Shown one piece after another: positions 1 to 64,000 of a stretch of 64,000 nt of DNA (its first letter is position 1; every line of letters starts with the position of its first letter). Below the pieces are notes generated by a model. It did not search any database, was not told the DNA's origin, and saw only the letters and a list, made by a program, of their open reading frames with translations. The DNA comes from Coprinus comatus (Eukaryota; Basidiomycota; Agaricomycetes; Agaricales; Agaricaceae). The position numbers were made by a program, and so were the translations under genes. Location: positions 992,001-1,056,000 of the forward strand of contig JAWPGT010000006.1 of NCBI GenBank assembly GCA_034638255.1, given 5' to 3'.

Positions 1-381
1 CATGTGAGATGTAGCACCGGTGTCACAAAGCCATTGGAAACTTGCATGAGGTTGGAGAGGGCTGGAGGAAGGAAGGGTAGATGTTGCATTGCCAGCAAAC
101 TCGGTAATGAAGGAGTTCGTCTCGTCGCACCAAATTTTGGGTGTCGTTTGCGAAATATGAGATAAACGTGTATGACGAGTTTGACGTGATTCGGACGGTC
201 GGTTGGCGAGATATTGAGCTTTTGCCTTTGCCTTCTCAAAACTAAAGCATGAAACCTGAGAGTGGCCTGTAACTCCGCAAAAATCGCATTTTGTGGTTGG
301 AAAAGCGGCCTGAGGTAGAGCTGAAGGTTTAGGAGGAAGGGAGGGATGTCCAGAGGATGAGTGACGCATTTTGAAAGCCAT
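1..381 (-). pseudogene. copia-A gag-pol, N-terminal fragment
   Basis: Reverse-strand copy of the start of the copia-B polyprotein (17504 onward). It runs off the left edge. It encodes the single CCHC knuckle (CDFCGVTGHSQVSC) followed by the start of the retropepsin region, ending near CDTGATSHM at base 1. The sequence is essentially identical to copia-B from the LTR through the coding start, so both are copies of one young family. Like copia-B, it has only about 100 bases between primer-binding site and the first Met, so most of a normal copia gag is absent. The start chosen is the same Met as in copia-B. The rest of the element lies outside the window. Confidence 0.85.
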
Positions 382-471
382 AAAGTCGTTGTAAAATAGT
401 AGAAAGAGTGTTGAGCAGTAGAGAGTGGAATATGTGAATAAATAACGTGTTTCTTGAAGTCCTAAAGCACG

Positions 472-483
472 GGGCCCATAACC
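472..483 (-). other. primer-binding site of copia-A (initiator tRNA-Met anticodon arm)
   Basis: Directly internal to the LTR, the reverse strand reads GGTTATGGGCCC. This is complementary to the anticodon stem-loop of eukaryotic initiator tRNA-Met (GGGCCCAUAACC). Priming by a half-tRNA of this kind is established for Drosophila copia and yeast Ty5. Confidence 0.75.
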
Positions 484-831
484 TGTAAGCGCAGGATCGT
501 AGAGGACGACGAGACGAGCACAATGACGAAGGAATGGAAGGAGACCAATGAGAAATGACTGAGATAGAACACAAACACTGCAGACACTTGTATTAGACTA
601 GAAAGATACAATAACTTCTTAACTACTCACCTGCAGACACTTGTATTAGACTAGAGAGTCTTCATGTGTCTGCAGGACGCTTCAGTAACGTGTGACGTGA
701 CATTGTGATGTCACAGAAAGCGGAAATAATCTACAAGTCCAAAACTCCAAACAGAATATCCAACCACAACTCTTTTAACCTCAACCAACAATAAGTACTG
801 ACCTTGGGGACTGTCTAGAGCATTCCTGACA
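484..831 (-). repeat. 5' LTR of copia-A (348 bp)
   Basis: On the reverse strand it begins TGTCAGGAATGC and ends GCGCTTACA, with the PBS immediately after. It is the same length as the copia-B 5' LTR (17054-17401). In its first ~110 bases it carries the four base variants of the copia-B 3' LTR (21324-21670), not those of the copia-B 5' LTR. In its second half it matches the copia-B 5' LTR. The flanking bases at 832-836 (reverse strand GGTAC) match the 3' flank of copia-B rather than anything next to copia-A. Confidence 0.9.
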
Positions 832-914
832 GTACCCAATTAAAACAACTAGTGGTACCCTTTTATAACAACTAGTGGTACCTATTTGTTACCACTTTTG
901 GGTCGTCAGCTACC
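832..914 (-). repeat. detached left terminus of the giant KDZ transposon
   Basis: Reverse complement of 832-895 closely matches the outer part of the right terminal inverted repeat at about 36421-36482, including two ACTAGTGGTACC motifs. It ends at a TGGATGGAGG (915-924) that is the reverse complement of 36503-36512, the duplicated target site. The piece was separated from the rest of the element (21671 onward) by a copia insertion and then inversion. The outermost ~20 bases differ between the two ends, so the exact tip is uncertain. Confidence 0.75.
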
Positions 915-3900
915 TGGATGGAGGAGTTGATCGGCTTGTCATTAGGAACTGGATAGTACCCTTCTGGCAGCGGAGTTCGCACCGGCTTGGTATCATGGTC
1001 AGAACCAGTGATTTTAAACCTTTCCAGGATCTTTTCTAAATAAGCACATTGATCAAGATAGATCTTTCAATTAGCTCAATCTCTCCTGATGTGCATACCA
1101 AGAAATTCTTTGACTTCTCCAAGGTCGCAGCATTCCCACTTTTTCATGAACTCTCCTTTAAGCTTTTTAAGCAGGGCGGGGTCATTTCCCATAAAGAGTA
1201 CATCGTCAACGTACACAACAGCAATGACAAATTTGCCATCTTTTTGGTGATAAATATGGATACCAGCATTGGATTCACATCGCTTGAAACCTAGTTTGTT
1301 CATAGAAGATGCCATCTCCTTCCACCAGGCCAAGCTGGCTTGTTTAAGGCTGTACAATGCACGTCATAACCTCCACACCATATGTTCCTTGCCCTTAAGT
1401 TTGAAACCTTCAGGTTGATCCATATAGATTTCCTCATCCAGTTTGCCATAGAGATATGCTTGTCAGCGAATTATTATTGGGGTAAACTTGCAGATCTGAT
1501 TCCCGTTATCACTTCTCTATGATATCCATGTGCTACTGTTTGTCACCTGTCCTCCTCATGTAGTTCCCATCTGTCAATCTTTTATTATCACATGTGTTCT
1601 ATTTCTCATGTCATCTATTTCTGTTATCACATGTGAATTACTTGTTGTATATATATGTCGCGTACAAGTCCTGTAGTCCTTGTCCGCTTACACCCGAATA
1701 CAACACTTGTGGCATCCTACACTCAGCTAAGGTGTTCACCTCAGTACTTTACATCTTCGTCATATTCCAACAATGCTGTCTTTACATCGACAGACTCAAT
1801 GTCCCAGTCTTCTAGGGTGGCTAACCCAAGCAGGATTCAAGCAGACTCATATCGTACTACTGGAGAAAATAGTTCATCAAAGTCGATGCCCTCGACTTGA
1901 GAAAATCCTTTAGCAACTAGTCTAGCACGTTTGCAACCATCACTCTTTTCATTAAAGACCCATCTATTTTTTATGGTTTTCCTTCCTTCCAGAAGTTTCA
2001 CCAACTCATAAACTTCTCACTTTTTAAGCACTGCTAGTTCTTCAAGACAAGCTTCATGCCAGTGTTTTTGTTCCTCTGGATTCAATTTTACAAGATCACA
2101 GAATTGCTCAGGAACTGTAGTTGAACTCGCTTTTGCCAATAAAAAGTTCATCAATTCTAACCCCCCTTCCTTAGTAATCCATTGAATCTTACAATCTGCG
2201 TCTTCTTCCATAGTGTCAGGTTGTTGTTCCCTCACATATTGCCATGAGGTATCCTCGTGTTGTCTGCATATTTCATTGCGACGTTCTTGGACTTCCTCAG
2301 GTGAAATAGGACATGGATCTGCTTTAGGGCAATCTCATTGATTTCGGATTCTGAAATCGTGACCATGGAGACAAACTCTCCCCTGAGGTAGTAGAGGTTC
2401 ATTGTGATTGTAATCTCATAGGATTTCAGATGGATGTGTTCTCTCCCCATAAATGTTACCTTCTCTAAAAGGAACAAACTTTTCTCTGCCAGAACGGCGA
2501 GGTAAAGGTTCAACTGGTCTAGGAGGTCATTCAGGTGATGGAGAAATGGGACAGGTGGAGTCAGATCGAGGAGCAGGGCTCGGACTCGGGTGACAAATAG
2601 GTGATTTGGGATCAGTGTATGATAACATGTCATCATCATCTTCATCAGTGACTTCCTCTACTGTTGTTTTCCTAGGAGCGGGTTTGCTCAGACCAGGAAC
2701 AGGAGGTTTTTGAGAAGTAGATGGTCCGGGAATCGGACCTTGCGGTCTAGGCAGTAACGGTGTTCTATCACTGTCATCTTGTCGAGATGTGTCCATAGGA
2801 TCATCAGGATAAAGATCAGGTGTAGTATCCTCGTCATCTTCATCAGACGCTGGAGGAGGAGGATTTATTTTGGGGTTTTTAGAAGAACTGGAGTCCTTAC
2901 GTTTTTCGTGATCTGGCTTGCATTTGGGATACCAGCCCTCATCAAAAATAGCTGTCTTCACAGTATAAATAACATTTCCTTTTTGATGTCACATAAACAT
3001 AAAGTTAGTGCCATTATAACCAAGGAAGATCATTAATTCAGATCTGGGAGATAACTTGTCATCCCTTGATTCCTTTGGAATGAAAACATAAGCTGCACTA
3101 AATCTGGCTTTTTCCCGGTTACCATTTCTATGGGAGTTTTCCATTCAAGACATTTGATGGGAGTTCTATTATAACAATGAACTGCTGTGTTAAGGGCAAA
3201 TTCCCACCAAGAATCTGGTAAGCATGCAGTAAGTCGCATGGCCTGCACCTTTTCCTGAAGTGTGTGGTTCAGTCTTTCTGCTCTACCATTCTGCTGGTGT
3301 ATATGTGGTGCAGATGTCTCATGTACTATCCCTTTTGAGTGAAGGAATTCCTCAAATTGTTTAGAGACATATTCACCACCATTGTCTGTCTGGATATACT
3401 TAATCATTTTACCAAATTGCTTTTCCTCGAAGGCACAAAATCTTTCAAGTGCTATAAAGGCATCAGACTTGGCTCATAAGAGGAGGATCCAGGCATGGCT
3501 AGAATAGTCATCATAGAACATCATTGCCCACTTATACTTGTGATACGAGGCAATGGGGAATTCTAGAAGATCACTATGGATCAATTCTAAAAATGACTTC
3601 GCTCATGTCGAAAAAGGATGATGTGCATCATCAGACATTTTGCCTCAAGCACAACCATCACATACTTGACAGGAGATAGGAATGTTAAACTCGGGTACTT
3701 TTTCCAAGTGTTTTGGGAGTTGTTGCAATACTTCCTTTCCAGGATGCACCAATTGATGGTGCCAAAGATCATAAACAGAAAGTTTCGATGTGCAATAAGA
3801 TAGCACCTGGTTCACAGTGTAGTGATGCACCAACCTAGTGTGAACATGGTGGAGGGCATCTTCCATAACTTTAAATGTTGTGATGCATGATGCATGCATG

Positions 3901-6007
3901 AACAATTTTCTGTTTGAACGAAATATGTTGGTTTGCTTTAAATTTGACTCACTCCTCATTCCTTGCAGCCATAAGGCGCCAGGTGAAATGATTCTAGTGG
4001 AGAGAGACTCTAAATAATAGACTGGGTACAGTGGAGTTGTTCTAGTAACTCTGTCTACTTCGTGTTGGAAGAGAACTTTCCCACAACCTTTTATGGTTAT
4101 GAGATTGTTGCTGGCATCTCTGACACCACCAAATTCTCCATTCTCTAACTCAATAAAGTCAGCTATATATGGTGTGCAATTAAAGCTAGTGCCTGAATCA
4201 AGGAGCCAAATAGCAGACTCTCTAGCATAATTAGGTTTACTTTTATCTTCACAGAAGTTGCATAAGCAATCATCAAGATGTTTTGACGATTCATCACTAT
4301 TCTTAGGATCTTTTAAATATTTCGTCGGCACAACAAAATGATCACAAGTAGAAACAGGAGAAGGGATCATATTTAAAACGGGATTACAAACAGTGGTAGA
4401 TGTAAAAAGAGAACTTGTAATAGTCTGACTAATGTCCAGCAGTCCAATATGGTGCTCTAGAACATGGGGTCTGATGGAGCCATTGGTTCATCCCCCCAGG
4501 CTTGCTTGGGGGCATCTCTGTAAGTTCCATTTAGTAATGAAGAATTCTTGAGAGAAGAAAGGAACGTACTCATTGTACCATCCATCATCAACCTTGTAGT
4601 CAGCATCTGCGTTGAAGTCCAGATCATTCATATAGGCATCAGCCTCTGCAATTGCTTTAGGGACATTGGAAGGTGGGACATAAGAGGGAGACTGTGATCA
4701 ACACGTGGGGGACCCAGGTGTAGAAACTGAAGACAAATTGACTTCCTCTTTAGGAAGGATTGTAGTAACCATTGCATCAAGGGATGGTGGAGGTGACAGG
4801 GGAGAGGGTTCAGCCAGGCTGAAGCCAAGGCGAGCACCTATCCTTTTGAAGACCTCTGCCTTCTTTTTCTGATACCAGGTACAACCAACCAGGTGGCCAA
4901 CAGGGGGAAGGAGGGTAGCATGAGGAGCAACATAGGGCTCAACTCCATGAACTACAACTTCATCTGCAGCCTTTTTCAAGGCCACTGCCTTGAGGCAGGG
5001 ATCAGTAGTCTTCATCCTCTCAATGAGAGAATGAGTAGAGGAAGGTTTGTTAGTGGGAGTCATGAAAGACTCCAGAATAGTGGGTGACAAAATCATGTTG
5101 ACATTACCATCTTCTCCTTTGGCTTTGTTCACCTTATTGCCTCCACGTTTTCCATGTCAATGCTTCTTCTTTTTATCCTTATCCCCCCCAGAAGCATCAC
5201 TGGAACTGGAGTTCTGGTTCTGATTTGGTCTAGAATTAGACCCAGAAGCATTCTGTTGTTGTTGTTGGGGCTGCTGTGGAGCACCACCAGAGGGTTTAGA
5301 ATAGGGCTTTGCACCCTTGTAGTTTTTAATGCCAGTAGAAGTGGCATGAGAAGCAGATGCAGCTCCACAGGAATCCTGCCAAGCACCCATAATTTCATCA
5401 GAGATGATCTGGACCATTAAGGTCAAAAGGGAGTTACCATATTGAATGAGAAGAGCAGCACGTGTTGCACTCATTGAGGAGGAATGCATGTCATCAACAT
5501 GAGAGCCTGAAGGATCTCAGGAACATTGATGGGGGGCGAGGCTTGCTGTAACTGCATGAAATAGTTCCTAAAGGTGGAGATCTCCTTAGAGGGACCACTC
5601 ACACCAGATAATTGGAATGAATCTGCAGAAGCATACAGCTTGTAAGCTGCACCTGCTGAGAATGTGCTGTACATTCGTTTTAGGTGGGTCCACAGACCAT
5701 CAGAGGTTGTTTGTCCATGCCGGAGCATGTCATTGCTCAACCTGGAATTTAACATTCTGAGAGCAAATGCCTCACAATTATCGAACTTTCGAATTTCATT
5801 GACATTTGTGGGGGGTACCATAGCGGTGGTGCCAGTTGCTGGAGAACCACTGACAGCTGCAGGCCTTGTGGCACTGCCGTCGATCATGTGTGCAACACAC
5901 CATCTATCCATATGGATCATATTGGCAATAGACATTATCTGTGCTTCCCAAATTTGGTAATTTGCAGTGCCTGTGAGAACTGGGATCAAGGGGATCAAAG
6001 AGGCCAT
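915..6007 (-). pseudogene. copia-1 gag-pol, 5' part up to reverse transcriptase
   Basis: Ty1/copia polyprotein read from 6007 leftward. Gag begins MASLIPLIPVLTG and has a Gln/Asn-rich tail. The protease site is WLLDSGTSFN (about 4195). Then come a GAG-pre-integrase region (LWHHQLVHP), integrase (QTDNGGEY and HQQNGRAERLN), a proline/acid-rich linker and the reverse transcriptase N-terminal part (VDVKTAYLYG, YVDDVLF). It is broken by a 1-base deletion near 5495 and by TGA codons near 5155, 3650, 3605 and 3477, each at a place where Arg fits. A solo LTR sits in the RT at 1461-1772. The frame stops after SSIQ at the KDZ target site and resumes at 36503 on the other strand. Homologous to copia-2 but clearly divergent. 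Confidence 0.85.
1461..1772 (+). mobile_element. solo LTR (312 bp) in copia-1 RT, TSD ATGCT
   Basis: Starts TGTCAGCGAATT, ends ATTCCAACA, flanked by ATGCT at 1456-1460 and 1773-1777. Removing it and one TSD copy rejoins the RT sequence around VDVKTAYLYG. A near-identical copy of the same length lies at 62741-63052. There is a TATATATG motif about 110 bases before the 3' end. Internal sequence is absent on both sides, so it is an LTR-LTR recombination product. The parent family is not otherwise present in the window. Confidence 0.92.
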
Positions 6008-6279
6008 GAGTGATGTTTGGAGATAGAAATCTACAACAAAACATGTGTCAGAACTATGAACTAAAGCTGCACTACATGCGCTATGTTCTACAGAGCTATG
6101 TGCTGCCTGTCTAACCAAGTACAGTAAGGGTATGCATAGAGTACACTGATGGGTCAAATGTCTCGAGTGAGCGGAACTTGGACTTCCCTCACAGGTGAAT
6201 CCAGCTTCACCCTTGAGCTCAGTGCAGCACGATGAGTAGTATTCATCAAGTGTGCATCGTGAGTTGTACAGGCTAACCA

Positions 6280-6291
6280 GGGCCCATAACC
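6280..6291 (-). other. primer-binding site of copia-1
   Basis: GGTTATGGGCCC on the reverse strand, adjacent to the LTR. It has the same initiator tRNA-Met anticodon-arm complementarity as in the other copia elements here. Confidence 0.72.
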
Positions 6292-6509
6292 TGTTAAAAC
6301 AAGAGCGTAGCATGTATGCTAAGGTAGGTACAACTTAGACTTACTGAGGGTGGTTGTTGAGGTAGAAAAGAACTTAAGTATATAATGCAACTACTACAAG
6401 GTTTATATACGTTAATGCAATGGTCCGTGCGAGAACATATTTGAGTCACATGTTCATCTAGCATAATGCCATTAGAGAATGTCATGGAAGAACTAATAAT
6501 AGTTCAACA
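6292..6509 (-). repeat. 5' LTR of copia-1 (218 bp)
   Basis: Reverse strand starts TGTTGAACTATT and ends TTTTAACA. It is the same length as the LTR at 37623-37840 and very similar to it. It carries a TATATAAA-like motif and an AAGTT/TTCTTTTC region. The outer flank is CATAG (6510-6514); the matching duplication is not present beside the 37840 end. The insertion lies inside the copia-2 pol region. Confidence 0.9.
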
Positions 6510-9500
6510 CATAGTCCTTTGGATCAAGTTTACCAAGATCACAGAATTGAACAGGGACATATGGATTTTTCTCAGCAGCTTTCACTAATAAAAATTCAAT
6601 CCACTTAACTCCCCCTTCCTTGGCAATATGCATTAACTCAGACTCATCCAATTCTTCCATGTCCATGGGAGGATCAGATTCTGGTTCCTTTTTAGGATGA
6701 ATCCAACCAGGGCCCTGTTGATATTGTTCATGCTGCTCTTTGATTTCTCATAAGTGCCAATCAACTTCTTCAGGTAGAAGATCCTGTGGTTTAGGCAGCA
6801 CATTTCTGTTGCACCAATAATTACCACAGAGTCAAGTTTGCTCTTGGCAAGGAAGTCCCTCAAAGTCATGTTTATAATCCCTCAATATTTCAGAAGGATG
6901 TTTTTTCTCCCTGTAAATGTTGCCAGGTCTCCTTGGAACCTCATGCTGTTGACCAGATTGTCATGGTAATGGAGAAACCGGATGGGAGGGAGGCACACTT
7001 GAGTCTGCTGAACTAAATGAAGGAGCAGGAGAAGGAACACACTGAGGTGTACAGATAGGTTCATCTGCATAGCTCAAATTATCACTGTCTTCATCCTCAG
7101 TTTTAACTGTGGGAGACAGATATTTTTTGGTCTTGGGGTGAGCTGGTAGAGATGGAGGAGGTGGAGGAACTGAGGGTTGACATGGATGCATTGGTGTCCT
7201 TGGCCAATTAGGTTGAGGTTGAGTATTGCTATAGGGCTCATGGAATTCAGGAGTATGATATTTGTTGTCATCATCAGAGAAATCTGAATCAGATGGAGGA
7301 GGATTTTTATGCTCAGAAGTATCCTTGTATTGAGATGTGTCATACTGGCATTTAGGAAACCAGTTTTTGCTGAAGATAGCAGTGGCAGCTCTAAAGATTA
7401 CATTTCCTTTTTGATGACACATGAATTTATGGTTTGTACCATCATAACCAATAAAAATCATGGCCTCCAATCTAGGAGAGAGCTTATTATCTCAAACCTC
7501 CTTTGGCAGGTAAACATAAGTGCCACATCCGAACACATGTAAGTAATTTACATTTGGTTTCTTTCCATAGACCATTTCCATGGGAGTTTTCCACTCAAGA
7601 TGTTTGATGGGGGTGCAATTATACAAATGTACAGCTGTTTCCACAGCAAATTCCCACCAATTCTCTGGAAGGCAAGCATAAAGTCGCATGGCCTGCGCCT
7701 TTTCTTGAATTGTACAATTCAGTCGCTCAGCTCGACCATTCTGCTCATGAATGTGAGGAGCAGATGTCTCATGTACTATTCTGTTTGTGCCAAACAATTC
7801 CTATATTTCTTTAGAAATATACTCCCCCCTGTTATCCATGTGGATATGTTTGATCTTTCGACCATTAGATTGATTCTGCACCATAGCTACAAAATGCTTG
7901 AAGGCATTGGGCATTTCGGATTTATTGTGTAAGAATACAACCCATGCAAAGGAAGAGTAGTCATCTATGAAAGTAATAACCCACTTATAATGGTGGTAGG
8001 ATAATGTTGGGAATTCTAGAAGATCCAAGTGGATACATTCTAGATATGCTATAGCATGAGAGTTGGATGGGGGGTGTGCACTTTCCTGCAGCTTACTATG
8101 AGCGCAGCTATCACAAATCTCTCCGGAATTAGGAATAGAAAACTCGGGAAAGTTTTTGATGTGTTCCTTGAACTTCCTGAGAACATTCTTCAAAGGATGT
8201 CCAAGTCAATGATGCCACAAATCATAAGCCATGGTTCCAGGGAGAGAAAGACAATTATGTGAGCCATCATAATGTCTGATTATTCTCGAATGAAGCATGT
8301 GAATGCCATCATGTAATCCCCTTCATGGTGTGAACATAAATAGGGAACCATCAGCACATAGGATATGAGTCCCAGATAAGGCACCCTGGGTTGTCATTCC
8401 TTCAAGGTAAAAAGTACCAGGGGACATGAGATGTCCAGTTAGCATTTTAAGATAAAAAACCAGCCATAGTACAATAGTCGTTAACTTGCCATCAAGATCA
8501 TACTGAATGAGGACTCTGCCTTTTCTACCAATGGTGACTTGGGAATTAGCAGTATTGGCTTTACCAAAGTCCCCTTCCTCAAATTCAACAAAGTTGTTCA
8601 TCTCTCCAGTAAAATGGTAAGATGCACCTGAGTCAAGCATCCAGGAAGCAAAATCTTGGGCATAGTTAGGAGATTTTTTACAAGCTCCACACTTACATTC
8701 AGATCTATCGATATCCTTACCAGATGTCTGTGCCAGAATTTTCTTACAAAGATATTTTGAAGGCAGCATAATTGGACGTTCATTCACAGTAAGCAGTGTT
8801 ATAGAAAAGGTAATAATGTGATCAACAGACAGTACTCTACAAGTCCCAGCAGTCCAGTCCAATAGTCCATCAACAACAGCATGCTCCTTTAGAAGTGAGT
8901 TGGAGACTGAGGAGAGGGAGGTACATTTGTGGAGTCCCAGAAGCATTGAACTTCCAGGTCTATTCTGGATTCTAGCATTAGTGGATGAGCAGTTACCTGA
9001 TGGAGAATGTATGTACTGGTACCCCTCATTGTCCTTGGTGTATTCCAAGATTGCATCATCCATGTAATCCTCATCAGGGATACATGGCACTTCTTCAATA
9101 GAAGTGCAAGGGACTGGTTCAGCCATGGGGATATCATAAGGTAGAATTACCTCAGAGATTGCAGGAAGCACCTTCTTAGGTGCTGGCTCATTGACTTTAT
9201 ACTTCTTAGAGTCCTCAGACTCCAAGAAACTGGTACAAGACTGGTACTTCTGCATGATCTCATGCTTCCTCTGCTGCTTCGGAGTTTTACCAATGAACCC
9301 TAGAGAACTGAAGTCCTGCAACAGGAAAGAAGTAGGTTCCTTTGGGGGTAAGGCATCACGGATCCTCTTGACAAGAGAGTGAGTAGAAACTGGAGGAGGG
9401 GGAATAAAGAGAGAAGCTTCAGTTGCAAGAACAATGTTTGTAGCCTGATCATCTGTAGCTTCCTTGGCCTTGCCACTACCACATTTGCCACATTTTCTCT

Positions 9501-10359
9501 TCTTCTTTTCAGCCTTGTTAGAACCACCAGGATTTGATTGTTGTTGTTGCTGCTGCTGCTGCTGCCCTTGTGGGTGCTGCTGTTGTGGCTGCTTCTGGTT
9601 AGACTGGTTCTGATTTTGGTTCAAGGTCTGATGGGGTTTAGTCTTATTAAAATTCTTAACCCCAGAAGCTTTGGAAGAATGTGAGGCTTGTGCCTGGCTG
9701 CAGGAATTGTGCCAAGCACCAACGATTGCATTCTGGACTATCTGGACTGTAAGAGACAAGAGGTCATTACCATATTGAACTAAAAGTGCAGCCCTGGTCA
9801 CAGCCCATTGCTGGGGGATGTGTGTCATCAACATCAGAGCTCGAAGAGTCTGTGGGACATTGATTTCAGGGGTAGCATTCTCCAACTGGATAAAGTAGTT
9901 AACAAACATCATGATTTCCTTAGAAGAATCATCAGATCTGGAAAGACAGAAGGAATCAGCAGATGCATACAACTCATATGCAAAGCCAGCAGAGAAAGTT
10001 CCATAGGTATTATGGAGATGAACCCAGAGATTGGCAGCCCTAGTATGACCATGACATAGCATATCATCACTCAACTGGGAATTAAGCATCCCAAGAGCGA
10101 AAGTGTTGCAATTGTCATAAGCATTTTGCTGCTCTTGAGTCATTTCTGGGCAAGCATGCCAGCCAGGTATGGTATCAGTGGCTGCGACAGCAGACTGCAC
10201 AGGGCCAGGAATAGGACAAATGTACCCATCCTGGATCATAGTGGTGACTGACCAGCCATCCAAAATAATCATAGCTATGCAAGCAAGAATGTGTTGTGAC
10301 CAAATTGGCCAGTCAGCAGAGCCTTTGAGAATAGGAAGTGTGGGGATGAGTTGAGACAT
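6510..10359 (-). pseudogene. copia-2 gag-pol, truncated before RT
   Basis: Ty1/copia polyprotein read from 10359. Gag (MSQLIPTLPILKG) ends in a Gln-rich run and a Lys/Cys-rich segment. The protease site is WMLDSGASYHFTG (about 8620). The GAG-pre-integrase segment is LWHH-stop-LGH, and integrase carries ITFIDDYS, HMDNRGEY and HEQNGRAERLN. A proline/acid-rich linker follows, then the RT N-terminal lead-in (FCDLGKLDP), where the copia-1 LTR interrupts it. One long frame covers 10398-8323. After that TGA stops appear near 8323, 8203, 7491, 6961, 6838 and 6748 and a TAG at 7801. Each TGA sits where CGA (Arg) would restore the expected family residue. The RT and RNase H half is not found after copia-1. 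Confidence 0.85.
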
Positions 10360-10643
10360 GATAAGGGATGAGAGATATTGTTCTACAACAAAACACAAGT
10401 TAGCATCATGTTGGGTACTGCGATTATTCGCACAGACAACAGAGCTATGAGCTTCCCTCCTAACTGAGTATGGTAGGAGTGAACAACTCTGACACCAGGG
10501 AGGCAGAAATCTTCACAGGGCCATTGCAAGACTCATACACTCCAGGTTGGTCGACACCACCTTCCGCCTCTTACAGTGAGACACATTATCTGGACAAATG
10601 TCCAAGACAGTCTGCAAACCACTAGAGTCGTACTGGCTAGTTG

Positions 10644-10655
10644 GAGCCCATAACC
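10644..10655 (-). other. primer-binding site of copia-2
   Basis: Reverse strand GGTTATGGGCTC next to the LTR. It covers the same CAU-anticodon region of initiator tRNA-Met, with a changed distal base. Confidence 0.65.
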
Positions 10656-10895
10656 TGTTGAAAGCAATGTGTAGACAAGTAAAGTGTGTCATTGGGTAGG
10701 TACTCACAGTTATATGAGAAGGTGGTAAGCATTGTAGAAGTGTGAGGAGAGCAAAGTAAGTAGTATAAGAACTGTAGAAATAAAGTACATGATAATGCCC
10801 TTTATATACTCTAATGCTATGGTCCATGCTCACTAATCCTAAGGTCATGTGTAACTACGCTTTCTAATATGTATGCTAAGCATGGAGGTGAAACA
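10656..10895 (-). repeat. 5' LTR of copia-2 (about 240 bp)
   Basis: Reverse strand begins TGTTTCACCTCC and ends TTTCAACA at the PBS. It contains a TATATAAAGG-like box. The start is inferred from the TG..CA rule only, because no second copy is in the window to fix the border. Confidence 0.6.
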
Positions 10896-10959
10896 CTAAT
10901 CTACTTAGTAATGAACACTGAGAGATTATTCAGTAATATATAATAAGTGCTATATATAA

Positions 10960-11052
10960 GCATCTATGTCAGCGCTTAGTGAGCATCTAACTCAGTGCTT
11001 AGTAGAGTGGCTATGTCAGTGCTTAGTGAGCAGCTATGTAAGTGCTTGGTAA
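10960..11052. repeat. tandem repeat, 23-bp unit, 4 copies
   Basis: Four imperfect units of GCATCTATGTCAGTGCTTAGTGA type follow one another with lengths 23, 24, 23 and 23. No coding frame is evident. Confidence 0.8.
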
Positions 11053-11069
11053 GCAGCTTAATTAGTAAT

Positions 11070-11425
11070 CACTTCAACACCTTTCTCTTTTTACATTACA
11101 CTCTTTTTACCTTTTACTCTCTCCCAATCCCATTCTCTTCCTCCTCCCACACCTTTCTTATCAATGTCCCTATCTCTCCTCTTTCTTCAATCTCAGTTTT
11201 TTCTTTCTTTTTTAGTTGTTTGTTTCTTGACTCTCTCTCTCTCTCTCTCTCTCTCTGTCCCTCTGTGACTCTTTTTTCCTTTCTCTTTCTCTCTCTGTTT
11301 CTACATTTCAGTCTTGCTTAGTCTCTCAGTCTCTCCTTATATCCAGTCTCAGTCTCAGTCTCAGTCTCAGTTCTCTGTCTGTTTGTCTGTCTGTCTGTCT
11401 CTCTCTCTTAGCTCTCCATCCTCCT
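11070..11425. repeat. pyrimidine-rich low-complexity tract
   Basis: Long CT-rich strand with a (CT)n run near 11229-11257, a CTCAGT hexamer run near 11345-11372 and a TGTC tetramer run near 11382-11400. Any open frame here is compositional. A polypyrimidine strand could form triplex DNA, but nothing shows a function. Confidence 0.8.
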
Positions 11426-12175
11426 TTTGATATATGTATCTTGTTAATTAGGGTTAGGTTTTTTTTTATCTTTGAATTTTACTTTTTTTTATACAATGGT
11501 TTTTTTGGTGTTGCTTTTTTGATGCTTTTTTCTTGAAGCTTTTTTTTCGTGAATGATTTGAGAGAATGGGTTTGAGGATGATTAAGTCTTGAGAGTTCTT
11601 TTTGCTCTACTCAAGGGGCTGGAAGCTGTGTATAACACACCACATGCACACATCCAACACCTACCTCCCTTTGCACCTCTGGTGAGCGTTTTTTATAAGT
11701 TACAGTAATGGTTGTTAAGAAATTATGTTTTGGATCTTGTGGCTGTTTACTCTCCATTCCCTTGCAATATAGGTTAAAATCAAAGTATATTCAGTACTCA
11801 GGTCTGTCAAGCTGGAGTTCTACTAATTTCTACTTTGTATGACACAGGTGTTTAATATTACATATAACTTCTTTTTTTTCAACATGTAGACCACAACTTA
11901 TTGGACATTGTTTCAATGTACCAGACACCTAGCACAAGTTACACCACTAGTTAAAATACATAAATGTAATGACAGATGAACCTTTCAAACTAACAAAGCA
12001 TGTCAAAAATAAACCTAAAACCAATGGGCATAGTATGGAAATCAATAATTCGATCCCGACTTCGATGTACCTTGATAAACTAGTGTTTCTAATTAAAAAA
12101 AAAAAAAATTCAGTACATATATAATATCAAACTTCAAAACAAAACAAAAAATCTGACACTCACTAGTAGAAAATT
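11426..12175. other. intergenic stretch without recognised gene
   Basis: T-rich sequence with a single telomere-like TTAGGGTTAGG near 11448, A/T homopolymer runs and no sustained coding frame or repeat border. A short run at 12100 (14 A) ends a degenerate tRNA-B-box-like motif, which I did not accept as a SINE. Confidence 0.6.
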
Positions 12176-12179
12176 CTGC

Positions 12180-15100
12180 CACATTATGAAATTGTCCTTC
12201 CTCCAGATCTTGTAGCTCAAAAGGTTGAACCACAAAATTAACTGGTGCAATTCTACTTCAGGAACTTGACATTATTGATAGATTCCTTGGTTCAGATGGT
12301 TTACGTTTTGGGTGCCAAAACTTGGACATCCAAGAAGATTCTGATTTTGTAATGGAGTTCAACTTTGGCAAGGTTAGAAGTAGACTGCTTCTACTTCCGC
12401 TCAGACTGGTCATCTGTATTCTCGGATGTGTTTGGTTGTTGATGAGGCGACTCCTTGGGATCCTCCTGACTAGGCTGGCTTTGGTCCTTGGGAGGTGAGT
12501 TATTATCTTCATCACTCAAGTAGATGTACTCATCCCCTGATCCTTCGTCTTTATCAGAATCATCAATTTTGTATCCCATCACACGCATTCTATTTTTCCT
12601 ATACCAACTTACAAGATCGAGGCTCGGATCCGCTAGCTGATGTTTTGTAATCACCAGAGGGTCCTCATAGTGTATGTCATGAACAAGATAATGCTCATTA
12701 TCCATCCTGCTAACAGAGAACCTCAGATCGCCTGATTGTACCCCTGGGTATTCATGAACTACCAGCTCATACAATCCATTCAATATCCAATTTGCATTAT
12801 TGCAGTATGGGTCTCTCCAATCTGTACTTATGTGTCTGACTATCATGCAGTCGAGATGGTTGGAGGGAGTTGGCTGGTACAGAAAGTGGTTCAGATGATG
12901 ATAGAAGTGTCTGGCCACTGACAAGGGGCTCCAGGTGAGTATACAATCTTCTTGAAATGTCATTTGGAACCTAAAGCAAGTATCCCACATGGAATATTCA
13001 TTCTCACCACTTCTCCTGATCCTAAACCTGGAATTCATCCTTCTTGTTTGGTGTTCTGAGTCACTAGGGTTAGAGGAGTAAGGGGAATAGTGGTGTAGTA
13101 TGGCTGATAGTCTGCTCAGCCCAACGTCTCCAATCCATGATCTGAATCTCAGTCCTGAATCAGGGTTGTGGTGTAGTATGATAAGGCTTTCAAATCTCAA
13201 GAACCTCATGCCTTTGTAGTAGAATGATATTGGTGAGTCTCCTCCTTGTGGACTTAGGGAAGGCAATAGTGCTGAGGCTTCAACGTTATATTGCCATTTA
13301 TTAGTGAGGTCCTTAAATGATATACTCTGATTTTTGGATTCCAGGTGAAGTCGGAAAGATCTGTTGACTCCATCATACTCCAAACCCATGCCTGTGTCCC
13401 TTATTAATTCATGGTGAGCAATTGATATTTTATCAAACAAGTGGGGATCTGTCATTCTCATTTCTTGTACTAGATCCTTGCCCTCCTCCATCAGGAAATT
13501 ATATGCTGAGTCAAGGTACTCATCCATATTTGTTATCATGGAGAATAATGGGATGCTATCAAGTGACACAGAGTTGTGAGTCTCACTATCCAGATTTTCA
13601 ATCTCTCTAATAACCGATAACTCAATGTTATTGTTTGAGAATCCAGGAGGTTTTGATCTGCTGGATGATTGAACTTTGTTTCATTCAGGACATTGCCTAG
13701 ACATGTGTCCAGACTCTTTACAGTTGAAACACTTGTTCTCAGATCTGAGCCTATCCTTTTCTTCACTCGTCATGGGTGCTTTTCTCATTGGTGGTGCTGT
13801 CCTAAAGGGACGTGTATCCTTATGATTATGGTCTGGTTTCCCAAGACCATTTGTCTTCTTTCTGAAAGATCTCTCTTTGCTGCAATGGTTTCTCCTGTTT
13901 GAAGATCCTTCCGATGAATTGTGTCTACTGTGATTTCTAGAACAATGTCTATTATTTCTGTCACCCTTTCGACTATCATCCCCTCTCTCTTGATCCTTGG
14001 GAAGTCCTTGGAAGAGAGAGTCAGCAATTTCATTTAGTTCCACAGCTTGTAATATAGTGTGGAACGAACATGTTTCTGGGTTCAGCTTATCCTTCCACAA
14101 GGCTGCCTGTAGACTCTTGTGCAGACCATCCCAAAGTTTGTGTACTTTAGTCCTTTTACCAGATAGTCCAACCATGATGAATAACTCATTCAACTCAGAT
14201 GCATACTCCTTGACAGGTCTGCTTCCTTGGAAACAGTTATCAAGTTTGCATCTCTAAATAGCCTTGAAGTTTGCTGGGAAGCAGTAGTTGAACAACTCCG
14301 TGAAGAAAGTTGTCAATTTCCAATGCTGACTTCTTAGCAAAACTTCTCAAGTGTAAAAGGTATATGCCTTGTCAGTTAAGAAGTTTGATATGACTGACAC
14401 TTGTCGTTCCTTAGGTATCTGACCATCAAGGACATAATTGGTAGATTGTGTGACAAACCAATGGAAGGTTTGAGGATTGGCATTCCCATTGTACTTCTCA
14501 GGTGGAATTGGTTTCAGTAAAGAGTTACTGCCTTTGTACTTAGTGTAAGTTTTCTTACTTTTATGTTTGTGTTTCTTATGAGACTTTTTCCTGTTCTTGC
14601 GAGAGTGCTCACTGCCAGAGGAGGAGTCATGACTCAATTCAGAGGATGAGGATCCTGAGTCTGATGAGCTCTCAGTGAGTGATTCATCTGAGGAGCTCAT
14701 TGAGTACTCAGAGTCACTTGAGTCCGAAGGCTCAGTCTCATTTTCACTATCACTAGAGAGGTCTGCTTTAATGGGCTTGCGTTTCTTGTTCAAGCCATTC
14801 AACACCCTTCCAAGATAACTATCAGGGTTCACCTGATTTGAGGGGAGTAGATTTTTCTCTCCTTCTGACTTGGACTTGTGTTTAGCATGCCTCCTTTTGT
14901 TCTTCTTCTGGGACTTAGTTGATGCTTTCTCAATACTTTGTTTAAAGTCATCCAAAAGTTGAGACTTCCCACGTTCTTCTTTTTGAGAAGTCTTCTTCTT
15001 GGAATTGTTCTTCTTTTTACTTTCAGTCTCAGTTGACACGACCTCATGGTGGTTCATTGCCTGTTTATTTTGTGGAGCACTACCTTGGGATTTTTCAGGG

Positions 15101-15812
15101 TTGGATGTACTCGACAGTCCAACCTCACTCCTCTTTTTCTTTTCGATCTCAGCCTTGAACATCTCAAGTAGTTGTTCCTGGGCTTCAGTGTTCAGCTTGT
15201 CGAGTGGGATATTCAACAACCCCCAGTTGGATGGGTTGGGTCCCTTTCCTTTGTCTTTTGTAGTGGCATCCTTGTCATCAGAATCCAATGATGATGACTC
15301 TTGGTCACTTGACAAAGTGCGAATGCATTTTACTAGCAGTTTGCATTCTTCTTTGGTGAGGCTGGCAGTTGCAAGATTGATTGCATCAATCTGCTCCTCT
15401 ATGAACTGCTCTCCTCCATTGTGAGGAGAGGCTTCACTATCATTTGAACTGTCACTCTCTTTGTTGTCTTCCTCAATGAAGGCAGATTTATTTTTCAGAG
15501 GTAGACTAGCTACAGGAGTTGTACTGACTATGGTAGCTAGAGAGTTTTTATCCTGATGGCTTCCATCAGGTCCATCAGGATTGCTCGCTGATGTAGGACC
15601 ATCCTCGTGGTCATGATTACTAAGTTGGCTCTCTGCCCTTCCCTCTGCGATCTCACTAGATGTCTGGTCTTGGAGATTCTCTGCACCGGCTGAGGTGGAA
15701 GTAGGGGTTTTTAAAGGAACAGAAGTGGGCATACCTTTCTTTGGAGCTACTCTCCGAGAAGGGACTGACCCTTTTTGAATCTCTTGGTCTCAAAACGAAT
15801 ATGACGACATGG
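12180..15812 (-). pseudogene. old Ty3/gypsy gag and inter-domain region
   Basis: Reverse-strand gypsy remnant. From 15812 (MSSYSF, TGA, DQEIQKGS) a Ser/Asp/Lys-rich gag N-terminus runs to 14347. The gag core continues (FHWFVTQSTNYVLDGQ) into 14193-13681 with a CCHC knuckle CFNCKESGHMSRQC (about 13690). Next, 13569-12391 is a 392-residue open stretch of the kind that separates knuckle and protease in basidiomycete gypsy elements. It ends in an acidic/Gln-rich tail. Stops near 15793 (TGA), 14348 (TGA) and 14255 (TAG) fall where Arg or Gln fits. Protease, RT and integrase are missing. No reliable LTR was found on either side. Confidence 0.75.
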
Positions 15813-16063
15813 TGACGAAGCGAGTGATGGTGGCAAGATAGATAAGATAAAGAAATTGTTGACAGCAGCAACTTGATGGAGATCTCGGTTGATCAGACCA
15901 AGGGGGATCCAGTAGAGAGGCATTGTTGGTGTTTTGTTGTTAGTTGCTTTGAGTCTTCTTGAGGTAGAGTCAGATAGAAGCAGATAGTTTTTTGGCTGTT
16001 AAAAATATGTGGCATCAGGTGATTGGAATCACTGTGAGTGCACACAAAACTATTCTTAAGCTA
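15813..16063 (-). other. leader or short LTR remnant of the old gypsy element
   Basis: Reading the reverse strand toward the gag start there is an AACACCAACA end at 15924 followed by ATGCCTCTCTACTGGATCCC, which resembles an LTR end plus leader. The opposite LTR border cannot be placed. Left as unresolved leader sequence. Confidence 0.35.
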
Positions 16064-16657
16064 AGGTAGACAATGCCTTATTTCTGCACCCCTTATGTAA
16101 TCAACATTTCCCCTAAGTCATGCCTCATATTTAAACACTTCCACAACATTTAAGTAGTAAATATCTCCAAGGGAGTATAGGGGGGATTTGTTTGAGCAAC
16201 TCCCTGGAAACAAAATTTCAAAACTCAAAAAAATGAGTAAGATATTGAGAATTCTTTGTTTTTACCAAAAAAGCTCAAAACATCCTATTATTCAATTCTA
16301 CACTCAAAAGATTTTGTGTCAAAAAATCGAGCAAGTGATTTGGCCGCTTACACAATATGTTTGATGTGACTGATCATGACATACTAGTGATGTAACATAC
16401 CCACAAGGTCACGGTTTCAACTCTCATGTAGAAATAAATATAAAGTGCTTAAAACTGTTAACCAGACATTTACTCTATAATTAGAGTGCTGCAAATAGGC
16501 AGATACATTATTATAGGCCTTAGAGAATTAAAAGGCAAAATTAATTTCCCAGAATCTGCTGCCTCAACTTCAAATTTTTTTGAGATCCAACATTTGGCTG
16601 CTTATATAAGCACATTATGTAAGGTGTAGAAATAAGGTGTCGTCTACCTTACAAGAT
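16064..16657. mobile_element. MITE-like element with ~40-bp terminal inverted repeats
   Basis: The left end TAAGGTAGACAATGCCTTAT continues TTCTGCACC. The reverse complement of the right end gives TAAGGTAGACGACACCTTAT continuing TTCTACACC. The ends match over about 40 bases with a few substitutions and a 2-base gap. The interior (about 510 bp) is A/T-rich and non-coding. No convincing TSD was seen, so class and exact ends are open. Confidence 0.6.
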
Positions 16658-17053
16658 GTAACAGTCCAATGTAATGGATATTTAAGAAAAGCCTGTCTAA
16701 TACAAAACAGGGGTGCAAGTCTTTTATAGTAGATAACATATTTGGTAATGAGAGGGAATCATAACAAAGAAGATTTAACTAGGAGATAACAGGAGATCTG
16801 ATAATGGTATGATCACGTGAGAAGTATACGTTTCCACCACAGATAGGTCTCGGTCTCTCAGTCTTCAGACAAATTTCCCCCACATATATCCTTGTTTTTC
16901 CTTAGGAACTTGTGCATACATCCACTCTGGACCCACCTCCAGTTTCCAAAACTCATTCCAGTGGTGTTAAACTAGCACCTTATCATGACAACATCAATCG
17001 GATTCAATGTCTAGCGACTACACACCTTAGAACTCCTGCTTCTCCCACCTTTG
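16658..17053. other. spacer before copia-B, possible exon remnant
   Basis: No intact gene. A short plus-strand open stretch near 16925-17053 looks coding in composition (reads LDPPPVSKTHSSGVKLAPY) but is cut by the copia LTR and matches nothing I recognise. Confidence 0.4.
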
Positions 17054-17401
17054 TGTCAGGAATGCTCTAGACAGTCCCCAAGGTCAGTATTTATTGTTGG
17101 TTGAGGTTAGAAGAGTTGTGGTTGGATATTCTGTTTGGAGTTCTGGACTTGTAGATTGTTTCCGCTTTCTGTGACATCACAATGTCACGTCACACGTTAC
17201 TGAAGCGTCCTGCAGACACATGAAGACTCTCTAGTCTAATACAAGTGTCTGCAGGTGAGTAGTTAAGAAGTTATTGTATCTTTCTAGTCTAATACAAGTG
17301 TCTGCAGTGTTTGTGTTCTATCTCAGTCATTTCTCATTGGTCTCCTTCCATTCCTTCGTCATTGTGCTCGTCTCGTCGTCCTCTACGATCCTGCGCTTAC
17401 A
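17054..17401 (+). repeat. 5' LTR of copia-B
   Basis: 348 bp, TGTCAGGAATGC to GCGCTTACA. It differs from the 3' LTR at about ten positions, mostly transitions, plus a small indel. Related copies: 484-831 (reverse), 21324-21670 and the solo LTR at 36641-36988 (reverse). Confidence 0.95.
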
Positions 17402-17413
17402 GGTTATGGGCCC
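17402..17413 (+). other. primer-binding site of copia-B
   Basis: GGTTATGGGCCC directly follows the LTR and is complementary to the initiator tRNA-Met anticodon arm. This implies half-tRNA priming of minus-strand DNA synthesis, as in copia and Ty5. Confidence 0.78.
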
Positions 17414-17503
17414 CGTGCTTTAGGACTTCAAGAAACACGTTATTTATTCACATATTCCACTCTCTACTGCTCAACACTCTTTCTACTATTTTACAACGAC
17501 TTT

Positions 17504-19705
17504 ATGGCTTTCAAAATGCGTCACTCATCCTCTGGACATCCCTCCCTTCCTCCTAAACCTTCAGCTCTACCTCAGGCCGCTTTTCCAACCACAAAATGCG
17601 ATTTTTGCGGAGTTACAGGCCACTCTCAGGTTTCATGCTTTAGTTTTGAGAAGGCAAAGGCAAAAGCTCAATATCTCGCCAACCGACCGTCCGAATCACG
17701 TCAAACTCGTCATACACGTTTATCTCATATTTCGCAAACGACACCCAAAATTTGGTGCGACGAGACGAACTCCTTCATTACCGAGTTTGCTGGCAATGCA
17801 ACATCTACCCTTCCTTCCTCCAGCCCTCTCCAACCTCATGCAAGTTTCCAATGGCTTTGTGACACCGGTGCTACATCTCACATGTCTCCCCACCATCACT
17901 GGTTCAGGAACTACACCCCCTCTCGCATTCCCATTCGCTTGGCTGATCATTCTGTGGTTTACTCAGCTGGCATAGGTTCTGTGGTGTTTGAGCCTATTCT
18001 GAAAGGAAAGAAGGCTAGACCGGTCGAATTTTCGAGGGTTTTACACGTTCCTGACCTAGGGAACAACCTCCTATCTTGCCTACATCTTACCCGACATAAA
18101 GGCTTCAATATCAACATCTCTTCCCATTCCATCACCTTCAGGAAGTCCAGATCTACTCTCTTTACTGCCACCATTGACTCTGACAACTGTGCTTACCTCA
18201 ATGGCTCAGTTATTGCCTCTGAGGTCGCTTTTTCCACCTCTACACTCCCTCTTGACCTCTCCCTCTGGCACAGACGTTTCATTCACCACAATTACTCAGA
18301 TGTGAAGAAGATGATTGCTCAAGACCTGGTTACTGGTATTTCTCTTGATTCTGATTCACTCCCTGACCCAATTTGTGAACCTTGCCTTGCTGGAAAGATG
18401 CACTCGACTTCATTCCCTCCCTCCACCCACCATACTCGATCTCCACTCGAACTCATTCATTCTGATCTCCATGGTCCTCTTCCTACACCTACTGCTCAAG
18501 GTTACAAATATTGGATTACCTTCATTGATGATGCTACTCGATTTCGGTCTGTTATATTACTCAAGGCCAAGTCTGAAGCTTTCGAAGCATTCAAACGCTA
18601 CAAAGCATGGGTAGAGAACCAACTCGGGATGAAGATCAAGGTGCTTCAAGATGATAAGGGAGGTGAATACATGTCCAATGCCTTTTGCTCCTTCACTATG
18701 GGGTGTGGTATTGAACGTAGGCACTCTACCCGTAATCGTCCTCAGCAAAATGGTCTTGCCGAACGTGCAAATCGAACAATGGGTGAACGTATCACCACCA
18801 TGCTCTCGGAATCTGGTCTTCCTCCTTCTTTCTGGGGCGAATGTATTGCCTCTATGGTTCATGTCTGGAATCACCTTCCTACTTCCCCACTTCCTCACAC
18901 CACACCATTTGAGGCCTTCTACAAGCGTAAACCTGACGTCTCTCACCTTCGAGTCTGGGGATGTACTGCCTACGTTTTCATACAAAAGGATAAGCGTACA
19001 TCTCTTGAACCTCATATGGAGAAGTGTATTTTCTTGGGTTACGAACCTGGTTACAAAGGTTGGAAGTTTTATAATCCAACAACTCGAAAGGTGATCATCT
19101 CTGAAACTGCTCATTTTGACGAACGCTACTTTCCGGGTCTTTCAAAAGGGAAGACGAACAATATTCCTGACTTCTCTCTATTCTCTATACCATCTTCCTC
19201 TTCATCATCTACTCCAACTTCGCCAATGATCTCAGGTGTTCCACTTCCCGAAGATGAGGGGGGTATTGTAGAGCATTCCACTTCACTTCCACCTCCAGTT
19301 CCTGCTGCTCCTATTCATCTTCCGGCACCTGTCCCACCTTTACCTTCACCTTCACCATCCCCACCTCACTCACCAAAACTCTCTCCACCTCCAACACCTC
19401 GCATTCAACCAGCTACACCTCCTCCTCCTCCTTCTACTCCTCCTCATCATCAACCACCATCTGCTGAACCACCATCACGTAGACGAGGTTCTCGGATTCG
19501 AATACTCTCTTGGAAAGCTCGGGAAAACCTCAACAACAACAACAACAACCCCGTTTTACATCTGAGTCTGAGGCTGAGGCTGAAGCTGAGGAGAGTGACG
19601 AAGATTTCGCGTTTTTGGTATCTGATGAGAAGAATGGTTTTAAGGAAGTTGAGTTTGCTGGTAACGTGTCATCTGGTCATCCAGGATCATTCAAAGCTGC
19701 GATGA
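17504..19705 (+). CDS. copia-B polyprotein, protease-integrase part
   Basis: 733-codon frame without internal stops. In order: CCHC knuckle CDFCGVTGHSQVSC (residues ~29-42), protease LCDTGATSHMS (~117), GAG-pre-integrase (LWHRRFIHHN, then CEPCLAGKMHS), integrase core with D of HSDLHGP, D of LQDDKGGEY and E of PQQNGLAERAN, then a Pro/Ser-rich linker. Only ~30 residues precede the knuckle, so the capsid part of gag is missing. The last 65 codons are an out-of-frame tail: the true polyprotein continues in the -1 frame (19510-21234). The switch falls at a CAA repeat near 19535. Start chosen as first Met; a second in-frame Met follows four codons later. Confidence 0.85.
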   Translation: MAFKMRHSSSGHPSLPPKPSALPQAAFPTTKCDFCGVTGHSQVSCFSFEKAKAKAQYLANRPSESRQTRHTRLSHISQTTPKIWCDETNSFITEFAGNATSTLPSSSPLQPHASFQWLCDTGATSHMSPHHHWFRNYTPSRIPIRLADHSVVYSAGIGSVVFEPILKGKKARPVEFSRVLHVPDLGNNLLSCLHLTRHKGFNINISSHSITFRKSRSTLFTATIDSDNCAYLNGSVIASEVAFSTSTLPLDLSLWHRRFIHHNYSDVKKMIAQDLVTGISLDSDSLPDPICEPCLAGKMHSTSFPPSTHHTRSPLELIHSDLHGPLPTPTAQGYKYWITFIDDATRFRSVILLKAKSEAFEAFKRYKAWVENQLGMKIKVLQDDKGGEYMSNAFCSFTMGCGIERRHSTRNRPQQNGLAERANRTMGERITTMLSESGLPPSFWGECIASMVHVWNHLPTSPLPHTTPFEAFYKRKPDVSHLRVWGCTAYVFIQKDKRTSLEPHMEKCIFLGYEPGYKGWKFYNPTTRKVIISETAHFDERYFPGLSKGKTNNIPDFSLFSIPSSSSSSTPTSPMISGVPLPEDEGGIVEHSTSLPPPVPAAPIHLPAPVPPLPSPSPSPPHSPKLSPPPTPRIQPATPPPPPSTPPHHQPPSAEPPSRRRGSRIRILSWKARENLNNNNNNPVLHLSLRLRLKLRRVTKISRFWYLMRRMVLRKLSLLVTCHLVIQDHSKLR

Positions 19706-21234
19706 ATTCCCCTGATTCACATTTGTGGAAAGAGGCGATGGACAAGGAGTACTCTACACTCGAGGCGAATGGTACTTGGGAACTTATTCCTTTACCCCGT
19801 GGTGAGAAAGCTATCAAGTCTGGTTGGGTTTACAAGATTAAGGACAATCCTGATGGTTCCATCGAACGGTATAAAGCTCGTCTTGTTGCTAAAGGTTACG
19901 CTCAACGTCCTGGATATGATTATACTGAAGTCTTTGCTCCAACATTCCGTCCTGCTTCCCTCCGCCTCATTGTCGCCCTTGCCGCCAAAGAAGGTTACAA
20001 GTTACGCTCTATCGACATCTCCTCCGCCTTTACTTATGGTGACTTGGAAGAAGAGATCTATATGCGTCAACCTGAAGGTTATCATTTTGGTGACTCAAAC
20101 ATGGTTTTTAGGCTTCGAAAATCGCTTTATGGACTCAAACAAGCAGCTCCACAATGGAACAAGAAACTTCACTCGGTCTTCATTTCACTTGGTTACATTC
20201 GACTCCAATCTGACAGCTCTATCTACATCTACTCTAAAGGTCCAGTCAAGGTTATTGTTCCCATTTTCATTGACGATATTACTCTCGCTTCGAAGGATGA
20301 CAAGGCCATGGACGATACAATCAAAGAGCTCTCTACTCACTTCAAACTTCGAGATCTCGGCTCTACCTCCTGGTTATTGGCTGTTAAGGTTGATCAAGAC
20401 CCCTCTCATCGCTCTATTTCGCTTTCACAAGAGAAATATGTCAAGGAACTCCTTGAACGCTTCCAGATGTCTGACTGTCGACCCGTGAAGACCCCTCTCA
20501 CTCCTGGACTCAATCTCTCCACTGTCACTGTCACTGAAGATGACAAACTCCTCATGAAAGATGTTCCCTACCTCAGCGCTGTTGGCGCTCTTCAATATCT
20601 GGCCACCATGACTCGTCCTGACATTGCCTTTGCTGTTTCTTACCTTGGGAGATTCAATCACAATCCTGGTCCTCAACATTGGGCTGCTGTCAAACATCTC
20701 TTCTGCTATCTCAAGGGCACAATGGACTATAAGCTGGTCTACAAAGGTGACATGGCTACTGAGGATCTCTTCATCACATATTCTGATGCTTCTCATGGTT
20801 CATGTCAAGAGACTGGAAGGGCTACGGGTGGTTATGTGACTTTGGTATGTGGTGCGGCTGTTGGTTGGTCTTCAAAACGTCAGAGTTTAGTCACTCTCTC
20901 CTCCACTGAAGCTGAGTACGTTGCAGCTGTTGAAGGCAGAAAGGAGATTATGTGGATGCGCAACATTCTATCTGAGTTCGGTTATTCCTTCACTTTCCCC
21001 TCCATTCTTAACATCGACAACCAATCTGCTATTACTGTTGCTAAGAATCCTGAACACCATGGTCGTATGAAGCAATTGGATTTGTGTTATTTCTGGCTCC
21101 GTGATGCTGTTCAAAACAAAGTCATTTCCCCTCTCTTTGTTCCTACCTCTGAACAACTGGCTGACATCTTCACCAAGGCTGTTGAACCAAAGGCAGTCTC
21201 TCACTTTGTTCCTCTTCTTGGACTTTCATCATAA
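19510..21234 (+). CDS. copia-B polyprotein, reverse transcriptase-RNase H part
   Basis: 574-codon open frame. RT domain from WKEAMDKEYSTLEANGTW, with KARLVAKGYAQ, IDISSAFTYG (first catalytic Asp), the SLYGLKQA motif and FIDDITLA in place of the usual YVDD (both Asp kept). RNase H follows with TYSDASHGS, TLSSTEAEYVA and NIDNQSAI, then ADIFTKAV near the end. It overlaps the upstream frame by about 195 bases in the Gln/Asn-coding repeat and is in -1 relation to it. Since the Met at 19510 lies inside the linker, this is probably the continuation of one polyprotein after a frameshift mutation rather than a separate gene. Confidence 0.85.
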   Translation: MESSGKPQQQQQQPRFTSESEAEAEAEESDEDFAFLVSDEKNGFKEVEFAGNVSSGHPGSFKAAMNSPDSHLWKEAMDKEYSTLEANGTWELIPLPRGEKAIKSGWVYKIKDNPDGSIERYKARLVAKGYAQRPGYDYTEVFAPTFRPASLRLIVALAAKEGYKLRSIDISSAFTYGDLEEEIYMRQPEGYHFGDSNMVFRLRKSLYGLKQAAPQWNKKLHSVFISLGYIRLQSDSSIYIYSKGPVKVIVPIFIDDITLASKDDKAMDDTIKELSTHFKLRDLGSTSWLLAVKVDQDPSHRSISLSQEKYVKELLERFQMSDCRPVKTPLTPGLNLSTVTVTEDDKLLMKDVPYLSAVGALQYLATMTRPDIAFAVSYLGRFNHNPGPQHWAAVKHLFCYLKGTMDYKLVYKGDMATEDLFITYSDASHGSCQETGRATGGYVTLVCGAAVGWSSKRQSLVTLSSTEAEYVAAVEGRKEIMWMRNILSEFGYSFTFPSILNIDNQSAITVAKNPEHHGRMKQLDLCYFWLRDAVQNKVISPLFVPTSEQLADIFTKAVEPKAVSHFVPLLGLSS

Positions 21235-21310
21235 TTCCTTCTCTTCCTTTTCTTTTATCACTTCACTCTTTTCCTTTCCATTTATTTCCTTCCTTTGTCT
21301 GGACTGGCTA

Positions 21311-21323
21311 GATCAGGGGGGTA
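21311..21323 (+). other. polypurine tract of copia-B
   Basis: GATCAGGGGGGTA ends directly at the 3' LTR, the usual plus-strand priming position. Confidence 0.7.
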
Positions 21324-21670
21324 TGTCAGGAATGCTCTAGACAGTCCCCAAGGTCAGTACTTATTGTTGGTTGAGGTTAAAAGAGTTGTGGTTGGATATT
21401 CTGTTTGGAGTTTTGGACTTGTAGATTATTTCCGCTTTCTGTGACATCACAATGTCACGTCACACGTTACTGAAGCGTCCTGCAGACACATGAAGACTCT
21501 CTAGTCTAATACAAGTGTCTGCAGGTGAGTAATTAAGAAGTTATTGTATGTTCTAGTCTAATACAAGTGTCTGCAGTGTTTGTGTTCTATCTCAGTCATT
21601 TCTCATTGGTCTCCTTCCATTCCTTCGTCATTGTGCTCGTCTCGTTGTCCTCTACGATCCTGTGCTTACA
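21324..21670 (+). repeat. 3' LTR of copia-B
   Basis: 347 bp, TGTCAGGAATGC to TGTGCTTACA. Followed by GGTAC, the duplicated target inside the KDZ terminal repeat (the partner is at 832-836 on the reverse strand). Confidence 0.95.
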
Positions 21671-21845
21671 GGTACATATGTATGTTCCTTTCATTATACA
21701 TATGTATGTGCCTTTTATTGTACATATGTCTGTATATATATACCCATTATTATTATATGACACATTTTTTCATGATTAATGATGATTTTCTACACCTTTA
21801 GTTTTGTCATATGCAAAAAAAAAAAAAACATAAGTTGTAGTAGGA
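21671..21845 (+). repeat. left terminal inverted repeat of the KDZ element, inner part
   Basis: Begins GGTACATATGTATGTTCC and matches the reverse complement of about 36251-36425 through CATAAGTTGTAGTAG. It includes tandem ACATATGTATG-type motifs and a poly-A run. The outer part is at 832-914. GGTAC at its start is the copia-B target duplication. Confidence 0.85.
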
Positions 21846-21917
21846 TTCTTCTAAAGACTCAAGTTTTCTAGACAATATATAGTATATTTCTTTATTAGAA
21901 TGTCAAACTATTATATT

Positions 21918-24880
21918 TTACTTCAAAAGATTTAGTATTCTACTTCTGTTCCATAATGATAGAAAAACTGCAGTATATATAATTGCTCTTTCTTGCCCCA
22001 TATATCTAATCAATTTTCTAATTCTTGTAAGTCCTCCATTTCCACATTCTGCTGCACTAGAGTTGATTTTTCCTAATGATGGTTGGCTAGAAGAATATGT
22101 TTTAAGAAAATAGGCTGCACTACAAGATTTATGACCTGCAGAATGAAAATTATCAATGAGAAATAGGGTATCCATAAAAAAGTCTGGCTCTCTTGAATGA
22201 CAATAAGGTCCAAGCTGGCAAGCAAAATCATAAATAACATATTTAGAAGCTTTTGGCCATCTTGTAACCATTGCTGAAAATACATCATTTCTTCCTTCAC
22301 TTGAAGAAATGCAATGATATCCATAGCAAATAGAATGAGTGTACCATGCACACATAATTCCTCCAGTTAAGCCAGATTCTCCATAAGTGCTGTAATATTT
22401 ATTACATTTTCCACCTCTGTCTTTTGGCTCATTTCCAGCTTCATGTTTAAGACCAGGATATTGAGGTCTATAACAAATTTGGGGTAAACTATATTTACAT
22501 CCACTCTATAGAAATTTAGTAAAAAAAATAAGGTAGTTATAATATAAAAAATACCTTTTGCCATCCACCTTCAGTTTTTTCAATATTATCTATAATCTTG
22601 GGACAAGGATATTTAATTATCTTTTCCATCAATCCTTTACATCTTTTGTTCATCCAAGAACAAACCCCAAGAATAGAGTTATCCCAATATGGTTGTTGTT
22701 TTCTTTCATAGTTTAGAAGCCAAAATAAGGATGGAATACAACACAAATGATCAAAATTTGTTTTTTGGGTAGGATCATTGATAAAGTCTTCCAATAATAA
22801 CAATGCTGGTCAGTTAATAACTTGAAGAGCAGAGTCATTACTTCCTAACTATTCAATATGAGAATAGTATTGGTAACAGTTAATCAAGAATTGATAAAAT
22901 ACCTGGTAAAAAAATGAAACAACTTCTTTTGGACATTGATTATTATGTTTTGATATTGCACTTGTAGTGCAATATTGTTTAAAAAGTAAACCCAAAGATT
23001 GGTTTTCTTTATTAAGCATATCTTGAAGGATAGGGAGAGATTTTCAAGTCTTGTAATTAGTTTTTGAAGATTTTTGGTAATTGTGGTATGAGATTTATCC
23101 TCAGAAGAATCATTATCAGAAAGCAAGTTTTTGGAAGGAGGAGTAAGACATAAAGGTTCTGAAAATGTAGATCTTAATAGTTTTCTACAATCAGAATTTT
23201 CAATAAAAGCCTGGTTACGAATATATAAGCAATTTCGTATAGGAGCATTGGGATGAATAGAGGTTGGAGGATGGAGAGATTGTTGAAGATGTTTTTTGCT
23301 GAAGGCAAGTGTAACTCCATCCCAAATTATAGTCTCTGGAATATCTTTACATTGAGGACATTTCATATCTTCTTCTAATAAAAGAAGAGAAGCATATCCA
23401 AACCAAGCAGAACGAAAAGTCTTTTCATCCACAAAAGATAGAGAGCTTTGATATTTCTGATATCTTGAAGACACTACTTTTACCCAAGAGGTAAAAGGAG
23501 TTTCAGAGGTTGCATAGGAGATAGTATAGTCTTCAAGAAGGTCATGGGAGAATAAGGAGTGGTTGTTGAGATTAAAGATTCCATATTCCCTACAATCTGG
23601 TCCAATTGCTTGATAACGACTTTTAGAACAGCTTGGGCATTTTTGAAGTTGAATTCTTGTAGCGATTGATTTTGTAAGAGTATAGACAATACAATCTAAC
23701 TCATAGGTAGGATGTACTTTCATATATTCTTGTTCACAGGAACATTTGGAGAAATTGTTCAAGGAAAGAAGAGGTAGAAGGTTGGTAACAGGAGGTGCTT
23801 CAGAATATAGGGCAATATTGTCGGTAGGAATCCAGAATGATAAAAGAGGTAATATAGGTTGATATGAAATGGGTTTATTGTCTTTAATCCCCACAATAGG
23901 AATAGAAAGATTATCTAGAGATAAACCTTATTAATAAATCATAAAATGTTTAATAAATGTTTTCACCTCTATTATTAGGATCTTGAGATGCTGAAAATCC
24001 ATTTCCATTGAAATAGAGTATTGATCTTTGTATATGAGTACATTTGGTTCCAGGATCTTTGTTGCAACTCCAAGTTCCAAGACCATTATCAGGACCCTTA
24101 TAAGAAGTAATAGTGCAACCTTTAATAGCATTGGGATCCTTTTTTGATGATACTGAAAAAAGATTAAGAAATCCAAATTCAATCCTTTCTCATAGGAAAA
24201 TAATAACATCAGAGTCAATATCTAAAATATAACTTGAGTTATGATAAAATAACTTTAGAATAGAATTTAACCTTCAGGATCTTCAAACTTATTAGGATAT
24301 TGTAATAAAAATCTTGTGTGAACACAGTTATTGGTTGATATTCCTTGACCACAATAACAAACAGGTATAGGAGGGCTTGAAGAATAATCCATTTGTAAAT
24401 AAAACCATTGATCCTATTATAGGTTTAGAAATAGAATGTATTATTTAAGTATTAATACATACCTTTAGAATAGATGATTTTGCATCCCAACCTGGAACAA
24501 TGTATATATTTGATGTAAGTCGATGGAAAGGAATTGCCTTAGTTAAAACTCCATTGACAAATTCATCATAGGTATCTTGAGGAGTTGGTAGTCCAAATAT
24601 ATCATCTTGTATATATTGATCTGGTACTTCAGGCTCTGAAGATAGATTAAAGATAGGTATACCAGTTATTGTAAGATGATCAAAAGGGTTAGAAAGTTCT
24701 TGAGATGTGGATTTAAAAGAAATAGATTTTCTTCTTCTGTTGAACCCAGGTTTTTGATGACGTGGTTTTTTCTAAGGTGTTGAACTTGGACCAGATAGAG
24801 GATCATCTAGAGTAGTCAAAGAAGAAAATGGTTCTGGACCAGTAATAAAAGAGATGTAAAATCATTAGAGATTTGTCTTT
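21918..24880 (-). pseudogene. KDZ transposase with CxC5/CxC6 clusters, disrupted
   Basis: Read leftward from about 24880. The N-terminal segment contains PGFNRRRKSISF and PFHRLTSNIYIVPGW. A Cys/His segment (CYCGQG, CNKDPGTKCTHIQ) follows. The CxC5-like cluster is CPSCSKSRYQAIGPDC and the CxC6-like cluster CPQCKDIPETIIWDG (about 23370). The transposase core spans 22355-21918 with VIYDFACQLGPYC, FHSAGHKSC and SAAECGNGGL, the Asp, His/Cys and Glu motifs expected of this DDE family. Several GT..AG introns are visible. It is disrupted by TGA at 24190-24192 and 22810-22812, a TAG near 24770 and a 1-base shift near 23040. All three stops can be explained by C-to-T changes. A copy of the 3' part lies at 59464-60165. 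Confidence 0.82.
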
Positions 24881-24969
24881 GTCTTTTGCCTATAGAGGTA
24901 GGAATAGAGAATATAACATAATAGTAGATGGAGTATAAAGATAGTAATACAAATTACATAAGTTCAACC

Positions 24970-25605
24970 ATGCCTTCTTCCAGACAACGTTGTCCAACTC
25001 AAAAGATCCTTGATACTCCTATTGGTATTAAAAAGACCTGTTGTCCTCCTACATGTCATATATGCCCAAATAGACCACTTAAAAAGAACTATGGATGTAG
25101 TGGGAAAAAAAAGGGAAGGATTCTTACTTCACAGGTGAATTTTTACTTTTATAAATGAATAGGTCTAATATTTTAATAGAAAGTATTGGAAAAAGCATTA
25201 GTAGATGGACAAGAAGAGGAAGGAAGTCTGGAATTGAGAGATGATAGTCCAGAGGAGGATAATATCTCTCATCATGATTCTCCTACTCCTCAAACTGGAT
25301 TACAATCCTTATATACATATTCCAGTTCCAAGAACTCTGTTATCTAATAGAGAAATGAGAAACTGGTCTGAAACACCAGGAACTGAAGATTCAAGAGGCT
25401 CAACAGACTATGATGATATTGATAATGATTCAGATATTTCATCTGAGTCTTTCTTGATTAACATTATACAATCCGTACCAAGTTCTAGATCGAATTTAGA
25501 GTAAAGAATATTGGGAAAAAGGTTTTTGCTGCCCAAGATAAGTGTTTGTTAGAGAAATTGGAGGATAAAGAGATTGCAGTTGACAGGGTGAAAATCAAGT
25601 TGTAA
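24970..25605 (+). CDS. small Cys-rich protein of the KDZ element, function unknown
   Basis: Starts head-to-head with the KDZ transposase about 90 bases away. Exon 1 (24970-25134) encodes MPSSRQRCPTQKILDTP and the cluster CCPPTCHICPNRPL. It ends at a GT donor. Exon 2 starts at 25180 (KVLEKALVDGQEEEGSLEL) and is acidic. Its frame closes near 25345, while an acidic frame one base off (NWSETPGTEDSRGSTDYDD) stays open to 25504. A further Lys/Glu-rich stretch ends at 25605, so there is either another intron or a frameshift. I do not recognise the family. The CxxC pattern and position suggest a DNA- or zinc-binding accessory of the transposon. Confidence 0.5.
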
Positions 25606-25649
25606 AAACACCATAGAAAGCCAAAAGTATCTAGTAAAATAATGAGATA

Positions 25650-26734
25650 GGAGATAATAATTAAAAATAATGCTTATGGAGATACAAGTTGACAAACATC
25701 AGCCCTATCTTTTACCAAGAGAAAAGGACCACCACACATAATAAAAAACAAAAGGGCTGTTTCATCTTTCTGAATTATTTTAAGTAAAGATGGAGGGAAA
25801 ATGATTGGAAATAACTAAGAACATTATTAGTATATGAAAAAAGAAAAAGAGTAAAATCTATACCTCAGAAATTGGAATAGCCTCCATGTTGGGAGGAGGA
25901 TCAACCCAAATAAGCCTAGTATCAGGAGTAGAATGTGTATGGAGGAAAAAAATATAATGTTTGAATCCAAATAAATAGTTAGATAATTTTATTTCTGAAT
26001 ATTAAAATAGAAAATTACTTCTTTAGTTTGGTACAAAGCTTTACAATTCTCTTTTTGAGTTTCTTAACTGTAGTATCTGCAGATAGATCAATTTTAATTT
26101 CAATTAACTCCAAATAGCCATAAGGAGATCCTTTAGATCTTGGAAAATAGGACAGGAGATGTCCATAGGCCAAAGTAGAGACACATGATTTTGGGTTGAG
26201 AGATGAAAGTTGAAAAACAACAATGGCAGTATTATTGATATTAATAGTTGAGAACTTGGACCAAAATAAGATATTGGACTGGAGTGGAAAAGTTTGATTG
26301 AGATTTTTGAAAGGCTAAAAAATATTTGATTAGGTTTGGAATATCAATAATTAAAAATATGAACCTTATATGGAGTGTAGTCTCCGTTAGTCTTAATCCA
26401 ACATTGAGGGCAGGTAAACTTCTGCTTTAACTGTTGTCTTTCCAAGTTGGGAAGACAAACATCTCTACAGATTGCACCATCACAAGTATCACAAAAGATA
26501 AGATCTCCACCATTCATACAAAGAGAACAATACTAGATAAACATGTAAGTTAAATGAAAACAATAAAGAAACATATTATACAATATGGTCATTTGTAGAA
26601 GTTGTGGTCTGATGGCTTGAAGTAGTAGTAGGACCATCAACTTCCATAGAATCATCTTCTTCGAGAGAAGAAAGATCACCATCAAAGAGATCAATACTGT
26701 TGAGAGAGAGTTTAGAACATTTTTGAGGAGGCAT
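25650..26734 (-). CDS. PHD-finger protein carried by the KDZ element
   Basis: Exon 1 (26734-26582) encodes MPPQKCSKLSLNSIDLFDGD and an acidic/Thr-rich tail. After a 49-base GT..AG intron, exon 2 (26532-26365) keeps frame. It encodes a PHD-like zinc finger: YCSLCMNGGDLIFCDTC, then CRDVC and CPQCW. Exon 3 (from 26314) is open for about 95 codons with a Lys-rich end. A further in-frame exon near 25935-25863 (LIWVDPPPNMEAIPISE) and one near 25780 (ETALLFFIMCGGPFLLVKD) extend it; the 3' end is not certain. No stop was seen in exons 1-3. PHD fingers read histone tails or DNA context, so a chromatin role is likely. It converges on the Cys-rich gene. Confidence 0.68.
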
Positions 26735-26769
26735 GATGGAGGTACAAGTTAGAGAATGAAAGATATAAT

Positions 26770-27520
26770 CTTGAAGTATTTGAATCAAAGATCAATCAAT
26801 CAATCAATCAGTCAGTAGCTATAAAAGGAATCTTATATTAAATTTAACGAAGAGATGCTTAAAGAAGAAATATGATATTAAAATATATTTCATTATAATA
26901 CAATAGTTACTAGTGCGAAAATATGGCATTTAGGGTTAGGGTTAGGACGACATTTTAGCAAAAAATTATATACATACCAAATACAAGTCAAGAAGAAGAT
27001 TAAAAACACTTTCAATAAGAAGTTTGAGCTAACTTCATATTAAAAGTGAAAATGAAACATATACTACTTGTGGGTGCTCAAGCCACAAGGAATACATGTT
27101 CCAAAAGAAATGTATACTATGAAAAAAAATACTATATACAACTACACTACTTTACCTAAGACCTTGGAATGATGAATCAGTATTAGAAATAAAGAACAAG
27201 TAAAAGAAACATCACCTTAAAGCTTGTAAACCACAAACCACAATTTCGTGAACAACCTGAAATCCCAAATACATCAGTTGTCTAACAAATAAACAGTTGA
27301 ACTTACATTTCTACTCTAAATCTCTCCCACCCAAGAAAACATAGAAAACACTGATTAGAATAGAATAGATTAACAGACTGACACTCACCAAGTTTATCAA
27401 CACCCAACACCTATCCCAACAATCTATAAGACAAGCCAAAAGTTAGATAAGTAGAATTGAAATAGAAGTACTTACAAAAACGGATGTTGAACCATACTGA
27501 AGATGAAGACACAAGAAATC
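26770..27520. other. spacer with short telomere-like array
   Basis: A/T-rich with no sustained coding frame. Contains (CAAT)n near 26793-26812 and TTAGGGTTAGGGTTAGG at 26930-26946, about 2.8 units of the fungal telomere repeat, which may be chance or an old repair insertion. Confidence 0.6.
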
Positions 27521-27528
27521 ATCCCTCC

Positions 27529-27747
27529 TCTCTTGCAAACAAGAGAACCCTTGAAATACGAAGTCTCAAGGCACATTAGAGTGGACAATAGATAGACCCC
27601 CCCAGACCCAGAACAACCACCTACCTCCTCCAAAGAAGGGGTATCTTGGAAGTACAAAACCTCCAAGCACATAAATGGTTATTGAAAAGAGAACACACCA
27701 TCTCTTCCTGCAAACAGGAAGAACCCTGGAAGTACAAAACCTCCAGG
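27529..27747. repeat. three structured repeats, each with two hairpins whose stems covary
   Basis: Unit 1: stem with CAAA loop 27529-27546, second stem CCTTGA/TCAAGG 27549-27571. Unit 2: imperfect stem around CAAA 27624-27641, second stem CTTGGA/TCCAAG 27645-27667. Unit 3: perfect 8-bp stem with CAAA loop 27703-27722, second stem CCTGGA/TCCAGG 27725-27747. In every unit the second hairpin has an 11-base loop (AGTACAAAACC in units 2 and 3) and is followed by CACAT. Stem sequences differ between units but pairing is kept. On the reverse strand each unit can read MCL-E-x-x-YF, so a short peptide repeat is an alternative reading. Confidence 0.75.
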
Positions 27748-28660
27748 CACATTAGGATGGAACAGCATAAGAACAACAATATCAATGCCAGCTCTATGTT
27801 TCCGAAATGAGCGGCAAGTCAACATGTGTCCCTATGTAACGAAGACCTTTCAAAGAAAGGTAACACCAGTACCACACACAATCATGTTCATAGCTGGGGC
27901 CCTCAGCATGAATGAAGATTATGACACAGGGCTGCCTCTGGTGTGACATCGTCAAGGTAGAAGAATAAATGGGAATACTGAAATAAAAATACCAAGAATA
28001 GAAGTAACTTTACATTATAAATAGTACTCACCTTATTATAGCACATGCTATAAATACAAGCTGATCAACACAGACAATGACAATAAGGATACTGGTGATC
28101 ATGGATGACAACGATGGTCACCAAGATGAATGATGACAAGGCCAATAACATACGTTGATTGTAGACAATGACGAGGGAACCGGCTGTTCATAGACAATGA
28201 TGACGATGACGATGAGAGGATCAAAGATGACGACGGAATTGTAAAGCAGCAAGCAAGTGATTAATACATAAGCCAAGTCTCGAGAATGATGAAGCAGATG
28301 TTGAACAAGGGGGATACAGAGATGACAAAGGTGGGGGATGGTGGGGGGAAATAAGAAAGAACATTTTCGTGCTTGGGCTGGTATATATGGCCCCTGATCC
28401 TGAGGACCCTGGGTCTGATGCCATGTCACCAGGTCTTGTCAGACCATGTGAAACTGGGCCGATTACTAGATGGGCATTCACATCATGATTCAGCAGTTGA
28501 GCCATTGACATTCATACATGAGACCATGATGTAAAACATGTATTTTTAAGAGAAAAAAGAATATACAACAAAGAACAATGTACCTCTGTAATAACATATG
28601 TATCTACAACCTGATCCTGCAATAATACAAACCACAAAGGAGGCTTTTTAATGAAATCGA
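27748..28660. other. no gene recognised; GAT/GAC-rich stretch
   Basis: No reliable gene. From about 28070 to 28225 the plus strand is rich in GATGAC/GACAATGA-type words, a decayed simple repeat. Short open frames here look compositional. Confidence 0.5.
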
Positions 28661-29063
28661 CATTGTAAATAGATTAAGAATCAGGATCAGTGATGACATG
28701 TAAACGGGGAGGATCAATAATCATCCTTGACTTGTAAACAGTGGAATCAAGAATTGTTGACAATGTGTAAACATCTATGACATGTAAACAGGGGATTGAG
28801 AATGATTGATGACATGTAAACCACGAGGATCAAGAATCGTCAATGAAGCATAAACAGGGGGGATCGAGAATAGTCCAGGGCATGTAAACCAGGAGGATCA
28901 AGAATCGTCGATAACTTGTAAAGAATCGTCGACGACGTTTAAACAGGGGGGGGGTCGAGGTCGAGAATCATTGACGACTTGTAAATGGGGGATCGAGAAT
29001 CATTGACGATCTGTAAACGGGGATTGAAAATCGTCGGCGGCCTGTAAACCAGGAGGATTGAGA
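28661..29063. repeat. degenerate minisatellite, ~37-bp unit, about 10-11 copies
   Basis: Repeating pattern of (GA)CATGTAAACAGGGGG followed by GATCGAGAATCGTCGACGA-type sequence. Individual units are truncated or diverged. It sits between the structured repeats and the degraded RRM-protein gene. Confidence 0.75.
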
Positions 29064-29479
29064 TGGCCGATGAGTCACTGGCCAGGAGAGCACGACACCG
29101 TCACCCATTGTGTCTGGGTAAGCACTGTCTAGTTCCATGTAAGCAATGGCAAGAGGAGGAAGATAACTTACAGTGTATGACATTGGCTTCCAACCTCATT
29201 TTCCTAAGTCTGAGCAGCCCATTGACACCTTCTTGCTCTCAGTGTCACGGACTTGTTGTACCTGTGGACAACACTGTATAATAAGAAGTAGATCATTCCA
29301 GACCAGTGTAAAATAAAACTAAATAACGTACCGCAATGACAGAAAGCGTTGCTCAAGAAATGGGGAGAAGGACGGATGACCCAAAGGGTCTTCCTCCCAC
29401 ATTTGGCATCTTCTGGTCAAGCATTTCTCTCAACATCCAAGTCCAGGCATAGTCCCTTGGTTTGCTACTTATTTTTCTT

Positions 29480-30240
29480 GATGGTTTGTGATCCCTGTCA
29501 CTCTCAATAGTAGCTTCCTGCCACCTCGCTCTCTCCCGTTCTCGGACTTGTTCAACATCTTTCCGTTCTCATTCTCGTTCTCTTTCTCTCTCCCGTCACT
29601 CCCCTCCTCCTGCCGTCTGTCTGTGCTGCTCATCTGTACTCCGGGGTTCCTTCTTATCCTGGCTGTGTGATCCAGCAGGATCCAAATTCACATCACCTCC
29701 ACTCCTCTTTGGCATCCCTTTGAACGCGTTCTCCTCAGATTGTTCAGCTTCTGTCATGACGCCTGGGATTCCTGAAACTGGTCTGTACTCTCAAGTTCCT
29801 TATCCTGGCTGTGTGATCCAGCAGGATCCAAATTCATGTCCCTTCCCCTCGTCTTTGGCATCCCTTTGAACGTGTTCTGCTCAACCTCAGTGGTCGCAAG
29901 ATTGCCACCAAATTATAATGTGAGTAGCATATACATAAGTTCTTCTTGTGTTGTTTATTTATGACATTTAGGATTACTGTACTGCGGGTGCACATGCCAA
30001 ACTTGGGTCTCATCATCACACAGATCTGAGATGGTGATTATGGTAGAGAGGGTTTTTCAACAGACGCCAACGGTTGAAAGACAGAATCCAACCCTGTCAT
30101 CACAGAACTCGAGATTGTGAGTGCAGCTTGAAGTACATTGACAGAGGGGGGTTGTTCTGCTCCAGAAGATTCAATCTCAGATGAATTGTTGGGTCTAGCT
30201 TTGTTACTGGTGAGTTTTATTATGTATGAATTCAAGGGAT
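29480..30240 (+). pseudogene. decayed 5' region of the RRM-protein gene, with an internal duplication
   Basis: Segments 29651-29737 and 29802-29888 are direct duplicates (YPGCVIQQDPNS then SSLASL-stop in both). The second is preceded by MTPGIPETG, echoed at 30322 (TTPGMPENG). Both copies carry the same TGA after SLASL, so either the stop predates the duplication or both arose at the same CGA. No complete frame remains. Confidence 0.45.
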
Positions 30241-30269
30241 TATGCTTAATTGTAACCAGAAGGAGACAC

Positions 30270-31210
30270 TTCTAAGCCTCCTGCTGCTAGTCCTTTCCAC
30301 TCAGTTTCTGCCACGACTCCTGGGATGCCTGAAAATGGTGAGCAGATTGTTTACTCCCTATTACGTGTCCTCATGCCCATACCTGCTGACAAACACACCC
30401 TTAGACCAACTTACAATACAATCGACCAGGGTGGTAATGACTGGGTCACCAAACCCGATGTCAAGGGATGGGCTTCCACAAACAATCATGTATACGACCA
30501 GCGAAACACGACTGTCAAAGAGGGTATTTCTCAAATGGTGCAAAGTGGGGAGTCTATCACACGAGTTCAGGTACAGGCATCCAATTATGATGGTACGTTT
30601 TAAAAATGGCTATCATGGAAGAGCAAATTAACTCAAATTTATGCACCAGGTACTACAAAGGCATCTCACATCCCAACAGGGGATTATCATGGAGACAACC
30701 ATGACTTATGAGGTCAAACAAAGACAATCAAAGCAGTAATGCCATTACAGGCAGCCCTCTCCAAGACTGTGCAAATGCCCAGTGATCTCAATCCTACCAG
30801 CATTGACTTCAAGCCTCATATGGGGATCGAACTCAAGCCCCCATTGGTGGAATTTAAACTATCGGGCATTGAATTTAAACCACCCCAGATTGAGTTCACT
30901 CCCAATCTACCTTACCCCACCATGACTTGACTTCTTCCTCCAGAATGTGGTCAATCCCAGGACCTTCATACCATACCCAACCATCCTCCAAGCACATCAT
31001 TATTGCAACAGGACAGTAACCAATTTCAATCCAACCATGCAAACATCAACCCCTCCTACATTCCTCAATCTGTTATAAGTCCACCCAAACCACTGGCCTG
31101 TACCACCACCACCAAGGAAGACTTGTTCTCCATCTTCCCCGAACTCATCCCCAATGACAACACCATCATGGACGACACCATCTGACATATATTCCCCAGT
31201 GACATCACCA
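30270..31210 (+). pseudogene. low-complexity N-terminal part of a fungal RRM protein, with stops
   Basis: One frame can be followed from about 30270 (SKPPAASPFHSVSATTPGMP) to 31210. It contains VKEGISQMVQSGESI, MPLQAALSKTVQMPSDLNP, a hydrophobic/Lys repeat (IDFKPHMGIELKPPLVEFK) and SVISPPKPLACTTTTKEDL. It is interrupted by TAA near 30600 and by TGA near 30707, 30928, 31184 and 31223. The TGA codons fall where CGA fits. Spacing and frame suggest this and the RRM at 31684-32133 come from one gene, but ~470 bases of AT-rich, promoter-like sequence intervene. Confidence 0.5.
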
Positions 31211-31683
31211 TGACATTGCTATGACCTAACGCCGAACTAAGTATGAGACTCCACTTATGCTTAGAAGTCTACATTTCCCCAGCTCCAGTATTAGTTATCT
31301 GTTTCATCATTTTACTCCTGTTGACTAATCTTTCATTGTATATGGAGTAAATAGTCCCCAACCCCAATGTCTCACCTACTCCTGTTGACAGTTCTAGCAT
31401 TGTATATGGAGTAGATTATAAAGTGATGATGAGTAGTAAGGATATAATTAGTTAGTAGCTATTATTAGGTACATCCCTAGAATAGTATAAATACTCAATG
31501 TATTAGACAATTAAAGCCTTAAGCTTTAATCTCTTCTGTTGTATCCCTTATACATCTCTGTCTCCATACCTCTCAGTCACTAGGTTGAAAGGCCTTGAGA
31601 TTGCAGCAGAGTGTTTATTGAACGCACATTCCTACATGACTGCACCTAGTGTTTAAGTTCCAGGGTGTTCAGCTTAATGGTTC

Positions 31684-32133
31684 ATGGTCATAACACAATC
31701 AAATAGCACAACTTGTCCTGACAACACTGTCTATCTGGAGAAGCTTCAACCCCATACCGACAGTAGTCAAGCTACATACACATCAACTACTGACTACCAG
31801 GCTTCCAAGGATCATTCCCAACATAACAAAGGATCACAATATCTGGATGACTCACAGAAAACTCCCAATGTGTACATTAATGGATTACCACTGCACTTCC
31901 CTGAGGGTCAGCTCTTTGCTCTAGCTGCCCCATTTGGAGAAGTAAAGAGTGTTCAGACATTCACACACCATGTAAGGGATAGTGAGAGTGGATATGGCTT
32001 TGTTCTGTTAGTCTGAACAATTCTTAAAGTTATATTATGCTAACTGTTTTATAGGTTTGAGACTATCGACACTGCTGAAAGATGTATAGTCACACTTAGG
32101 AAGTACTGCAATCTCCATCTGACTTTTTCCAAG
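31684..32133 (+). pseudogene. RRM domain gene fragment
   Basis: Exon 31684-32006 encodes a Ser/Thr/Gln-rich lead then an RNA-recognition motif. RNP2 is NVYINGLPLHF and RNP1 is SGYGFVLF, completed across a GT..AG intron (32007-32054). Exon 2 (32055-32133, ETIDTAERCIVTLRKY) ends at a GT donor. The splice sites are intact and join in frame. No downstream exon is recognisable, so the protein is truncated after its first RRM. RRMs bind single-stranded RNA. The surrounding KDZ genes suggest this is a captured piece of a host gene. Confidence 0.68.
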
Positions 32134-32730
32134 GTGAGAACCCTGATCCATTTTTCTGTTACTGATCAGTTAAATCATTGTTTGGGCTACACTGTAACAG
32201 AGGAGTTCATTATATGAGCTCATGTAGAAGCATGTTGTTGACACTCTGTTGTATTATTTTTAAGTGTGCTCAAATATATTGATTTCATCAGATCACTTCA
32301 CAAAATCATCTTCATATAGCTGGTGTAGATGGCATACCTGGATTTTACCATCTCATAGAAGGTATTGTCAAAGAATTCTTGGTGACCATCATCTTAGTTA
32401 TATGTTATTATTATTTTGGTGGTAAGCCTTATATTAATTCTTACAAATATATACATATTTAATCCATTTTCTTAGGGGTGTGATGTAGATGCATATTTCT
32501 TGTTTCCAATTGGAGCAAGTAACCTCATGGCTTTTCCCTGCTTTGTTATTGTTATGGTATGTAATAATGCTACACATGTATACCACATGGTGTTTCAGCT
32601 TTTTAATATAAGTTCTTCTTACCCTTTCTTGGCATTCATATAAGAATGGATGGTAAGATCCTACTACTTGATCCCTCCTTTCTACTATTGGACAACACAC
32701 TCTTTTTTTAAGTTATTATTCCTTACTCTA
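32134..32730. other. spacer between the RRM fragment and the TET/JBP gene
   Basis: A/T-rich with no sustained frame. It probably contains the promoter of the TET/JBP gene, but no motif stands out. Confidence 0.5.
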
Positions 32731-34057
32731 ATGACTATTCCTGAGAAAAAAGCAAGGAAATGTCAACGGGGCAGGGAAAGAAAGAAGACCACTCCAAAAC
32801 CTACCTCCTTAGAACAGCTTTCTATATCAATCCATCAAAGAACTCTGTATCAAACAACAACTCATAGGTTGGTTTTTTCTATTCTTTTTTTCTAACTAAT
32901 ATATAACTAATAATACTATAGTACCTTATATGATCCTATTACAGGAAGTACTCGAAGATTGGTTCCACTGGATGAACTTCAAAGAAGAAATTCTGCAAGG
33001 GCTATTGTAGCTGCCTTAAAAAACCAAAGTATGTTTTAAATTTCATTAATTTACTTTATTAATGTAAGATACTAGTAACTCTTGATATTGATATCCAAAT
33101 GCTCACCAAACCTTCAAAAATCACTACTCTTTTCAATAATATGAACTTGGGATATATTGATACTCCTGTAGTTATTACCAATACCAATGTTATCTTCTAA
33201 TCCTTTATCTACCTCAAGTTCTTGTAAAGGAATATCAGGTAGGTATTTGTCATTTATATTTTTTCTATTCCTCATGTTTTTTAGGATCAGCTGGTTAATG
33301 CTGCTAAACTGGTAGAGCCTTTATTTGAAATAAAAGATAATGGTTCTTGGAGAATGGAATCTACCAATTTTGTTTCTAAAGTCAATCAAACAATTGAACC
33401 TGGTGTCTTAACACTTTGTCCTGGATGGTATGAGATTGGAAAAGCGGTATGTTTCTTTTTTACTCTTATAATATTTTGATTAATGATGTACTTTAGTATT
33501 CTAAAGAAGCAATCATGAAACCTTCTATGTCAATTTTGAAGAACTCAGCTCTAATTTCTATCTGGTTACAAGAAACACAAAGTGTTTTTGGAGTTTTGGG
33601 TGATGTCTTGGCCTATATTCATCCTACTCAATACAATTCTGGAATGGGATATATCAAAAGATTGGAGAGTCCTAAACCTTCAGAACAAGATGAACAGGAT
33701 GGGATTAATATTTCTCCATTGACTAAGGAATGGGGAAATAAGTGGAAGTCTTCTTTTTCTGCTATTTCTATCATTTCTAATCACATATCTCCCCCTCATT
33801 TTGACTTTAATGGTAACTATGCTTGGTTTGACCAAGTAGTTTCTGTTGGAAGTTATAAACAAGCTGAAATTACATTTCCTGAATTAAGTGCTACCTTTTC
33901 TTATCCTCCAGGTACTGTTATTCAGTTTTGTGGAAATCTTTTGAAACATTCTGTTGGTGATTGGGACAAAGGTGATAGGATTTGTTATGCATTTTTCATA
34001 AAGAAGGTTCTCTTTGATAAGATGAATATTTCTTTTCCTACTTGGGCTCATGTTTGA
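32731..34057 (+). CDS. TET/JBP-family 2-oxoglutarate/Fe(II) dioxygenase
   Basis: Exons: 32731-32867 (basic, MTIPEKKARKC), 32922-33028 (TLYDPITGSTRRLVPLDEL), one or more uncertain exons in 33029-33284, 33285-33446 (QLVNAAKLVEPLFE..CPGWYEIGKA) and 33497-34057. The last exon holds the catalytic double-stranded beta-helix. NSALISIWLQETQ precedes the iron site: HxD in SPPHFDFNG, then distal His in LLKHSVGDW and the 2-oxoglutarate-binding Arg in GDRICYAFF. Family members oxidise 5-methylcytosine (some fungal ones also N6-methyladenine) in nuclear DNA. All clear exons join in frame without stops. Only the linker exon is doubtful, and it shows a stop in each frame unless spliced at an internal GT. 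Lies between the RRM fragment and the 514-residue gene, all on the plus strand. Confidence 0.8.
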
Positions 34058-34175
34058 TTAGGTATTTTGTTTGTACTTCATAATAATTCCCTTATATAAA
34101 CCAACTTACCATGTCACCATTCTTCTTTCTTTCTCATTCCTACTATTGTTTTTCACAACTTCAATTCTCTCAACT

Positions 34176-36085
34176 ATGGATTCTTCTAATACTTTACCTT
34201 ATTCCTTGGAGAAAGAACTCAGTAGTCAACTCACCAAACATCTTGCTACTCTTAACAAGATAAAGAGTAAGACTAAAGGACAACCTGATCTTGGTATGTT
34301 TATGTTATTTTATTTTATTTTCTGTTTATTTAAATCAGTCTCTAGCTGCTATTAAAGTTCTCAAGAATGAAATTATTCAAATAAAAGGAAAGCTAAAGAC
34401 TATATGTTGTAAAATTACCAAAAGTAAGAAGCAACTAGATACTGGAGTATCTAGAGGAAATGGTATGTTATTTTTACATATATTTGTTATTCATCTTATA
34501 TACTTTGGTTATAGAACTAGAGGTAGAATTTCCTCAACCTCTTCCAATTATTTCTCAATCTACTTCAACTATTTCCCCACATTCTCATAACAAGAAAAAC
34601 AAAACTACAATAGTTACATCTGAATCTACTTCCTCAGCTATTGCTCAATCTGGTTCTATACTTTCTCAATCTTCCTCAACTGGTCTTGAATCTGCTTCTG
34701 CTCTTTTTCAGCCTTCTTCTGCTCTTGCTCAATCTATGTCAACTATTCTCCATTGTTCTCCTAAGAAGAATAGAGCTGAAGTAGTTATAACTACATCACC
34801 TATGAAATCTCAACATTCTCCTAACAAACAACTGTCTTCCCCTCTTACTTCTCTATTATCATCATCATCATCTTCAAATAATGGTATCTTCTATTTCTAC
34901 ATTCTTTATCACAACAATTAACCTACAATCATAGAAGATTCTGGATTAGATCAGGTCACCTCTGATAATATCACAAATCAAGGTATCATATTTTATTTTG
35001 TAATCATTTCATAAAAACAGCTTTAATAACCTATTAATATTAAGATACTAGTGATGTTGTACCAACTTCTAGTAATCAAGAGCTTCTCTCTGGTAGCATA
35101 GATAAAGAGAGCTATGGTAAGTCATTTATTTATTGTTTAAAAATTATATCTCATCCTAGTTTAGTTCTTTCCAAAAAGCGACCTCTAGATATTGATGATA
35201 GCTCAAGTGATGATGAAGATACACAATTACCTGGTTTGTTATTCATTCTATTATTCTATTATTGTATCATTGACAAATATCTATAGAGCTCCAACCAACT
35301 AATATTCATTCTGATAGGGTTGTTAAGAAACAAAAGGTTATTCAGGTAGAAGGTGGTGATAAAAGTTCCAAAACAAAAGTCAAAAAACCAAGAGAGGCTG
35401 AACTAAAGGTCCTTACTGAGGAGGAACTGGCTGAATACAAAGGTATGTAAATTTATAATCATAATTTTGTCTATATTGATATACTATAGAAAATGACTTG
35501 GCTATACTTCATATGTGGCTAACTACTAAAGGCCCAAGGAAACCTAGGATTGAAGCTGAGGTCAAGAACCAAATACGCATGCATTGTTCTTATTTACCTG
35601 AAGCCTATCTTATAACAGAAGCTCTTACGGAGAAGCTTCTTACCAACAATTTGGGAAATATCTATTGTCTTCATCATTCTAAAAAGGATAAGAGTACGAA
35701 CCATATTGATGGGGACAAGACAGTTCATGATATTGTTATTCATGGTGTTGGGGCAAGTAGAGCTGGAAGAGGGAAAAAAAGCGTTACTTTTCAGGAGGAT
35801 GGGCTTTATCATTGTGGTTGTCCCTGTGACTCTGTTATTGCAGGAGCTATATTTTGGAAGTTGTGGAAGGTTCCTGTGGTTGTAAATGGAGAGGAGATTA
35901 CTGAAGGATTTAACAGTCTTCCTTTAAATCCTAGAAACACATTATTTGTGATCCAAAATCTTGAAGAGAATTTTGGTGTCAAGTGGACTGACTTCTATCG
36001 CAATACTGTCTATCCTGAAGATGATGAATGGGACAAGTGGTTTCTCAAGAAAATGGTTATGAGGTTTCAAAAGAGATATAGGTAG
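34176..36085 (+). CDS. 514-residue protein of unknown function, 8 exons, KDZ cargo
   Basis: Exons 34176-34293, 34346-34462, 34515-34883, 34935-34982, 35045-35116, 35165-35233, 35287-35442 and 35490-36085 total 1545 bases, exactly 515 codons with the stop. All seven introns (47-62 bases) are GT..AG and phase 1, and no stop interrupts. The N-terminus is helical/charged (SLEKELSSQLTKHLATLNKI). Residues ~80-200 are Ser/Thr/Gln-rich, with KKRPLDIDDSSSDDEDT and Lys-rich nuclear-localisation-like patches following. The last ~195 residues (ENDLAILHMWLTTKGPRKP, HCGCPCDSVIAGAIFW, FYRNTVYPEDDEWDKW) look like a folded domain I do not recognise. Downstream by 118 bases of the TET/JBP stop. Confidence 0.85.
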
Positions 36086-36205
36086 TTATTTGGTGAAGAT
36101 ATGGTTATAAACTAATTGTAGTAATCTATAGCCTTTGAATATATGATATGGTGGTAATAACAATAATAGAAATGAAAACTGAGAAAAAGTCTACTAAAAG
36201 TACAA

Positions 36206-36233
36206 GTTCTTTAGTAGAATTCTACTAAAGAAC
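36206..36233. repeat. perfect 28-bp palindrome near the KDZ right end
   Basis: Fourteen-base arms with no spacer, half-site GTTCTTTAGTAGAA. A related half follows at 36240-36258. The same iterated palindrome occurs three times at about 60259-60340 in the second copy of this family. A transposase-binding iteron is a reasonable inference. Confidence 0.8.
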
Positions 36234-36250
36234 CCATATGTTTAGTAGGA

Positions 36251-36502
36251 TTCTACTACAACTTATGTTTTTTTTTTTGCATATGACAAAACTAAAAGTG
36301 TAGAAAATCATCATTAATCATGAAAAAATGTGTCATATAATAATAATGGGTATATACATACAGACATATGTACAATAAAAGGCACATACACATGTATAAT
36401 GAAAGGAACATACGTATGTACCCAATTAAAATAACTAGTGGTACCCTTTTTTTTACAACTAGTGGTACCTATCTGTTACCATTTTAATCAATCCCCTGCC
36501 CC
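36251..36502 (-). repeat. right terminal inverted repeat of the KDZ element
   Basis: Reverse complement matches 832-895 (outer) and 21676-21845 (inner) with scattered substitutions. Contains a run of about 12 T, tandem CATATGTAC-type motifs and the doubled ACTAGTGGTACC. Ends at the duplicated target CCTCCATCCA (36503-36512). Confidence 0.82.
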
Positions 36503-37585
36503 CCTCCATCCATTCTAGGTACCAACAGGTGATCGGATCACTGTTGTACATTGCTATTGGCACACGTCCAGACATTTTGTTCGCTGTGACTAAGCTTAGT
36601 CAACATTCTCATAACCCTACAGAAGAACATTTACATAGAGTGTAAGCGCAGGATCGTAGAGGACGACGAGATGAGCACCATGACGAAGGAATGGAGGGAA
36701 ACCAATAAGAAATGACTGAGATAAAACACAAACACTGCAGACACTTGTATTAGACTAGAGTAATACAATAACTTCTTAACTACTCACCTGCAGACACTTG
36801 TATTAGACTAGAGAGTCTTCATGTGTCTGCAGGACGCTTCAGTAACGTGTGACGTGACATTGTGATGTCACAGAAAGCGGAAACAATCTACAAGTCCAGA
36901 ACTCCAAAGAGAATATCCAACCACAACTCTTCTAACCTCAACCAACAATAAGTACTGACCTTGGGGACTGTCTAGAGCATTCCTGACATAGAGCTCTCTA
37001 TATTTGCAGATACCTCTTAGTGACTCAGGAATACTGAATGATGCTTGATGGGTCTGGTAATGAGGGTTTCATTGCTTACAGTGATTTTGATTGGGCTAGT
37101 GATCCTTCTACTCGAAGATCCCAAACTGGTTATCTGTCCACTGTTGCATCCTGCCCAGTAGCCTGGGTTAGTCGATCACAGAAGACTATTGCATTATCAT
37201 CCACAGAGGCTGAGTACATGGCTATTTCAGATTGTAGTCGTCAGTCTATCTGGATCAGAAGCCTAATGACTGAACTTGGTTTACACAACAATGAACCAAT
37301 GGATATTTGTGGAGACAATATGGGCTCTCTCTTTATCACACAAAATCCTGCCATCGAAAAGAGATCAAAACACATAGACATTATTTTCCACTTCATTCGT
37401 CAAGTAATTGATGAAAAGAAGGTTCAGCTCTATTTTATCCCAGGCACTGAGAACCCTGTAGATCTTCTCACGAAGAATCTAGGATGTGTGAAGTTTGAAT
37501 ACTTCCGTGATAACTATTACAGGTTGGAGTTTTCTAATCCCACATATAGCACTGCCAAGTGCTCAAATAATATGTCCTCAACATA
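36503..37585 (+). pseudogene. copia-1 pol, 3' part (RT end and RNase H)
   Basis: Resumes the copia-1 RT exactly where 915 leaves off: SIHSRYQQVIGSLLYIAIGTRPD continues the SSIQ at the other side of the KDZ target. After the solo LTR (36641-36988) it reads RYLLVTQEY, a TGA where Arg fits (~37040), then RNase H: YSDFDWASDPSTRRSQTGYL, LSSTEAEYMA, GDNMGSL, ending HIDIIFHFIRQ and VDLLTKNLG. Opposite strand to the 5' half because of the later inversion. Confidence 0.85.
36641..36988 (-). mobile_element. solo LTR of the copia-A/B family, TSD TAGAG
   Basis: 348 bp, reverse orientation, TGTCAGGAATGC to GCGCTTACA on the reverse strand. Flanked by TAGAG at 36636-36640 and 36989-36993. It splits the copia-1 RT after HLHRV and postdates that element. 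Confidence 0.95.
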
Positions 37586-37609
37586 GGGTGCTTCTTAGCT
37601 GCCATGTTT

Positions 37610-37622
37610 GTATTCAGGGGAG
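37610..37622 (+). other. polypurine tract of copia-1
   Basis: TATTCAGGGGAG stands directly before the 3' LTR. Confidence 0.6.
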
Positions 37623-37840
37623 TGTTGAACTATTATTAGTTCTACAATGACATTCTCAAATGGCATTACGCTAGATGAACATGTGACTCAAATATGTTCT
37701 CACACAGACCATTGCATTAATGTATATAAACCTTGTAGTAGTTGCATTATATACTTAAGTTCTTTTCTACCTCAACAACCACCCTCAGTAAGTCTAAGTC
37801 ATACCTACCTTAGCATACATGCTACACTCTTGTTTTAACA
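37623..37840 (+). repeat. 3' LTR of copia-1 (218 bp)
   Basis: TGTTGAACTATT to TTTTAACA, same length as 6292-6509. The 3' flank CAAAA does not match the CTATG expected from the 5' end flank, so this LTR may have recombined with another copy. Confidence 0.88.
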
Positions 37841-37849
37841 CAAAACACT

Positions 37850-38970
37850 TACCAGGCAGGTATAATGATGCAAAGGATTTGACTGGCTTGATTATATGTT
37901 CCTTAAAGGTCTGTAACAAAGCTTCTTTACGAACATCACTTGGATCAATTGCAGGGTTACATATGATGGCACTGTTCTGATCAGTAAAATAATGATGGCA
38001 ATAAACAGTGTTTCAACATACCATCCAGACTTAAGTGCATTGTCTGCTTGTCAGTATGCAATCGTGACAGCACAAAAAACATCACCCAGTTGACCACAGC
38101 CCCACCCAAGTTGTTTCTCAATGGAAGTGGTAAGGCAATCAAGGATGGTATGTTGTGATCTGAGATGGTGATAAAATCAGGTATGCCATTAGATCTAGGT
38201 CAGGAATAAATTATATACAAAAGAATCTTGTCCAATGTAGGAGGCATTTTACAAAGTGCATTAACTTCACTTGTCTTCTGTATATATGCCTGTTTCTCTT
38301 CTTTGGTGATTGAAGCTACAAGGATATCTCGAGCAGCATAGTAGTTGTGCAAGAAGGACTTCAAACTGTCTTGGGATTTTTTCTGTGCAATCAGCACTTC
38401 CATCTCAGCAGATTTATCATCAGCAAGTATAGTTTTCCAACAAGCATTACAAGCAACACTGTCACCAACCTCAGAAGCAACCAAACACTTGGGCTGTAGT
38501 GAAGCCTTGTAGTGATTACGCAAATGTTGGTCAATTGCCTAGTAAAGATGTTAAACAAAGACTGTTTTGGAAAAGAGCAGTTATCTTACTTTCAAGAGTG
38601 GTTCGGATGGAATGGCATTGAAGTGTTTGATGATGAGAGGTGAAATGAATCTTCAAATCCATCCTATTTGGGTTCCTCCATAACTTTTGTTCTGCATCAT
38701 GATTCCGTACTCAGTAGAGTATTGCATAATGAATTTCTGTCAATAGTATGAGTTAATTGCCTGAGTATGGTTCAGATACAACTTTACCTTCATCCCAAGT
38801 GACAAGGATTCTTTACCATCACCAGCATTCATAGTAGGAATATTGGTTAAATCTTGTGGCACAGTATCTAGGATATTGTCCATTGGAAAATCAACTTCAG
38901 GCATTGACACAGTAGCATTGAGTGACATGTTGGAGGGTGAGGGAGACAATGTCGATAGTTCCAATTGTGA
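37850..38970 (-). pseudogene. gene of unknown function, decayed
   Basis: Read leftward from a Met near 38930 (MSLNATVSMPEVDFPMDNIL) through QYSTEYGIMMQNKSYGG and HFNAIPSEPLLK. An apparent intron (GTAAGA..CTAG) leads into AIDQHLRNHYKASLQPKCLV and CNACWKTILADDKSAEM, continuing to ITKEEKQAYIQKTSEV and LPLPLRNNLGGAVVNWVMFF. Stops near 38727 and 38652 (TGA) and 38030 (TAA) are compatible with C-to-T changes. I recognise no domain. The retained CNAC pair and long open segment (38523-38200) suggest a once functional gene. It may instead be cargo of another element. Confidence 0.5.
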
Positions 38971-38974
38971 AGGA

Positions 38975-39590
38975 GTTCAACATTGGGTTAGGAACAGATG
39001 TTGGTATATGGAAAGAAGTTCAATTTTAGGTTAGGAAGGATGGGGGGTGGTTACAAGGCAGGAAGGTCATTAGATGGTTGCAAGAAAGTTCCCTTTCAGT
39101 AAGAAAAAAAAATTACAAGGCAAGAGAGCTAAGAATCTAACTGAATACAGTAGAGTTGTGTATTGTTTGGAGGACTGTTGGATCATATGGTATCATTAGT
39201 ATGTATAGCTCACAACACCATTAGTGTTGTAAGTGTGTAATATAAGGAGCCCAGCAATAGGCCAGATCAAAGTGATCAAGTAATACTTGTGAGATAATTT
39301 TAGCACAAAACAGGGTTGATGTTGAGATAAGACACGGAGAGTGGTCAACCACATAGAATTGATGGAGAACAGTCACTGTCAAGCAATACCTTTAGCATAT
39401 TTCAAAAATACACAAGGTGGAATAACTTTCTTTTAGATTCAACTAAATATAAAGTTGATCAAATAAGACAAATCAATGGAAACAGACAAGTTAAATGTAG
39501 TAGACAGAGAAAGGACATTAAGTTGGCTGAATAGAAAAAAAGGATCCAATGAAATGGACAAGTTGAATGAGAGTGAATGAATTAATGACG
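38975..39590. other. spacer without recognised gene
   Basis: A/T-rich. Contains an ATCATATGGTATCATT near-palindrome around 39181 and no sustained coding frame or repeat border. Confidence 0.45.
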
Positions 39591-39706
39591 ATTTGATGGA
39601 GAAAGAGCAAAGTACAAAGAACAAAATGTATAAAAGGATGGACAGACTTATGCTCCATCTATCTCATCCATTTCATCCATTGTTTCTCCATCCTATTGAA
39701 ATGAGT

Positions 39707-40585
39707 GAAGGAAATGCAACAGTTGCCATGAAATATCGTGTAATCTGGTTTGAATATGTTAGTATCTTTTTTGAACACTTTTATGGTTGTTGGCTTATGG
39801 ATGATATACTAGTGTGATATATTGCCAAATGAGTTCTTTGTTGACATTGAAGAAAATCGCCTTACCTTCACCAACAACTGAACTTTTGAACTTACAATGG
39901 AATTCCCTGTCAACCATTGTTAGATATTTGACATCGATACCACCAAATTTGTCAACATACTCACACATTCTTCCTTGGACATTCAACTCCAACATAATCC
40001 ATGGATTATCATATGGAATTCTGATCTTGCCGACCAAGCCTACCAGGATCTTCATATTTATGTCAATCATCTATTGGCTGCTGCTAATCAACCTCGGATT
40101 TCATTGTTTAATGTTGTTGACCTCACAACACTTGAAGATACTGATGGTGAAATGAATGGTGGTGGAGTAGTGAATGGGAAACATACAATTCCTGTTAGAA
40201 AGTCCGCCAAGTCCACCAAGGCTCAGGTCAAGAAGGTGAAGAGGGAGGAACCTTCAACTCCAAGTTCAACTGCAGCTTTATTACCCCATCATTATATGTA
40301 TGAGCCCATTAGTAATGGAGTAGCACCTCAGACAGGTCCAATTTGGTCAAAAGCCACCACTTGGGTCAGGAAGTCCAAGAACAAATGACCATCAACCTTA
40401 GCACCTCACTATCATCCATACCCTACCACCAACAATCTGACTTCTTCCAATCCAACTTCTTCCAATCCAACTTCTTCCAATCCAACTTCATACAACAATC
40501 CCTCTTATCTACTCATGACTGATTCTGAAGATGATGCCTACATTATCCCTAATAAGAGCTTCAGAGAGTCGAGTGTAGAGCTTTA
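39707..40585 (+). pseudogene. gene of unknown function, decayed, with SNPTS repeats
   Basis: Frame pieces: MSEGNATVAMKYRVIWFEYV (to ~39812), then LPNEFFVDIEENRLTFTNN, TGA, TFELTMEFPVNH, TAG, IFDIDTTKFVNILTH. The long open part 39975-40388 follows (WNSDLADQAYQDLHIYVNH..KSTKAQVKKVKREEP), then TGA and PSTLAPHYHPYP with tandem SNPTS, ending MTDSEDDAYIIPNKS. The stops suit CGA or CAG ancestors. The acidic C-terminus and basic middle suggest a nuclear protein. No family recognised. Confidence 0.45.
40439..40492 (+). repeat. 15-bp tandem repeat, ~3.6 copies
   Basis: Unit TTCTTCCAATCCAAC, coding for SSNPT repeats in the frame of the surrounding pseudogene. Confidence 0.85.
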
Positions 40586-42836
40586 ATTAGGAGTAGTAGC
40601 CTGTAGGCACTAGGGTACTACCTACTTTCCTTTCACCATTCAATTTCATTAGTATTAGAACACTATAATCAAGTTTTTACTTAACTATGCATTACAAATG
40701 AATTCGGGTGCTATGTGAGATGGACCACATAATAGCTACAAGATTAGAAATGGCCTAGATCAGCATTAAGTCTATAAGCCGATTGCAAGAGAGTTGGACT
40801 TGAGTGGTAAGCCAGTGGTAACAAATAAGAATCATAACAGGTGTCATAACAGGTCCTGAGCTCCCACAATTATTGATGACAAGTGCTATCCTGGCAACCT
40901 AACATTTTGTCCTTAGTCCTCAGAAGTTGTGAGTTTGAAGAATCTCGTTATTGCCTTACACTTGTTCTTGTCATCAGCCATGCTGTGTGCTTCACACATC
41001 AAAGTTGTGATGACTTTGGCTCACTCACAGTTGCTCCTAGTCAATATCTGTTGCTTACATCAGGCTTTCATCCCATGCCTCGAGCAAGTAGAATCAACCA
41101 AACCTCATCATCGGAAAAACACACCTTTGACTCAGATGATGAGCTTGATGACAACCAAGCCCATGAAATTGACCAAATTTCTGTTGTCTATAATTGACAA
41201 CACAAGAGACCTCGAATGGCCTCCCAAATGTACATCCCTCCTGTTGTTACTACCTCTAAACCTATAACTCCAATATCCAACACCCCTGTCCTTCAAGTTT
41301 CTAATGACAACTACAAGCCTTTGCTCAAAAACAACCCACCAAAGCGAAACCAGGTGAGTATCTTTTTTTTCAATCTGTATTTTCTGTAAACTTACCATCT
41401 ATCATGATCATTGGCAACTGTTACCTAGGGTGCTTCTGTCAGAATGGTAGAGAGTGATGTTGAGAATGAGAGTGAAGTTGAGAGAGAGTTAAGCTCAGAC
41501 ACAGACACAGACACAGAAAGAAGGGAATTGATTGAATTGGATTGGCTAAGACATGAGGGACTTATATATCTACCAGAACAAAGAACAACCAAAAGGGGAG
41601 AACAATAAGGACCCTTGCCAGCACACAAAGGGAATATGTAAGTAACATAATAAGGGAAAAGAACATTATGAAAGAGTCCAGAACATCAGGATAAGATAAG
41701 TGGAGTGATTAGGAAAGATGGATAAGATAAGGAGATATCTGGGAAAAACCTAACAGCTTCAGAAAAGCTGAAGCCATTTATTGATTGCCTTGATGAGCTT
41801 CAAGGATATATATTAGAACAAGAGTATGACAAAACTGTTCACAATCAATGTTGTAGGCAGTGTAATGAAGAAAACCCAAGTGTGTATTGGTGTCTTGAGT
41901 GTCGTATCACCACTGCTCGAACTGTATGCTACAAGTGTATGCTCAAAAACCACTATCACCTTCCTCTCCACCAAATTCAATGCTGGAATGGCACTCACTT
42001 CACTCGTACTTCATTGCATATCCTTGGCTTCCTCATTCATCTTGGCCATGGCAGTTATCCATGCCCTTCTCCAGGTCATTTGAAGGAGATGGTTTTTGTT
42101 CATGTCAATGGGGTCCATTGTTGCAATGTCCAGGTTTGCGGTTGTCAGACATTGAAGAGTCCAGTGTCGCAACTAATGTCAGAACGCTACTTCCCTGGTA
42201 CAATGAAGGACCCATCAACTGTATTCTCCTTCCAGCTTCTCAAGAGCTTCCACATTCATACCAAATGCTCAAAAACATCTGGTTATGATTATTTCTATGC
42301 TTTACAAATCCTTACAGATGCAGTGGCCCCCAGTGACATCAATGTGAGTGATTCTTACTATACATACATCAACAATATCATACTAATAAAGTTTGAACTT
42401 CAGGATCATTACCGTGAGCTGCTGCTTGTCATGCGTGTATGGTGACATCTTGCACTATCATGGCGTGCAGGTCAGGATCATGGTGTTGACCAGTATACAC
42501 CTCACCGCAAGAACGGGTCTATGGCAGTTCGTTGTCCAGCATGTCTGGAGGTTGGTTTCAATGTTGACAAGGAGACTGTATGGAATGCCCCAGAACATGA
42601 AATGTAAGTTTTTTCCTTTGAATATGGTATAGGTAACCTACTAATTGGCATTTTCCAGCCATAAGAACCTCTTGTTCTTGTCAATTGATAGCAATTTCCA
42701 ACTTGTTCAGAAAAACAAGTTAGGTGACCCTAATGACACATCCCTGAATGATGGGAACACCTATTTCATCAAGGGTCAGGAGTACAATGAGTACTTACAA
42801 AGTAGAGGTGAAAACATTGGAGAGGTATGTTGGTTC

Positions 42837-43073
42837 TGTAGGAAGGGCAACACGTGACAACGAAGTTATAAACCAATGATGCATATATTTACATCCTCAG
42901 TTCCTACCATCACATCTGGGACTGAGGTATGTACACAATACACATAGTATAGAACATACATATTAACATATTATCGTAGCTAGGAGTATACGACTACAGG
43001 TACAATAATATAACAAGTTCCTACCATCACATCTGGGACTGAGCTAGGAGTATATGACTATAGCATTCTCATA
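42837..43073 (+). repeat. 5' LTR of copia-C (237 bp)
   Basis: TGTAGGAAGG to TTCTCATA. Contains a 27-bp internal direct repeat (GTTCCTACCATCACATCTGG and following) at about 42899 and 43018. Confidence 0.9.
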
Positions 43074-43084
43074 GGTTATGGGCC
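43074..43084 (+). other. primer-binding site of copia-C
   Basis: GGTTATGGGCC follows the LTR, the fourth independent use of the initiator tRNA-Met anticodon-arm complement in this window. Confidence 0.72.
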
Positions 43085-43226
43085 AAAACCTGACTGCATA
43101 GATTGACCTCCAACACCAGAAACTGTGAATATTTTATGCCCAGAAGAGTCCCTTCCACTCCAGTACCATTAACTACGAGAAGCCATCACACAATAGAACT
43201 TACAAACATTCAAACCTCACAACAAT

Positions 43227-43792
43227 TGTTATGATCTTGCCTATACCTCTGTTTCGGTATAGACGATGCTACGATGGATCTCTTCAAGATGCTCATAGGA
43301 GGAGAACGTCTACTCAGACTGAGACTATTTTCAGGGGACGACCTCCACAGTACTCGGACTGTAGATCACAGGTGTTCCTTACTAGTAAGCCGTTCGTGCA
43401 AGAGTTAGAGCTGACTCCGGTTCTAGGTATCAAGTTGAGGGCACTGAACGAGATAGAGTAGAAGCAACTTAGAGTATTAAGCTGAAGCTTAATCTCTGTT
43501 GCTGTCCATGTATTTATACAACTACGAGTACAGGTTGTAGGCTATGCTTGATACATGTGAGACAGGAGAGTGAAACTACCTACAGCTGAAACAGTGAGTG
43601 AAACGACAAGTGGAAGTCCGTAGAAAGTACTAGTCCAAGGCTATACAAAACAGTAGTCCAAGGCTATGTGAAACAGTAGTCCAAGGCTATGTGAAACAGT
43701 AGTCCAAGGCTATGTGAAACAAGTAAGAGAAAGTACACTATCATCCATCATTAGTTCTAATGATTAGTCATGATAAATATGAAACCGTAACA
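43227..43792 (-). repeat. 3' LTR of the chromovirus
   Basis: 566 bp. Reverse strand TGTTACGGTTTC to GATCATAACA. Contains a 23-bp tandem repeat (AGTCCAAGGCTATGTGAAAC and three more bases, four copies, 43632-43722) that lies upstream of the presumed transcription start in the LTR. Confidence 0.95.
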
Positions 43793-43803
43793 TTATCCCC
43801 TTT
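43793..43803 (-). other. polypurine tract of the chromovirus
   Basis: Reverse strand AAAGGGGATAA ends at the 3' LTR. Confidence 0.75.
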
Positions 43804-43899
43804 CTAGAGAACTAGTCCATAGTTCATAATAGTTCAAGGTAGTAGTCCAGACGAAAATAAAAAGGAAAGGAAAAGTACTCAAAGAAAATAGGTCCACGT

Positions 43900-45945
43900 T
43901 TAGACACGTCTGTCATAGCGAGAGGGTCGAGTTTGGTAGGCGGGCAGTGGAGTGGGTGGTCTGGCAGGAAGAGGGTGGCGTACTGCTGAAGTGGGGATTT
44001 CCCAAAGAGGAGGAGTATGTGAAATGCGGTGTAGGAACTGGGAGGGGTGGCGGATTTCATCTACTCGGCGATTGTCTTGCTCATCTCGATAGGTGACTTG
44101 ATTAGGTGGCAATCTGGGGTTGACCCATGGTCTGGCATCTCCTCGATAGTTTCCATCATTCTCCAAGTTGGCAGGAAAGGGACACTCATTTGTAAGAGGA
44201 GCGAGGGTTCGACGAGCCAGAATTCGATCCGAAGTGGGATGAGTGGTTAACAAATAGGTAGTGGTGAATTCGGGGTTTTGGTTCTCATCGAGATGTCGAG
44301 GGAGAGGAGTGAGGAGGGAGGAAGTATGTCCGACACGATGAAATTGTAGTCCATGAGCTTTCTGGGTGCCAAAGATCTTGGGAGTGATTTGATCTTGAGC
44401 TCTTGTGAGTGCGATGGGAGTGGCTGGTTCCAGGGGCTCGGGAGTATTGAGTCGAGAGACAATGACTGGGGATGTGGGTCGATTCTTGCAAGTCCAGGAA
44501 TAATGTCCCATGGTGTTGCAGAATCGGCATTGGTAGTCAGGGCATGATGATCCAATGTGTCCGACTAATCCACAGACAATGCAACCGTAATCATAACACT
44601 TCTTTTCTTCATCAGTGAACTGGTTGTAGACCAGTAAGGGAATATCCTTCTTCATGATATCTTCCTTCAACTTGTAGATCGGGAACCTTCCAAATCGTTG
44701 CTCAAAATCTCCAGAACCGATGATCTTATCAGCCAGTTCCTTTAATGACGATGCATAGTGAACTGCTCTTGACAACTCGAATGGTGGGTTGGAGATATTT
44801 CGTAAGATATGGGCCTCTCGTCGGTTTGGGGGATGGTAAAGAGCAGGCGTGGTGTATCAATATGGATATCTGGAACCAAGGTTGGCGAATGGATGGTCTG
44901 GGGCGATTGGATAGGTATTGGGGATGTCGGTAAGGAGATTGGCGGGAGGAACCTGGCTAGCTGGGAGGCTGGGGTTCTCACGTCCAACATTTCTAGGAAC
45001 ATTCGATCCCGTTGGGTCATCTGGTTGTGGAGGGTTGGTTGTGGGGGTAGAGGCTTCTGAGATCTCCAATGCACGGGCAAGGTATTCAGTAACGGTCTCC
45101 CCAAGTTGTCGAATGAAGTATAATTGTGCCAGGTGACCGGGTGCGGAGGTTGGAGCATATTGTTCTGCTCATGCCGTCGACGCAATGTGGGTGAGGACAT
45201 TCCAGAGTTCATAGAGTTTCTCGAAATATGGAAGGGAGAGAAACTCGGCATTGGATCCAGCTGGTAACTCTCGTGGTGCCTCTCCATCCTCGTGGTAGGA
45301 GAGCATGTTTGGATGTCCAACTCCCCTTCTCCAGTTATAGTGATTTCCCCATTCCGATGTACTCGAATTATGAATGGAGGGGGTGGCAGGTGTGCTTCTC
45401 GGGTGAATTTCCATCGCAAATACTGGTTCAGGCGAGTTACCATCTGACCTAGAGGGTGCAGTGGTCGGTCGTTCAATGAGGGGAGAGACTGCGTCTGGGG
45501 TTGCAATGTGGGGTATGGGGTGAGCAATGGGTGTCTCTGTTTGATCCATGGTAGGTGAAATGGCATTGAACCTTGCCAGGACAATGGCTGCAGCAAGTTG
45601 GGGTTCTTCAATCAGAGTTGTTCCAGGTGGGTAAGTACCACGAGCGATAAGAGTGTCAATGTGCAGGCGATTGAGAATGTGAGGAGGAATATCCTCGATA
45701 GCAGTATCAAGAAGAACTTGAACTTCTGGATCGTCCAGTCGAAGTTGGTTAGGATCAAAAGCTGGATTAAAAGCAAGAGGAGTATTGATAGCTCCTGTTG
45801 TAGATGCAGTTCGAGGGGGTGTGGTTGCTGGTGATAGAAAGGTGTCGTTGGTGGTTGAGCTTAGGCTCGGTGTGGAAGATGAATGAGAGGAGGGCGAGTA
45901 TTCGAGAGGAGAGGGGCCTGAGGTAGAGTCTTGTTGTTGGGTCAT
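43900..45945 (-). pseudogene. third ORF of the chromovirus: double CCHC-knuckle protein
   Basis: About 680 codons in a single frame from 45945 (MTQQQDSTSGPSPLEYSP) to 43900, broken only by TGA near 45167 (TA-stop-AEQYAPTS) and 44854 (YPY-stop-YTTPALY), both where CGA fits. Its start overlaps the pol stop as ATGA (45942-45945). The N-terminal ~200 residues are Ser/Thr/Pro-rich. The middle has a gag-like helical region (YFEKLYELWNVLTHIA). Two tandem knuckles follow: CIVCGLVGHIGSSC and CRFCNTMGHYSWTC. The C-terminus is Pro/Arg-rich. No protease or polymerase motif. Nucleic-acid binding is likely; the role is unknown. A gag-derived or envelope-position accessory protein are alternatives. Confidence 0.75.
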
Positions 45946-48900
45946 TTATATCTGTGAGGGGGGGTAGAGAGTGTCTTCTTTGGAGGAGCCCTTTTAAGTG
46001 AAAGGCGATGGTTCTTCTGGTATTCTCCAAACAGTTCTTTTGCTGAATCTGAAACATTCTCTTCTGGTTCCCAAGTATTCTCTGAGTCAGGAAATCCCTT
46101 CCATTTGATCAAATACTTCATCTTGTTTCTACTCCTTTTGTGATTGATGATTGCTTCGACTTCCCAGTGTTCTTCTCCATCTATCAAATCAGGGATGGTT
46201 TCAGAGGAAGGCTTGTTTGGGTTGATCTCGTTTTGAACTGTGGGTTTCAACAGAGCCACATGAAACGTATCATAGATCTTCCATGAAGTTGGTAGAAGCA
46301 GTTGATAAGTCAGAGGTCCTTTGCGTTTTAGGATCTTGAATGGACCTTGACGTTTCGGCTTGATCTTTGATGATTGGTATTGGATGGGAAGGTTCTTCGC
46401 ATTTAGATAAACTTCATCCCCTTCATTATAGGTTGGATAATGAGGGCGTTTGACACCAGAAGCTATCACTTTAGCTGCGGATTGATAGGCTAGCAGTGCT
46501 TCGTGTCTGAAACGATCAAGTTTTCGAACATGATCATCAACTGATGGTGCACCAGATTCTTCCATAACGTTGGGGAAGGATGGTGGATTTGTTCCAGTCA
46601 TAATTTCTAGTGGTGATCGCTTGTTGGCGGCATGGGGACAGGAGTTGTAACTGAATTTGAGAAGTGGAAGTGCATCGACCCAGTCATTCGGTTGATTGTT
46701 GCAGTAGATCGAGAGATATGTTTCAATCTCTTGATTAGCTCGTTCTGTTGCACCATCTGTTTGGGGATGGTATGCCGTAGAAGGTTTCCAGTTGATCTGG
46801 AGCATTTCGAAGAACCTTTGGGCAGCTTTGGAAGCAAAACGAGGATCACGATCTGAGACAATAGTGTTGGGGGTACCAAACTGTTTGTAGACATTGTTGA
46901 TCAGGAGTTTCGAAATATCGGTGAAGGTGCAGGTTTTCGACGTTGGACAGAGTATTATCCCCTTCGATAATCCGTGATCTATCACGGATAATATAGAATC
47001 AAATTTTCCACAAGGAGGGAGATCAGTGATTAAGTCCATAGCAATATCGCCAAAAACACGCATGGATTCGGATGGAGGAAGTGGTTGGAATGGAGGTTTT
47101 GCAGGATTCCGATCAATCTTGAATTGTTGGCATTGTGGACAGGCTTTGACATAGTTGGTAATGAAATCGCGCATTCCAGGCCATTTCACTATTAACTGAA
47201 TTCGTCTTAATGTTTCATCTATTCCAGGGTGTCCTGCGGAATGATGATCATGATGCTGTGCTAGAAGCTGTTGTTTCTCCTTCAGAGTGGGTTCTTGGGC
47301 AATTAAGGCAGGTTCGGTTGAAGTGGTGTTTAAGAATAGCTTGTTTGGTAAAACCACAATGTCCACATTTTCTTCGGCAGAGTCAAAGTTATGATCTGGT
47401 CGTCTAGAGAGTGCATCTGCAGCAGGAATTTCTTTTCCTGGTTTGTGTTTTATCACAAAGTTGTATTTCTGCAGTTCACCCCATGTGCGAGCTTGACGAT
47501 GTGACAGCTTCTGCGAATCTTGCCAAAAACGGAGATTGTTGTGATCACTGTGCACAGTTACTATATGCGGTGATCCCAGTAGGTAGTGGCACCAGTCATC
47601 AAAAGCTTGTTTGATCGCAAGGAGTTCTTTGTCCGGAGTAGGATAGTTGCGTTCCACAGGTCCAAGGGATTTAGAACGGAATGCACAAGGACGAGTAACT
47701 CCATTTTCGTCAGTTTGGCATAGAACTCCGCCCATTGCAAAGTCAGAAGCATCTGTTTCGACATGGAATGGTTTGTGGGGATCGGGAGTGAGAAGGATAG
47801 ATCCGTTCGCAAACATGTCCTTAACAGTGTTAAAAGCTTCTTCTGCTTCTGGGGTCCATTTAAATGCTACCGATTTGCGTAGAAGGTCATTTAGAGGACG
47901 GATGATATTGGCGTAGTTCCTGATGAATTTTTGGTAGAAGTTTGCAAATCCTAAGAACTTTCTAACTTTGCGTTGTGATGTTGGTGTAGGCCATTCTGCG
48001 ATTCCAGCAAGTTTGTCTTCTGACATGGTAATACTGTTCTGACTTATCGTCATTCCTAGGAATTCTATGGAGGTTTTCTCGAATTCGCATTTCTCGGTCT
48101 TGAGATAAAGATCGTTTTCTTGGACTCTTTTTAGAACTTCAAGAGTCATCTTGTTAAGATCTTGCTTGTTATCAGAGAAAATGAGAATGTCATCCATATA
48201 GACAATAACTGCTGTACAACCAGGTTTGTCAATGAGGTCTCGGAAGATGTGATCCATCATTGCCTGGAACGTTGCAGGAGAGTTTGTCATTCCAAAGAAC
48301 ATAACAGTAGGTTCGAAAAGACCGAATGGAGTTTTGAATGCTCCTTTCCATTGGTCTCCATCAAAGATGCGAACGTTGTTATATCCAAGACGAACGTCCA
48401 TTTTGGTGAAGTATTTAGCTCCATGGAGGCGGTCCATAATTGAGCTGACATTGGGAATGGGATAGGCATTTTTCACAGTGTGGGAATTGAGATAGCGATA
48501 ATCTTGACATGGTCTAAGAGACTTTCCATCTTTCTTATTGATGAAAAAGAACGGTGATGCCATAGGAGATTTAAATGGTCGGATATATCCTTTGGCTAGG
48601 TTCTCGTCAAGAAAGGTCTTTAATTCATCCATTTCAGCCGGTGCAAGGCGATATGGTTTGTAAGACTTTGGAGTGAAGGTTTCTTTTAGATCAATGCAAT
48701 GATCACAAGGTCGTGATGGAGGGAATCGTTCTGAGGCCTTCTTGTCAAAGACAGGAAGATATTTCCATAATGTTCTAGGAACTATTTCCTTTGGATCGGA
48801 AGATGTGGCTTTTGCATGCTTTTGAGATATAAGTTGGGATGCAGAAGTTTTGGCATTGATTTGTATGAGGCGGCCAGCCAATCCAGTGTCAAGGGTGTCA

Positions 48901-49628
48901 GGGAGTGATTGTGCAGCAATGCAGAGGTTTTTAGGAACATCAATTGGGTCTTCACTGTAGCAGGTGACTTCATTGATTGTGATGGAATTTTCTAGTTGGG
49001 AGCAGGAGATGGTTCTAGAAGATGGTGAACGCCATCGGAATGTTTTGGCAGTCCAATCAATGTCAGGATTGTACTGTTCCAGAAAGGAAAACCCTAGAAT
49101 GGCGGGGTGTTTTCCAATTCCAATAACATAGGCATCTGTCTTGATGTTTCGTCCATCAATGATACATTCCACCACTACTTTTTCAGTGATTGTTCCACTG
49201 ATATTTTCTGTTCCATCGACATTCGTAACAGCAATTGGGGGTTCCACAGGGATTCATTGGAGGTTGAGGGAGCATGCAGTTTTCTCGGAAACGAAGTTTC
49301 CTTGAGCTCCTGAATCAATCAGGGCATTGAGGGTGGCGATCTGGTGGGAGCGGTGATTTTGAAGATAGATGGGTAGATAAATAGATTTTTTGTTGCGGGA
49401 CAGGATAAGAGGAATAACGGAAATATTCACTGGAGGTGAATTGTCTGGTTTGGGAGAATAAATAGGGTCCGGTATGTCCATTGTCTTTGAGGTAGAGGAG
49501 TGAGTAGTACTAATGTCCAATTCATCATCTGTAAAGGAGAAATTGTCTGAGTCTTGAGAGTCTTCATGAATCACCGAAAGGATAGCGGAGGCTGGGTGGG
49601 TTCGACTTGTCGCCTTAAGCAAAACCTG
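45942..49628 (-). pseudogene. chromovirus pol: protease, RT, RNase H, integrase, chromodomain
   Basis: The frame enters at about 49628, -1 relative to gag. 49622-49254 holds the protease site (ALIDSGAQGNFVS, ~49320). A single TGA (~49254, where Arg fits) separates it from an uninterrupted 1101-codon frame. That frame has the RT LPxG region then VYMDDILIFS (~48190), RNase H ETDASDFAMGGVL, integrase HHCC (HHSAGHPG and CPQCQQF) and the DDE core (DLITDLPP, SDRDPRFAS, HPQTDGATERANQE). It ends with a chromodomain HWEVEAIINHKRSR..YLIKWKGFPDSENTWEP (~46160-46045). Chromodomains guide integration to marked chromatin. One CGA-to-TGA-type stop is the only visible defect. Confidence 0.92.
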
Positions 49629-51300
49629 GCCTAAAAATTCAAATCTTCTTCATCTTCAATCAGTGTTGATGCCACTTTCATGAAGCTTCTGAATTTGTCA
49701 ATTCCATTGTTCTTCTTCTTCTTTTTGAAAGGTCTGTTTGATGAGGATGATTTCTTGTTGCAGGGTTTGGAGGATGAGGATTGACGTTTGGGGCATTCTC
49801 GGAAGAAATGTCCAGCATTTCCACAGGAGAAGCAGACTCCTCGGCTACAATGTTCCTTTTGTCGTTCCGTAAGAACCATTCCAAGAATTAATTCGGCTTC
49901 ATTTTCTTTGTCAGATTCTTCTGAATTGGAAGAGTCAAAATCTGGGATTCCGACTTCTTCATATTCATCATCATCATATCGTCCAGCAGCATCAATCTCC
50001 ATTGGTTCTCCTTGGGGTAATTTGGAGATGTTGAAGTTGTGTCTTTGATAGCTTTTTGGAGGACGAGGTTTGTGGTTGATCTGACGGATAGCTTGATCAA
50101 GTTGGGTGGCAATGGTAGTCCATTCATCGAATGTAGTTGGTTGAGGGTAGCGAAGAGCAATGGCTTCTCGGATTTTAGGAGGGAGGGTAGAACGGAATGA
50201 ATCGACTTTGTAGGCATCGTTGTCAATTCCAGCTAAGTCAAGAAGTTGTTTGACGTTATTAACATGATCTTCCATATTTTGCCAAGGAAGCATGCAATAA
50301 GTCTTGAGCTTGTTGCGAGCATTGGCAGCTTCAGCATGGGGTTGAAAGGCTTGGTCAAGACTTGTAATGAAATCACGCCATGTTCCATATCTGTATGTTC
50401 CAGCTTCATCTTTATGAGAACTCAAGTATTGCCTTCAGAAATGACCACAACTCTCATGAGTTAATAATTGGAGAACAACTGGTATGGCTTGTTCTGTTTG
50501 AATAGCGCCGTTTCGAAAGTATTTGGGTTTCGATTGTAGGGCAAGGATGATGCTATCTTTCCAATTCTCATAATGGATGGGTTTTCCATCAAACTTTTCG
50601 ATTGGAATATCAAACTTTCCATTGTAGTTTTCTTCAGTAGGTTGGTCAGTCATTCTGGAGGGAGGACGAGCTGGGTTTCTGGGTGTAGGTGATTGAGCGT
50701 GAGAGTGGGTTTGTGAATTTGAGTGGATAGAAGTGTTGTCAGGCGATGAGGGATTGGGATTGGGAGGATGAGTTCGGATAGGTGATGATGTAGGGAATAG
50801 ATCTAGAGCAATGATCTTGTCGTGGACTGCGTTTCTGAGGTTTGCAAGTTCGTTGCTGTAGAATAGGGTTTTGGTTTTGTCGACTTCGATATCAGTTGTG
50901 AGATTGGGGTTTTCGATGGTGGGTTGATAGAGTCCGTCGACTACCAAGTATAGGTCGTAGGTATTGACTCGGATAAGGAGTGAGGTGGATTTATAGGGTA
51001 ATAGGAAACGGAAGATGTAGTGGATGTCAGCAGCGATTTGAGAACTTCCTGCTTCGTTGAGTTCTTAAAATTGTTTCCAGGTATCAACAAGACAACTTTG
51101 TTGGTCATTTGAAAGTTTGATTCTGGGTGGAAGGTACCTCCTGATTGAAGGAGTTCCAAAGGTTGTGCTGACCTCTGGGATTCGTACGGCGGAGTCAAAG
51201 AGATCAACTAGTTCTTGTTCGTTTGCGTCTCTGGATATGGGTGGTTGTCTGGAAGACGAGGGAGTGGAAGAGGAAATTCGGTGGGAGGCAATTGTGGAAA
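49628..51300 (-). pseudogene. chromovirus gag
   Basis: Frame can be followed from about 51300 (STIASHRISSSTPSSS) through DLFDSAVRIPEVSTTFG, TAA near 51066 (Gln fits), VVDGLYQPTIENPNL, IEKFDGKPIHYENWKDS and TGA near 50435 (Arg fits). Then 50425-49631 is open: FITSLDQAFQPHAEAANAR, PPKIREAIALRYPQP, the knuckle CFSCGNAGHFFRECP (~49800) and a Lys-rich end. The start codon is not clear. Pol lies in the -1 frame and begins at the gag stop (AATTTTTAG). Confidence 0.8.
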
Positions 51301-51477
51301 CTTGGGGTGCTGCTTGCTAAAGGCAGCCCTTCTTCTTTAAGAGGGTATGTTATCAGCCACTACTTGCTTAAGGTAGTCCTGCTTGATGGCGAGGTATGTT
51401 ATCAGCCCGGATCTTGATCCTATGCATGAGGGTTTGTGCTAATTTTCCAAATAATGACAGTTGCGGGTTAGGCGGTT

Positions 51478-51640
51478 GTCAAAGGAATAAAAGCAAGGGG
51501 TTGCAGAGACTCTGGTTAGGAGTTCGCACGGAGTTGGGTTGGGGAGGGTGACGAGTGCAGAGACCTGGGTTAGAGGTTCGCGGAGGAAGACGATGACAGA
51601 TATCCTGGTTAGGGATTCGTCGAGTTGTAGCTTAATACAA
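51478..51640 (-). repeat. leader repeats between the chromovirus 5' LTR and gag
   Basis: Three imperfect ~50-bp repeats on the reverse strand with the shared word GAAYCYCTAACCAGG..CTCTGC. They lie between the LTR (51641) and the gag region. Packaging or dimerisation signal is possible; the PBS itself was not identified. Confidence 0.55.
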
Positions 51641-52206
51641 TGTTATGATCTTGCCTATACCTCTGTTTCGGTATAGACGATGCTACGATGGATCTCTTCA
51701 AGATGCTCATAGGAGGAGAACGTCTACTCAGACTGAGACTATTTTCAGGGGACGACCTCCACAGTACTCGGACTGTAGATCACAGGTGTTCCTTACTAGT
51801 AAGCCGTTCGTGCAAGAGTTAGAGCTGACTCCGGTTCTAGGTATCAAGTTGAGGGCACTGAACGAGATAGAGTAGAAGCAACTTAGAGTATTAAGCTGAA
51901 GCTTAATCTCTGTTGCTGTCCATGTATTTATACAACTACGAGTACAGGTTGTAGGCTATGCTTGATACATGTGAGACAGGAGAGTGAAACTACCTACAGC
52001 TGAAACAGTGAGTGAAACGACAAGTGGAAGTCCGTAGAAAGTACTAGTCCAAGGCTATACAAAACAGTAGTCCAAGGCTATGTGAAACAGTAGTCCAAGG
52101 CTATGTGAAACAGTAGTCCAAGGCTATGTGAAACAAGTAAGAGAAAGTACACTATCGTCCATCATTAGTTCTAATGATTAGTCGTGATAAATATGAAACC
52201 GTAACA
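51641..52206 (-). repeat. 5' LTR of the chromovirus
   Basis: 566 bp, two differences from 43227-43792 (near 52156 and 52183 in this copy), each G here versus A there within a CG dinucleotide. Confidence 0.95.
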
Positions 52207-52246
52207 ACAATTACCATTACAAGAAGAAGAAGACGACTCATCAAAC

Positions 52247-55200
52247 ATGGGCGACTCATCGAACTCAAACACAGCTAACTCTTCCTCCTCACTACAACCC
52301 GCTGCCGAAATCAATTCAAATACTCTATCACCCGGATCACTCACCTGTTTGATCGCAAATCCTGATTTCAATAAACTCCTATCAATATTCAACTCCCAAG
52401 CATCATCAACCACAAAAGATGTAGCAAAACAAGACAATACACTGTCCATGTTCCAGATTGATGCTATACCACCTCTTGGTAACAACTGGCATGGAACTGT
52501 TTTACAACAGGCTAAGAGCAATTGGGATGCATGGAGAAAGGAGATTACCTACCACCTCAAAAGCAACGGTGCGATATCATACGTATTGGGAACAGAAATC
52601 TCACCACCTTCATCCGATGTCAACAACCTCAGATGATGGACGAAGAACCATTCCATGATATCTGGATTCCTACAAAGTATGATAATCAAAGAGGAGGCAG
52701 AGGAATTTGATCAATATGATAATGCTTCCAACTTATGGAAAGCATTGTATCTAAAATATGACCACCATAAAGCCTCATCCAAACTCCAAATGGTTGCAAA
52801 ATTATTCAATTCGCAATTTGACCAATCAAAAGGAAGCATGGAGCCACAATACAGGTCTATTATATCCATGATATGCACACTTTATTCATATGGTCTACTG
52901 ACAGAGGAAGAGTTCTCTCTCTATGCCATCATGCACAACTTAAACAATCCTAACAGTCGCGACCTCTACAATGAAGCGAAACTCATACTCCATAGCAACA
53001 AAACTGCGACACACTCTGATATTCTTGATCTCATCATTACGTATGACCAAAATAGGGAAGTTGCTAATGCCGAAAGTGCTCTTTCTGCTACCACCTCCTC
53101 TTCCAACTACACCTACAACTCAAAACTATGTAGCAACTGTAACAAAAGAGGTCACCTGCTCCAATACTGTACTAGGAAAGGGGGAGGAATGGAAGGGAAG
53201 ATGATAGAAGAGGCAAAAGAAGCGATGAAGCAAAAAAGATCACAGGAGAAGAAATCTAAGGAACATAAAGTCGAACGAACTGACAACACCAACCTCACAG
53301 TAGCAAATGAGCAAATTGCCTCCTTTGTCATGCACTCCATGACAGAGGCCGACATGGACGAACTCGCTTTCATTGCCACCTCACCTCAACACTGCACGGT
53401 TGACCTCAATGCCCACAATCCACAATTCCTTTCGTCCCACTCTGATCTACCAACACCCTTCATCATTGACTCTGGGTGCACAATCCACATGTCCCCATTC
53501 ATCAATGACTTCACAAACCTCTGTCCCATCGCCACGTCACTCACTGTCACTGGCATAAATGGCTCGTCTACCAAAGCAAAAGCTATGGGGGATATCACTG
53601 TAACCAGCAAAACCATACCACCCACCACAATTACACTTCGTAATGCCCTATACATACAAGGAGCAACCGTTCGTCTCGTATCCATTGCCCAATTAATCGA
53701 TCACCTACCATGTACTATTCTGTTCAATCCCACTTTCGCAGACATTCAACTCAAGGATTACACCATTCCTGCCCCATGCATCAAAGGCCAAAACCTCTGG
53801 CGTCTCGACTGCAACAACACCCCCAACCACTATGCTCACTTCTCTCACCCCACTCCATCATTATCCGTCTGGCACCATCATCTTGGACATGCAAACAACC
53901 AAGCCATATATACAATGGCCACCAAACAGCTTGTTACAGGTATGACTGTTGACTTATCACTCTCACCACCAAAATGTGATGATTGTATACGTGGAAAACA
54001 GACACGCTCATCGGTTCCTACTACAAGGACGAATCAGAGGAGTAATAGGAAGCTGGGAATTGTATACGTTGATCTTACTGGACCACAATCTGTGCGCTCA
54101 GCTAATGGCAACAACTACATCATGCATATCATAGACGACCACAGTAACTTCTCTTGGTGTTTTCTCTTACAACATAAATCGAATGCATTACCCTTCTTAA
54201 AATCATGGGCTATGCAGGCTGAACGGGAATCAAATGAAAAGATAGGTATCATCAGGATTGATAATGGCAAACTGAAGTCAAAAGACATGGACTTATGGTA
54301 CAAGGAAAATGGCTACACCAGACAACTCACTGCACCGAACACATCCGCACACATAGGCAAGGTGGAGAGACTACACAGGACTAATATGAATAAGGCCAGG
54401 GCTATGCACATCCAATGCAATGCACCCAAAAACTGCTGGGATGAATTCGCCAAAACAGCAAATTACCTTACAGTTTGCACCTTCTCAAAATCCATCACCA
54501 CAACCCCTTTTGAAGCATGGTAATTATCACGTCCCACCATGTCCAATTCATCGAATCCTGGCAATCAATATCCCAACCACTGTCACCTGGTACCATCATC
54601 GACATACCCCCCACAGAGGCACCACTACCCCACAACACAGCCACAGATCAAATATCAAACAATCAAAACATCAATCCACCAGATCAACACCAGATCAATC
54701 AACAACCACTACTGCGAAGATCACCATGCCTAACACAACCACCTTCTCAAGTCAAAGACCACCAAGATGTAAAACTCGCAATCGCATTTTCTGCACAAAC
54801 AGTCACTCAGCATCAATACCCCAAACAAATTCGAAAAAAGCTCAAATCGCACAGAAGACATCTTTGTAACACAATTAAGGTGTCCTTGCAATCTCATGCT
54901 TCAGACATTGCTGACGACTTTGCTATCATAGCACTATCAGCTCAAGTAACAGATGGTCCCAATGTCATAACTCCATCTGCACCACACTCAGTCAAAGAAG
55001 CGCTCAACTCACCTGAGGGTGAAAATTGGAAATCAGCTATAGATGACGAACTTAAATCACTGAAGGATTTGGGAGTATATGAATATGTTAAACAATCTGA
55101 TGTACCACATAACAGATCCATCATGACTGGCAAATGGGTATTGACTCCAAAACAGAATGAGGAAGGACAGGTATACAGGTACAAGGTGAGATTAGTAGCC

Positions 55201-56595
55201 AGAGGATTTTAACAAGTATACGGCCTTGACTACAATGACACAACATCCCTGACTACAAGATTAGAATCGTTACGCGCCCTCATACACACAGCCGCAGTAC
55301 AAGATTATGACCTATGACAACTAGACATCAAGACCGCCTACCTCAATGGGGAACTACCTGAAGACGAAGTCCAATTCATGGAACAGCCGAAAGGATTTGA
55401 GCCTCAAGATAAACCGGGGAAGGAATGGGTTTGGAAATTGGTAAAAGGACTATATGGGCTGAAGCAGAGTGGACGTGTGTGGAATCAGACGATGAATGGA
55501 GCAATGGAAGGATGGGGATTCACGAGATTAGGTTCTGAACCTTGTTCATACACCAGGACCACTGCCCAAGGGAATGTAACAGCCAACGTACACATCGATG
55601 ACTTCATATACACACCATCTACTAATGAAGCAACAAAACAATTCCTAATGGATCTCAGAGGAAAATGGGAGTTTAAAGATCTCAGAGAAGCCAAGTTTTG
55701 TCTTGGCATTGCCTTCGAACGTGACAGACCAAACAGGAGAATTGGCTTATCACAAAAAGCTCTCATCAAAAAAGTTGCAACTTCTTTCCTTCCCAAAGAC
55801 TTCCTCCCTACAAATCTCCCCATGGATAACAATATCAAACTACGCAAACCAACAGCAGATGAACCAATTGATGACGAAACAAAAGCTTTACCCTATCACT
55901 CATTAGTTGGATCAATGATGTATATCGCAATGGGAACATGTCCAGATGTCGCTTACACTGTCAATAAACTTGCTCAATACCTAGATTGCTATCATAAACC
56001 CCACTGGGACACCGCCCTCAAATGTGCATGCTATCTACACACAACAAAGAACATGCAATTATGGCTAGGGGGTACAGGCGAATTCATAGCAAATGGCAAA
56101 CCAGTCCCAAGTACAGCTAATCCACCTGCTTCCCTAATAGGTTTCTCCGACTCATCCTTCGCAGACTGTGTTGACACAAGATGATCAACTATGGGATACT
56201 GCTTTTCACTGGGCAGCGGCATGATCTCTTGGTCATCCAGGAAACAAAAAACTGTTGCAATATCCACTTCTGAAGCAGAATACGTCGCAGTTGGTGAAGC
56301 TACACGAGAATCTCTATGGCTACGATCATATCTTAAAGAAATAGGAAACAACACCAACAAACCAACAATCATATTCTGTGACAATAACAGCACTATCACT
56401 CTAACTGGAGACCCTGTCAACCATGGAAACACAAAACATGTTGACATCAAACATCACTTCATCCGTCAACACGTAAAAGAAAACACCATCGATGTATGGA
56501 GAGTTGATACAAAAGACAACATCGCCGACTTACTTACTAAACCACTTCCACAACCTGCACTAGAAAAACATTGTTTAGCAATGGGCATTTACTGA
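52247..56595 (+). pseudogene. copia-C gag-pol polyprotein
   Basis: Gag from MGDSSNSNTANSSSSLQ, TGA at 52634-52636, then a 620-codon frame with WKALYLKYDHHKASS. It holds the knuckle CSNCNKRGHLLQYC (~53130), protease FIIDSGCTIHMSP (~53460), GAG-pre-integrase WHHHLGHANN..CDDCIRGKQTR and integrase (VDLTGPQ, RIDNGKLK, IGKVERLHRT). RT follows at 54960-56000: KWVLTPKQNEEGQ, LDIKTAYLNGE, GLYGLKQSG and HIDDFIYT in place of YVDD. RNase H is GFSDSSFADC, STSEAEYVA, FCDNNSTI, ending NIADLLTKPL. Stops near 52634, 54522, 55210, 55315 and 56182 (TGA or TAA) sit where Arg or Gln fits. Otherwise the frame is continuous. Confidence 0.88.
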
Positions 56596-56835
56596 ACCAT
56601 AAAAGAGGAGGAGAGATGTCGAGGATAAGGAAGAGTACTCAGCCGAAGAAATGGGTGATGATGAAATGATGGAATAGATGAGGGAAACAGGTTCGGTCTT
56701 CTTTCCAATATTTCTTATTTTCTTTTTCTGTGAGATTATAGAGTACAATCCCCAATCCATCAACCTACCTTCATTTTCACATTAAACCTTTTTAATTTGT
56801 TGATTTAAACATTCGATGGCAGAGTTGAGGAGGAG

Positions 56836-57072
56836 TGTAGGAAGGGCAACACGTGACAACAAAGTTATAAACCAACGACGCATATATTTACATCCTCAGT
56901 TCCTACCATCATATCTGGGACTGAGGTATGTACACAATACACATAGTATAGAACATACATATTAACATATTATCATAGCTAGGAGTATACGACTATAGGT
57001 ACAATAATATAACAAGTTCCTACCATCACATCTGGGACTGAGCTAGGAGTATACGACTATAGCGTTCTCGTA
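56836..57072 (+). repeat. 3' LTR of copia-C (237 bp)
   Basis: TGTAGGAAGG to TTCTCGTA, preceded by GAGGAGGAG. Nine transitions relative to the 5' LTR; seven involve a CpG in one copy. Confidence 0.92.
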
Positions 57073-59178
57073 GGTTCCTTTTGCTCATAGTAATTAGTAT
57101 TGATTTTTGTTTAGGCCTCAATGTGTGCAAAGCTCAAAGCTGTTCGTCAACAAGGAATGATCAAATTTAGGGACACTGTTGCTAGTGGTGTCATAGCTAT
57201 CCAGTGTGCAAGACATGGAATCTATGCTTCACAAGGGATAGTTGATCTCATCAAAGGTGAAAGGTGTGTACTATCAATGATCTCACATGATGTTATCTTG
57301 ACTTATACTCTATACAATCAATGATAGTTATAGCAGGACCGATTACGCTTTAGCAAGTGCTTTACAAGAAGCATCTGATCAGAGAAGAATAATGATCAGT
57401 TACAATATTTGGTGTCAATATAGGATTAAGTTGAAGAGCCGTATGCACCTCTCATTCCCACATATGGACTCCATATTTGAACATGTTGATGGCGCAATTC
57501 CAAAAATGCATATCCATGGTCATGGTGAGAAGTGCCAGTTACAACATTCATTTTCTTATAAGGTGTTCTCAGGTATGACTTATGGGGAGAGAATTGAAAG
57601 CTCTTGGTCAGAACAGAATCATGCAGCTGGGAGTACTAAGGAGCAGAATATGGGACATTGACATGAGTCATTGGATGACTTCAACATGCATTGGAACTGG
57701 ATCAATTTTATTGAACTTCATAAGTTTCTTCAATACTTATACATGTCCTTAATTTCATATTCTAATCAATTTATTTCCTATTTTACAAGCATCAACACTT
57801 GCAATACAGCTTCTAAAATATACAACACTCCTTCAGAACTCAAGTGAAGTGTTCGAACTTTTACAGAACCGATTCCTGCCTGACTTAATAGCATTGTGGG
57901 AAAATATGGAATTAAATCCTCCCAAAGACAAACATGGTAACATTCGGAGTCTTTATCAAGTCCATGATTTCACCAAAGGTGTGTCTTTATATGTAAAAGG
58001 TTGTAAACTTGCAATCAGATATTAATCAACTGTGTTCTCCCTAGTATCTTCACAAACCGTACAGTCAACACAACTGCAGGAAGAAAATGCTCAAGAGGCC
58101 TATCATGAGCAATACCCACATCTAGTTGCATTATTGGATCAAGGATTTAAAATAGAGCAGGATCAGTAAGTACCACCACTCAATTTTTGCTGACATTGAC
58201 TAATAATTTTGGTTCATAAAGACAACAACTTCAATGCCAGATTGTGCTTGGAGGCTTGGATAAAGAGGTGGTAGAGACTGAGAGATCAAGAATCCTCTCC
58301 CACATTCAACAATGGAAATCAGACTTGCAGGTAATATGTCCACAGATATGTTTACCACAACTTGGAGAAAACATCACCAGCAAGGCACTTCCCACATACT
58401 TCCCCTCCTACCTCATCAATAAAATTAGCTCAGAAGATCAAGAACATCCATCTTTCAAGTTGCTTGCCAGTATTGAGTTCAAAATTTGGATGGGGCAGGC
58501 TTATGATGTGATTGAAGACTTACAAGCTTCAATTCACTTATACTATGCTAGTGAAAAGAGGAAAATAAAAGATGTTAGAGGTGTGGGAGCAAATACACGA
58601 GCAAATATGATATTGCAATCTATCCATCAGGAGAAGGAAATATGTGCTGAGCACTATTGTATCACATATGAAGCACTTGTTGCTCTTGGGCTTCCGAAAA
58701 CCTCCGAACTCAAACCACTTCTCAAATCAGATCTCTGGGGGAAAGATATGCATGGGCTAAGCCAATTGGGAGATTCTAGTAGGAAGGAGCTGTGGTTCTG
58801 GGTGACAGGAAAGCCAGTGGATTTATCAGACAAGAAGTGGCATTTGGAATGTGAGTATTTTTATTTATTTAATGTGAACTTATATACTTACCAATGACCA
58901 TCAATTCTTTAGTGGATTGTGTCCAGTGGTTTTGAGCTAAAGCAGGACTACAATGCTTGAGAGAGGAGGTTGAAATTCTTTGTGAAGAATTCAGAAGGAC
59001 TGAACAAAGCTTTTCAAAGATGAAATTGATTTGGTTGGCTATGGCATCTAACTCAAATTTACAGCCTGGAGCAAAGTGTTATATGCATTGACAAGCAGCA
59101 GTGTATTCAGAATTAGAGAAACGTATCCAGGAGAGTTGGGAGAGTGTAGGTGACAAGTCTCAAGATCTCGAGAACTAG

Positions 59179-59463
59179 TGTAGCAGTATATAATTTGAAA
59201 AAATAAATAAATCCTATTATCTATTATATATGTGTGTGTATTGGATTTATTGGTTGGAACCAGTTGGATTGGTTCGATTGGATGGATAGAAAATAATAAT
59301 ATCTCTTGTTGGATAAATCAGACCTATCAACTTAATCCGAGGGAGGTCGATTGATCTGACCAATCGAAACATCAGGATATTGGATTGCCTTGAAAAGAAG
59401 GGTCAATCCAATTAATCAGCTGTTCTTTTCAAGGCAATCTAATCAATATTCTGCTGAGGTCCC
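59179..59463. other. spacer with 17-bp inverted repeat
   Basis: Arms 59383-59399 and 59423-59439 (GATTGCCTTGAAAAGAA and its reverse complement) surround a 23-base loop. The arms extend further with small gaps. Also TGGATT/TTGGTT-type degenerate repeats at 59233-59280. No gene seen. Confidence 0.7.
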
Positions 59464-60165
59464 TGATTAAATATCCTTGTCCCAAGATTATAGATAATAT
59501 TGAAAAAACTGAAGGTGGATGGCAAAAGGTATTTTTTATATTATAACTACCTTATTTTTTTTACTAAATTTCTATAGAGTGGATGTAAATATAGTTTACC
59601 CCAAATTTGTTATAGACCTCAATATCCTGGTCTTAAACATGAAGCTGGAAATGAGCCAAAAGACAGAGGTGGAAAATGTAATAAATATTACAGCACTTAT
59701 GGAGAATCTGGCTTAACTGGAGGAATTATGTGTGCATGGTACACTCATTCTATTTGCTATGGATATCATTGCATTTCTTCAAGTGAAGGAAGAAATGATG
59801 TATTTTCAGCAATGGTTACAAGATGGCCAAAAGCTTCTAAATATGTTATTTATGATTTTGCTTGCCAGCTTGGACCTTATTGTCATTCAAGAGAGCCAGA
59901 CTTTTTTATGGATACCCTATTTCTCATTGATAATTTTCATTCTGCAGGTCATAAATCTTGTAGTGCAGCCTATTTTCTTAAAACATATTTTTCTAGCCAA
60001 CCATCATTAGGAAAAATCAACTCTAGTGCAGCAGAATGTGGAAATGGAGGACTTACAAGAATTAGAAAATTGATTAGATATATGGGGCAAGAAAGAGCAA
60101 TTATATATACTGCAGTTTTTCTATCATTATGGAACAGAAGTAGAATACTAAATCTTTTGAAGTAA
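59464..60165 (+). pseudogene. 3' fragment of a second KDZ (CxC5/CxC6 family) transposase
   Basis: Near-identical to the reverse strand of 22617-21918. It starts inside an exon (YPCPKIIDNIEKTEGGWQK), then the same intron and the catalytic exon (VIYDFACQLGPYC, FHSAGHKSC, SAAECGNGGL), ending RSRILNLLK and stop. One residue differs (F for S in KTYFSSQPS). The 5' part is missing at 59464. It continues into the family's terminal sequence. Confidence 0.9.
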
Positions 60166-60350
60166 AATATAATAGTTTGACATTCTAATAAAGAAATATA
60201 CTATATATTGTCTAGAAAACTTGAGTCTTTAGAAGAATCCTACTAAAGAAGTTATATGTTTAGTAGAATTCTACTAAAGGTGTGAGTTCTTTAGTAGAAT
60301 TCTGCTAAAGAACTCTTACCTTTAGTAGGATTCTACTAAAGAACTCATAC
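60166..60350 (+). repeat. KDZ subterminal region with iterated palindromes
   Basis: Three imperfect to perfect copies of TTTAGTAGAATTCTACTAAA-type palindromes (60259-60278 perfect; ~60289-60310; ~60321-60342). Matches the region next to the right end of the giant element (36190-36262). Continues after the hAT-like insertion at 61521. Confidence 0.8.
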
Positions 60351-61520
60351 CCAGTGACTTACGGGGGGGTCTATATATGCGGTGGTCTGTGGTGGTCTGA
60401 GTTTTCTACGGTGATCTGTGGTGATCTGTGATAGTGAGATCATACACACCTCTTGAGATGTGCTCATCTGTCAAGAGTAGAACATGTCATGTAGAATATG
60501 AGGTAACAGGCATAATTATATATTTGTAGATTTAATTAATGAACTTTGACTCAACAATGTTGGTGTGAGTCAGTGACCTTGACTTCCCTTTCTTCTCTCT
60601 ATCTCTCTCTCTCTCTCTCTCCCCTTTGCCCCACCACATTCTTGACTCTGCCCACCAAGTCCCTCTACACATCCTTTGAGCTGTGCTTGACACTTGTGCA
60701 CACCACATTATGTTAAGTTTGTCTTCTGGCAGTTCCGACTTCGAACATGAAGATTTTTTTTCCTTTCTTCCGAAATATTATCAACATCATCCATGAATCT
60801 GTTCCGATGCATATAATCATTCTTCTCCTTCGTTGGTTCCCCAAAAGATGCATATAGTCACCCAGTCCAATATACATGTGAGACATGTGATGCAGCAGAT
60901 CCCTCCCATGCTCCAAATCATAATTGTGGGTATATTCTCACTATAATCAATGGTGTTGTCCACTTACATCATTCCAATAGAACTCAATTTCGGCTATAAC
61001 ATATTGTGAGTATATTTTAACTATAATCAATGGTGTCGTCCACTTACATGATTAATTCTAATAGACTCAATTTTGGCTATAACATCATGACACAGACGAG
61101 CTGCGAGCACAGATAGAGGCAGAATGGGACTTGTAGATGAGCGCAGATGAGCACAGGTGGAGGAATAATGGCCGGACTTGTAGATAATTTATAAGCACAA
61201 ACGAACACAGATTACCAACGAAAAACAGGATCTGATTGCATATATGTATTATGTACAGATAGGTACAGAAAATAATACATTAAAATTCATTGTACATCTG
61301 TTCTTATCTGAGGGGATCTGTATAAAATAAAGAAATATGTGTATTTATTATGTTACCATCCCGATGTACTCATATGTGCTTACAGATGACGACAGGAGAG
61401 CAAATCTAAGCTCAGAACAAAATCCGGACATTTCAGTTCTCATAAATGGACATATGTCATGATTTCAACACATATGACCACATATCAACACAGATATGGC
61501 CCTTGACATAAGTGACTGGG
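60351..61520. mobile_element. hAT-like non-autonomous element (1170 bp), TSD ACTCATAC
   Basis: Ends CCAGTGACTTACGG and, reversed, CCCAGTCACTTATG; 8-bp duplication ACTCATAC at 60343-60350 and 61521-61528. The interior has no coding frame. It contains GGTGATCTGTG-type repeats near 60395-60430, a (CT)n tract (60598-60621) and a duplicated ~88-bp segment (60924-61008 and 61010-61093). The 8-bp duplication and CAGTG-like tips fit the hAT superfamily; no transposase is present to confirm it. Confidence 0.75.
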
Positions 61521-61617
61521 ACTCATACCTTTAGTAGAATCCTACTACAACTTATGTTTTTTTTTTTTGCATATGACAAAACTAAAGGTGTAGAAAATCA
61601 TCATTAATCATGAAAAA
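61521..61617 (+). repeat. remaining part of the second KDZ copy's terminal repeat, truncated
   Basis: Matches 36240-36330 (AACTTATG, poly-T, GCATATGACAAAACTAAA) and stops at CATGAAAAAC. The outer ~165 bases of the terminal repeat are missing. Confidence 0.8.
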
Positions 61618-61814
61618 CAGGAACTGCAGCAGCTTCACTGTTTATGCTTACTTGATTCAAGCTTTGGCTGGCTTGGATTTTGAGTTGAGTTCAAATGAGT
61701 TATAAAAGTGAATTAAATCAATTAATTGGAATAAGCCAATAATCCCAAGAATCCTAATAATTGAATATGATATTTAAATTCTAAAATGTGAGAAATAAGA
61801 AATAGCATTAGCAA

Positions 61815-61881
61815 GAATTGAACCAAGGACCTCATGTACATAAAATCATCATATATATTTATGGTACAAACCATTGAGCTA
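61815..61881 (-). other. tRNA-like promoter (A and B boxes), probable SINE head
   Basis: Reverse strand A box TAGCTCAATGG (61871-61881) and B box GGTTCAATTC (61815-61824), start-to-start 57 bases, close to the RNA polymerase III consensus. The spacing suits a tRNA with a long variable arm. Acceptor-stem pairing is not evident, so a functional tRNA is unlikely and a tRNA-derived SINE is the better reading. Confidence 0.5.
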
Positions 61882-62281
61882 AATAAGCTTGGATATCTAG
61901 AAAACTAATGTTAATATATAGAGTACTATTACAAATATATCTATTATGGATGTGTTTGCGAAAATTCTACAAGTAATATTTCGATGTTTTTTTGTATATT
62001 TTCTTAGAATTTTTTTGGCTTCTTTGGCTTTTGGGATTTTTAGGATTTATCATATCTTTTAGATTAGATATTAACATTCTTTAAACATATCAGAATATAG
62101 AAAAAGATTGAAGAGGAAAACTAGACCATAAGAGCCAAAGAAGCCAAAAAAATTCTAAGAAAATATACAAAAAAACATCGAAATATTACTTGTAGAATTT
62201 TCGCAAACACATCCATAATAGATATATTTGTAATAGTACTCTATATATTAACATTAGTTTTCTAGATATCCAAGCTTATTT
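61881..62281. repeat. perfect 149-bp inverted repeat with 103-bp spacer
   Basis: Left arm 61881-62029, right arm 62133-62281, identical by eye when reversed. The spacer 62030-62132 is A/T-rich. The left arm begins at the last base of the tRNA-like A box. Transcription through it would give a long hairpin RNA. Confidence 0.9.
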
Positions 62282-62633
62282 TCCATCTTCCATTTTATCT
62301 ACCTCCATTTGTATTTCTTCTCTGATTTGGATTTCTGTTATTCCTTATTACCTTTTTTATCCGTTATGGCATTTCATATAAATAGTTCACTGCTATGTTT
62401 GTATTTCCTCAGTTTCAGAATCAACTTGATATACTCTTAACTCTCTGTATCATCTCAACCATCTGCACTCTTACTTTTCCAGTCTTCCAGAAACTCTGCC
62501 GGAAGTCTCCCGGAAATTCATAAATCGACCTTGTACAAATTCCGGAGGTGCAGCACACACGCTGAAGCCAAGGGTTACCCTTCTTGGTATTTTCAGTATT
62601 TAACAGTATTCTGAAACTGAATTCCGGATTTGT
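62282..62633 (+). other. 5' region (LTR/leader remnant) of the terminal gypsy element
   Basis: TATAAATAG at about 62379 with downstream CT-rich sequence and repeated TCCGGAAGTC/CCGGAAATT words, leading into the gag start. Probably the LTR 3' part and leader. The left side is cut by the inverted repeat and no LTR borders could be set. Confidence 0.4.
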
Positions 62634-64000
62634 ATGCCACCCCGTACAACGAACAATTCTAGAGCAGCCACTATGCTGGAAAATCTTCCTCCCTACAACA
62701 ACAACAATGGCAGGGGTGAAGAAGATGATGATGATGACGATGTCAGCGAATTATTATTGGGGTAAACTCGCAGATCTGATTCCCGTTATCACTTCTTTAT
62801 GATATCCATGTGCTACTGTTTGTCACCTGTCCTCCTCATGTAGTTCCCATCTGTCAATCTTTTATTATCACATGTGTTCTATTTCTCATGTCGTCTATTT
62901 CTGTTATCACATGTGAATTACTTGTTGTATATATATGTCGTGTACAAGTCCTGTAGTCCTTGTCCGCTTACACCCGAATACAACACTTGTGGCATCCTAC
63001 ACTCAGCTAAGGTGTTCACCTCAGTACTTTACGTCTTTGTCATATTCCAACAGACGATGCAGGTGCAGGAGGAGCTGGACCACAGGGACAGGATAGGTTG
63101 TTGGAAATTATCAATTGCCTTACAGATGCTCTCAACAACAACAATAACAACAACAATGTGCCCCGTGTTCCTCATCACACTCGCGAACCTCCTACATTCT
63201 CCAGGGAAAACCCTTGGGAATTTGCTGCATTTCTTCATCATATCCATCTTTATTTCAACACTAATAACCAGCAGTTTGCCACTGACAAGGATAAAGTCGG
63301 ATTTTGCCTTACATTCTTGACTGGGCTGGCAAGCCAATGGTTTGAGACTATCATGACCCACATGGAGGATTGGGATGAATTAGATTGGTTTAGTGATTGG
63401 GATACATTTGAAGAGGAATTGTGATCAAATTTCGGAAATGTGGATTTGGTAGTGGAAGCTAAGTCAGAAATCAGAACTTTATCAATGGCAGAATTTCTCT
63501 TTCTCACAAATCTCCTTGGCTGGCTCTTGTTGATAGTGGTTCTACTCATTCATTCATTGATTCTTCTTTTGTCCGAAAATTTTCCCTTTCCACTTCTTCA
63601 GTTTCTCTGGTAGAACTTAGGTTGTTCAATGGCTCTTCAAATTCATACATTACTGAATCTGTATGTATGCCAATTACTTTTCCGAGTGGTGAATCTATGC
63701 TATTTGACTTTTATGTGACGAGGCTCAACTCTACTTGTGCTATGGTTCTTGGATTCAATTGGCTCTCCCACTACAATCCGTTGATTGACTGGGTTAGTGG
63801 CCATATCAATTTCCATACCAAAACTCCAGAGAATCTTGCTCTTCTGACATCAGCGCGATCCTCTTTTCCGGAAAATTCCCCGGAAATCCTAACAAACATT
63901 ACTTCTGCCTCTGCTTCACTCGTCACACCTTCCGAAATTCCAAAACCTCATATCAGCATAATCAACGCCGTTGCCTTTTCCAGGGCAATTCGTGCTCCTG
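62634..64000 (+). pseudogene. Ty3/gypsy gag and protease, partly deleted, runs off the window
   Basis: Gag starts MPPRTTNNSRAATMLENLPP, interrupted by the solo LTR. It continues in frame DAGAGGAGPQGQDRLLEI, an Asn run, PTFSRENPWEFAAFLHHIHLY and FLTGLASQWFETIMTHMEDW. A TGA (63422-63424) stands where Arg fits, before SNFGNVDLVVEAKSEIRTL. From 63493 a different frame gives the retropepsin region SPWLALVDSGSTHSFID and VLGFNWLSHYNPLIDW, open to the end. The knuckle and gag C-terminus are missing between 63490 and 63493, so an internal deletion joined gag to protease out of frame. Confidence 0.82.
62741..63052 (+). mobile_element. solo LTR (312 bp) in gypsy gag, TSD GACGA
   Basis: Same family as 1461-1772: TGTCAGCGAATT to ATTCCAACA, flanked by GACGA at 62736-62740 and 63053-63057. 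Removing it and one duplication restores the gag frame across an Asp-rich stretch. Confidence 0.93.

Follow-up and report, generated by a model that had tools for sequence, protein, structure and literature searches.

What would a DNA transposon have to do with an oxygenase of the TET/JBP family, and with the gene that stands next to it? The question is raised by a stretch of 64,000 nucleotides from Coprinus comatus (the window), which contains a KDZ-type DNA transposon of 14.9 kb; a fuller copy measures 17.1 kb. Read from left to right, its genes encode a CxC4 transposase, a Cys-rich protein, a PHD-like protein, an RRM protein and a TET/JBP oxygenase, followed by an 8-exon gene, here called X. 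A preliminary description of the window had proposed a KDZ transposon with TET/JBP cargo, and this is supported by the CxC4 transposase, the Tet_JBP match and the presence of the termini around these genes in other copies. The gene set it gave also stands, the 8-exon gene being intact, except that the RRM gene had been missed. That TET/JBP genes travel in KDZ elements of mushrooms had been taken as established; it is already published (Kojima 2025, PMC12730594), and that part is therefore not new. New here are the pairing of X with an AG-type TET and the occurrence of X beside a PE-type oxygenase. The features are:

483–831, minus strand: 5' LTR of copia A', the inversion partner; A' extends past the left edge of the window
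832–916, minus strand: outer left terminus, starting CAGGTAGCTGACGACCC at 916; 832–836 is also a copia duplication
917–924, minus strand: left target-site duplication CCTCCATC, displaced by the inversion
17054–21670, plus strand: copia A in the left terminal repeat; LTRs at about 17054–17403 and 21324–21670
21671–21855, plus strand: inner part of the left terminal inverted repeat
21918–24800, minus strand: multi-exon transposase of KDZ type, CxC4 cysteine cluster included; ends approximate; frameshift at about 23035
24970–25435, plus strand: gene for a Cys-rich/coiled-coil protein, shortened by a deletion
25861–26734, minus strand: PHD-like zinc-finger protein gene
30256–32135, plus strand: gene for an RRM protein, split by an insertion; both ends approximate
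32731–34057, plus strand: TET/JBP oxygenase, AG type, 5 exons, frameshift in exon 3
34176–36085, plus strand: gene X, 514 aa, intact; 8 exons at 34176–34293, 34346–34462, 34515–34883, 34935–34982, 35045–35116, 35165–35233, 35287–35442 and 35490–36085
36177–36502, minus strand: right terminal repeat, ending ...ATCCCCTGCCCC; inner limit modelled on copy C99
36503–36510, plus strand: right target-site duplication CCTCCATC
36641–36990, minus strand: copia A-type solo LTR nested in copia B, with a TAGAG duplication; outside the element

Borders of the element and its copies

Copia A was inserted within the left terminal repeat of the element, and an inversion between copia A and A' then carried the outer 85 bp of that repeat, together with the left flank, to 832–924. 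The inversion is recognised by the swapped flanking duplications: the 3' flank of A' equals the 5' flank of A (CTTTG), while the 5' flank of A' equals the 3' flank of A (GGTAC). Position 21671, initially taken as the left border, is a copia LTR junction and not an element terminus, and the inverted repeats 21322–21670 and 36641–36990 were rejected as terminal repeats of the element because both are copia LTRs. Long terminal inverted repeats are nevertheless real, the inner parts at 21671–21855 and 36241–36422 being 95% identical over 185 bp. In the 2.9-kb copy C99 the terminal repeats are 98% identical over 310 bp, and the outermost 17 bp are not alike between the two ends.

The target duplication, previously put at 8–10 bp, exists and is 8 bp long (CCTCCATC). 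A length of 10 bp was rejected since the exact pairs fit 8 bp and the additional CA belongs to the start of the element itself. The longer string CCTCCATCCA has two matches within the window, at 36503–36512 on the plus strand and 915–924 on the minus strand; shuffled controls gave a mean of 0.14 matches, with 2 of 100 shuffles reaching two. Among the genome copies, exact 8-bp duplications are common to seven flank pairs. When the flanks are joined with one 8-bp copy, the copia RT frame reads through the junction without a stop; further upstream, stops do occur. The restored RT frame named in the preliminary description is confirmed; the left border given there was wrong.

Further copies of the terminal repeats, to which the preliminary description had looked for confirmation, exist: 31 left and 23 right termini were counted genome-wide, some of them bracketing the same genes, and collinear copies are present on several contigs. 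Many copies are broken, and contigs often stop inside them. Copy C76 has the left half, the right half not being found in the 20 kb read there, and the left terminus of C13 was not found in the stretch fetched. The two duplications of copy C27a differ, the right one being the left one of copy C83b; it was rejected as a clean complete insertion on account of these unequal ends, which imply that assembly or recombination has produced chimeras among the copies.

Genes of the element and CpG decay

The transposase of the window copy matches the CxC4 model PF18717 at 146.8 bits (4.1e-43), one of 22 matches in the genome. The KDZ domain (PF18758, cut-off 26.6) scores 18.4 bits in the window copy and 23.1 bits (E 6.7e-5) on the joined exons of C27a, both below a cut-off that other KDZ loci in the same genome exceed by far. 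The PHD-like gene occurs at 13 places in the genome; its match to PF00628 likewise falls under the cut-off of 24, with 20.3 bits (5.9e-4) in the window and 16.1 bits for the C27a protein, which is longer. In the window copy the Cys gene lacks about 1.17 kb at 25435/25436, a segment kept in other copies, and about 0.6 kb of inserted sequence (31071–31695) splits the RRM gene. RRM_1 is matched at 3.7e-5 in the window copy and at 4.7e-10 on the joined C27a exons.

The oxygenase of the window copy has a Tet_JBP domain (44.6 bits, 1.2e-11, cut-off 34.9) and is matched by CcTet at 1.5e-15. The AG-type enzyme contains HxD, the distal His and the Arg, as well as the Gly and Asp of CcTet, and its catalytic residues do not vary between clades that share about 55% identity. 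Intact frames of 375 and 376 aa are found in copies C27b and C78, respectively. The window frame halts after 122 aa, where it differs from all eight copies that cover the site, and the frameshifts in the transposase and the Cys gene are seen in six of six comparisons with other copies. With these three genes frameshifted, the window copy of the element is dead.

Transitions are found at 31% of CpG positions in the window copy and at 1.6–28% in other copies. Because transitions accumulate at CpG, we infer that element copies are CpG-methylated by the host. The decay also suggests that a substrate for the oxygenase has existed, which keeps plausible the earlier idea of a cassette that edits its own methylation. 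The window TET is broken, however, and nothing shows action in cis; copies that carry TET also decay at CpG, so that no protection in cis is seen.

Gene X and the two oxygenase types beside it

The 8-exon gene, in the preliminary description just another unknown, proved to be the most informative part of the element. Its 514-aa protein matches no Pfam model even at E 10 and nothing in the PDB by sequence, and no homologue was detected in two protein searches whose reach is limited to relatives sharing 5-residue words. The single-sequence structure model is unusable (pLDDT 34). A set of Cys and His residues is invariant, and comparison of several copies points to purifying selection on X: dN/dS is 0.35–0.59 in pairs with the window copy, although one near-identical pair gives 1.3.

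X follows 17 of the 18 AG-type TET loci, and the remaining locus (C83) lies within an element piece; the fixed host locus without repeats that the preliminary description had considered as a counter-case was not encountered. Five further copies of X (at C13, C1, C126, C24 and C65, the PE-type loci assessed) follow a PE-type Tet-like oxygenase. Profile comparison, in which the AG profile is thin, found no sequence similarity between the two types, and they were rejected as detectable sequence relatives. The PE protein of C13 and 11 of 13 database relatives have HxE and the distal His; relative P0012 is without the Glu, and the alignment of P0013 misses the HxE site. As for the Arg that would bind 2-oxoglutarate, the one nearest the expected place varies among relatives. 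The nine named relatives are presumably all from mushrooms. Pfam Tet-like (PF20515) matches the PE protein at E 0.0092, under the cut-off. A TET fold is predicted for it by proxy of P0001, which is 39% identical to the C13 protein: the P0001 model has a pLDDT of 88.5, and its 26 best Foldseek rows are TET/CMD1 entries, with modest TM-scores.

Three PE loci (C30, C77 and C15) are without X, and four pieces of X are without an oxygenase. The 22 oxygenase–X pairs are copies of three lineages and not 22 independent events. The CxC4 transposase is listed in the expected place at 6 of 26 oxygenase loci, many of the others being at contig ends or not read that far. The transposase distances are too close to decide the order of the exchange between AG and PE enzymes.

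A possible role for the pair, and known systems

The presence of a very different oxygenase beside the same gene X suggests a pair working against silencing, and on the sequence evidence we think it probable that the two genes form an anti-silencing module at the right end of a KDZ-group transposon. The element is a copy of a multi-gene DNA transposon from a CxC4 branch of that group. Termini and flanks show its mobility and the 8-bp duplications; the cutting and joining would be done by its transposase on the long terminal repeats. The host would methylate the copies at CpG, and it is at CpG that they decay. The oxygenase would most likely oxidise methylcytosine, possibly also methyladenine, on element DNA, thereby relieving silencing. 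X would most likely serve the oxygenase, either guiding it as a zinc-dependent binder of DNA or chromatin or itself acting on the oxidised base, and the PHD-like protein may aid chromatin reading. More tentatively, X may be a dedicated partner of mobile TET-type oxygenases, the enzyme being exchangeable (AG for PE) while the partner is kept.

Alternatively, the oxygenase and X could be passively captured cargo, useless to the element and linked through common descent of a successful transposon. Many copies are indeed broken, and since the pairs belong to three related lineages, shared descent accounts for much of the pairing. Passive carriage is nevertheless unlikely, given that two oxygenase types unmatched by profile comparison hold the same place beside X, that several copies of X bear signs of purifying selection and that the catalytic residues stay invariant between the clades compared. 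It is less probable still that methylation is not simply removed by the pair and that element DNA is instead marked by a durable modified base, 5hmC or something derived from it, which the oxygenase would produce and X would read or process as an enzyme. Base hypermodification is raised for diverged TET types by Kojima 2025 (PMC12730594), and the invariant Cys/His set of X, in a protein with no detected relatives, would suit such a role; against it, neither Pfam nor PDB sequence matching detected an enzyme fold for X, a negative at the level of sequence, the structure model with its low pLDDT being uninformative.

That the genes serve the host, as a domesticated oxygenase–X pair lying in transposon remains by chance, appears very improbable: the copies vary and decay like transposons, and every AG-type TET locus found lies beside X or in an element piece, even though CcTet of Coprinopsis is active (itself likely from, or still in, a Kyakuja element according to PMC12730594). 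Least credible of all is that the unit owes its appearance to misassembly or to elements nested by chance. Contig ends within copies and the mismatched duplications of C27a are what such an origin might produce, but the window duplication with its restored RT frame, the exact duplications elsewhere and the collinear copies on several contigs speak against it.

If X is indeed such a dedicated partner, it would set where the oxygenase acts, or the fate of the oxidised base. For the problem of how a transposon-borne TET finds its target, and whether it lifts silencing, a gene that stays beside two very different TET-type enzymes is a concrete candidate, open to experiment, for a targeting or processing factor. 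The genome also offers copies ranging from fresh to CpG-decayed, with the oxygenase intact or broken, as ready-made material for methylation mapping.

A KDZ-group transposase with TET/JBP in Agaricomycetes (TET+ Kyakuja) was reportedly described by Iyer et al. 2014, who are also said to mention a divergent HMG protein. The terms PHD and HMG have no occurrence in the text of Kojima 2025 (PMC12730594). From the parts of that paper used here, and likewise from the open-licence literature searched, no X-like partner gene of TET was found; its section 4.2 states that transposons with the diverged TET types lack any extra gene product that would modify the base further. The AG type is there speculated to act without target specificity, its function not being experimentally validated. 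According to the same paper, TET+ Kyakuja resembles the window element in combining a KDZ-group transposase with an AG-type TET/JBP oxygenase bearing HxD in Agaricomycetes. It differs in its 7-bp duplications and CA..TG ends without terminal inverted repeats (two Laccaria families), whereas the present element has 8-bp duplications in seven exact pairs and long terminal inverted repeats, as in C99; its transposase, moreover, falls below the KDZ model cut-off. TET+ Zisupton/Dileera share with the window element the terminal inverted repeats and the 8-bp duplications, and Zisupton is reported to carry TET of the AG type as well as of the PE type (PMC12730594). CcTet of Coprinopsis cinerea (PDB 7VPN, 7W5P, 8JKK) aligns with the window TET over only about 160 residues, including HxD, Gly, Asp, the distal His and Arg. 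A parallel for a TET gene that keeps a conserved cargo gene as its neighbour, in constant order, is TET+ IS3EU with its alpha-kinase, as described in PMC12730594, in another transposon superfamily and with another partner gene.

Element borders and copies across the genome

A single DNA transposon copy occupies 21671-36502 of the window together with 832-916. Its ends, and the retrotransposon lying between its pieces, are as follows.

Right end: ...ATCCCCTGCCCC, then CCTCCATC at 36503-36510
Left end: CAGGTAGCTGACGACCC, inverted, running from 916 down to 832 and preceded by the same 8 bp as the right flank
17054-21670: copia A, separating the two pieces of the element's left repeat

Copia A is flanked by CTTTG at its 5' side and GGTAC at its 3' side, and copia A', a second member of the same family, by GGTAC and CTTTG respectively; this swap of duplications shows that a copia inserted in the left repeat and that a later A–A' inversion displaced the outer 85 bp together with the left host flank. 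The preliminary description had reported a reverse-transcriptase frame restored in the host retrotransposon, copia B, and this is borne out: when the host flanks are joined with a single CCTCCATC, the frame is open over the junction, with stops lying further upstream.

Searching the 35.7-Mb genome with up to three mismatches allowed yielded 31 matches to the left terminus (22 of the window type and nine of a variant with CTAACC, which occurs near other CxC4 transposases) and 23 to the right terminus; a reversed terminus pattern gave none. For the left terminus, flanks were read at 24 of the 31 ends, 23 of them distinct; for the right terminus, at 22 of the 23, with 21 distinct. Exact agreement over all 8 bp was seen for seven pairs, with an expectation of approximately 0.007. 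Five are the window copy, C99, C97/C5 (a single duplicated locus), C11 and C3; the other two span contigs, joining C83 to C27 and C68 to C2. The C25 flanks are identical at 7 of 8 bp, two ends on C24 agree after a one-base shift and the remaining read ends have no flank partner. The two duplications of copy C27a differ, indicating that this copy is chimeric, through recombination or assembly.

Short derivatives of 0.58-2.9 kb with both ends (C25, C97, C5, C11, C3 and C99) have the appearance of non-autonomous copies. In C99 the two ends share 98% identity across 310 bp, with the outermost 17 bp unlike each other. At C89:30177-31064 two right-type ends face outwards 0.9 kb apart with non-matching outer flanks, a possible right-right derivative. 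The window also holds a second, truncated copy with a terminal-repeat fragment (59466-61617), which shares 780 bp of its transposase end with 21838-22617 at 99.9% identity, and a palindromic stretch of approximately 400 bp (61881-62281; 88% self-complementary).

Gene content and the oxygenase–X pair

The fuller copy C27a measures 17,124 bp from end to end and encodes, from left to right, a transposase (-), a Cys-rich/coiled-coil protein (+), a PHD-like protein (-), an RRM protein (+; RRM_1 4.7e-10 on joined exons), a TET/JBP oxygenase (+) and X (+), an 8-exon gene. The order is the same in C24a and C65, which lack a full left end; in the remaining copies one half is visible, often reaching a contig end. 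For C76 this is the left half, and the 20 kb read there contain no right half. The transposase combines a strong CxC4 domain (4.1e-43) with a KDZ-like catalytic part scoring below the cut-off; a KDZ-domain search of the genome gave 86 matches, none of them a CxC4 transposase of these elements. One of the 86, a strong match of a different KDZ lineage, lies in the window at approximately 57320-57697 (+). Elsewhere, an RRM gene copy at C16:343457-343798 is 92% identical, with no TET or X match nearby, and is possibly the host source of the element's RRM gene, or a fragment.

The window oxygenase matches Tet_JBP (1.2e-11), and its closest solved relative is CcTet (1.5e-15), with which the HxD, Gly, Asp, distal His and Arg all align; the Gly and Asp of CcTet have been tied to its dual activity (PMC12730594). 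The window gene is frameshifted and ends after 122 residues, all eight covering copies differing at that site; C27b, C78 and C27a encode 375, 376 and 302 residues. In the window copy the transposase and Cys genes are also frameshifted when compared with 6/6 aligned copies, the Cys gene lacks approximately 1.17 kb and the RRM gene is split by an insertion of approximately 0.6 kb. X is intact.

Window X encodes 514 residues in eight exons (the C1 gene model again has eight, with 527 residues), and the conserved part is the last exon of approximately 200 residues. Across nine last exons, drawn from three clades and sharing 44-53% identity with that of the window, Cys63, His65, His66, His75, His88, Cys112 and Cys114 are invariant, which suggests metal binding. 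No relatives of X were found in Pfam or PDB, nor among 5.8 billion proteins, mushroom proteins included, which were queried with X of two clades by a method that requires shared 5-residue words. C27a/C78 give dN 0 and dS 0.050, and dN/dS is 0.25 for C78/C95; within the divergent clade, C128/C108 give 0.31 and comparison with C40 gives 0.11 (dS 1.6, near saturation). Pairs involving the decayed window copy give 0.35-0.59, and the near-identical C13/C1 pair gives 1.3, based on very few substitutions. The dS is 0 for two pairs and at least 1.7 for those across clades.

Merged genome matches comprise 26 X loci, 18 loci of the window (AG) type of oxygenase and eight of a very different Tet-like (PE) type. 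At 17 of the 18 AG loci (all but C83; gap 1.4-2.7 kb) and five of the eight PE loci (all but C30, C77 and C15; gap 1.7 kb), X is found downstream in the same orientation, no more than 5 kb away. Conversely, 22 of the 26 X loci have an oxygenase upstream; the remaining four comprise C83, one fragment on C39 and two on C2. Approximately 0.05 such adjacencies are expected by chance. As the pairs are copies of three lineages, the weight rests on these three rather than on 22 events. Six of the 26 oxygenase loci (AG: C6, C27, C65, C108 and C33; PE: C13) have a divergently oriented CxC4 transposase in the 25 kb upstream; none is listed for the others, partly because contigs end.

At the three PE loci lacking an X match the oxygenase is 42-80% identical, by part, to that of C13, making them a possible outgroup for dating when X joined. 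The PE-type element of C13 has a Cys-rich ORF at the place expected for the PHD/RRM genes (712455-713270, -); the portion compared with Pfam matched nothing there.

CpG decay and a proposed mechanism

The window copy and 12 others, mostly partial, were compared on window coordinates with the column majority base as reference; C13 was left out as too divergent. Transitions occur at 486 of 3586 CpG positions versus 277 of 33975 other C or G positions, a 16.6-fold difference, and in the window copy at 162 of 518 CpG positions (31%). They are somewhat elevated at CpA (1.3%, versus 0.7% at CpC and 0.4% at CpT).

CpG transitions in the other copies
C65 28%, C95 27%, C42 27%, C83a 22%
C24a 10%, C76 10%, C2 9%, C93 6%
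C27b 4%, C78 3%, C83b 3%, C27a 2%

C42 and C95 behave similarly and may be one insertion. The pattern is what CpG methylation with deamination would leave, so element DNA probably once carried a TET substrate. The same pattern also shows that TET cargo does not prevent the decay of old copies. Observed/expected CpG is 0.23 in the element, 0.57 in the C27a copy and 0.46 at 37601-59000; outside the element, 1501-17000 is equally CpG-poor (0.23), so the decay is not peculiar to the element.

In the mechanism we propose, the transposase would mobilise the element through its ends, as the termini and duplications support, and the host would methylate CpG in element copies, consistent with their decay. 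The oxygenase may then oxidise methylcytosine on element DNA and so weaken silencing, as Kojima 2025 (PMC12730594) proposed for TET-carrying transposons. X, retained next to either enzyme, would most likely be a guide for the oxygenase or a handler of its product.

Relation to known systems

TET genes within KDZ elements having defined ends have already been published (Kojima 2025, PMC12730594), so the main point of the preliminary description, a giant KDZ transposon carrying such an oxygenase, is not new. Neither an X partner nor two enzyme types beside X were found in the open-licence literature searched. The 8-bp duplications, long terminal inverted repeats, AG-type TET and CxC4 transposase scoring below the KDZ cut-off seen here do not match the published description of Kyakuja. 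The element may instead be Zisupton-like or form a separate branch.
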